Origin: Ignavibacterium sp.
GTDB lineage: Bacteria; Bacteroidota; Ignavibacteria; Ignavibacteriales; Ignavibacteriaceae
Reading direction: 5' to 3'
DNA: 39,709 bases
Assembly (NCBI GenBank): GCA_025056745.1
Contig: JANWVQ010000059.1
Span: 1 to 39,709, forward strand
Every line of letters starts with the position of its first letter. Position 1 is the stretch's first letter. The translations under genes and the position numbers were made by a program. This document shows, in pieces, positions 1 through 39,709 of this stretch. The notes beneath the pieces are model-generated. The model was not told the origin of the DNA. It did no database searches and was given only the letters and a program-made list of their open reading frames with translations.

Positions 1-121
1 AAATTTCTTCATATCGTTCGTTTTATAATTGCCACCAACAAAATTTTTTTATACAATAATACAAATAAAAATATTTTTGTATATATTAGTTGCGTAAAAA
101 CTATTAAAAAAATAAGACATT

Positions 122-979
122 ATGCAATATGGCGTCAATACGAAATTTGTGGAAGATTTCCTGCAGTTATTAAAGATTAAACGATATTCCTATAAAACTA
201 TTAAAACCTACAAAAATGCTCTTCTTTGCTTTATTAACTTTTATGATAATAAAGATATATCTTCTTTATCAGCCAAGGAAATTGAATCTTTTATAAATTA
301 TAAAGTTACTAATGAAAATATTTCTGTTTCTTACCAAAAAACTCTTGTAGGAGCAATTAAATTTTTATATCACCAGTTGTTAAGAAAAAATATTCAACTT
401 AATTATTTGTATCCAGACAGGAGAGAACATAAACTTCCAAATGTAATGTCTAAAGAAGAAGTCCAGAAACTTATCTCATCAACTATAAATATAAAACATA
501 AAGCTATTTTATGTACGATTTATAGCTGTGGAATGCGACTGAGTGAATGTCTAAATCTTAAAATTAAAGATGTTCAGTCAGATAAAATGATTATTAAAAT
601 TGAGCAGTCAAAAGGTAAAAAAGATCGCTATGTGCCTTTATCAAATTCGCTTCTTCTACTTTTAAGAGAATATTATAAAATTTATCATCCCAAAGTTTAT
701 TTGTTTGAAGGAGATAAAGGAAATCAATATTCTGCCAGAAGTGTCCAGAATATCTTTAAAAATGGATTAAAAAAGGCAGGAATTAATAAAAATTTTTCTG
801 TTCACTCACTTAGACATAGTTTTGCTACTCATCTTTTGGAAAGTGGTACAGATATAAGAATAATTCAGGAATTGTTAGGACATCAGAATATAAGAACTAC
901 CCAAATCTACACTCATATTTCTTCAATAAGTATTCAGAAAGTAAAAAATCCTTTAGATGACTTAATGATTACTTTGTAA
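122..979 (+). CDS. Tyrosine recombinase/integrase (XerC/XerD-like)
   Basis: A 285-residue site-specific recombinase that would cut and rejoin DNA through a covalent phosphotyrosine. The N-terminal part (about residues 6-90) has the helical SAM-like DNA-binding fold of phage integrases. The catalytic part (about 105-275) shows the complete set of active-site residues: R139 (CGMRLSE), K164 (SKGKKD), H228 and R231 (HSLRH), H254 (LLGHQN) and the nucleophile Y263 (TQIYTH). Length matches the simple Xer/integrase class. It lacks the extra insert between the two catalytic boxes that marks integron integrases. The ATG lies in a very A/T-rich stretch without a clear ribosome binding site. It converges on the AGCS transporter gene 45 bases away. 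No phage genes or obvious attachment site are in view, so it may be a stray mobile-element recombinase or belong to something beyond the left edge. Family certain; true role unknown. Confidence 0.9.
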   Translation: MQYGVNTKFVEDFLQLLKIKRYSYKTIKTYKNALLCFINFYDNKDISSLSAKEIESFINYKVTNENISVSYQKTLVGAIKFLYHQLLRKNIQLNYLYPDRREHKLPNVMSKEEVQKLISSTINIKHKAILCTIYSCGMRLSECLNLKIKDVQSDKMIIKIEQSKGKKDRYVPLSNSLLLLLREYYKIYHPKVYLFEGDKGNQYSARSVQNIFKNGLKKAGINKNFSVHSLRHSFATHLLESGTDIRIIQELLGHQNIRTTQIYTHISSISIQKVKNPLDDLMITL

Positions 980-1024
980 ATTCATAAAATTAAATTTCAT
1001 AAATTTTTACTTGAATAAAACTCA

Positions 1025-2626
1025 TCATCTATTATGCTCCTTCGTTTCAACGTGTTTAATTGAGAAATATTCCTTCGTTAGTTTTTTCAAAGTGCCTGAT
1101 AATAAAATTATCCCTATCAGATTAGGGAAGGTCATAAAACCTAATGCTGCATCACCAAATGCCCAGATTGCTTCGAGTTCTGCAATTGCCCCGATAAAAA
1201 CAAAAACAATATAAACCCATTTATAAGGTAAGGTAGCTCTCTTGCCAAACAAATAATTACTTGCTCTCTCTCCGTAATATGACCAACTAATCGCAGTAGA
1301 TATAGCGAATAACAAAACACATAAAGTTACTATTTTATCTCCATAAGCAAATAACCAACTAAGTCCTTTTTTGAATGCATAAGCTGTTAAAACGCTGCTA
1401 TTCATTAATTGTCCTGTGAAATTAGGATCAATTCTTTCAACGTAAAATTTCGTATGAAACCAAGCATCTGTTGAGATAATTACTAATCCAGTTATTGTAC
1501 AAATAGTTATTGTATCAATGAATGGTTCAAGCAATGCTACTGTTCCTTCACGAACAGCATATTTGGTTTTTGCTGTTGAGTGAGCTATTGGAGCACTACC
1601 TTGTCCAGCTTCATTTGAATAAAGTCCTCGTTTAATTCCCCATAACATAGTGTTTAATATTAAAAGAAAAGTCCCAGCTCCAACACCAGCAATTTCAGCA
1701 GGTGGATTAAATGCCATTTCGAATATCAAAAAGAAACTATCAATTAAGTGTGGTAGATTTGAAAATAATATCAACACACCAGCAACAACATAAATGATTG
1801 CCATAAATGGTGATAGAAATCCTGTAACATTTCCAATTCGTTTAATACCACCAATGATGACTAAACCAACAATTAAAGAAAGAAAAATTCCATTAATTAC
1901 CTGTTGAATTGAGACAGAGAAATTTTCAAAGACCTGATGTTTTTGAGTTAAAAAATGATTATATCCAACTAATTGAGTTACTTCTGAGTAAATCTGATCT
2001 GATACTGTAAAAGTTTGAATAGCATTTCCAGTTGCAAAGGAACATATTATGGCAAAACAAGCAAAAGTCACTGCAAGCCATTTCCAATTTTTACCCAATC
2101 CTTTTTCAATTGTGTACATTGGCCCGCCAGCTGTATTACCAAATTCATCAAATTCTCTGAAATGATGAGCTAAAGTTACTTCAGAATATTTGAGAGCAGT
2201 TCCAAAAAAAGCAGTAACCCACATCCAGAATAAAGCACCAGGTCCGCCGTAATAAAGTGCTGTTGCGACTCCTGCTATGTTTCCAATACCTACTGTTGCT
2301 GATAAAGCTGTGGATAAAGCTTTGAAATGGTTCAAATCACCTTTATCATCTGGGTCATCAAAATCACCTTTTGTTGCTTTAATACCGTGAAGAAAATATC
2401 TTAATTGAGGAAAGCCTAATTTTATTGTAACGAATATTCCTGTTCCTACTAATGCAATAACCATCAATGGAATTGAACCGATTGGATATTCCTTAGTAGG
2501 GAAATTTTTAATTATTTCAAAGTTGCCGGGGAATGACCAAACTGCTTCGAAAATATCCACTCCACCGATTATTAAGATAGTTATAATTATTCCGAAGGAA
2601 ATTAATCCAGCTTTTGTTCTATTCAT
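1025..2626 (-). CDS. AGCS-family sodium/proton:alanine or glycine symporter
   Basis: An inner-membrane transporter of 533 residues that would import alanine, glycine or a related amino acid together with Na+ or H+. The AGCS signatures are all present: GTGIFVTIKLGFPQLRYF (61-78), ALSATVGIGNIAGVATAL (106-123), TAGGPMYTIEKGLG (165-178) and the highly conserved NEAGQGSAPIAHS (338-350) followed by EPFIDTITICTITGLVI. Many hydrophobic helices span the chain. It is somewhat longer than usual for the family, partly through an insert near 217-245 (GYNHFLTQKHQVFENF) between helices. It starts 36 bases after the stop of the NSS transporter gene on the same strand, with only a weak AAAGAG ribosome site, so co-transcription with the NSS gene is likely. 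The exact substrate cannot be read from the sequence. Confidence 0.93.
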   Translation of the reverse strand: MNRTKAGLISFGIIITILIIGGVDIFEAVWSFPGNFEIIKNFPTKEYPIGSIPLMVIALVGTGIFVTIKLGFPQLRYFLHGIKATKGDFDDPDDKGDLNHFKALSTALSATVGIGNIAGVATALYYGGPGALFWMWVTAFFGTALKYSEVTLAHHFREFDEFGNTAGGPMYTIEKGLGKNWKWLAVTFACFAIICSFATGNAIQTFTVSDQIYSEVTQLVGYNHFLTQKHQVFENFSVSIQQVINGIFLSLIVGLVIIGGIKRIGNVTGFLSPFMAIIYVVAGVLILFSNLPHLIDSFFLIFEMAFNPPAEIAGVGAGTFLLILNTMLWGIKRGLYSNEAGQGSAPIAHSTAKTKYAVREGTVALLEPFIDTITICTITGLVIISTDAWFHTKFYVERIDPNFTGQLMNSSVLTAYAFKKGLSWLFAYGDKIVTLCVLLFAISTAISWSYYGERASNYLFGKRATLPYKWVYIVFVFIGAIAELEAIWAFGDAALGFMTFPNLIGIILLSGTLKKLTKEYFSIKHVETKEHNR

Positions 2627-2662
2627 TTTAACTCTTTTTTTATGGATATATGATTTGTTATT

Positions 2663-4030
2663 CTAAAAAACTCCAATAGACTGAAGTAGTACAAATAATA
2701 TTAAAATTGGCGAAACATATTTAATCAAAACAACCCAGAGCGAGACAATCCAACTATAATTGGTAAATAATTTATCAGAACCTTGTTTGAGTTCTTGTAA
2801 AACTTTGTCAATACCCCAAACGTTTCCAACAAAAATTGCTATCAACAAACCACCTAAAGGAAGCATTATATTTGATGAAAGATAATTAGCAACATCAAAA
2901 AAATTCATTCCGAAGATTTTATAATTTTCAATTATGTTAAATGATAAAACGCTTGGAATTCCGACTAAAAAAGCTAATGATCCAAAAACCAATACTGCTT
3001 TATGTCTGCTCCAGTTTTTTTCATCAACGAAATAAGCTGTTACAACTTCCAGAAGAGAGATTGCCGAAGTTAAAGCTGCAATTGTTAGCAAAATAAAAAA
3101 GATGATTCCAACAAAATATCCACCTGGCATTTTTGTGAAAACAATTGGAAGAGTATGAAAAATCAATCCAGGTCCTTGAGCCGCATTCTGACCAGTTGCG
3201 AATACTGCAGTAAAAATTGCAACTCCAGCAATAACAGCAACCAAAGTGTCTAAAACAACAATTTCTAAAGATGATTTTGGAACATTATCATTTCTTGACA
3301 TATAACTACCGTAAGTCAGCATTGCACCCATTCCCAAACTCAATGAAAAGAAAGCTTGTCCTAAAGCTTCTAAGAAAGTTTTTGGAGTTACTTTGCTCCA
3401 ATCAGGATGGAAAATAAATGCTAAACCTTCATCACTACCTTCCAAAGTAATGCCTCTTATCATAACTATTATTAGCAAGATAAATAATAAAGGCATCATA
3501 ATTTTAGAACCTTTTTCAATACCTTTTTGAACTCCAGCATAAACGAAAAACATAGTCATCAAAATAAATATTGCCAACATTCCAATACCCCAAGTAACGT
3601 TCTTAGTCAAATGATTAAAGTGTTCAGCAGCAGATTGAGCGGAATTGAAATTATAGAAAACACCAGTTGCCGATTCATATACATAACCAACAGACCAACC
3701 AGCAACCACAGAATAAAAAGATAAAATTATAAATCCTGCAAAGACTCCCATCGCCCCCACCCAAGGCCAAAATTTAGAGTCTGATAATTTTTTGAATGCT
3801 CCAACAGGATTTTTTTGTGCAGTTCTTCCAAGAATAATTTCAGCGATAATGACAGGTAATCCAATTAAGATTACGCAAAAAATATAAATAATGAAAAAAG
3901 CAGCCCCACCATTCTGACCGGCTACATAAGGGAATTTCCAAATATTACCAAGACCAATTGCTGAGCCCGCTGCAGCTAACACGAAACCAATTTTGCTACC
4001 CCATTTTTCTCTTTGTAGATTTTCGCTCAT
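2663..4030 (-). CDS. NSS-family sodium-dependent amino-acid transporter
   Basis: A 455-residue member of the neurotransmitter:sodium symporter family (LeuT/MhsT-like), which imports hydrophobic or aromatic amino acids with Na+. The first helix carries the signature GSAIGLGNIWKFPY (22-35), whose unwound centre holds sodium and substrate in LeuT, followed by NGGAAFFIIY (40-49). About eleven or twelve hydrophobic helices are visible; bacterial members with eleven helices are known. The start is well supported by a strong AGGAGG ribosome site seven bases before the ATG on the minus strand. The gene sits 42 bases after the GAF histidine kinase and 36 bases before the AGCS transporter, all leftward, so the three probably form one transcript. 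Family assignment is firm; substrate is not known. Confidence 0.94.
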   Translation of the reverse strand: MSENLQREKWGSKIGFVLAAAGSAIGLGNIWKFPYVAGQNGGAAFFIIYIFCVILIGLPVIIAEIILGRTAQKNPVGAFKKLSDSKFWPWVGAMGVFAGFIILSFYSVVAGWSVGYVYESATGVFYNFNSAQSAAEHFNHLTKNVTWGIGMLAIFILMTMFFVYAGVQKGIEKGSKIMMPLLFILLIIVMIRGITLEGSDEGLAFIFHPDWSKVTPKTFLEALGQAFFSLSLGMGAMLTYGSYMSRNDNVPKSSLEIVVLDTLVAVIAGVAIFTAVFATGQNAAQGPGLIFHTLPIVFTKMPGGYFVGIIFFILLTIAALTSAISLLEVVTAYFVDEKNWSRHKAVLVFGSLAFLVGIPSVLSFNIIENYKIFGMNFFDVANYLSSNIMLPLGGLLIAIFVGNVWGIDKVLQELKQGSDKLFTNYSWIVSLWVVLIKYVSPILILFVLLQSIGVF

Positions 4031-4072
4031 TTAGCCTCCTAAAATTTTTAGAGGAAAAATAGAAAACATTAT

Positions 4073-5296
4073 TTATAAAAACTTTGGTAATTTAATAAAA
4101 AATGTAGTGCCTTTACCAACTTCACTTTCAAAATAAATTTCACCATTATGATTTTGTATAATTTTTTTACAGATATCTAAGCCGAGACCTGTGCCAGATG
4201 ATTTTGTGGTAAAAAAAGGTTGCCAGATTTTATCTCTAATTTCCTCTGGAATTCCACATCCTTCATCCTTTACAGAAATTATCCAATTATTTTCATCCTC
4301 TTGAAGTGATAATTGAATTGTGCTTTTGGGCTCTGAAGCGTGGGCTGCATTTCTAATTAGATTTATCAAAACTTGCTGAATTTTATCTTGATTTACGAGT
4401 GCAAAAGCGTATTTATAATCTGGTTCTTTGAATTCTAAGTTTATCTTATTTAAATCTTTATCGAAACGTTCTAATTTAATTGTTTTATCAATCAATGAAA
4501 TTAAATCAATTTTAGATTTTTCATATTCTTTTGATTTGGAGAAATCACGTATCTCATCTAACAAACTCAAAATTCTATTTCTTGCCTCGAGAATATATTC
4601 AGTGTATTTAAGAATTTTCTTATCATCGGGATAAAGTTTTCTTATAAAATCAACAGCCATTATTACTACTAATTGATTTTTTATTTCGTGAGAGATTCCA
4701 GAAGCAAGTTGGCCTATTGTAGCAAATTTTTCCTGATTGATTATTGTTTCCTGCGCTTGTTGTAATTCTAAAAAAGCTTTCTGAAGTAGTTCATACTGCC
4801 TTTTCAGTTCTTCAATTAAATGAGCATTTTCTATAGCAACTGCAGAGATTGATGCAAAAGCCTTGGATAGTTCAATATCCTCATAAGTGAATTTATCGTC
4901 ATTTTTGTTCAATATTTGAAAAACACCAATGATATCTCCTTCAATGTTTCGCATTGGAACGGTTAAAATGTTTCGTGTCTTAAAGCCGGTTATTTGATCA
5001 AATTCTTTATTAAATAAAGGATTATTGTAAGGATCATCAATCACTAATGTTTCACCAGTAGAAGCGACATAACCAGCAATACCTTTTGATATTGGAAAAC
5101 GAATTTCTTTTTTGTTTATTCCAATTCCAGAGTAAGAATAAAGCTCTTGAGATGATTTATCATAGAGAAAAACGGTTGAACGTTCACAATTGAGAAATTC
5201 TGTAGAAGTTGCTACAATTAAGCCTATTAGATTTTCAACATTTTTTTCAGAGCTTAATTTGATTGTGATTTCAATCAGCTTTTTCAACTTTTCCAT
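4073..5296 (-). CDS. GAF-domain sensor histidine kinase (soluble)
   Basis: A 407-residue cytoplasmic histidine kinase with no membrane segment. Domain order: GAF sensor domain (about 20-158, with GVFQILNK and SAVAIENAHLIEEL at its end), coiled-coil linker (160-190, LLQKAFLELQQAQETI), HisKA dimerization/phosphoacceptor region with H203 in ISHEIKNQL, and an intact HATPase domain with N box (INLIRNAAHAS, N316), G1 box (DEGCGIP), F box (WQPFFTTK) and G2 box (GTGLGL). The usual proline of the H box (HEIKNPL) is glutamine here. No receiver domain or response regulator is encoded nearby, so its partner must lie elsewhere. It is the first gene of a leftward set followed by two sodium-coupled amino-acid transporters, which may only be co-transcribed. 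GAF ligand is unknown. Confidence 0.93.
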   Translation of the reverse strand: MEKLKKLIEITIKLSSEKNVENLIGLIVATSTEFLNCERSTVFLYDKSSQELYSYSGIGINKKEIRFPISKGIAGYVASTGETLVIDDPYNNPLFNKEFDQITGFKTRNILTVPMRNIEGDIIGVFQILNKNDDKFTYEDIELSKAFASISAVAIENAHLIEELKRQYELLQKAFLELQQAQETIINQEKFATIGQLASGISHEIKNQLVVIMAVDFIRKLYPDDKKILKYTEYILEARNRILSLLDEIRDFSKSKEYEKSKIDLISLIDKTIKLERFDKDLNKINLEFKEPDYKYAFALVNQDKIQQVLINLIRNAAHASEPKSTIQLSLQEDENNWIISVKDEGCGIPEEIRDKIWQPFFTTKSSGTGLGLDICKKIIQNHNGEIYFESEVGKGTTFFIKLPKFL

Positions 5297-5445
5297 AGAT
5301 TTCTCTTTCTTAAAAATACTATTTGTGATTTATGTTCTTGCAAATCAAAATATTAAATCTATATTTCAACCAGCATTTTGATTATCTTAAGAAAGTGAGA
5401 TTTTTATTTATAAAATCTAATTTCAAATTTATATCAGGAGGCAAT
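5297..5445. promoter_or_regulatory. Divergent promoter region with a 9-bp inverted repeat
   Basis: This 149-base gap separates the leftward histidine kinase from the rightward secreted-protein/FecR/cyclase cluster, so it must hold both promoters. It contains a perfect inverted repeat AATCAAAAT (5343-5351) and ATTTTGATT (5375-5383), 23 bases apart, which could be an operator or chance in such A/T-rich DNA. An AGGAGG ribosome site at 5436-5441 serves the rightward gene. I cannot name promoter boxes with confidence. Confidence 0.4.
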
Positions 5446-6468
5446 ATGAAACTAAAAGTATTTTTAATTTTTCTACTGATTTTTTTCAAAGTTCCAGCTC
5501 AAAGTTCAATCAATATAGTTGTTTTTCCATCGCTGCGTAATATTGATTTTACTTCAATAATCCCATCAAATGAACTTCAAAATAATGTAAGAATTTTTTG
5601 TGTAGAAATCTCTCCTCAAGGGCAACAAGTTTATATCAAAGGATTGTTTGAGTGGCAAAAAGTTGGTTCAAATAGTTTCGTTGAATTGGGAAATTTTGAA
5701 ACAAAAAATTTTACTTCAAGAAATTTTTGTAATGATGAACTCGGTTCACAAGATATTTCAATTAAAAAATTTAGTTCAAACAGAGATTTAATTGATGAGA
5801 ACCTCAGAATTGGTGTCCCCTCTGGTGTTTATAGAATAACGTTAAATCTATTTGACTCAAATTCACAGACATTGCTTGCTCAGGATACAGAGGAGCTGAC
5901 ATTCTTAAATCCTTCTCAAACACTTCAAATAATAAATCCAAAGATTGGATTAACATACGATCCTGGAAATGTCATTATTGACTGGACTCCATTAAATGGT
6001 GCTGATTTTTACTCTGTCAAAGTAAACAGACGTTTGAATCCAAATCAATCTTTAGAAGAAGCATTGAATTTAGGTACACCATTAGTAAATGATAGAAATG
6101 TTGGAGCAGTGACAAGCGTTAATCTAAGAAATATTTTAGAGAGAGAGTTGGAACCTGGGACTGAAGTTGTTGTTCAAGTTACTGCTCATATTTCGGGACC
6201 TTTTGGAGGAAATAGAATTTTTAGTCCAATTATTAATTTTTATATACAAGGTCAAAATGTCCCCTCAACAAACGCTTCTTATTTTAGATTAATGAATTCT
6301 CTTCGAAGATTGCAAAATTCTCAATTACTAACTTTATTGGAGAATAATCAGATTAATATCTCAGAAATTAGGATAAGAAAAGATGATGGTTCTTTTATGA
6401 GTCTTGAAGAACTTGTTGACTTTTTGGAATCAAATTCTGAAAACATTTTAAGAATAGAAACAGAATAG
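5446..6468 (+). CDS. Secreted protein with Ig/FN3-like domains, unknown function
   Basis: A 340-residue exported protein I cannot assign to a named family. The ATG at 5446 is chosen over an upstream in-frame ATG because it has an AGGAGG ribosome site five bases before it and begins a clean signal peptide (MKLKVFLIFLLIFFKVPAQS). The mature part has a beta-rich first half (about 20-160) and a second Ig/FN3-like region around 165-275, with an IIDWTPLNGADFYSVKV stretch resembling the core strand of FN3/Ig folds in surface proteins. The last 50 residues are polar and helical (LRRLQNSQLLTLLENNQ). It is the first gene of a rightward cluster: a FecR protein starts 11 bases downstream, then an outer-membrane barrel and a CHASE2 cyclase. 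Its place suggests a periplasmic or surface partner of that signalling unit; this is inference. Confidence 0.75.
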   Translation: MKLKVFLIFLLIFFKVPAQSSINIVVFPSLRNIDFTSIIPSNELQNNVRIFCVEISPQGQQVYIKGLFEWQKVGSNSFVELGNFETKNFTSRNFCNDELGSQDISIKKFSSNRDLIDENLRIGVPSGVYRITLNLFDSNSQTLLAQDTEELTFLNPSQTLQIINPKIGLTYDPGNVIIDWTPLNGADFYSVKVNRRLNPNQSLEEALNLGTPLVNDRNVGAVTSVNLRNILERELEPGTEVVVQVTAHISGPFGGNRIFSPIINFYIQGQNVPSTNASYFRLMNSLRRLQNSQLLTLLENNQINISEIRIRKDDGSFMSLEELVDFLESNSENILRIETE

Positions 6469-6479
6469 GAGGTTGAATT

Positions 6480-7175
6480 ATGAAAAGTGTAATTAAAATA
6501 TTCATAGGAATAATCTCAGTTTTTATTCTTATTGCTGCAAGCAATCCTGTTAATACATCAAAGCAATATAATGCTGTAATTGTTACGAAAGTCATTCAAG
6601 ATGTCAAACATAAATCTGGCAATGATGATTGGACTCAAACAAAACCTCTTACTCAGCTAAAAACAAATGATTTATTAAAAACTGGAATTAAATCTGTGGC
6701 TGTATTAAAATTTGTAGATGGTAGCATCTTAAGAGTAAGAGAAAAATCAACCATAGTTATCTATGCTGATAAAAAAGAAAAAGGTCTTATTAAAAATACC
6801 AGATTGGAAAATGGCAAACTAATTTTCGATGTGAATAAGCAATCTGAAGATGATAAATTTATAATAACAACACCAACGGCTGTTGCGACAGTCCGAGGTA
6901 CAGCAGGTTTAGTTGAAACTCTTGAAGATGGTTCTACGTTAGTTTTTGTCGAGCGCGGAGTTGTTGAAGTTGAGTCCACAGGGCAATTGAAAGAAACAAA
7001 GGTTTTGGAAGCCGGAAAAGTTTCAATAGTTCAACCAGATGGAACAATTCAACTTTCTGATGCAAATGAAGAGCAGAGAAAAAATTTCTCGAATTCAAAT
7101 AAGACAAACGAAAAATCAATTCTAATTCAGACAAACAGAGGGAACTTCAGAATTTATTATTTAGATGAAGAGTAA
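6480..7175 (+). CDS. FecR-domain periplasmic protein
   Basis: A 231-residue exported or membrane-anchored protein with a FecR-type domain. The N-terminus is a hydrophobic signal segment (about 4-20). Residues 50-170 show the FecR pattern: KTNDLLKTGIKSVAVLKF, VDGSILRVREKSTI, a turn, then TTPTAVATVRGTAGLVE and LVFVERGVVEVES. In iron-uptake systems FecR relays a signal from an outer-membrane receptor to an anti-sigma function, but in this stand-alone form, without a sigma factor and without the cytoplasmic anti-sigma part, it is a periplasmic beta-solenoid-like module of uncertain role. A good AGGAGG ribosome site precedes the ATG. It lies between a secreted Ig-like protein and an outer-membrane barrel protein, with a CHASE2 cyclase two genes on. 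FecR genes beside CHASE2 cyclase genes are a recurring arrangement, which supports a shared sensing role. Confidence 0.88.
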   Translation: MKSVIKIFIGIISVFILIAASNPVNTSKQYNAVIVTKVIQDVKHKSGNDDWTQTKPLTQLKTNDLLKTGIKSVAVLKFVDGSILRVREKSTIVIYADKKEKGLIKNTRLENGKLIFDVNKQSEDDKFIITTPTAVATVRGTAGLVETLEDGSTLVFVERGVVEVESTGQLKETKVLEAGKVSIVQPDGTIQLSDANEEQRKNFSNSNKTNEKSILIQTNRGNFRIYYLDEE

Positions 7176-7183
7176 TTTTTAAT

Positions 7184-7236
7184 TTAGAGTTGAATTCCAT
7201 TAAATTTGAGTTGTAAAATTTGGAATTCAACTCTAA
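7184..7236 (+). promoter_or_regulatory. 16-bp perfect hairpin ending on the next start codon
   Basis: TTAGAGTTGAATTCCA (7184-7199) and TGGAATTCAACTCTAA (7221-7236) are exact reverse complements, leaving a 21-base loop. The right arm ends on the A of the ATG at 7236 of the barrel-protein gene and covers the place where its ribosome site would be. No U-run follows, so a simple terminator is unlikely. The structure would hide the start of translation in the mRNA and may tune the ratio of FecR protein to barrel protein. Confidence 0.7.
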
Positions 7237-9623
7237 TGAAAAATTTTATACGAGCATTTATTTTATCCTTAACCTGTATAATTGTTGTTAAAGCTCAATT
7301 TAATGATATTAAAATATCCACCAATCCTGAAGATGTAGTTGAAAATTATTCATTTACGTTATCAATTGAGTTATTAGATGGTGAGCAGCCAGTTCAAGCA
7401 ATTATTTTCTATAGAACTTTTGGTGATATTGAATTTACATCCTTTGATATGACAATTCAAGGCAACAAACTTGTTGCACAATTTGAGCCCTCGAAAGTAA
7501 TCTCTCCATTTATTGAATGCTATGTTAATGTAATTAACTCTCAGGGTGTTCAGAAAATATATCCATCCGCGGCTTTGGAGACAAAGAATTTTATTAGAAT
7601 AAATGTGAACAAAAAGATCTCATCAGTTCAGGAAATAATAATTTTATCACCTACAGCTGATGAGGCTTTTACATTAGAGGAATTTTTCCTTGCCTTTTCT
7701 TTAATTAGAGTTTCAAAGGATGTAAATAAAAATTTAACAAAGGTTTTTATAAATGGAAATGATGTTAGTTCTTTACTTATTTTTTCAGATGATTTGGTTT
7801 TCATACCTCAAGGAAAAAACGAATTCTTAAACTTAGGAAAAAATTATCTTTCTATCTTTTTATATGATTTTGATGGTAAGCTTTTTAAGGAGATAGATTA
7901 TAGTTTTGATATTCTTAGTAAATCTCAAAAAGAGGAATTAGAGAAAATAAAATTTAAGTTAAATGGCTCTGCTGAATTAAATCTTGCAAATGAAAAATTG
8001 AGATTTGGTTCAGCAAATTACAATCGATTAAATTTATCATTACAAGGGAATTATGGGGAAATTTATTCCAATGCACAAGTTTATTTAACTAATGAAGAAA
8101 AATCATTTTTACAACCTCAAAATAGATTTTCTCTTCAAGTTTATAATGATTGGGCTAAGTTAAACTTCGGTGATCATTTCCCGGAATTTCCTTCTTTAAT
8201 TTTAAGTGGAAAAAGAGTTCGCGGTTTAAGCGCAAAACTATCATTAGGATTTTTTAATATTCAAACAACTTATGGAGAAATAACTCGCAAAATAGAAGGT
8301 GAATTAATTTCTTTAGTCAGACGTGATTCCATTGTTCTTGATCCTAATTTAATTCCTTTAGATTCCTCAAGATTTGGTCAACCTTTCGGAATTGTAAGAC
8401 TAGGAACCTATGGTAGAAAATTATTTGCTGTTCGTCCTTCTTTTGGAAGTGGTGAAAATTTCCAATTTGGAATTACTTATCTTCATTCGAAAGATGATGA
8501 AAAATCTGTTATCTTCAGTGCAAAGCCTAAAGAAAATCTTGTTTTAGGAACTGACTTTTTCTTAGGTTTTGATCAAAGAAGAATTCAACTGAACTTTCAA
8601 AGCGCCTTTAGTTTGTTGAATAAAGATATTGCATTGGGTAATATCTCTGATGCTACATTAGACTCCATAGCAAACAATAACAACATTGGAATTGATGTTA
8701 GCTTATTAAGAACAATCAGAGATATTTTAGGTAATTTCATAACCGTTAATCAATATCTTTCTCCAATAAATCCACAAGAACTTCCCAATTTAGCTGCTGA
8801 GGGAAGTTTAAGTGTAAATTACTTTGGAAATTACTTCAAAGGCACTTACTTATATAGAGGAAATGAATATACATCTTTTGGTCAGAATTATATTCGAACT
8901 GATATAAAAGGAATTCAATTATTAGATAGAATTTCATTATTTCAAAATAGAGTTTTTTTATCATTAAGTTATGAAAAATTGAATGATAATCTTCAGAATA
9001 CAAAAATTGCTACAACCACTTTCAATAATTATGAGGGTTCATTATCACTGTATTTAAGAAATGATTTTCCGATTGTAAATTTTTCTTATTCAAATTTTAA
9101 TACAAAAAATGATATTGATCCATCCACAAGAGATTCTGTCAGATTGAATAACATTTTAGACGAAAACACCAATGTTATTAATCTCTCTTCTTCGTATGAC
9201 TTTAATTTTTATCGTAAACATAAAATATCTTTAGGATACTTGAACTCCAAAAGAAACGATAATACGTTCAGAAGATCATCATCAAGTTTTAGTTCATTAA
9301 CTTTATCTATTCAAACTATTTGGGATTCAGATTTAGTATCTTTTATAAGCTCTAACATCAATAATTCGGAAATAATAAATCGCACTTTTGACTTTTTCTC
9401 ACTGACAATTGGTGGCAGACTCTCAATGCTTGAAAATAAATTGTTAAATTCAGTCTCTTTTGCAATTTTCTCCGGTGATTTTAAGCGTAATGTTTTAGAT
9501 GTTAATTCAAAATATCAAATAACTAATAATTTATCATCATTTTTTAATTTCAGATACATCATCAATTCAGGAAATTTGAAAGATGAGAGTTTATTAAACT
9601 TATTACTTAGATATGAATTTTAG
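7236..9623 (+). CDS. Outer-membrane beta-barrel protein with N-terminal Ig-like region
   Basis: A 795-residue exported protein. I choose the ATG at 7236 because it opens a clean signal peptide (MKNFIRAFILSLTCIIVVKAQ); an in-frame TTG 30 bases earlier would place polar residues before it. Residues about 22-125 look like an Ig-type domain (DVVENYSFTLSIELLDGEQP), then a mixed region to about 250. The remainder is made of alternating-polarity strands typical of an outer-membrane barrel and ends in LLLRYEF, a terminal aromatic residue that the BAM machinery recognizes. No TonB box or plug domain is seen. It overlaps the CHASE2 cyclase gene by 11 bases, implying translational coupling. It could act as the outer-membrane part of an envelope sensing unit with the FecR protein; that is inference. 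No named family is recognized. Confidence 0.75.
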   Translation: MKNFIRAFILSLTCIIVVKAQFNDIKISTNPEDVVENYSFTLSIELLDGEQPVQAIIFYRTFGDIEFTSFDMTIQGNKLVAQFEPSKVISPFIECYVNVINSQGVQKIYPSAALETKNFIRINVNKKISSVQEIIILSPTADEAFTLEEFFLAFSLIRVSKDVNKNLTKVFINGNDVSSLLIFSDDLVFIPQGKNEFLNLGKNYLSIFLYDFDGKLFKEIDYSFDILSKSQKEELEKIKFKLNGSAELNLANEKLRFGSANYNRLNLSLQGNYGEIYSNAQVYLTNEEKSFLQPQNRFSLQVYNDWAKLNFGDHFPEFPSLILSGKRVRGLSAKLSLGFFNIQTTYGEITRKIEGELISLVRRDSIVLDPNLIPLDSSRFGQPFGIVRLGTYGRKLFAVRPSFGSGENFQFGITYLHSKDDEKSVIFSAKPKENLVLGTDFFLGFDQRRIQLNFQSAFSLLNKDIALGNISDATLDSIANNNNIGIDVSLLRTIRDILGNFITVNQYLSPINPQELPNLAAEGSLSVNYFGNYFKGTYLYRGNEYTSFGQNYIRTDIKGIQLLDRISLFQNRVFLSLSYEKLNDNLQNTKIATTTFNNYEGSLSLYLRNDFPIVNFSYSNFNTKNDIDPSTRDSVRLNNILDENTNVINLSSSYDFNFYRKHKISLGYLNSKRNDNTFRRSSSSFSSLTLSIQTIWDSDLVSFISSNINNSEIINRTFDFFSLTIGGRLSMLENKLLNSVSFAIFSGDFKRNVLDVNSKYQITNNLSSFFNFRYIINSGNLKDESLLNLLLRYEF

Positions 9624-11793
9624 TAATAACTTCATCCTTCCAACATTTATTTCACTTTTGATAATCTTATTCGCAACGAACATTATAATTGAAAACTACA
9701 TAATTTCTTCTTTAGACAGTAAGCTGAAAGATTTGCATTTCAATCGAAGAGGGAAAATATTTGATTTAGAACAAAATAAAGTAGTAATTATAGGAATATC
9801 AAATAAGACATTAAAAGAACTTCCACCACCATACAATCAATGGCCAATTGCAAGGAATTTGTTTGCCAAGCTAATTAAAAATTTAAATGAGTCAGGTGTT
9901 AAAGTAATTGGAATTGATATTTTATTTAATGAAGAAGATAGGTATGATAAGAAAAACGATTCTCTTTTTTTATACGAAATTAAAAAATTGAATAATGTGG
10001 TATTAGCTGCGAAGTTAGATGAGTTAGATGAAAGATTTATCATTCAAAGCGAAGGCAATAAAAAAAAATATAATAATTATTTTTATGAAGGAGATGATGA
10101 TTTAATTGGATTTGTAAATGTTATCCCAGACTTCGATGGAATTATAAGACATTACTATCCAAAATATTACGATGTTTATTCTGAAAGAAACTTATCGACA
10201 TTTTCATTTAAGATATTTGAAAAATACCTGAAATTAGTTTCTAAAAATGATTCCAACTCGTTTCAAAAATATTTTGATGAAATAAAATTACACATTGAAA
10301 ATAAATCTCTCCTTATAAATTTTTATGGGCCCTCTAAAACATTTCCAACAATTGAACTTATCGATGTATTAGATGACGTTGAATTAAAGACCGTAACTGA
10401 AATTGAAACTGGAGAAGAAATAAACACTTGGGATGATTCACTGAGTGGATTGAAATACTCTGATTTATTCAAAGACAAAATAGTCTTAATTGGATCAATT
10501 GAACCAGAGGATAAAGATATTTATCCAGTTCCTATATCAGAGGAATCGCAAATGCAATTTGGTAATTTGATGTATGGGGTTGAAATTCACGCTAATGTTG
10601 TTCAAATGCTGGTTGATAAGAACTTAATAAAAAAAATTCCGAATTCAATTTTTACAATTCTGATTTTTATAACTGCTTTTTTACTTAATTACTTATTTGA
10701 TATTCAAAAGAGATGGAAGTTCAGCTCACTATTAGGAAATGAAATTTTGAATCTGATAGTCTTATCCTTGTTTCTTTATGGATTATATGAAACATCTTTT
10801 CAGCTATTCAAGCAAAATTATTTTTTAAGTGTGACAAGTTTAGGATTGACTGGCGTCTCAATCTATCTAACAAAATTGATTATTCATTATTTGAATGAAA
10901 GAAAACAAAAACTTATGATTAAAAATATGTTTAGTCATTATGTAAGTAGTAAAATTGTAGATGATTTAATAGCCAATCCACAAAAGTTAAAATTAGGTGG
11001 TGAAAGAAAGGTATTATCAATTCTTTTTAGTGACATTACAAACTTTACGACTTTATCAGAATCAATTGAGCCTGAAACTCTTGTGGAATTTATGAATGAT
11101 TATTTCGATAAAATGTCCGAGATAATTTTTATAAACAATGGAACACTCGATAAATTCGAAGGTGATGCTATAATGGCTTTTTGGAATGCTCCTATAAATG
11201 ATCCTAATCATACAACAAATGCTTTGAAATCTGCTTTAGAAATGAGAAGTCAAACAGAGAAAATAAATCAGGTCTGGAAAGAAAAGCTTAACTTTCATAT
11301 AAAAACGAGAATCGGGATTAATACGGGTGAAGCAATTGTTGGAAATATGGGTTCAAACAAAAAATTTGATTTTACTGTGATGGGAGATAATGTTAACATC
11401 TCCGCTCGATTAGAGGCTATTAATAAATTTTACGGCACTGATATTATCGTTTCAGAAAATACAATGATCGATAATAATGACAAATTTCTTTTCAGAGAAT
11501 TAGATTATCTTATTGTTAAAGGAAAAAGTAAGCCAATAAAAATTTATGAGCTAATTGGATTAATTGATGATAATTTTAACAATACTTGGAAAACAATTAT
11601 ACCTGAATTTGAAAATGCTTTAAAGTTTTATAGACAAAGAAAATTCAAAGAAGCGAAAGAAATATTTGAAAAAATCTTAAAAATCAAACCGGATGATAAA
11701 CCAACTTCATTATACATTCAGAGATGCGATAGCTTTATTCAAAATCCACCAGATGAATCGTGGGAAGGAATTTCTGAAGTATTGATTAAATAG
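9613..11793 (+). CDS. CHASE2-domain class III adenylate cyclase
   Basis: A 726-residue membrane-bound cyclase that would make cAMP in response to an extracytoplasmic signal. An N-terminal helix (about 8-26) is followed by a periplasmic CHASE2 sensor domain (about 30-335, with VVIIGISNKTL and VKVIGIDILF), three transmembrane helices (about 344-425), and a class III cyclase domain (about 465-645). The two metal-binding aspartates are D474 (FSDITNFT) and D518 (KFEGDAIMAFW). The purine-specifying pair K514 and D592 (VMGDNVN) indicates ATP rather than GTP, and the transition-state residues N595 and R599 are present, so it should be active. A short TPR-like tail (about 660-710) follows. It overlaps the barrel-protein gene by 11 bases and ends the FecR cluster. 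No cAMP receptor protein is encoded in the window. Confidence 0.93.
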   Translation: MNFSNNFILPTFISLLIILFATNIIIENYIISSLDSKLKDLHFNRRGKIFDLEQNKVVIIGISNKTLKELPPPYNQWPIARNLFAKLIKNLNESGVKVIGIDILFNEEDRYDKKNDSLFLYEIKKLNNVVLAAKLDELDERFIIQSEGNKKKYNNYFYEGDDDLIGFVNVIPDFDGIIRHYYPKYYDVYSERNLSTFSFKIFEKYLKLVSKNDSNSFQKYFDEIKLHIENKSLLINFYGPSKTFPTIELIDVLDDVELKTVTEIETGEEINTWDDSLSGLKYSDLFKDKIVLIGSIEPEDKDIYPVPISEESQMQFGNLMYGVEIHANVVQMLVDKNLIKKIPNSIFTILIFITAFLLNYLFDIQKRWKFSSLLGNEILNLIVLSLFLYGLYETSFQLFKQNYFLSVTSLGLTGVSIYLTKLIIHYLNERKQKLMIKNMFSHYVSSKIVDDLIANPQKLKLGGERKVLSILFSDITNFTTLSESIEPETLVEFMNDYFDKMSEIIFINNGTLDKFEGDAIMAFWNAPINDPNHTTNALKSALEMRSQTEKINQVWKEKLNFHIKTRIGINTGEAIVGNMGSNKKFDFTVMGDNVNISARLEAINKFYGTDIIVSENTMIDNNDKFLFRELDYLIVKGKSKPIKIYELIGLIDDNFNNTWKTIIPEFENALKFYRQRKFKEAKEIFEKILKIKPDDKPTSLYIQRCDSFIQNPPDESWEGISEVLIK

Positions 11794-11883
11794 CCAGTTC
11801 TGTTTATTGTATTAAATAACAATTATTTTAAATTTATTATGTATATTAAGTTCAGAAAAGTGCATAATAATAGAGGAGTAATT

Positions 11884-13527
11884 TTGAAAATAGTCAATAA
11901 AGTTATTGTTTCACTTGTTGTCTTTTTTATTTTATCTTGTAGCAAACCATTGTCCTCAGAATCTTTTATAAGAATTAATCAATTAGGTTTTAGACCTGAA
12001 GATCAAAAAACTGCAATTTTGATCTCAGCTGCTCCAATTACTGTTAAAGAATTTGTAATTAAAACAAAAAATGACAAAACTGTTTTTGAAAAAGATTTAT
12101 TGATTGACACAGCATTAAATTCTCATTTTAAGTATTCAGCAAGATTAGATTTTTCTGAATTCAAACAGCAAGGCGAGTATTATATCCAAATAAATAACAT
12201 TCGTTCTAAAATTTTTAGAATTAGGAATAATATTTACAATCAAGTAAGAGATTCATTGAGTTTATTTTTTCGGGTTCAACGATGTGGTCCTACAAAACCA
12301 TTTCTACATCAACCTTGTCACTTACAAGATGCAACTGAAGTTATCGGTTACAGTAAAACATCGCCTGTTGATTTAACAGGAGGTTGGCACGATGCTGGTG
12401 ATTATACAAAATTTTTATTTACAACTGCTTTTACTACTTATATGATGTTATTTGCCTATGAGTTTGATCCACAAAAATTCAATTATGATTTAGATAAAAA
12501 TTCTGTCCCTGATATTCTTGAAGAAGCTCGTGTAGGATTAGATTTTTTATTAAGATGTGATTTCGCTGATGATGCTTTTATAACTCAAGTTCAAGATGAT
12601 AGAGATCATACTGTTGGATGGAGAATGCCAGAGAATGATACTCTTACTTTCAACCGTCCCGCATTCGTTAAAATGAATAGAAGTCAAATTGGTATTTATG
12701 CAGCCACAATGGCTATTGCAAATAGAATATGGAAATCAAAATTCTTTGATTATGAATTCGCTGAAAAATGCCTAAAGTCTGGAATTAAAATTTTTGAACT
12801 AAGAGATAAAATAATAGATTATAAAGATGAAGCTAAATATTATCCTGATACTATTTATATCGGTGAATTAGCCTTGGGGGCTGCAGAGTTATTTTTTTCA
12901 ACGAATAATAAGAAATATCAAATTTTAGCTTTGGAATATGGCAGGAAAACAGAACCTGATTTTTGGTGGAGCTGGGGTGATTTTAACGCACTTGCTTTTT
13001 ACAAGCTTAGTAGTATTGATTATTCTTTTACAAATCAAATCAGAAAAAACTTAGAACAATTTCGTCAAAATTCGAGGAATAATTTTTTTAATGAACCATT
13101 AAGCTATAGTTGGGGTACAACTACTTCATTTTTAGGAGTAGCACTACAAGCGATTCTTTATAAAAAATTAACCAACAATTCAGAGTTTGATAGTTTAATT
13201 TACAACTGCAGAGATTTTGTCCTTGGAAGAAATCCCTGGGGGATGAGTTTTATTTATGGAATAGGACATTCATATCCTAAAAAGATTCACTCTCAAATAG
13301 CATATTTTCTTAAAGGATATCTACCCGGTGCACTTGTTGGAGGACCCTCTCCTAGTTCAGTTTTTGAAGGAAGGAATATTGAACGAAATTCTCAATTAAG
13401 TAAATTTGATTATAAAAATATCATTTATTTTGATTCATTCGACAATTATGTTAATAATGAACCAACAATAACTGGTAACGTAACTGCTTTATTTGTCTAT
13501 GGTTACTTCTGTTCATCTAATAATTGA
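11884..13527 (+). CDS. GH9-family glycosidase lipoprotein (endoglucanase-like)
   Basis: A 547-residue family 9 glycoside hydrolase, most likely cutting beta-1,4 glucans or a related polysaccharide at the cell surface or in the periplasm. I choose the TTG at 11884: a GAGGAG ribosome site lies just before it and it opens a lipoprotein signal with a lipobox ending at C19 (FFILSC). An upstream ATG would add 15 charged residues that spoil the signal. An N-terminal Ig-like domain (about 27-120, FIRINQLGFRPEDQK) leads into the alpha/alpha barrel. GGWHDAGDYTKF carries the aspartates D170 and D173, the base pair of GH9, and the acid is probably E526 in NEPTITGN. LGRNPWGMSFIYGIG is the usual late motif. 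Activity on cellulose is not proven by sequence; it may trim the polymer made by the downstream synthase operon. Confidence 0.9.
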   Translation: MKIVNKVIVSLVVFFILSCSKPLSSESFIRINQLGFRPEDQKTAILISAAPITVKEFVIKTKNDKTVFEKDLLIDTALNSHFKYSARLDFSEFKQQGEYYIQINNIRSKIFRIRNNIYNQVRDSLSLFFRVQRCGPTKPFLHQPCHLQDATEVIGYSKTSPVDLTGGWHDAGDYTKFLFTTAFTTYMMLFAYEFDPQKFNYDLDKNSVPDILEEARVGLDFLLRCDFADDAFITQVQDDRDHTVGWRMPENDTLTFNRPAFVKMNRSQIGIYAATMAIANRIWKSKFFDYEFAEKCLKSGIKIFELRDKIIDYKDEAKYYPDTIYIGELALGAAELFFSTNNKKYQILALEYGRKTEPDFWWSWGDFNALAFYKLSSIDYSFTNQIRKNLEQFRQNSRNNFFNEPLSYSWGTTTSFLGVALQAILYKKLTNNSEFDSLIYNCRDFVLGRNPWGMSFIYGIGHSYPKKIHSQIAYFLKGYLPGALVGGPSPSSVFEGRNIERNSQLSKFDYKNIIYFDSFDNYVNNEPTITGNVTALFVYGYFCSSNN

Positions 13528-13537
13528 AATTTGTAAT

Positions 13538-13572
13538 AAAATGAGTCAAAGTTAATTTTTATGGCTCATTTT
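13538..13572 (+). terminator. Weak terminator-like hairpin after the GH9 gene
   Basis: AAAATGAGTCA (13538-13548) can pair with TGGCTCATTTT (13562-13572) with one G-T wobble and a 13-base loop, 10 bases after the GH9 stop. A second A/T-rich hairpin (AAAAAATG at 13600-13607 with CATTTTTT at 13617-13624) follows before the next gene. Neither has a strong G/C core, so termination is plausible but unproven. They suggest that the following operon has its own promoter in the 143-base gap. Confidence 0.45.
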
Positions 13573-13670
13573 GATACGCTTAAATGATTTGAGCATTGAA
13601 AAAAATGAAAAAATCGCATTTTTTAATGGTATGATGATTGCTTATTATCAAAAAAATTATAGGTTTTAAA

Positions 13671-14918
13671 ATGAAAAGGTCTGTAAGACTAATTCCATCT
13701 GGTATTCAGTTAGTAGATAGCACTTGGGGCGGTTTCTACAAAGGTGGAACTTATCTATTAGTCGGAGAAAGAAAAACAGGGAAGACTTTGATTTGTATTC
13801 AATATGCCTATGAAGCTGCTAAACAAAGAGGAACTTGTTTATTTTTTACAAATGCTCGACCAAAAGATATAATTATCCAAGCTGCATCAATTGATATTGA
13901 TTTAGAAGATTATATTAATCAAAATAAAATAATAGTCGTACGAGTTGCGCCTCCAAATGATTTCTATGGATTTTCAGATAAAGATAATTTATTGACAGAA
14001 TATTTAGTTGATATTGAAAACCTCGTAAATCAATACAATCCAACCAGATTAGTTTTTGATGAAATAACACCTTATGTTGATTATCAAGATACAAATAAAT
14101 TGAAAGCAGTTTTTACTTCAACCTTTGAAAGAATTGAAGATCGAGGAATAACAAGTCTTTTAGTTTTAAGAGAACCTGCTTCAATAGAAGCTCAGCTTAT
14201 ATTTAATGTGTTAGGCTCATTTGCTACAGGTGTTATTCAGCTCTATAAGTCAACAGATGAAAGTGGTATTGTTCGTGGTGGTGTTATGGATATTCAACCA
14301 AATGTTGGACATAGCGAAGGGAGATTTAAGGCAAACTATTCTATTGAACCGTATAAAGGAGTTGTAACTCACTTTAAGTTACCAAAAAATAAAGAAACCG
14401 AAACGGAAAAATTATCTTCTTTGAAAAGAAATAACGGTTTTGCAACTTTATCTGAAATTGATAATAAAAATACAGTTGAAGAATTAACCAATGTTTATTC
14501 TTTAGATGAATTTAAATTGCTCGTTAATAATCATATAGCGATGAATAAAACCACAGGTCAAGTATTCTCTTTAATCTCATTTAAATTGGTTGACCCTGAA
14601 CTTAAACAATCATCATTAACATTAAATCAGTTAAAAAATGTAATTAAAATATCTATCGACAGAAAAGATAAAATGTGCGTAATTAATGATGTTATATTGG
14701 TTTTGTTCTTAAAAGAGGATATAAAATTATTAAACAACTTATTAGCTAAAATTAAATCAAATTTACCATCAGATGATGCTGACGAACGAGAAACAATGGC
14801 CAAGGATGTTGTATTTAGAGTAATTACTGTTAATGAATCATTTAAAGATGCAGATGATATGATTGCAAATATCTCTTCAACAGATGAAGTCTTCAAGGGC
14901 ATAATATTTAAAAATTAA
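13671..14918 (+). CDS. KaiC/RAD55-like ATPase with C-terminal GGDEF-like domain
   Basis: A 415-residue cytoplasmic protein starting at the ATG at 13671 (MKRSVRLIPSG); an in-frame TTG 33 bases upstream is less likely. Residues 1-240 form a RecA-fold KaiC-type ATPase: the entry motif IPSGIQLVDSTWGGFYKGG, Walker A GERKTGKT (32-39) and Walker B RLVFDE (126-131). Such single-domain KaiC relatives often act as regulatory switches rather than clocks. Residues about 268-415 look like a nucleotide-cyclase/GGDEF fold (SLDEFKLLVNNHI at the start, then a strand pair near 338-347), but the GGDEF loop itself is replaced by CVINDVILVL, so it cannot make c-di-GMP by the known mechanism. It starts a six-gene rightward set and lies 23 bases before a GT2 polysaccharide synthase, which suggests it controls that enzyme. 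The tail assignment is by eye and less certain. Confidence 0.82.
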   Translation: MKRSVRLIPSGIQLVDSTWGGFYKGGTYLLVGERKTGKTLICIQYAYEAAKQRGTCLFFTNARPKDIIIQAASIDIDLEDYINQNKIIVVRVAPPNDFYGFSDKDNLLTEYLVDIENLVNQYNPTRLVFDEITPYVDYQDTNKLKAVFTSTFERIEDRGITSLLVLREPASIEAQLIFNVLGSFATGVIQLYKSTDESGIVRGGVMDIQPNVGHSEGRFKANYSIEPYKGVVTHFKLPKNKETETEKLSSLKRNNGFATLSEIDNKNTVEELTNVYSLDEFKLLVNNHIAMNKTTGQVFSLISFKLVDPELKQSSLTLNQLKNVIKISIDRKDKMCVINDVILVLFLKEDIKLLNNLLAKIKSNLPSDDADERETMAKDVVFRVITVNESFKDADDMIANISSTDEVFKGIIFKN

Positions 14919-14941
14919 TTACAAAATATCATTATATTAAA

Positions 14942-16348
14942 ATGGCTGAGGAAGTAAAAAATTTAAGGAAAGAGATAAGGGTATTTCCTTACCCTAAAGA
15001 CGATATGAAGGAAATTGATCCAAAGAAAAAATATTTAAGAAGAATTATAGTAAGTGGGACTCTTTCTTTAATTCTAATTTTACTTATTTATTTTACAATG
15101 CCATATACAATACTGGGATTTAGCTCTCTTATTGAATATTCTGTTATTGTTGCTTTAATGTTAGTTATGTTAATTCTTCTATTTAGGTATTTTTCATTAT
15201 TAGTCTTGTCCTACTTAAATAACAATGAGTACACATTTAATACATCTCCAGAAATCAATCCATTTGTTTCAATTATAGTTCCAATTTATAACGAAGATAA
15301 GGTCTTAAAAGATTCTATTGAATCATTGTTGAATTTAGATTATGATAATTATGAAATTATAATGGTTAACGATGGTTCAACAGATAATACACTTGAAGTA
15401 GCTGAAGCATTAGTAGGAGTTCATAAGGGCAGATATTCTGATATTAAAGTAACGCTCATAAATAAACAAAATGCAGGTAAAGCAATAGCATTAAATACAG
15501 GTATATCTGTATCTCAAGCAGAATTTGTTTTATGTATGGATGCTGATTCAAAATTATCTCCAAACTGTTTGAAAGTTGGTATGCGTCACTTTAACGATCC
15601 TAAAGTTGGTGCAGTAGCTGGTAATGTCAAAGTTTTGAATAGAAAGAGATTTTTAACTGATCTTCAAGCGTTGGAATATATTGAAGGTTTGAATATGGCT
15701 CGTGCTGCTCAGAGCTACTTGAGGTTAGTAAACATAATACCAGGTCCAATAGGAATATTCAGAAAGAAAGCATTAGAATCTGCTGGCTATTATTCTGATG
15801 ATACATTTGCTGAAGATGCTGATCTTACATTAAAAATTCTATCTGCTGGTTGGAAAATTTATTATGAGCCTCTCGCTATATCTTATACCCAAGCCCCTAT
15901 AACATTACAACAACTTATAAAACAAAGATATAGATGGACAAGAGGAATTTTACAGTCTTTAAGGAAACATAAAAGTTCTGTTTTTACTTCAAAAAGTCCA
16001 TCAATTGGTTATACATTCATTATAATGTTTATGTTCTATGAAGCTTTAATTTGGCCAGTTATGAATATTGCTGCCAACGCTTTTTTCATTTTTGCAGCTC
16101 TATATTTTGGAATTTCAAGCCTATTATTTTACTGGTGGGCTGGATTAGCAATTTTGGATCTTGCTGCTGCACTTTATTGTATTGCAGTTGAAAAGGAGGA
16201 ATTTAGATTAGTTTGGTATGCAATAATTTATAGAATGGTATTTATACTAATAATCGATATAAGTAAAGCGATGTCAACTATTGAAGAATTTCTTGGTATA
16301 AAAATGTCTTGGGGAAAATTAGAACGTCAAGCAAATCTAACAGCATAA
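14942..16348 (+). CDS. Membrane GT2 processive polysaccharide synthase (PgaC/NodC/hyaluronan-synthase type)
   Basis: A 468-residue inner-membrane glycosyltransferase that would polymerize a nucleotide-sugar donor and pass the chain through the membrane. Two N-terminal helices (about 34-55 and 64-92) precede the GT-A domain (about 105-345). All processive GT2 motifs are present: SIIVPIYNE, D144 (VNDGST), D200-x-D202 (MDADS), the catalytic aspartate D292 (FAEDADL) and QRYRW (328-332) for acceptor binding. Further helices follow at about 357-445. The pattern is closest by eye to poly-N-acetylglucosamine and chitin/hyaluronan synthases, but the sugar cannot be read from sequence. No PilZ domain is attached. 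It is the second gene of the operon, between the KaiC-like ATPase and a small Pro-rich membrane protein, with a deacetylase-fold protein next, much as pgaC pairs with pgaB. Confidence 0.92.
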   Translation: MAEEVKNLRKEIRVFPYPKDDMKEIDPKKKYLRRIIVSGTLSLILILLIYFTMPYTILGFSSLIEYSVIVALMLVMLILLFRYFSLLVLSYLNNNEYTFNTSPEINPFVSIIVPIYNEDKVLKDSIESLLNLDYDNYEIIMVNDGSTDNTLEVAEALVGVHKGRYSDIKVTLINKQNAGKAIALNTGISVSQAEFVLCMDADSKLSPNCLKVGMRHFNDPKVGAVAGNVKVLNRKRFLTDLQALEYIEGLNMARAAQSYLRLVNIIPGPIGIFRKKALESAGYYSDDTFAEDADLTLKILSAGWKIYYEPLAISYTQAPITLQQLIKQRYRWTRGILQSLRKHKSSVFTSKSPSIGYTFIIMFMFYEALIWPVMNIAANAFFIFAALYFGISSLLFYWWAGLAILDLAAALYCIAVEKEEFRLVWYAIIYRMVFILIIDISKAMSTIEEFLGIKMSWGKLERQANLTA

Positions 16349-16360
16349 ATAGGAGTAGAA

Positions 16361-16801
16361 ATGGAACTAATACCAATTTTATCAATGATCATACTGGTTG
16401 CAACAATTTCAACATTTATACTTGCAATTGGTTCATATATTTTATACAAAGTAAGAGAGAGGAAAGCACAAGCTGCTTCAGTACAAAGACCAGCAGTTTA
16501 TCAAGCTGAAGTTATAAGTCCAATAAGTATTCCAGCTGAAGCTCAGGGAACTCAGTTTCAACCATATTCTGAAGTTAGGCCAGTTTACTCACAAGAATCA
16601 TATATTCCATCTGATGAACTTCATTATGGTCAGGAACCCGCACCAGCCGCTTATAATCCGCAACCTCGTCCATTTACTGGAACAGGCGGGCAAACTCAAA
16701 GAGCTAAAACTACGGACGAAAATAAATATATGAAGTATACATCTGAAGGATATATTCCTCCATCTGCAGATAAAAAATCTGGAACTGCAAAGTGGAAGTA
16801 G
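16361..16801 (+). CDS. Small single-helix membrane protein with Pro-rich tail
   Basis: A 146-residue protein of unknown function. A good ribosome site (AGGAG at 16351-16355) precedes the ATG. One transmembrane helix (about 6-29, ILSMIILVATISTFILAIGS) is followed by a basic stop-transfer stretch (KVRERK), so the rest should lie in the cytoplasm. The tail (35-146) is low in complexity and rich in Pro, Gln, Tyr and Ala (EPAPAAYNPQPRPFTGTGG) and probably disordered. It starts 12 bases after the synthase gene and overlaps the deacetylase-like gene by 10 bases, so it is surely made with both. By position it may be an accessory or scaffolding subunit of the polysaccharide synthase, as small membrane proteins are in other synthase-dependent systems. 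No family is recognized. Confidence 0.75.
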   Translation: MELIPILSMIILVATISTFILAIGSYILYKVRERKAQAASVQRPAVYQAEVISPISIPAEAQGTQFQPYSEVRPVYSQESYIPSDELHYGQEPAPAAYNPQPRPFTGTGGQTQRAKTTDENKYMKYTSEGYIPPSADKKSGTAKWK

Positions 16802-18684
16802 TCGAAAGAAAATATGGCTTAAGAGTTAATTTTCTACTCCTTCTAATAGGCGGATTAGTAATGCTAATTGCCTCTGCACTAATATTTTTACTAATAATAA
16901 GAGGAATATTCGGTGTTTTTGAAGTCAATGATATAATCCCTAAAAACTTTTTTGGATTATTTGGTAAACCGAAGCCTCAAGTAGCAATATTGCATTCTAA
17001 ATACACACAAAATATGTTACCAAAAGGGAATACTTGGATTTTAGATAATATTAACACTTGGAAAAAATATTTGAGCAATATTAATCTCTCAGCTGATGTA
17101 ATTGGTGATGAAGATATTGAAATGGGAAAACATTTCGATTATAAATTATTAATTCTTCCTGGCTCAAAATCTTTAAGTGAAAAAGAAATTATTCAAATTA
17201 AAAAATATTTAGAAAAAGGTGGTGCTGTCTTTGCTACCAGTGGAACAGGATCATTTTCAGATGACGGAAAATGGAAAGGTTGGGATTTTATAAATGAAAC
17301 TTTTGGTATAAGATTTACAAGAGAATTAAGTAGAGACGAATCTTATCTAATCCATACTCTGAGAGGATCATTACCTTTAACAGCTGAAATTCCTGCTGGT
17401 TTCGCTCTTAAGGTAGCAACTTGGGATCGCCCTGTTGCGGTTGAAGTGCTTGATCCAAGAACTACTCAGGTAAGTTATTGGTTTAATATTAAAAAAGACA
17501 GGGGCCTTGTAAGACAAGAAATTAAAGAAACCGCTGGAATTGTCTATGGCACATTTGGGGATGGAAAATTTGTTTGGTACGGATTTGAAATAAATTCTAT
17601 CATTGGTGTAAATCAAGAGCATCTTTATTTTGAAAAACTTTTTAATAATAGTATAAATTGGTTACTTTCTTTGCCAGTATCTGTCCCTAAAATTTGGCAA
17701 TCTGATTTCAAAGCAGGGGCTATATTCTTAGTGACTTTGGATAATAAGTTAGATAATCTAGATAACTTAATTCCAATTATTCAGAAGAATAATATTCCGA
17801 TTACATTTTTAGTAGATCCTCAAATAGCCTTATCTGATAGTTCTAGAATCAAGAATATAGCTCAGTATGGTGAACTGGCAGCCATTGTTGATATAGGATA
17901 TATTAATTCTTGGGATGACACTGATAATAAGCTTTATAATCAAGATGAACAAACAAAGAAAATTAAAGAAGCAAAAGAAATTATTGAAAAAGTATCTGGT
18001 AAAAAGGTTTTTGGTATGATGCCAAAATTTGGACTTTTTGATCAGAATACAATTTTCGCTGCCATAAAAAACAATCTTAAATATTTAATTGCAGATTCGA
18101 TTTTAGATCGCTCTGTACCTAACATTGTAATAAAAGGGAAAGATAAAATTGTTGTTTTCAGTAGAACAGCGAGAGATGATTACGAAGTTATCAGAGATTA
18201 CGGCTTAGAGGAACCAGCTTTTCAATTTTATACATATCAGGAAGATATTGATCGCCTGCTTTTTGAAAGTGGGTTATTGGTCTTTAATTTTCACCCAGAA
18301 TATCAATTACAATCAAAAAATGTAAATGTAATAGAACAAATCCATAAAGATATTGAGAAAAAAAATTTTCAAATAAACTATGCTTCAGCTATTTCTAATT
18401 GGTATGATAGAAAAGAAATCGTTCAAGTAAAAGCTGAACAAAGAGGGAAATACAGAATCTCATTGAAGATTTCAAATCCCGGCGATAGAACTATAGAAAA
18501 TTATAAGGTTGATATTGATTTAAACAGAAAAGTAAAAAATGTATCATTAGGATCTGAAATTATTGGACTTAAACCAGTTAAATTTGAACATTCTGAAGGA
18601 AGTAACATAATCTATATTACTATTGACAAATTAAAACCAGGTGAATCAAGAGTTTATTTTTTAGATTATGAAGTTGTTTCATAA
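16792..18684 (+). CDS. Membrane-anchored protein with amidotransferase-like and degenerate NodB-deacetylase domains
   Basis: A 630-residue protein anchored by one N-terminal helix (about 14-40) with the bulk probably outside the inner membrane. The start is GTG at 16792, overlapping the previous gene by 10 bases; no in-frame ATG exists before the anchor. Residues about 62-290 resemble a class I amidotransferase/ThuA-like flavodoxin fold (LLILPGSKSLSEKEIIQIKK, then GGAVFATSGTG) without a visible Cys-His-Glu triad. Residues about 305-505 resemble a NodB polysaccharide deacetylase, but the metal ligands are mostly gone: the TFDDG motif is TLDNKLDN, the HxxxH motif is absent, and only D317 and H501 (FNFHPEYQ) recall the family. 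Residues 550-630 form an Ig-like beta domain. It follows the GT2 synthase, so binding or guiding the polymer is more likely than deacetylating it. Domain names are by eye. Confidence 0.7.
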   Translation: MEVVERKYGLRVNFLLLLIGGLVMLIASALIFLLIIRGIFGVFEVNDIIPKNFFGLFGKPKPQVAILHSKYTQNMLPKGNTWILDNINTWKKYLSNINLSADVIGDEDIEMGKHFDYKLLILPGSKSLSEKEIIQIKKYLEKGGAVFATSGTGSFSDDGKWKGWDFINETFGIRFTRELSRDESYLIHTLRGSLPLTAEIPAGFALKVATWDRPVAVEVLDPRTTQVSYWFNIKKDRGLVRQEIKETAGIVYGTFGDGKFVWYGFEINSIIGVNQEHLYFEKLFNNSINWLLSLPVSVPKIWQSDFKAGAIFLVTLDNKLDNLDNLIPIIQKNNIPITFLVDPQIALSDSSRIKNIAQYGELAAIVDIGYINSWDDTDNKLYNQDEQTKKIKEAKEIIEKVSGKKVFGMMPKFGLFDQNTIFAAIKNNLKYLIADSILDRSVPNIVIKGKDKIVVFSRTARDDYEVIRDYGLEEPAFQFYTYQEDIDRLLFESGLLVFNFHPEYQLQSKNVNVIEQIHKDIEKKNFQINYASAISNWYDRKEIVQVKAEQRGKYRISLKISNPGDRTIENYKVDIDLNRKVKNVSLGSEIIGLKPVKFEHSEGSNIIYITIDKLKPGESRVYFLDYEVVS

Positions 18685-18685
18685 A

Positions 18686-19669
18686 ATGGCAAACAAAATG
18701 AAATTTAATTTAAGAGATTTTTACTTATATCTAAGCTTATTTAGTTTAATATTATTTAGTTCGTGTGTAGAAAATGTTTCTGATGCAAATAATAACACAA
18801 ATGTAAATCCAACCTATAATTATAATTTACGAATTGAAAAATTAGGTGATGGTACTGCAGTAAATTTAAGTTGGAATCTTGCTAATGCTGTGGTCAGTAG
18901 TTTTGAGATTCATCGAAAAATTGGATTCAAAGGAACTTATTCACTCTATAAAACTGTCCCCGGAGATGTTAAAGCAATTGTCGATGTAAATCTTAATAAA
19001 GATTCAACTTATTATTATAAAATCAGAGGAATAAATCAAGGTGTTCCATTACCATTTAGTCAAGAAGTTAATTCTGACAACCTTTTTAGTAGTGGTGATT
19101 TAGAACCACCAACCAACTTAGTTGCAAATGCTCGTGGAACAAGATTAGTTATTTTGAACTGGCGTGATAATAGTACAAATGAAATCTTTTTTACTATCGA
19201 AAGAAAAAATGAATGGGGAGATTTTGTAAGAATTGCATCTGTGCTTAAAGATGTGACAACCTTCAGAGATACAACTTATGGATTATTTCCCGGAGGAACT
19301 TTTTCTTATAGAATAAAGGCTTTCAGTGGTAAAGATTCAGCTCACTCGAATATTGCAACAACTACTACTTATGCTTTTGATTTGCCAGCACCAAGTAATC
19401 TAAGGGGTAACTATGATCGTAATAGAAGAATAGTAAACTTAGAATGGGTTAATAATGATACCCAAGGTTTAATTAAATTCTTTGCAATTGAAAGGAGAGT
19501 TATCGATTCTTCTAATTATACCACTTTGAACACAATTCCGTTCAGTCAATTAACTTTCGTTGATTCTACCACTCAATTAAATAAAGTTTATTTTTATCGA
19601 GTCGCTGGGCTAAATAATAACAGACAATATTCTGAATATTCAAATGAAATTGCAATAAGCACGTATTAA
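18686..19669 (+). CDS. Lipoprotein with three fibronectin type III domains
   Basis: A 327-residue exported lipoprotein. Candidate starts are ATGs at 18668, 18686 and 18698; I prefer 18686, which follows the previous stop by one base (TAAAATG) and suggests translational coupling. The signal peptide ends at a lipobox (LILFSSC), so the protein should be lipid-anchored in the envelope. Three FN3 repeats follow: NLSWNLANAVVSSFEIHRK with YYYKIRGIN; PPTNLVANARGTRLVILNWR with FSYRIKAFSG; and PAPSNLRGNYDRNRRIVNLE with YFYRVAGLN. FN3 modules in bacterial surface proteins usually act as spacers or bind carbohydrates. There is no catalytic domain. Being inside the polysaccharide operon, it may bind or display the polymer at the surface; this is inference. 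Confidence 0.85.
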   Translation: MANKMKFNLRDFYLYLSLFSLILFSSCVENVSDANNNTNVNPTYNYNLRIEKLGDGTAVNLSWNLANAVVSSFEIHRKIGFKGTYSLYKTVPGDVKAIVDVNLNKDSTYYYKIRGINQGVPLPFSQEVNSDNLFSSGDLEPPTNLVANARGTRLVILNWRDNSTNEIFFTIERKNEWGDFVRIASVLKDVTTFRDTTYGLFPGGTFSYRIKAFSGKDSAHSNIATTTTYAFDLPAPSNLRGNYDRNRRIVNLEWVNNDTQGLIKFFAIERRVIDSSNYTTLNTIPFSQLTFVDSTTQLNKVYFYRVAGLNNNRQYSEYSNEIAISTY

Positions 19670-19675
19670 AATTTT

Positions 19676-22600
19676 ATGGCAGCATTATTTAATTCAAATA
19701 TTAACTGGGAAGCTCTGAAGATAATAGACAGTTTCAATTCTCCTACTGTAATAGTTGATAAAAAATTAAATCTGATCTACTTTAACAGAACTCTAAAAGA
19801 AATTCTTACTGAAGAACCAGGAGAAAATCTTCAAGATTTACTAAAACCTGAATTGATTTTGAAACTAGAGAGTTTCATTAAAAACTCAATCTATAAGAGT
19901 AAATCTTTGGTTGACGATCTTGTTGTACTACCAAAGAGTAAATATTCACAAAATTATTTTTCTCTTTTTATCTATCCATATCAAATTTCATCAAAGGAAT
20001 ATTTTATTCTATCATTTAAACCACCCTATGATGAATCAGAAAAGAACAGCCAAACCAGTCTAACTGAAATCAAATTCTTCAATGAAAATTTTGAGATTCA
20101 AAATTACCTTTCTCCTGAAATTCAAGATTTATTTGAAAGTGTTTCAGACATAATACCATTGTCTTTAGTAAATAAGAATAAAATAAAGCTTTTACTAGAT
20201 GAAAGAGATGAAATTATTTGGTTAAGAGATTCCACCGAAAAAATAATTTTAGCAAATAAAAGTTACTTAAAATCAGTTGGTATTAGTTCTGATGATACTC
20301 AGATATTAAGTGAGGACTATATTTTCTTCCCTTATCAAAAAGAGCTGCTAAAGAATTTAATGGATTATTCTAAAAATGTCAGAAAACCATTATTGGTTAA
20401 GGGAATTAAATACTCATTAAGTGAAGTTAAAGATTCATATTTGATGATTTATCCTGTTGCTGATAAGTTAGGGAAAAATTATGTCTTTTTCTTCATATTA
20501 CTCAAAGAACATTTCAATAATAAACCCATAGAAGATTCAATTCAATTGGATTATATCCAATTACCTATAATTAAAATTGATCAAAGCAAAAATATAATTT
20601 ATTCAAACAAGCATTTTCAAAATATCTTAAATCAACTTGCATTGAAGCAAGCAATAAATTTAAATGAATTGTTTAGTGAATCATTGATTGAAAAGGTTGA
20701 TGAAATTATAACATCAGAGTCATTTGATAAATTTGTGTATATTGACAAAACATTCTCAATTTCAATTATTGAGAAAAGTGATTTTGTCCTGAATCTTTCC
20801 AAAGATGAAAAAGGCTTTATTAATTTAATTTTCTATCCGATAAGCAAACACGAAGATCTAATGTTGCTCTTATCTCAAAGAGGAAAAACTTTAGATTACT
20901 ATATTCAAAACAGCCCTGAACCAATTTTCATATTTGAAAAAGAAACATTAAAGTTTTTAGAAATAAATAAACCAGCCTTAAATCTATACGGTTATAGCAG
21001 AGATGAGTTTCTAAAGCTTGACTTGACTGATCTATATTCTCCTGAAGATTTTCAATCTTTGATGGATTCAATAAAAAAATCAAAAGAACAAAAAATAACT
21101 CCTGTATTCAAACAAAAAACTAAATTTGGTAAAGATGTTTATGTTAGACTTAATTACAACGAATTTAAATACAATGGCTTGGATTCATTTCTAGTCAACA
21201 TAATAGATGTTACTGACAGATTATTACTCGAAAATGAAAATAAAGTTGTTAAAGATATTTTGTTAAATGTTTCTGATATAATTATCGAGACCGACAGTTT
21301 CGGTTTTATAAAATCCTGCAGTAAAAATGTATTTACTAAACTTGGTTATCAAGAAAAAGAACTAATTGATTTAACATTTACATCTCTTGTCCGTGATGAA
21401 GAAAGATCACTTGTTGCCTCAAAGCTCTTAAAGTCCAATATCAATCCATCAGAAGAGTTTTTCTTTTCGATAAAAAAAGCTGATGAAAATTTTGTAGATG
21501 CAAAAGTGAAATCAATCCCAATTAAAAATCCATTAGGTGAAGTAAATGCTTTCAAGCTACTGATTTCATTAGAGGAAAAATTGTCAGGAAAACAAGTTGA
21601 GATTAAAGAAATTATTAAAGAAGTAGTTGTAGAAAAACCAATAGAAGTACAACCCTCTCAAAGTAATCAAAATTTAATAAGCACTGAATTCCTTTCAGGC
21701 GTTTTTCACGAGATATTAACTCCATTAAATGTAATATTCGGATTCGCACAAGAGATAGTTGAGGGTGTTGAAAATCCTACTGCAGAGCAGAAAGAGGCAA
21801 TAGATATTATAAAACAGAATAGAGTTAAAATGTTGGACACTATGAATTCAGTGGTAGAATATTCTGAATTGATTTCAAAGAGTTCAGATTTGAATATCAA
21901 AGAATTACGTTTAGTAGATATTATAGATAGAATTGAAACTCAAGCAATAGATATTTCCAAAACATTTGGAATTGAATTTTCGTTAGGTAAGATATCAAGC
22001 TCACTCAAAATAAAAACAGACCCTGAAAAACTTGAGCGAGTTATAATTGGATTGGTAAAAATTATTTGCCGAATTGCTCAGGAAAAAAAGATTTATTTTT
22101 CTGCATATCAACTTGATAATGATTTGTGTTTAATCTCTATTTCGGATCAATATAATAACATATCACCTCAATTATCCAATTTACTTGATAAGCTATTTAA
22201 CTTAAATGTAGAACCGAGAGATTTAGCTGCTCCGCGATTAACAGTAAATATTATGAAATTTTTTATGAACTTATTAAAAATCAAGTTCTCAAATAAAATA
22301 GAAAAAGATGGAAAAACGTATGTTGGATTCATTATTCCAATGAACTTTTATGATGAGGAGAAATTAGAGAGTAAAGACTTTGAAAAAGAATTTAATGTTA
22401 AAGAAGAAATTAAGCCGCAATATGATTCAACTACTTTTGAAGATATTGAAAAGGAAGTAAAAATAGAGTCAAAGTCTGATGTTTATCTCGAAGAAGTCAA
22501 AGATTCAGAAAATAAAGAGCAAATTTCAGAACTTAGCAAAGTATCAAAAGAAGAACCTAAAAAGAAGATAGATTTATCAAATCTAACTTGTCTTTATATT

Positions 22601-22945
22601 GAAGATCAATTGGATTCTCAAGTATTATTTAAGGTTCAAATGAAAGAGCTCAAAGAAGTAGTTGTTGCTCCAAGTTTTGAAGAAGCTCTTCCTCATCTAG
22701 AAAGCCGTAAATTTGATTTTATAGTGATTGATATAAACCTCGAAGGTGAGTACAATGGGTTAGATGCTTTGAAATTAATTAGAAAAATTCCCGGTTATGA
22801 AAAGACCCCAATTTTTGCATCAACTGCTTACATTCTGCCAGGTAATAAAGAAAGATTTATTGCCGCTGGTTTTAATAGTTTCATAGATAAACCAATCTTT
22901 AAAGAAAGAATAATTAAATCTTTGTCTGAAATTTCAGTTAATTAA
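19676..22945 (+). CDS. Multi-PAS hybrid histidine kinase with degenerate ATPase domain and C-terminal receiver
   Basis: A 1089-residue cytoplasmic signalling protein with no transmembrane helix. About five PAS-like domains (roughly 11-118, 165-280, 290-390, 400-515, 520-632) lead to a short coiled coil and a HisKA-like segment with H678 in VFHEILTPLNVI. The HATPase region (about 775-890) has lost its nucleotide-binding boxes: the N box is DPEKLERVIIGLVKIICRI with no Asn, the G1 box is ISDQYNNIS and no GTGLGL box exists. An acidic linker (890-965) joins a receiver domain with a full active site: E976/D977, phosphoacceptor D1019 (FIVIDINL), T1050 and K1072. It probably cannot autophosphorylate and may serve as a phosphatase, scaffold or relay target. 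It begins 6 bases after the FN3 lipoprotein and closes the polysaccharide operon. Confidence 0.87.
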   Translation: MAALFNSNINWEALKIIDSFNSPTVIVDKKLNLIYFNRTLKEILTEEPGENLQDLLKPELILKLESFIKNSIYKSKSLVDDLVVLPKSKYSQNYFSLFIYPYQISSKEYFILSFKPPYDESEKNSQTSLTEIKFFNENFEIQNYLSPEIQDLFESVSDIIPLSLVNKNKIKLLLDERDEIIWLRDSTEKIILANKSYLKSVGISSDDTQILSEDYIFFPYQKELLKNLMDYSKNVRKPLLVKGIKYSLSEVKDSYLMIYPVADKLGKNYVFFFILLKEHFNNKPIEDSIQLDYIQLPIIKIDQSKNIIYSNKHFQNILNQLALKQAINLNELFSESLIEKVDEIITSESFDKFVYIDKTFSISIIEKSDFVLNLSKDEKGFINLIFYPISKHEDLMLLLSQRGKTLDYYIQNSPEPIFIFEKETLKFLEINKPALNLYGYSRDEFLKLDLTDLYSPEDFQSLMDSIKKSKEQKITPVFKQKTKFGKDVYVRLNYNEFKYNGLDSFLVNIIDVTDRLLLENENKVVKDILLNVSDIIIETDSFGFIKSCSKNVFTKLGYQEKELIDLTFTSLVRDEERSLVASKLLKSNINPSEEFFFSIKKADENFVDAKVKSIPIKNPLGEVNAFKLLISLEEKLSGKQVEIKEIIKEVVVEKPIEVQPSQSNQNLISTEFLSGVFHEILTPLNVIFGFAQEIVEGVENPTAEQKEAIDIIKQNRVKMLDTMNSVVEYSELISKSSDLNIKELRLVDIIDRIETQAIDISKTFGIEFSLGKISSSLKIKTDPEKLERVIIGLVKIICRIAQEKKIYFSAYQLDNDLCLISISDQYNNISPQLSNLLDKLFNLNVEPRDLAAPRLTVNIMKFFMNLLKIKFSNKIEKDGKTYVGFIIPMNFYDEEKLESKDFEKEFNVKEEIKPQYDSTTFEDIEKEVKIESKSDVYLEEVKDSENKEQISELSKVSKEEPKKKIDLSNLTCLYIEDQLDSQVLFKVQMKELKEVVVAPSFEEALPHLESRKFDFIVIDINLEGEYNGLDALKLIRKIPGYEKTPIFASTAYILPGNKERFIAAGFNSFIDKPIFKERIIKSLSEISVN

Positions 22946-22982
22946 GTCTACTCTAAGTCCTGATTTTCTCGTAAAATTTAAC

Positions 22983-23031
22983 TTGACTTTTATTAATGTG
23001 TAATTTAAGTTTACCATACAAATGTATGGTA
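22983..23031 (+). promoter_or_regulatory. Candidate lexA promoter with palindromic LexA operator
   Basis: A promoter-like pair, TTGACT (22983-22988) and TAAGTT (23006-23011) spaced by 17 bases, is followed at once by the palindrome TACCATACAAATGTATGGTA (23012-23031), with 9-bp perfect arms around AA. Such a palindrome over the expected transcription start, ahead of lexA, is where a self-repressing LexA would bind. The box differs from the E. coli and Bacillus boxes, as LexA boxes do between phyla. No second copy was noticed before dinB. Confidence 0.55.
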
Positions 23032-23035
23032 TTTT

Positions 23036-23093
23036 AGAGTAAGATTAAGAGTATGAGTAAGAGAAAGAAAATTCTTACTCTTAATCTTACTCT
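23036..23093 (+). repeat. 18-bp perfect hairpin in the lexA leader
   Basis: AGAGTAAGATTAAGAGTA (23036-23053) and TACTCTTAATCTTACTCT (23076-23093) are exact reverse complements with a 22-base loop. The arms are built of short repeated units (AGAGTA / TTACTC), and a TCTTTT stretch follows the right arm. It lies 21 bases before the lexA ATG and would be in the mRNA leader if the promoter above is right. It could be a leader structure, a weak terminator or a small palindromic repeat of the genome. Confidence 0.7.
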
Positions 23094-23114
23094 TACTCTT
23101 TTAGTGTTTTAACT

Positions 23115-23738
23115 ATGAAAAAAGAACTAACACAAATACAAAAGAAAATTCTGGATTTTCTGATTGATCAGAAAGTTTCTAAGGGAATTCCACCGACATT
23201 AGCAGAAATTGCATTGCATTTTGGATATAAAAATCGTGCGACTGTTCAGCAACATCTCAGAGCACTGGAGAAAAAAGGATTTATAAGAAAAAATCCGAAG
23301 CTTTCTCGTGCAATAGAAATTACGGTTGAAGATAAGTTTTTTATTCCAAGACCTGTGCTGGGTGAAGTTGCAGCCGGAAATCCATTAACAATTTATCCTG
23401 ACGCAATTGATACAGTTGAACTTCCAACAATTGCAAGAATGCCAAAAGATTCTTTTCTACTTCGTGTAAAAGGTGATAGCTTAAAAGACGCTTACATTTT
23501 CAGTGGTGATATTGTAATTGTTAATCCGAATCTTGAACCTAAAAACGGACAGATTGTTGTTGCTATTCTTGATGATGCTGCAGTTGTAAAAAGATTTTAT
23601 AAAAAGAAAAATGAAATTGAACTCGTTTCAGAAAATCCTGATTACAAACCAATTGTGATTGATAAAAAGTATCCATCATTCAAAATTGTTGGAATTGTTG
23701 TTGGCGTTTACAGAAGTATGGATAAGAAAGCAGTTTAA
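23115..23738 (+). CDS. lexA: LexA SOS repressor
   Basis: A 207-residue self-cleaving transcriptional repressor of the SOS response. Residues 1-70 form the winged helix-turn-helix (GIPPTLAEIALHFGYKNRATVQQHLRALEKKGFI in two pieces around the turn), and residues 78-207 the S24 peptidase domain. The cleavage site A87-G88 lies in GEVAAGNPL, and the catalytic pair is S122 (KGDSLKD) and K159 (AVVKRF), so RecA-stimulated self-cleavage should work. The usual GxSM is GDSL here, an ordinary variation. Length is typical for the family. The gene has its own promoter and palindrome candidate upstream and an unusual hairpin in its leader. It ends 9 bases before the convergent AbiEii gene, which marks an abrupt boundary to the toxin-antitoxin insert. 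Confidence 0.97.
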   Translation: MKKELTQIQKKILDFLIDQKVSKGIPPTLAEIALHFGYKNRATVQQHLRALEKKGFIRKNPKLSRAIEITVEDKFFIPRPVLGEVAAGNPLTIYPDAIDTVELPTIARMPKDSFLLRVKGDSLKDAYIFSGDIVIVNPNLEPKNGQIVVAILDDAAVVKRFYKKKNEIELVSENPDYKPIVIDKKYPSFKIVGIVVGVYRSMDKKAV

Positions 23739-23747
23739 GTATGAAAA

Positions 23748-24419
23748 CTATTTTAGGAGATTAATTTGTTTTGTTATTTCTTCTTTGAGAAGTTTGAACT
23801 TGTTTAAGGTATAATAGGTTCTGTCCTTTTCATCAAGTATAGAACCTAAAGTTACTTTGTAATCTTGTTCTTTGAAATTATTGATTATTTGAAGTGCTTT
23901 CTCAAGCTTTAGTTTGTCAGTGGGAAGATTGATGCCTCTCATCAGAAGAAACTCGATATCGAATGCATCACGAATTATTTTACGAGAAATCAAAGCTTCA
24001 AATTTATTTTTCATCATTTGTTCGAGAGTTAAAGCTTTAACCATAACCTGTTTTGTAGTGAATCGTGAAAAGGCAATTTTATATTCCCAATCAAAATTCG
24101 TTTGTTCTTTTCGGATTTCAATTTTAAGTGAACGGTTAACAGAAGATGATCTGAACTCGAACAAAATAGTATTTCTCTTATTCATTGAATCGGTTAGTTT
24201 ATAATTATCAGCTAAGGCTTTCCTGATGAGTTGAAAAATTTGTTTGTTGTCTGAAGAAGCATCTAACCAGAAGTCGAGATCAGTGGAATAACGATTGAGG
24301 TTATGGCATAATCGTAACATCGTTCCACCACCAAAGTAGAGAAATTCAAGCACTTTAATGCTGTTAAGTAATTCAAGAATTTCAATTTCAAGTACTTCTA
24401 AATTTTGTAGCGTTTGCAT
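23748..24419 (-). CDS. abiEii: AbiEii-type nucleotidyltransferase toxin
   Basis: A 223-residue toxin of the AbiEi/AbiEii type IV toxin-antitoxin family, known for phage abortive infection and for stabilizing mobile DNA. The nucleotidyltransferase motif is visible as FGGGTMLRL (29-37) followed by RYSTDLDF with the metal-binding pair D47 and D49. A later conserved element, NKFEALISRKIIRDAFD (138-154), holds the lysine and the RD-x-x-D residues seen in the family. Proteins of this fold transfer nucleotides to cellular targets such as tRNA; the target here is not known. It is a normal but rather short member. It starts inside the end of the antitoxin gene (22-base overlap), the usual antitoxin-first order, and stops 9 bases from lexA on the opposite strand. 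Confidence 0.9.
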   Translation of the reverse strand: MQTLQNLEVLEIEILELLNSIKVLEFLYFGGGTMLRLCHNLNRYSTDLDFWLDASSDNKQIFQLIRKALADNYKLTDSMNKRNTILFEFRSSSVNRSLKIEIRKEQTNFDWEYKIAFSRFTTKQVMVKALTLEQMMKNKFEALISRKIIRDAFDIEFLLMRGINLPTDKLKLEKALQIINNFKEQDYKVTLGSILDEKDRTYYTLNKFKLLKEEITKQINLLK

Positions 24420-24991
24420 AGCTTATTCCAAAATTTAATTGTAATGCGATTAGAATTTTCTAAGTAAAGATTAATCTGATTGACATTTAGTTTTTTGAAA
24501 TTTATTGCTTCAAAATCAAGACTATATTTACCAATTGAAGTTAGATAAATGGCATCGGCAAAAGCTTTTTCTGGTTCAGCTATAAAAAAATTATCTGTTC
24601 GGATAAATCCTGAATAAAAAGATTGCTTTACCTTGAGAAATCTAAATTCGATGTTTTTTATTATTAAATTTTTAGTTCGTTTGAGAGAAACTGATTCGAT
24701 AACACTTTGCGATTGTTGAGTCGTTATTCCATAATAACTTAACGCAGTCAAAAGTGAAATATATGAAGGGACTTCGATGAAGTTTGCAATCTGAAAAATT
24801 TCCGATTCTTTAAGTTCTTTGAATCTTGACTCGGTAAGATAAAAATTTCTTTTTATTCGGATTAATGAGCCAGACTTTGTATATCTGTTAGCAGTAACTT
24901 TTGCTGATTCTTTGTTTAATGAAAGCTCATTAGCAATATCATTAAGTGTCAGGAATAATTTTGTTGATTTATTTAATAAATTCAGTTTCAT
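24398..24991 (-). CDS. abiEi: AbiEi-type antitoxin and autorepressor
   Basis: A 197-residue antitoxin of the AbiEi family. The N-terminal part (about 10-60) is a winged helix-turn-helix (LTLNDIANELSLNKESAKVT, then a wing IRIKRNFYLTESRF), which binds promoter DNA. The C-terminal part (about 65-197) has the antitoxin core with YISLLTALSYYGI and EPEKAFADAIYL, both typical of AbiEi/abortive-infection antitoxins. In known systems AbiEi silences AbiEii without forming a stable complex and represses its own operon by binding inverted repeats. Here a long inverted repeat begins 4 bases before the start codon, which fits autoregulation. The gene overlaps the toxin gene by 22 bases. No strong ribosome site is visible. 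Confidence 0.87.
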   Translation of the reverse strand: MKLNLLNKSTKLFLTLNDIANELSLNKESAKVTANRYTKSGSLIRIKRNFYLTESRFKELKESEIFQIANFIEVPSYISLLTALSYYGITTQQSQSVIESVSLKRTKNLIIKNIEFRFLKVKQSFYSGFIRTDNFFIAEPEKAFADAIYLTSIGKYSLDFEAINFKKLNVNQINLYLENSNRITIKFWNKLCKRYKI

Positions 24992-24994
24992 TAC

Positions 24995-25038
24995 CTAAAT
25001 ATAGAAAGTTAACACTATTGTTAACTTAGTATATTTAG
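24995..25038. promoter_or_regulatory. 44-bp inverted repeat between abiEi and the DUF72-recQ operon (operator)
   Basis: Left arm 24995-25014 and right arm 25019-25038 pair at 18 of 20 positions around the spacer CTAT; the inner AAGTTAACA/TGTTAACTT and the outer CTAAATATA/TATATTTAG are perfect. It sits 4 bases before the abiEi start and 23 bases before the DUF72 start on the other strand. AbiEi antitoxins repress by binding inverted repeats, so this is the probable operator; it could control both directions. Confidence 0.75.
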
Positions 25039-25061
25039 CTTAAAATTACAATATTTACGTT

Positions 25062-25985
25062 ATGTCAGTAAAATATCACATAGGAACTGCCGGTTGGTCT
25101 TACAAAGACTGGGTGCCAAGCTTTTATCCTAAGAATCAATCTGCTGGATTTGATTGGTTACAGTTTTACTCACGCTATTTTAATTGTGTTGAAGTGAATT
25201 CAACTTACTACACATACATCAGTCCAAAAATTGTTGAAGGCTGGATTAAAAAAGTATCTGATGCCGATGATTTTATTTTTCATATAAAACTTCATCAGGA
25301 TTTTACGCATAAAAGAAAATTTGATGAACAGAATATTAAAGCAGTCAGATACAATCTTGATTTACTCAGAAAGTCAGAACGGCTTGGTGGTTTGTTGATT
25401 CAGTATCCATATTCATTTGCTTTTGATGGAGTTTCAGTTCAACATATTCAAAAGATAAAAGATATTTTTTCTGATATAAATTGTTTTGTTGAAGTACGAC
25501 ATTCAAGTTGGAGAAATAATCACGCACTGGAATTTTTCAAGCAGAATAATTTAACCTTTTGTACGATTGATCAGCCGCAAATCGGACAAGCTATTCCATT
25601 TGAACCAATAATAACGAACGACAAAGCATACATTCGCTTTCACGGAAGAAATATTGAAGCTTGGAAAAAATCATTATCAAATTTTGGCAAAGAGCAGACT
25701 TATGAGGAACAAAGTTCAAGATACAGTTATCTTTATTCACAAGGAGAATTAGTTGAGATTGTGCAAAAGATAAAATCAATTGAAAGCAAAGTGAAAGAAA
25801 TAAATGTAATTATGAATAATCATCCAAAAGGAGATGCAGTTGCAAATGCATTTGAGTTGATTCATCTGCTCGAAGAGAAAACAAAAGTTGAAATGCCGGA
25901 AACTATTGTGAAAGCATATCCGAATTTGAAAGAAATCGAAAAAGAAAACTTAAGTTCGAAGGAGTTTTTATTCTATGAAAATTGA
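25062..25985 (+). CDS. DUF72 (YecE-like) TIM-barrel protein
   Basis: A 307-residue protein of the DUF72/YecE family, a TIM-barrel fold of unknown biochemical role. The family opening IGTAGWSYKDWVPSFYP (7-23), the FNCVEVNSTYY strand (40-50), CFVEVRHSSW (near 146-155) and YIRFHGRN (near 187-194) are all present, and length is typical. The ATG has no obvious ribosome site. DUF72 genes are often found near DNA repair or nuclease genes, but no activity is proven. Here its stop overlaps the recQ-like start by 11 bases, and a ribosome site for that gene (AAGGAG at 25959-25964) lies inside its 3' end, so the two are translated together. It is the first gene of the operon opposite the toxin-antitoxin pair. 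Confidence 0.9.
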   Translation: MSVKYHIGTAGWSYKDWVPSFYPKNQSAGFDWLQFYSRYFNCVEVNSTYYTYISPKIVEGWIKKVSDADDFIFHIKLHQDFTHKRKFDEQNIKAVRYNLDLLRKSERLGGLLIQYPYSFAFDGVSVQHIQKIKDIFSDINCFVEVRHSSWRNNHALEFFKQNNLTFCTIDQPQIGQAIPFEPIITNDKAYIRFHGRNIEAWKKSLSNFGKEQTYEEQSSRYSYLYSQGELVEIVQKIKSIESKVKEINVIMNNHPKGDAVANAFELIHLLEEKTKVEMPETIVKAYPNLKEIEKENLSSKEFLFYEN

Positions 25986-27996
25986 TAGGGTGGAAGCTGA
26001 AAAAAAATTACTGAAAATCTTTGGTTTCAAAAAATTCTTTGATAAGCAATGGGAAACTATCGAACACTTGCTTAGAGGAGAAAGGATTTTATTAATTGAA
26101 AAAACCGGATTCGGCAAGTCTTTATGCTTTCAATTCCCTGCAATTCTATTTGATGGACTTACAATAGTCTTTACTCCACTTATTGCTCTGATGAGAGATC
26201 AGGTGAAAAGTCTAAATGCAAAAGGAATATCAGCAAGCTGCATAAATAGTGAACAGGATGACAATCAGAATAAATTGGTTATAGAGCAAGCACTATTGGG
26301 AAAAATCAGCATTCTTTACATTGCTCCTGAAAGACAAGAAAATTATGATTGGATTGAATCAGCACGCAAGATGAAAATCTCGATGGTGGTTATAGATGAG
26401 GCTCATTGTATTTCAGTATGGGGACACGATTTCAGACCAGCTTACCGAAGAATTATAAATCTTGTTAATCTTTTGCCGAAGGGATTTCCAGTTTTGGCAA
26501 CTACAGCAACAGCAACTAAGGAAGTAGAAGCTGACATAGCTAAACAAATGGGAGGAAGTATCAAAGTTATTCGTGGAAATCTAATGAGAGAAAATTTTAA
26601 CCTTTATGTCTTGAAGGTAAGTTCAGAGGAAGAAAAGATGCTGTGGCTTGGTAAAAACTTGATGAAACTGTCTGGTACTGGAATAATCTATACAGGAACG
26701 AGAGTAAACACTGAAATTTATTCACGCTGGTTAGACTTTCTAAACATACCTGCTATTGGTTATAATGCAAAACTTGACTCACAATCTCGAATAGATATTG
26801 AAAACGGACTAATGAATAATCGGTGGAAAGCAATAGTTTCAACTAATGCTTTAGGAATGGGTATTGATAAACCTGATGTTAGATTTATAATACATACACA
26901 AATTCCTCAGTCTCCAATTCATTATTATCAAGAAATTGGTAGAGCGGGAAGGGATGGTAACCCTACTGATATTATTCTTTTTTATTCACAAGAAGATAAA
27001 GAATTACCTCTTGCTTTTATTGAAAATTCCAAACCAGATATATCTAAATACTTTAGAGTTATCGAATTGATAAAAACTGAACTTTTGGGTGAAAGAGAAA
27101 TCATAAAGAAAGCTAATCTCAAACAAACCCAGTTTAGAGTTATTAAAGCAGATTTAATAGATCAAGGAATTATTAGAGAAGTGTTAATCGGAAAGAGTAA
27201 AAAATATGAATATGTTAGTAATGCACCATCATTAGATACGACTCAATTCCAGAGCCTGCGTGAGCATAAATTAGAGGAACTCGAAAAGATGGTTGAATAC
27301 GTTGAAACCAAACAATCAAGAATGAAATTTCTTTGTAATTATCTTGGAGATAATACAGAATATAACTTTAGAAATTGTGATAATACTGGACTGGAAAAAT
27401 TAAAGTTAGAAGATGATTCAATTTTGAAAGCAAGACTCAATGAATTTTTTGAAAATTACTACCCCACACTTGAAGTTGAAACTAAGGGTTCTAATCTTGT
27501 GAATGGTGTTGCTTCCTCTTATTATGGTTTTTCTAATGTAGGACGAATTATTCATCGTTGTAAATATGAGAATGGGGGAGACTATCCCGATACTTTAGTA
27601 GATATTTTCTTAAAGGCAGTCAATAAGAATTTTCCTAATGAAAAATTTGATTTAGTTGTATATGTTCCTCCTACAGTTTCTGGAGATTTGGTAAAAAATT
27701 TTGCAAATAAAATTTCTAAAAAATTAAATGTTCCAATATCTCACTCGTTAAGGAAAACGAGAACAACCGAAAAACAGAAGGTATTCCAAAATTCCTATAG
27801 TAAAGCGGAAAATGTTAAAGACGCGTTTTATTATGAAAAAACCGAAGAAATTATAGGAAAAAATATTTTACTTATTGATGATATCTTTGATAGTGGTGCA
27901 ACTATAAAAGAAATAGGAAAAATGTTAACTAGTTTAGGTGCCAGAAAGATAACTCCAATCGTAATAGCAAAAACAGTAGGAGGTGATTTGATATGA
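25975..27996 (+). CDS. recQ: RecQ-family helicase fused to a ComFC-like phosphoribosyltransferase domain
   Basis: A 673-residue fusion. Residues 1-410 are a RecQ DNA helicase with all motor motifs: Walker A KTGFGKS (43-49), DEAHCISVWGHDFRP (141-155), TTATATKEV, and the motif V/VI segments NALGMGIDKPDV and YYQEIGRAGRDG (318-328). The RecQ zinc finger that should follow (about 448-471) is eroded to SRM...LCNYLGD...FRNCDNT, keeping one of four cysteines. The HRDC domain is replaced by a type I phosphoribosyltransferase domain (about 500-673) with the PRPP loop ILLIDDIFDSGAT (631-643), like ComFC. In competence systems ComFA helicase and ComFC work together in DNA uptake, and DprA handles the strand; here a dprA-like gene overlaps this one by four bases (ATGA). 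Role in transformation, repair or defence is inference. Fusion is in one open frame with no sign of error. Confidence 0.9.
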   Translation: MKIDRVEAEKKLLKIFGFKKFFDKQWETIEHLLRGERILLIEKTGFGKSLCFQFPAILFDGLTIVFTPLIALMRDQVKSLNAKGISASCINSEQDDNQNKLVIEQALLGKISILYIAPERQENYDWIESARKMKISMVVIDEAHCISVWGHDFRPAYRRIINLVNLLPKGFPVLATTATATKEVEADIAKQMGGSIKVIRGNLMRENFNLYVLKVSSEEEKMLWLGKNLMKLSGTGIIYTGTRVNTEIYSRWLDFLNIPAIGYNAKLDSQSRIDIENGLMNNRWKAIVSTNALGMGIDKPDVRFIIHTQIPQSPIHYYQEIGRAGRDGNPTDIILFYSQEDKELPLAFIENSKPDISKYFRVIELIKTELLGEREIIKKANLKQTQFRVIKADLIDQGIIREVLIGKSKKYEYVSNAPSLDTTQFQSLREHKLEELEKMVEYVETKQSRMKFLCNYLGDNTEYNFRNCDNTGLEKLKLEDDSILKARLNEFFENYYPTLEVETKGSNLVNGVASSYYGFSNVGRIIHRCKYENGGDYPDTLVDIFLKAVNKNFPNEKFDLVVYVPPTVSGDLVKNFANKISKKLNVPISHSLRKTRTTEKQKVFQNSYSKAENVKDAFYYEKTEEIIGKNILLIDDIFDSGATIKEIGKMLTSLGARKITPIVIAKTVGGDLI

Positions 27997-29159
27997 TAAA
28001 AGATGCAGCATACTGGATTTCTTTTGCACATACAAAACAAATTCGAACTGCTAAGCTCAATGAGATATTAAAGAAGATATATTACGATGAAAAAATTTCA
28101 ATATCTGATTTCTTCAATCTTGAAGAGAACTACTGGAGAACAACCTTCCGGCTAAATGATGAGGAAATTCAAAGTTTGATTGAAAGTAAGTCTGAATTAA
28201 CAAATAATTCCTTCCTTGCTGAAGATTTATTTAATCAAGGTTTTAATATGATTCCTATCATTTCAGAAGATTACCCAGAAAGACTTAAGTCTAATCTATC
28301 ATTAAAAGATAAGTTAAGTTGTCCTCCACTGCTTTATATCAAAGGAGATAAACAAATATTTACAGAAAAAGCTATTGCAATAGTCGGTTCAAGAGAAGCC
28401 TCGGCAAAAGCTCTCGAGTTTACAGATAATATAGCTCGGATTGCAACTAAAGAGTTTAAAGTAATTGTAAGTGGTTTTGCGAAAGGAGTCGATAAACAGG
28501 CACTTGAATCAGCTCTCAAGTATACAGGAAGAAGTATTATTGTCTTGCCACAAGGAATAACGACATTTTCTTCGGGTTTTAAAAAGTATTATAAACAAAT
28601 TGTTGATGGAGATGTTTTAGTATTAAGTACATTTCATCCCAAAGCACCTTGGTCTGTCGAACTTGCAATGGCGAGAAATCCTATCATTTATGCATTAGCT
28701 GATGAAATTTATATTGCTGAGACATCTGAAAAAGGTGGAACTTGGGCTGGTGCAATTGATGGTTTGAGAAGAAAAAGAATAATATATGTCCGTAAACCAG
28801 AAACTGATGAGAGCAATGCAAATAATTTGTTGATTGAAAAAGGAGCAATACCAGTCAATATTGAAGGGGAATTATTAAGTAGCAACATAACTCCAAAGTA
28901 TAACTTCAACTCAATTCCAAAACAAGAAATGTTAGTTCGGGAAAATCCAAACAATCTCGAACAAAAAATATATTCCATACTAAACGGTAATCTTGTCTCA
29001 GCAAGTGAAATAATAAAGAAAATAAATTCAGACTGGTCAGTACACAAAATGACTAATTATCTCAAAACACTTGAATTTGTTGAAATAAGAAAAAAAGATA
29101 AGCTTTATTTCACTGTGAAAAACTCAATTAAGGAAGATACTTTGTTTGATATGACATAA
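27993..29159 (+). CDS. DprA/Smf-like DNA-processing protein (diverged SLOG family)
   Basis: A 388-residue relative of DprA, which binds incoming single-stranded DNA and loads RecA. The Rossmann-like core (about 110-290) has AIVGSREAS (129-137), VSGFAKGVDKQALESAL (159-175), IIVLPQGI and a late NLLIEKGAIPV. The usual histidine of the DxxAH motif is leucine here (D167-K-Q-A-L171), and the SGsxxTA element is replaced by EKGGTWAGA, so it is diverged from housekeeping DprA. The N-terminal 85 residues are helical, and a winged helix follows at the end (about 320-375, LVSASEIIKKINSDWSVHKM). Translation is coupled to the RecQ-PRTase gene through an ATGA overlap. A second, standard DprA may exist elsewhere in the genome. 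It could serve DNA uptake, or the pair could be a defence module. Confidence 0.85.
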   Translation: MIKDAAYWISFAHTKQIRTAKLNEILKKIYYDEKISISDFFNLEENYWRTTFRLNDEEIQSLIESKSELTNNSFLAEDLFNQGFNMIPIISEDYPERLKSNLSLKDKLSCPPLLYIKGDKQIFTEKAIAIVGSREASAKALEFTDNIARIATKEFKVIVSGFAKGVDKQALESALKYTGRSIIVLPQGITTFSSGFKKYYKQIVDGDVLVLSTFHPKAPWSVELAMARNPIIYALADEIYIAETSEKGGTWAGAIDGLRRKRIIYVRKPETDESNANNLLIEKGAIPVNIEGELLSSNITPKYNFNSIPKQEMLVRENPNNLEQKIYSILNGNLVSASEIIKKINSDWSVHKMTNYLKTLEFVEIRKKDKLYFTVKNSIKEDTLFDMT

Positions 29160-29205
29160 TATTCATCATTTTGTTGTCTCTGAAAAAAGTTTGATTCATT
29201 TATCT

Positions 29206-30354
29206 ATGCGTACAATTTTTCACCTTGACCTTGATGCGTTCTTTGTTTCAGTAGAGAGAATTCTCGATCCGAAGTTGAACGGCAAACCAGTGATTGTTGG
29301 TGGTGATCCAAAATATGGAAGGGGAGTAGTTGCTGCCTGTTCATACGAAGCCCGCGCTTATGGATTACATTCCGCAATGCCAATCAGGACTGCTTATAAA
29401 CTTTGTCCGCACGGAATTTATTTACACGGACATTTTGAAGAGTATGAGCGATATTCCAATGCAGTTAAAAATATTCTCGAGCGATATGCTCCTTTGATTG
29501 AACAGGCATCAATCGATGAGTTTTATATGGATATGACCGGAACGCAAATCATTTATGGTTCTATGTTTGCATTTGCATCCAAACTTCAGAAGGAAATCTG
29601 GGATGAACTTCAACTGCCTTGTTCAATTGGTATCGGAAGTAATAAGACAGTAGCAAAAATTGGTTCTGATTGTATGAAGCCGAATGGAATCACCTACATT
29701 ATTCCCGGAATGGAAAAAGAATTTCTTGCTCCAATGCCTGTTGAAACAATTCCCGGCGTTGGCAAAGTAATGAAACAACAACTTAATGCAAGAGGAATTT
29801 ACAGAATTGCAGATATAACAAAACTTCCTTTAGATTATTTCTCTGTGGCATTTGGTAAGTATGGCATTGACTTATGGAGAAAAGCTCACGGTGAAGGGAC
29901 TGAATATTTAACAATTCAGAGAGAAAGAAAAAGTATATCAAGGGAAACTACTTTCGGAAAAGATGTTACAAGTGATGAAGAACTAAAACAAACTCTGTTT
30001 TATTTAACTGGTAAAGTCTGTCAGTCATTAAGAAAAAGAGGTTGGGAAGCATCTACAATCGAAATAAAACTTCGATACATTGATTTTCAGACTTTGATTC
30101 GTTCAAGAACAATAAAACCAACTGATGATGACAAAGTTGTATTTGATACTGCCTGGGATTTACTTAGAAAAGCCAAAACAAGAAGAGTTGCTGTCAGATT
30201 AATCGGGATTGGTCTGTCCAATTTTTCTCCTGCAAGTGAACAGGAATATTTATTCGAAGATTATGAAATAAAAAGAAAAAAAATGTTCAGAGCAGTTACA
30301 AAAATTCGCGATAAGTTCGGATATGAGGCGCTGAAATTTGGTGATGCAGTTTAA
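29206..30354 (+). CDS. dinB: DNA polymerase IV (Y-family translesion polymerase)
   Basis: A 382-residue error-prone polymerase that copies past damaged bases. I use the ATG at 29206 (MRTIFHLDLDAFF), since the family begins close to this point; an in-frame TTG 15 bases upstream is less likely. Catalytic residues are in the first box LDLDAFFVSVE and in the second box ASIDEFYMD (D and E of SIDE). PVIVGG, YEARAYGLHSAMP, SIGIGSNKTVAKIGSD and the helix-hairpin-helix IPGVGKVMKQQL follow in order, then the little-finger domain. The C-terminus ends with EYEALKFG-like residues without a clear clamp-binding motif that I can name. It lies 46 bases after the dprA-like gene on the same strand and may be read from the same transcript. 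DinB is commonly SOS-controlled, and lexA lies 6 kb upstream, but I see no LexA-like palindrome directly before it. Confidence 0.95.
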   Translation: MRTIFHLDLDAFFVSVERILDPKLNGKPVIVGGDPKYGRGVVAACSYEARAYGLHSAMPIRTAYKLCPHGIYLHGHFEEYERYSNAVKNILERYAPLIEQASIDEFYMDMTGTQIIYGSMFAFASKLQKEIWDELQLPCSIGIGSNKTVAKIGSDCMKPNGITYIIPGMEKEFLAPMPVETIPGVGKVMKQQLNARGIYRIADITKLPLDYFSVAFGKYGIDLWRKAHGEGTEYLTIQRERKSISRETTFGKDVTSDEELKQTLFYLTGKVCQSLRKRGWEASTIEIKLRYIDFQTLIRSRTIKPTDDDKVVFDTAWDLLRKAKTRRVAVRLIGIGLSNFSPASEQEYLFEDYEIKRKKMFRAVTKIRDKFGYEALKFGDAV

Positions 30355-30417
30355 TCACTGGGTATTCGTAATAAAGAACTATTCATATCTAAAAAATTAA
30401 ACTCGCCCAAAAAATTT

Positions 30418-31461
30418 TTACTTACTGTTCAATTTCTGTTTTAGTTCGTTTATCTCTTCCTCAAGTTTTTTTATCTTTTCAATATAATCCGGCAGATTTC
30501 TGAAATGAGCTTCAAGTTTAAGAGCTGTTTTGTGTTCTTTTGCAGGTGTTCCAAAATAATAACCAGATTTTGAAATACTTTTCGACACTCCTGATTGTGC
30601 CATTATAATTACATTATCTGCAATTTCTAAATGGTCTGCTATTCCAACTTGACCGGCTAAAATGCAATTATTACCAACTTTGGAGCTTCCGGAGATTCCT
30701 GATTGGGCAGATATGGCGGTATTTTCTCCAATTACAACATTGTGAGCAATTTGGATTAAATTATCTAATTTCGAACCTTTTTTAATTATCGTTGAACCCA
30801 TTGCAGCTCTATCGATTGTAACGTTAGCACCAATTTCAACATCGTCTTCAATTATGACATTTCCTATTTGAGGAATTTTTTCATATTTACCTGATTCATT
30901 TTTAGTGTAACCGAACCCATCACTTCCAATAACAGTTCCAGAATGAATTATTACTCTGTTTCCAATTTTACAGTTTTCTCTTATGGTAATATTTGAGAAT
31001 ATTAAACAGTCACTTCCAATTTCAACATTGTTAAAAATTGTTGAATTATGAAAAATTTTTGTATTATCACCGATGACACATCCATCAGATATTACAACAT
31101 TTTTACCAATAGCAACATTATTTCCAATAGTGGCTGAAGGTGAAATTGAAGCAGTTATATCAACGCCTTTTAGTTCAAATTTTGGAGAGAAAAAATTTCT
31201 TAAAACTGCAAAGAAAGCTTTATCTGGGGAGTTACATTCAATATATGTTAAATCACTTCGTGTCTTTGGAAAATCAGGTTTTACAATTAATGCAGCTGCT
31301 TTTGTTGTAGTATGATATTTTTCATAAGCAGGTAAATAAATGAATGAAAGCTCATCTTGCTTTGCTTCATCTATTCTCGCAACTGATTTTATTACGACCT
31401 TCTCATCGCCGTGAACATTACCTCCGATGAATTCAGCGATATCTTTAACAGTAAGAGACAT
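30418..31461 (-). CDS. lpxD: UDP-3-O-acylglucosamine N-acyltransferase
   Basis: A 347-residue enzyme of lipid A synthesis that adds the N-linked 3-hydroxyacyl chain to UDP-3-O-acylglucosamine in the cytoplasm. The N-terminal uridine-binding domain (about 1-100, ending near [10 protein letters not shown]) is followed by a left-handed beta helix of hexapeptide repeats (about 101-310, with [14 protein letters not shown]) and a C-terminal coiled coil (about 325-347, [15 protein letters not shown]). The catalytic base is H240 in [15 protein letters not shown], and the signature [12 protein letters not shown] is intact. It is the last gene of the leftward uppS-bamA-ompH-ompH-lpxD set, 14 bases after the second OmpH gene. 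It shows that the organism makes lipid A. It converges on dinB with a 63-base gap that has no clear terminator. Confidence 0.97.
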
Positions 31462-31475
31462 TAAAAAATCTTAAG

Positions 31476-31985
31476 CTATTGAAGTTTTAGTTTATTGAGA
31501 ACTTTTGCTGAAATGTCATATTTATCTTTTGCATATAAAATCATAATATCACCACTTCTATCAAAAACGAAATCTAAATCTTCTTCTTGCGCAACCTCTT
31601 TTATAGCATTGAATATTTTATTTTGAACTGGTTTCATCAGCTCATCTTGCTTCTGGAAAAGTTCCCCATTAGCCCCGAATTTTTTATCTCTGAATTCTGC
31701 TATTTTATTTTCAAGTTGGACTAGTTGTTGTTCAGTTTCAAGACGAGTTTGATCGGACATAATAAGTTTTCTTTTTTCATAATCATCATATTTAGTTTTC
31801 CATTCTCTCTCAAGTTTATTTAATTCAGATTGCCATTCAAGAATGAGTGCGTCTAATCTCTGACGAATATCTTGAACGTCAGGTAATTGATCCATAATAG
31901 CGTCGGAGTCAATGTAGCCTATTTTTAATTGCGCAAAATTTATGGATGAAAGAAAAAGTAAAATGATGATCGTTAATTTTTTCAT
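31476..31985 (-). CDS. ompH: OmpH/Skp-family periplasmic chaperone (second copy)
   Basis: A 169-residue periplasmic chaperone for unfolded outer-membrane proteins. The signal peptide is MKKLTIIILLFLSSINFAQ, and the mature protein has the OmpH plan: a short strand (LKIGYIDSDAIM), two long charged helices forming a coiled-coil arm (about 40-125) and a closing strand segment (LDFVFDRSGDIMILYA). It lies 63 bases downstream of a very similar gene and shares its ending pattern (KIFNAIKEVAQEE against KIYEAIKKVAKEE), so the two arose by tandem duplication. They may form mixed trimers or have separate clients. It belongs to the bamA operon and is followed 14 bases later by lpxD. Confidence 0.93.
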   Translation of the reverse strand: MKKLTIIILLFLSSINFAQLKIGYIDSDAIMDQLPDVQDIRQRLDALILEWQSELNKLEREWKTKYDDYEKRKLIMSDQTRLETEQQLVQLENKIAEFRDKKFGANGELFQKQDELMKPVQNKIFNAIKEVAQEEDLDFVFDRSGDIMILYAKDKYDISAKVLNKLKLQ

Positions 31986-32048
31986 TTTATATCCTGACTA
32001 TTAAAAAATTTTGATAAAGTTCTTAAAAACTATTTATCACTTGTAAAA

Positions 32049-32573
32049 TTAGTTTGTTCCTCTTCGAAGAGTATCAAGAACTTTGAACGTAATATCAAAA
32101 GCTTCATCAGCATATAGTAAAAGAATGTCACCACTTTTATCAAACACAAAGGACATATTTTCTTCTTTTGCTACTTTTTTTATTGCTTCATAGATTTTCT
32201 TTTTTACAGGTGCGAAAATTTCTTCTTGTTTTTTGAAAATCTCACCACTGCCTTGTTGAAACTTTTGTCTTCTAAATTCAAGAATTTCTTGTTCCATTCT
32301 GATTATTTTTTGTTGAGCTTCAAGCTTTTTATCATCCTTTAAGGTTTCAGCCTTTTTTTGATAGTCTTGAATTGAGGCTTGATAAGCTTGGGTCATTGAA
32401 TCGAGCTGAGCAGTCCATTTACTAGTAATTGCATCAAGATCACCTTGAGCTTTTATAGCTTCTGAATATTGGCTAAGAATTATTTCAGAATCAACATAGC
32501 CAATTTTTAAACCATTTTGAGCAAAAATGTTTAATGAAAGCAAAATTGAAATGAATAAAATGTACTTTTTCAC
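32049..32573 (-). CDS. ompH: OmpH/Skp-family periplasmic chaperone (first copy)
   Basis: A 174-residue Skp-like chaperone with signal peptide MKKYILFISILLSLNIFAQ, a first strand LKIGYVDSEIILSQY, long charged helices (about 45-125, AQQKIIRMEQEILEFRRQKF) and the closing strands MSFVFDKSGDILLLYA. In Skp such helices form tentacles that hold a barrel protein on its way to BamA. It comes 34 bases after bamA on the same strand, the classical order, and precedes its tandem paralogue. This copy is probably the main chaperone by position, but sequence alone does not decide it. Confidence 0.94.
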   Translation of the reverse strand: MKKYILFISILLSLNIFAQNGLKIGYVDSEIILSQYSEAIKAQGDLDAITSKWTAQLDSMTQAYQASIQDYQKKAETLKDDKKLEAQQKIIRMEQEILEFRRQKFQQGSGEIFKKQEEIFAPVKKKIYEAIKKVAKEENMSFVFDKSGDILLLYADEAFDITFKVLDTLRRGTN

Positions 32574-32607
32574 TTTTTCCTCTTAACTTGTTATTGAATA
32601 ATATTTG

Positions 32608-35100
32608 TTAAAAACCTTTTCCGAATTGAAAATGAAATATCCAAGATGGATCTTGGCCACTTGCAATCTTTCTATCAAAACCATAACCTAAATCAAAACC
32701 AATTAAACCAATAGGATTTATCAAAAGTCTTGCACCAAAACCTACAGAACGTCGAAGATCAAAAATATCTGTTTTGTCAAAACTTTCAAAAACATTTCCA
32801 GCTTCTGCAAATGCCAATACATAAACTGGAATAGGTTCAATAGAGACAGCAAGGCGTAATTCTGTAGTATATTTAGTCATCACTCTACCACCTATTACTC
32901 TTCCATCAGCATTTCTGGGACCTACAGTTCTATCGTCGTATCCTCTTAATGATGTAGTTGCAATAATTAAACCATTTCCTCCCATATAATAAAATTCAAA
33001 TGGTTGAATGTTAGTTCCTTTCACAATTTCATCAATATATCCAAAGTCTGCAAGTGCATAAAGTGAAATTCTATTAGAATTAAATAATCTTCTGTACCAT
33101 TCAGTTGTAATTCCAATTTTCAGATAATCAACATCACCCGGTAAGAATGGACCACCAGAAATTTCTGCATCTATTTGAAAATTGGAACCTAAAGATGGAA
33201 AAATTGGATTATCAATATTTTTCCTAGAAATAAGAGCACCGAGAGTATATTGATTTGTTAGTCCTTCGGCATAAAAACCTTGTCCTTCAATGACATTGTT
33301 GTATTGATATTTAACTCTTCCTTGAATATAGAAAAAATCATCAGGCCATTTTAATCTTCTACCAACTCTTACTGTTGCTCCGGTTTGTCTTAGGTCGTAA
33401 ATATACTGTTGTCTTGTATCGAAAATTTCTGCACCTACAGAAGTTGGTGTGTCAAAAAGCCAAGGTTCTGTAAATCCTAAAGTGAAAGTTCTATAAAGAC
33501 TTCCAACTCCAAATTGCCAATTAAAACTTAAAATTTGCCCTCCACCTAATTGAAATGGTTCTGTTATAGAGAAATTTGTTAGTGTTACTCCAATTGCACC
33601 ACTGAAACCAAATGCTCCACTATATCCGACGGATGCATTTAAGTAATCGCTTGATTTCTCTTCAACTCTAATCGTTATATCAACTGTTGAATCGCTTGCA
33701 AGTTTTGTTCCGATACCTTCCGGTCCATAAAGTTTCTCAACACTGAAGTATTGAAGGTTTGCAAGATTTTGAATACTTCTCAACAATAAGCCTCGATTAA
33801 AATAATCACCTGGAATAACGAATAACTCTCTTCTGATTACTTTATCTTTCGTTTTAGTATTTCCTTCTATATCAACTCGATTAACAGTGAACTGATTTCT
33901 TTCCTCAACTCTTATTTCGATATCAATAGAATCAGGAAAGACTTTTGTTTCTTTAATTTGAGCATTAAAAGTAAGATATCCATTATCTAAGTATAGAGCA
34001 GAAACATCGGTTTGTTTTTCATTTCCTTTAAGATTTTTTTCAAATCTGTCAACGTCATAAACATCACCTTTATTAAAATCTAATCTTTCAGTTAAAACTT
34101 CATCTGGATAAACTGTGTTTCCGACCCATTTTATATTTCTAATTTTGTATTGAGTTCCTTCATATAGATTTAAGACTATTTTAACGTCTTTTTTATTATT
34201 TAAAAAAATGAGTGAATCAGAAATGATTGAAGCATCCTTGAAACCATTTTTTCTATAGAATTTGATTAGATTCTCTTTGTCTTTTTTAAGTTTTTCTCTA
34301 TCGAATTTACCACTGCTCCAAAATTTCCACCATTTTGCAATACTAATTTCATCCAATTCACTAAGTAAATCATCATCAGAAAATATTTCATTGCCTTCAA
34401 ATTCGACGGCTCTTACCTTTACAACATCACCTTCAGAAATTTTAAGTCGAATTATAACACGACCTTTGATTCTACTTATTAAATCTGAATATTTAATTTC
34501 ACTTTTTTCATAGACTTGTTCAATTTCTTCAGCAAAATCTTTTTGATTTCTCCAGTAAGTTATGATTTCGTTTTTAGTTGTATCTGCTCTTAAAAAATTG
34601 AAATAGGAATGCTCAATTTCTGCATTGTAATGTCCTTCTTTTTCATATAGAGACAATATATTGCTTTTCAATCTGAAAATATCTTGAGGTTTAATTACGG
34701 TTCCACGAAGGAAAGTAATTTTCTTTTCTATTTCACTTGTAGATATTTCATCATTACCTTCGATTAAGAATTTTTCGAGTCGTGGATATTCATCAACTTT
34801 TATAACTAGAAAAGCACCATCAGCAATTTCTTTGTCAATCAAAATTTGAACGTCTGAGAAGATATTCAAAGCCCAAAGGTTTTTTATAGCATTTAATGTT
34901 CTATCTCCCGGAATTTGAATTTCATCATTGACTTTCAACCCTGAAGCTGATAATATAGCATTTGCATCAGTGGTTTTATTACCTTCAACTCTTAATCCGA
35001 GAATTTTATAAGTTTTAATTTGTGTTTGACTTAATAAATGATTTTGGTTTGATAATGAAATTATAAGAGTAAGAATAATAAGAACAGGAATTTTTTGCAT
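32608..35100 (-). CDS. bamA: Outer-membrane protein assembly factor BamA
   Basis: The 830-residue core of the BAM complex, which folds barrel proteins into the outer membrane. A signal peptide (about 1-25) is followed by POTRA domains (about 28-470, probably five, with VEGNKTTDANAI, IEGNDEISTSEI, FEGNEIFSDDDL and VEGNTKTKDKVIRREL starting successive units) and a 16-strand barrel (about 480-830). The conserved barrel loop motif appears as LRGYDDRTVGP near residue 718 (usually VRGF), and the chain ends in the aromatic FHFQFGKGF. One POTRA (the region around WWKFWSSGKFD) has a small insert also seen in relatives. The ATG overlaps the uppS stop by one base (TGATG), giving tight translational coupling, and two OmpH genes follow. 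Confidence 0.97.
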   Translation of the reverse strand: MQKIPVLIILTLIISLSNQNHLLSQTQIKTYKILGLRVEGNKTTDANAILSASGLKVNDEIQIPGDRTLNAIKNLWALNIFSDVQILIDKEIADGAFLVIKVDEYPRLEKFLIEGNDEISTSEIEKKITFLRGTVIKPQDIFRLKSNILSLYEKEGHYNAEIEHSYFNFLRADTTKNEIITYWRNQKDFAEEIEQVYEKSEIKYSDLISRIKGRVIIRLKISEGDVVKVRAVEFEGNEIFSDDDLLSELDEISIAKWWKFWSSGKFDREKLKKDKENLIKFYRKNGFKDASIISDSLIFLNNKKDVKIVLNLYEGTQYKIRNIKWVGNTVYPDEVLTERLDFNKGDVYDVDRFEKNLKGNEKQTDVSALYLDNGYLTFNAQIKETKVFPDSIDIEIRVEERNQFTVNRVDIEGNTKTKDKVIRRELFVIPGDYFNRGLLLRSIQNLANLQYFSVEKLYGPEGIGTKLASDSTVDITIRVEEKSSDYLNASVGYSGAFGFSGAIGVTLTNFSITEPFQLGGGQILSFNWQFGVGSLYRTFTLGFTEPWLFDTPTSVGAEIFDTRQQYIYDLRQTGATVRVGRRLKWPDDFFYIQGRVKYQYNNVIEGQGFYAEGLTNQYTLGALISRKNIDNPIFPSLGSNFQIDAEISGGPFLPGDVDYLKIGITTEWYRRLFNSNRISLYALADFGYIDEIVKGTNIQPFEFYYMGGNGLIIATTSLRGYDDRTVGPRNADGRVIGGRVMTKYTTELRLAVSIEPIPVYVLAFAEAGNVFESFDKTDIFDLRRSVGFGARLLINPIGLIGFDLGYGFDRKIASGQDPSWIFHFQFGKGF

Positions 35101-35894
35101 CAGTTTTGCCTTTGTTTTTTTTCTTTTTTTACTTGTTCGCTAACTTTACCAAAGCGACGTTCTCTTTTTTGAAAAGCTCTAATAGCCTCATATAAATGAT
35201 TTCGATTGAAGTCTGGCCAAAATACATCTGTAATATAAAACTCCGAATAAGCAATTTGCCAAAGGAGAAAATTACTAACTCGAAATTCACCACTTGTTCT
35301 GATAACAAGATCTGGATCAGGAATTGAACTTGAATCTAAAAATTGAGAGAAACTTTTCTCATCCAAATCTTCAAAATTAAACTTATTATTTTTAACTGCT
35401 TCACAAAGTTTTTTGATTCCTTTAATTATTTCCCATCTACCACTATAGCTTAATGCAAGATTCAAAACCATTTTCTTATTGTTTTTCGTTCTTTCAATAT
35501 CTGCCAACAATTGTTTTTGCACTAATTCTGGTAAAGCGTTAATATCTCCGATGGTTGTAAGACGGATGTCATTTTCACAAAGTTCATCAACTCTATCCTT
35601 TAGACTTTTTAATAATAATTTCATTAAAGTAGAAACTTCATCTTTGGGTCTATTCCAATTTTCCGTCGAAAAAGTATAAAGGGTAAGATATTTAACACCT
35701 AATTCAGCACAAGCTTCAACAATAACTTTAACTGTATCAACACCTCGTTTATGTCCTGCGACACGAGGAAGTCCCCTTTGCTTAGCCCATCTGCCATTCC
35801 CATCCATTATTATTGCAATATGGGTTGGAATGTTTCCATTTTTCTTAAGCTCATCTACAACGTTATTTTCATTATAAGATTTTGATTTTGCCAA
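35100..35894 (-). CDS. uppS: Undecaprenyl diphosphate synthase
   Basis: A 264-residue cis-prenyltransferase that condenses isopentenyl diphosphate onto farnesyl diphosphate to make the C55 lipid carrier for peptidoglycan and O-antigen. The catalytic loop is IMDGNGRWAKQRG with D31, followed by GHKRGVDTV, LTLYTFSTENWNRP and the late substrate motif DLVIRTSGEFRVSNFLLWQ. FYITDVFWPDF near the end is also typical. Length is slightly above average because of a polar 20-residue N-terminus and a basic tail. It is the first gene of the leftward operon, with bamA overlapping its stop; the promoter should lie in the 63-base gap before it, after the M16 peptidase. No cdsA or dxr follows, unlike in Proteobacteria. 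Confidence 0.97.
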   Translation of the reverse strand: MAKSKSYNENNVVDELKKNGNIPTHIAIIMDGNGRWAKQRGLPRVAGHKRGVDTVKVIVEACAELGVKYLTLYTFSTENWNRPKDEVSTLMKLLLKSLKDRVDELCENDIRLTTIGDINALPELVQKQLLADIERTKNNKKMVLNLALSYSGRWEIIKGIKKLCEAVKNNKFNFEDLDEKSFSQFLDSSSIPDPDLVIRTSGEFRVSNFLLWQIAYSEFYITDVFWPDFNRNHLYEAIRAFQKRERRFGKVSEQVKKEKKQRQN

Positions 35895-35957
35895 TTTTGA
35901 TACCTGAAAATCTTAAAATAAAATCTATCCTTCCCAAAAATTTGAAAATTTATTTTA

Positions 35958-38786
35958 CTAATTTACTTTATTTCCATCTTTATCTAGTAAAATAGGATCT
36001 CCAAAGCCGAGATCTTTTAATTTATTCATTTGCGTTTTTGCATCACCGACTACTAAATAAATCATTTTATCTGGATGTAAATAATATCGAGCTAAAGATT
36101 TTATTTTACCTAAGGACATATTTTGTAAAACAGTTTCCTGCTGTTTGACAAAATCTAATGGATAATTATAACGGGCAATTTGAGATAACATACCACGAAG
36201 TGCACCTATAGTTTCAAATCTCAATGCATTAGATTTTAATAAAGCGTTCTTTGTAAACTGTAAATCATCTTCTGTAATACCTGTTCTATATTTTGTTATT
36301 TCATCTCTAAAAATTTGAACAGACTCAAAAGTTGCATTTGATTGAACAGCTGAACTTGCTAAGAAATATCCTGTTGTAGAAGTTCCATCAAAACCAGTTC
36401 TTGCACCGTAAGTATATCCTTTCTCTTCTCTTAAAATCATATTGACAATTCCATTAAAAGCACCACCAAGTTTATAATTCATAACATAAGCTTTAAAGTA
36501 ATCTTCATCTTTTAACGATGGTCCGATGTGACCAATTCTGATTTCTGATTGTTTTGCATCGGGGAAATCTATGAAATAAACCTGAGCTTTATCGGGCATT
36601 TGAGGTTGTTTTATTTCAGGAATTTGAACATCTTTTTTTAGCCACTTCGATTCTAAATTTTTTAGGGAATTAAGCACAACATCTTGAGGTAGATTTCCAA
36701 CAAATAAAAAGCTACTAATGTTTGATGAGAAATTATTGGAATAATAGTTTTTTAAATCATCAATAGTAATTGAGCTTACTGATTCTTGGTTTCCTAAAAC
36801 TGAGTTAGATAAAATATGCTCTGAACCATAAATTAACTTGATAAATGTATTGGTGGCTGTAACAGATGGATTTGATTTACTTCGTCTGATTGATTCCAAA
36901 GTCTCTTTTTTTAGTCTTTCAAATTCTTTTTCATCCCATCTTGGTTCAAGTAAAATTTCTTCAACAAGTTTGATTACTTCATTGTATTTTGATGCTAAAC
37001 AGTTTCCTTGAATTACAATAGCTTCACTTGTTGCATAAACATTTATACTTGCTCCAAGTTCTTCAATCGCATTTTCTAGTTCTATGGGCGTTTTATTTTT
37101 AGTCCCCTGCATTAATAATCTTGCAAGAAGATTTGCAGTACCAACTTTGTCTTTATTATCTAAAATCAATCCACCTTTAATTTCAATTTGAAAATCAACT
37201 AGAGGAAGTTCTTTGTATTCAATACCATAAACTTTGATGCCATTTCTCAATTCTTTAGTAAATATTGATGGAATATTTACGAGAGGATCTTCTTTTACCT
37301 CAGGCATTTTAGAACGATCAAAAGATGATTGAATTGGTTCAGCAACAATGTTGTTATCAGGATTTTGTTTTCTTCGAGCAATTTCTTCTTCATCAAATGG
37401 TTTTAATTTTTCTTCTGGAATTATATAAAGTTCTGAAGGTTGGGCTATCAACCCCTCACCTCCAACAGGAACAAAACTAGTTAATACAAAATTTTTACCT
37501 TTAATGTATTTATTGTAAACATTCCATACATCTTCAACAGAGACTTCTAATTTATTTTTTAAGTCTTCTTTATAAAATTCAGGCGTGCCTGCGAATTCAT
37601 TATATATTGCAAGTTGATAAGATTTTCCTAAAACACTTGCGACACTATTGTAAAAATTAGTTTCAATTCTTGCTTTTATTCTTTCTAAATCTTTTTCAGT
37701 AAAGCCTTCTTTCTCAAATTTTTCAAGTGCATCAAAAATTGCTTTTTCAACATCTGATAATTTAACGTTTGGAAAAGCTCTTACTCTGATCTGAAATTCT
37801 CCAGCTAATTCACTGCTTGATTGAAAGGCAGATACTGATGGAGCTAATTTTCGTTCATCAACAATCACTTTGTAAAGTGGAGACCTCTTTCCACGAGATA
37901 ATAAGTTTGCTAAAACATCTAATGCATAAGAATCTTTAGTATAGCTATGGATTGTTGGGAAGACAATATTTAACTCTGGTGATTGAGCAAATTTATCAAT
38001 ATAATGAACTCTTTTTGTTTCAGTTAGACTTACAGGCATTGGATCAAGATTTTTAACAGGATCAGATGGCTTTAATTCGCCAAAGTATTTTTCAACAAGT
38101 TTTTTAACTTCATTTTTATCAAAATCACCTGCTATTACTAAAGTTGCGTTATTAGGACCGTACCATTTTTTATAAAAATCGTGTACATCTTTGACTGTCG
38201 CATTTTGTAAATCCACCAATTCACCAATTACTTGCCAGTTATATGGATGTCCTTCAGGATAAAGAAGTTTGTTGATAACATAATTTGTGTGTCCATAAGG
38301 TTGATTGTCAACTCGTTGTCTTTTTTCATTTTGAACAACCTCTTGTTGATTGATAAATGCTTCTTGATTTACTTTTGGTAATAAAAATCCCATCCTGTCG
38401 GATTCAAGCCATAATACTAATTCAAGAGCATTTTTAGGAACGACTTGAAAGTAAATAGTTCCATCTTGCCACGTGCCTCCATTAAGAGTTCCACCATTCC
38501 CCTGAATTAATTTGAAGAATTGATCTTGACCAACGTGTTGAGATTCTTGAAACATTATATGCTCAAATAAATGAGCAAAACCTGTTTTCCCGGGTTCCTC
38601 CCGATTCGAACCAACGTGATAGAGTATTGTAACAGCAACTATTGGATCCGATTTATCTTCGTGAAGTATTACTTTCAAGCCATTATCAAGCTTATATTTT
38701 TCGATTTTTAATTCGAAATTATTTTGAGATAAAATGTTAATGTTGACCATATTCAGTAGTATAAAAATTGTTAATAAATTTTTCAT
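35958..38786 (-). CDS. Secreted M16-family zinc metallopeptidase (two-domain, pitrilysin type)
   Basis: A 942-residue exported peptidase of the insulinase/pitrilysin family. The signal peptide runs to about residue 20 (ending in ILSQ). The N-terminal M16 half holds the inverted zinc motif HLFEH (72-76), with E75 as base, and the third zinc ligand E154 in QNEKRQR. The C-terminal half (about 505-940) is the non-catalytic M16 repeat, with the substrate-binding arginine-tyrosine region seen as REEKGYTYGARTGFDG near 780-795. Such proteins cut peptides inside a closed chamber; Bacteroidota-type genomes often carry secreted versions for peptide use or envelope housekeeping. It is transcribed leftward, 63 bases before uppS, and is preceded by a palindrome at 38815-38836. 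Substrate is unknown. Confidence 0.95.
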   Translation of the reverse strand: MKNLLTIFILLNMVNINILSQNNFELKIEKYKLDNGLKVILHEDKSDPIVAVTILYHVGSNREEPGKTGFAHLFEHIMFQESQHVGQDQFFKLIQGNGGTLNGGTWQDGTIYFQVVPKNALELVLWLESDRMGFLLPKVNQEAFINQQEVVQNEKRQRVDNQPYGHTNYVINKLLYPEGHPYNWQVIGELVDLQNATVKDVHDFYKKWYGPNNATLVIAGDFDKNEVKKLVEKYFGELKPSDPVKNLDPMPVSLTETKRVHYIDKFAQSPELNIVFPTIHSYTKDSYALDVLANLLSRGKRSPLYKVIVDERKLAPSVSAFQSSSELAGEFQIRVRAFPNVKLSDVEKAIFDALEKFEKEGFTEKDLERIKARIETNFYNSVASVLGKSYQLAIYNEFAGTPEFYKEDLKNKLEVSVEDVWNVYNKYIKGKNFVLTSFVPVGGEGLIAQPSELYIIPEEKLKPFDEEEIARRKQNPDNNIVAEPIQSSFDRSKMPEVKEDPLVNIPSIFTKELRNGIKVYGIEYKELPLVDFQIEIKGGLILDNKDKVGTANLLARLLMQGTKNKTPIELENAIEELGASINVYATSEAIVIQGNCLASKYNEVIKLVEEILLEPRWDEKEFERLKKETLESIRRSKSNPSVTATNTFIKLIYGSEHILSNSVLGNQESVSSITIDDLKNYYSNNFSSNISSFLFVGNLPQDVVLNSLKNLESKWLKKDVQIPEIKQPQMPDKAQVYFIDFPDAKQSEIRIGHIGPSLKDEDYFKAYVMNYKLGGAFNGIVNMILREEKGYTYGARTGFDGTSTTGYFLASSAVQSNATFESVQIFRDEITKYRTGITEDDLQFTKNALLKSNALRFETIGALRGMLSQIARYNYPLDFVKQQETVLQNMSLGKIKSLARYYLHPDKMIYLVVGDAKTQMNKLKDLGFGDPILLDKDGNKVN

Positions 38787-38814
38787 TATTACTCCAAAAT
38801 TTTGCGGAGCAAAT

Positions 38815-38836
38815 ATCGTTAAATTATTTTAACGAT
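38815..38836. promoter_or_regulatory. 9-bp palindrome upstream of the M16 peptidase gene
   Basis: ATCGTTAAA (38815-38823) and TTTAACGAT (38828-38836) are exact reverse complements around TTAT. The site lies 29 bases before the peptidase start and 40 bases after the stop of the small membrane-protein gene on the same strand. Without a U-run it is a poor terminator, so an operator is as likely. Confidence 0.5.
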
Positions 38837-38875
38837 GAAATGGTTAAAATGAGGTAAATGAGAGGCAATAATATA

Positions 38876-39106
38876 TTAACGTATGGGCTCAGCGTTTATA
38901 TTGACGTTCAAAATTCTTGATTTTTTCTCAGAACGCTTTACGAAGATATATGTTGTAATAAAAATAATTGCAGAGAATAATATAATCATTAAGCCTAAGT
39001 AAATAGGATTAGCAAAGCCAAAGATGAATTGAAAAATTTGTAAAAGGAAAAAAGAAATTATAGCTTCAATAACTAAGATAATGTTTCGTATAAAACTCGG
39101 TTGCAT
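38876..39106 (-). CDS. Small two-helix membrane protein, unknown function
   Basis: A 76-residue protein with two hydrophobic segments (about 7-29, and 34-56), a basic KRSEKKSR stretch and a short polar tail. The start is supported by an AAGGTG ribosome site just before the ATG on the minus strand. The pattern (one helix pair, then a positive loop) resembles the YggT family, but the family motif is not clear enough to name it. It stands alone between the M16 peptidase (same strand, 89 bases away) and rsmA (divergent), and could share a promoter region with the latter. Its coding status rests on the ribosome site and the clean membrane topology. Confidence 0.7.
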   Translation of the reverse strand: MQPSFIRNIILVIEAIISFFLLQIFQFIFGFANPIYLGLMIILFSAIIFITTYIFVKRSEKKSRILNVNINAEPIR

Positions 39107-39215
39107 TTTTTCACCTTTATTTTTGATTCAAACATAAATGAAAAAGAATTACGCACAGTTAAAAATGAATTATTAAATTGTTAAAGAAATGTTAAGTTCA
39201 TAAAGGACAAGGGTT

Positions 39216-39709
39216 TTGATTAAACCGCTTAAAAAATTTGGTCAGAATTATCTTATTGATAAAAATATCATAAAAAAAATTATTGATATAATTAATCCGC
39301 AACCCGATGATACAATAATAGAAATTGGCCCTGGAAGAGGTGCTTTAACCGAATATCTTGCAAAATATGATTCAAAAGTTTATGCAGTAGAAATTGACAA
39401 AAGAGTAATTGAATCTTTAGAAAACCGCTACCCAAATATCGAATTCATAAATCAGGATTTTTTAGAAATTAATTTGAGTCAATTCAATACAGATAAAATC
39501 AGATTAGTTGGTAATATTCCTTATAATATCACTTCACCAATTCTTTTCAAAATATTTGAGAATAATATCCTTATTAAAGACGCTATCTTAATGGTTCAAT
39601 ATGAAGTTGCAAAAAGAATGACTGCAAAAGTCCGTAATAAAGATTACGGAATTTTAGCTGTTTTGTTACAATACTTTTCTGAAACCGAAATTTGTTTCAA
39701 AGTCTCACC
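39216..39709 (+). CDS. rsmA: 16S rRNA dimethyladenosine transferase RsmA/KsgA (partial, runs off the end)
   Basis: The first 164 residues of the enzyme that dimethylates two adjacent adenosines near the 3' end of 16S rRNA late in small-subunit assembly, using S-adenosylmethionine. The start is TTG at 39216, set by an AAGGA ribosome site (39203-39207) and by the family beginning KPLKKFGQNYLIDKNI (usually KxxLGQxFLxD). IIEIGPGRGALTEYL (34-48) is the S-adenosylmethionine loop, YAVEIDKR the acidic second motif, and VGNIPYNITSPILFKI (98-113) the NxPY catalytic box. Every motif expected up to this point is intact, so only the C-terminal helical domain is missing because the window ends. It is transcribed away from the small membrane-protein gene across a 109-base divergent gap. 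Confidence 0.95.
   Translation, partial: MIKPLKKFGQNYLIDKNIIKKIIDIINPQPDDTIIEIGPGRGALTEYLAKYDSKVYAVEIDKRVIESLENRYPNIEFINQDFLEINLSQFNTDKIRLVGNIPYNITSPILFKIFENNILIKDAILMVQYEVAKRMTAKVRNKDYGILAVLLQYFSETEICFKVS

Follow-up and report, generated by a model that had tools for sequence, protein, structure and literature searches.

We found that four adjacent genes of an Ignavibacterium sp. genome are inherited together and probably encode a single envelope-spanning receptor cyclase, in which an outer-membrane barrel would act through secreted FecR and Ig/FN3 proteins on a CHASE2 cyclase, and cAMP in turn on a CRP-family regulator. The genes lie in contig JANWVQ010000059.1, of which positions 1 to 39,709 were analysed and are here called the window. 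In the scheme that we favor, the barrel would detect a signal at the surface, whether a ligand that binds to it or the occupancy of its lumen; a change of state would then be relayed from its periplasmic Ig-like domains via the two secreted proteins to the periplasmic CHASE2 domain, which would set the activity of the cytoplasmic cyclase, and the cAMP would then act through the CRP-family regulator. The scheme builds on the co-inheritance of the parts, their domain make-up, the predicted barrel fold, the intact cyclase residues, the single class III cyclase, the CRP-type gene, and a barrel domain found in some FecR proteins; the physical contacts, the order of the relay, the signal, and the choice between activation and inhibition are what we infer.

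A preliminary description of the window had named an Ig-like protein, a FecR protein, an outer-membrane barrel and a CHASE2 cyclase, all rightward, at 5446-11793, and the four genes were indeed found there on the + strand (Table 1); the host genome is 2.74 Mb and 99.8% complete. Each of the four products opens with a hydrophobic segment. Coupled or near-coupled starts had also been claimed: this is accurate for the Ig and FecR genes, spaced by 11 nt, and for the barrel and cyclase reading frames, which overlap by 11 nt, but the FecR and barrel genes are separated by 60 nt holding a strong hairpin, and are not coupled. The Ig reading frame could start as early as 5332; 5446 was preferred because AGGAGG precedes its ATG. 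The barrel reading frame opens at TTG 7206, with a probable ATG at 7236. Promoter and terminator scans gave a number of sites no higher than in shuffled sequence.

Table 1. Features of the four-gene operon in the window.
Feature	Position	Strand	Description
Ig/FN3-type secreted protein	5446-6468	+	340 aa; signal peptide, two beta-sandwich domains, helical C-terminal tail; no Pfam family
FecR-domain secreted protein	6480-7175	+	231 aa; signal peptide, FecR domain 65-163, conserved C-terminal strand motif
Intercistronic RNA hairpin, FecR/barrel	7184-7236	+	16-nt perfect inverted repeat
Outer-membrane beta-barrel (predicted)	7236-9623	+	signal peptide, periplasmic Ig-like domains (~35-240), ~26-strand barrel (~250-804)
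CHASE2-domain adenylate cyclase (predicted)	9613-11793	+	726 aa; N-terminal TM, CHASE2 19-355, TM bundle, cyclase 468-647, short TPR-like tail

The hairpin has arms at 7184-7199 and 7221-7236 and a loop of 21, its last base being the A of the probable barrel ATG, and its fold is -24.8 (z -8.0 relative to mononucleotide shuffles). At the equivalent place, loci from the same family carry hairpins that differ in sequence (for instance z -5.6 in L035, -4.4 in L033, -4.2 in L043); at loci of family f2 the FecR-barrel gap is mostly short and less structured. The hairpin is a possible element for unequal expression of the operon genes. Upstream, a divergent GAF histidine kinase gene (4073-5296 in the window) was also seen at L033, L073 and L125; the region between it and the operon may hold a common promoter. 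Downstream (11839-22945) are genes for a GH9 hydrolase, a KaiC-like ATPase, a family 2 glycosyltransferase, a polysaccharide-deacetylase-like protein, an fn3 protein and a PAS hybrid kinase. This looks like a set of polysaccharide genes and might hint at the output, but the GH9 and sugar genes follow the operon in the same genus only, and were rejected as part of the module.

Full-length cyclase orthologues (~40% identity) were found in about half of 59 relatives, the two nearest operon-bearing ones belonging to the same genus. The same order and short gaps were seen in 26 loci, these being all loci fetched in which the four genes were recognised, and the arrangement recurs in dozens of genomes at 30-68% protein identity, far beyond chance. 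A scan anchored on the barrel, with one genome per species, gave 79 loci, with titles such as Ignavibacteria, Melioribacter, Stygiobacter and similar; Stygiobacter electus is among them. Where the contig reached far enough, the cyclase followed the barrel in 73 of 76 loci, FecR preceded it in 67 of 68, the Ig gene was present in 64 of 65, and all four genes stood in the order Ig-FecR-barrel-cyclase in 58 of 62; median gaps along the operon were 13, 43 and 8 nt. The recurrence of FecR with CHASE2 genes stated in the preliminary description was borne out, and the barrel and Ig genes, whose lack of conservation would have refuted that description, proved to be conserved beside that pair. The order is broken at L074, where Ig and FecR are missing and the upstream ORF is unrelated, and at L073, L125 and L078, where the cyclase is elsewhere in the genome; four other candidate exceptions (L127, L134, L136 and L144) were rejected as ORF-picking artefacts. 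L078 carries a second Ig-FecR-barrel triad (8147-13730), with one more Ig-family gene after it where the contig ends; a barrel-cyclase pair lies on a different contig of that genome (L158).

We examined co-inheritance in 198 genomes drawn evenly from the phylum; the genomes are related, and the counts below are not independent events. Barrels were called at 150 bits or more, while the cyclase subfamily scored ~559 bits and above, separated by a clear gap from other cyclases at 505 and below; membership in families f16, f19 and f34 was set by full-length scores. The barrel and the cyclase subfamily occur in an identical set of 55 of the 198 genomes, with the barrel directly upstream of CHASE2 in 49 of the 55; the perfect overlap depends on these score thresholds and on a single sample of genomes. 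Other CHASE2 cyclases, at most 505 bits to the window-cyclase profile, lack the barrel. The full operon is present in other families of the window's class and, outside the class but in the same phylum, in f27 and f16; the f27 Ig proteins are homologous to those of the window type (hhalign probability 97.6%, E 4e-12).

In f19 and f34, six genomes have the barrel and the cyclase orthologue at separate loci, and all six keep both. A FecR homologue matching the same profile is likewise present in each, with an Ig homologue beside it in five (G137, G130, G184, G173 and G066); none was found beside FecR in G180. Because adjacency was lost in these families, tight linkage is not required, which counts against the relay. 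The close relatives of the window at L073 and L125 keep the triad, but their cyclase genes lie on a different contig; these cyclases are sister to the window cyclase with full SH-aLRT support. Retention in the genome after the genes have separated is more telling than adjacency alone. On the cyclase tree (a quick tree, with SH-aLRT support only and its root on a long branch), the barrel-adjacent cyclases taken with the unlinked orthologues need three label changes, which fits one gain and two losses, though the tree does not prove a single origin.

CHASE2 cyclases outside this subfamily have other neighbors. G081 and G162 were considered as barrel-less cyclase orthologues and rejected, their cyclases (397-405 bits) being of a different CHASE2 subfamily and accompanied by a 1674-aa TPR/NHL protein and a small partner. 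At L214 (2164-10248), L215 (1926-10016) and L067 (4102-11580), the CHASE2 cyclase genes come after those for an NHL/TPR protein of 1500-1700 aa and a secreted protein of 224-248 aa, which has a TPR tail and looks like FecR but has no PF04773 match; this is a second type of envelope partners for CHASE2 cyclases. At L034 (14491-17257), L045 (12963-15690) and L066 (5949-8769), a second CHASE2 cyclase subfamily, present in some relatives, follows a secreted protein of ~200 aa that is not FecR or barrel, and is weakly like DUF4384 in the L034 copy.

The window cyclase matches PF05226 (E 1e-47) over its CHASE2 domain and PF00211 (E 3.5e-23) over its catalytic domain, with hydrophobic segments near 6-34 and 342-391. 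Among 24 cyclase sequences D474, D518, K514, N595 and R599 are invariant, and D586 is conserved in at least 90%. From class III cyclases generally, we take D474 and D518 to be metal residues, K514 and D586 to select adenine, and N595 and R599 to be transition-state residues. By these residues the enzyme is predicted to be catalytically intact and of adenylate-cyclase type. Searching the genome with PF00211 gave one class III cyclase, the operon's own. The genome also encodes three cyclic-nucleotide-binding domains, and one of the proteins, which has a Crp HTH, is a regulator of the CRP type. Topology, intact residues and the CRP-family gene are consistent with a cAMP path from the outer membrane to the cytoplasm.

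The preliminary description knew of no such signal path described before, but a route from an outer-membrane barrel to a CHASE2 cyclase, NsrA to CyaK, is already published for Sinorhizobium meliloti, where genetics showed that a surface signal raises cAMP via both proteins, with CyaD1/D2 also in the system (PMC7529298, PMC13001267). In the NsrA sequence (CP140934.1), whose gene is directly before cyaK, we found a FecR domain at 66-160 (E 2.3e-15) and TPR repeats on one chain; the barrel region is 600-1200 (PMC7529298). The window module appears to resemble NsrA-CyaK in layout, in that genes for an outer-membrane barrel and a periplasmic FecR domain stand together with that for a CHASE2 class III cyclase. 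However, NsrA is a single 1200-aa polypeptide combining FecR, TPR and barrel, whereas the window has separate FecR and barrel genes and adds an Ig/FN3 gene, and no TPR was found by Pfam in its barrel or FecR protein. The barrels show no homology detectable by sequence (hhalign probability 0.1%) and are apparently unrelated families, so that for the barrel part the precedent is only analogous.

Partial likenesses occur elsewhere. Campylobacterota cluster a CHASE2 adenylate cyclase with a FecR-domain outer-membrane protein, for which one pathway was proposed (PMC9239204), again contrary to the idea of an undescribed path; those clusters hold a cAMP phosphodiesterase and a TPR protein, for which no genes were found among the window neighbors scanned, and an Ig/FN3 protein is not mentioned there (PMC9239204). 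In the Burkholderia BiofilmReg operon a LysM-FecR protein gene likewise adjoins that of a CHASE2-domain sensor, but the output is a histidine kinase and response regulator, and there is no barrel (PMC5192318). Magnetospirillum mtxA encodes an FN3-like Ig domain protein and precedes a CHASE2 cyclase gene, but MtxA also has TPR repeats, and a barrel gene is not described there (PMC4439547). Our literature search found no paper joining CHASE2 and Ignavibacteria. New in the window operon are the barrel family, apparently unrelated to that of NsrA, and the Ig family, neither of them in Pfam, together with the separate FecR protein and the strict co-inheritance.

The barrel fold is predicted: the model (pLDDT 85) has β-rich N-terminal domains followed by ~26 strands. 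Its nearest solved fold is MtrB (PDB 6r2q; Z 18.4, rmsd 4.0 over 436 aligned residues, 12% identity), which is part of an electron-conduit complex, with no functional link implied; the ushers PapC/FimD and AlgE are other near folds. The Ig/FN3 protein, for which 63 members gave no credible Pfam family, was modelled (pLDDT 89) as two β-sandwich domains and a helical tail, the second sandwich (~154-270) being FN3-like (best Z 9.6 over ~90 residues). That the near folds include large conduits and export barrels, that plug and TonB features were not found in the barrel, that two secreted β-rich partners accompany it, and that apparent polysaccharide genes lie downstream in the window genus all suit the main rival to surface sensing, an envelope-assembly checkpoint. 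Here barrel, FecR and Ig would form a secretion or export conduit and CHASE2 would sense unassembled FecR or Ig protein or a jammed barrel, so that cAMP would convey the condition of the conduit rather than the presence of an outside ligand. The present data fit both, but we consider the checkpoint rather unlikely, since no conserved cargo gene travels with the module, whose flanking genes vary between genera, and since the NsrA-type precedents are receptors.

The FecR protein matches PF04773 (E 6e-15) and has a conserved C-terminal motif, K..IxTxxGxxxIxY. At L134, L174, L177 and L199 it is longer, and the N-terminal Ig-like domain of the barrel occurs in it one to three times (i-E 1e-11 to 1e-15), after the FecR domain and before the conserved C-terminal strand. 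These barrel-type domains, and the fusion of FecR with a barrel in NsrA, argue that FecR and barrel work together. They also weigh against a second rival, that barrel, Ig and FecR build a surface structure while the mechanistically separate cyclase only shares their transcript. Co-inheritance of the four genes would also fit separate functions in one regulon, and to that extent counts against the relay; linkage is by itself no proof of contact, and the FecR-barrel hairpin could uncouple expression. Yet barrel and cyclase share their set of genomes even when unlinked, and FecR pairs with CHASE2 in other phyla with other partners (PMC9239204, PMC5192318), and we judge separate functions to be improbable. 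A Fec-type system, with FecR an anti-sigma regulator driven by a TonB-dependent receptor, would account for a FecR domain and an outer-membrane barrel together but was rejected as most improbable, being contradicted by the domain content of both proteins: FecR is secreted whole, with only an N-terminal signal peptide and the FecR domain and no layout of cytoplasmic anti-sigma domain and single TM (anti-sigma domain in 0 of 27 members), the barrel has no Pfam match at E <= 0.01, and so none to a plug or TonB receptor (0 of 27 members), and no Pfam match to a sigma factor was found among the flanking window genes scanned.

Returning to the receptor cyclase, a stronger form can be put forward tentatively, as somewhat less probable than the relay itself: that this is a new class of envelope-spanning receptor cyclase, an obligate complex of a ~26-strand barrel of a new family, a FecR relay, an Ig/FN3 relay and a CHASE2 adenylate cyclase, the sole class III cyclase of the cell, so that cAMP in these bacteria would mainly report on the cell surface or outer membrane.

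The CHASE2 sensor domain is widespread, and for CHASE2 kinases its signals are stated to be unknown (PMC5192318). In the window operon it has three constant partners, inherited with it and extending as far as the outer membrane, and it belongs to the only class III cyclase detected in the genome. Two protein families absent from Pfam, the barrel and the Ig protein, are defined by this work. The operon provides a defined gene set for asking by what means an event at the surface is passed across two membranes when neither TonB nor an anti-sigma factor takes part, and the four genes, inherited together across several classes, are a good candidate for a complete surface-to-interior reporting device.
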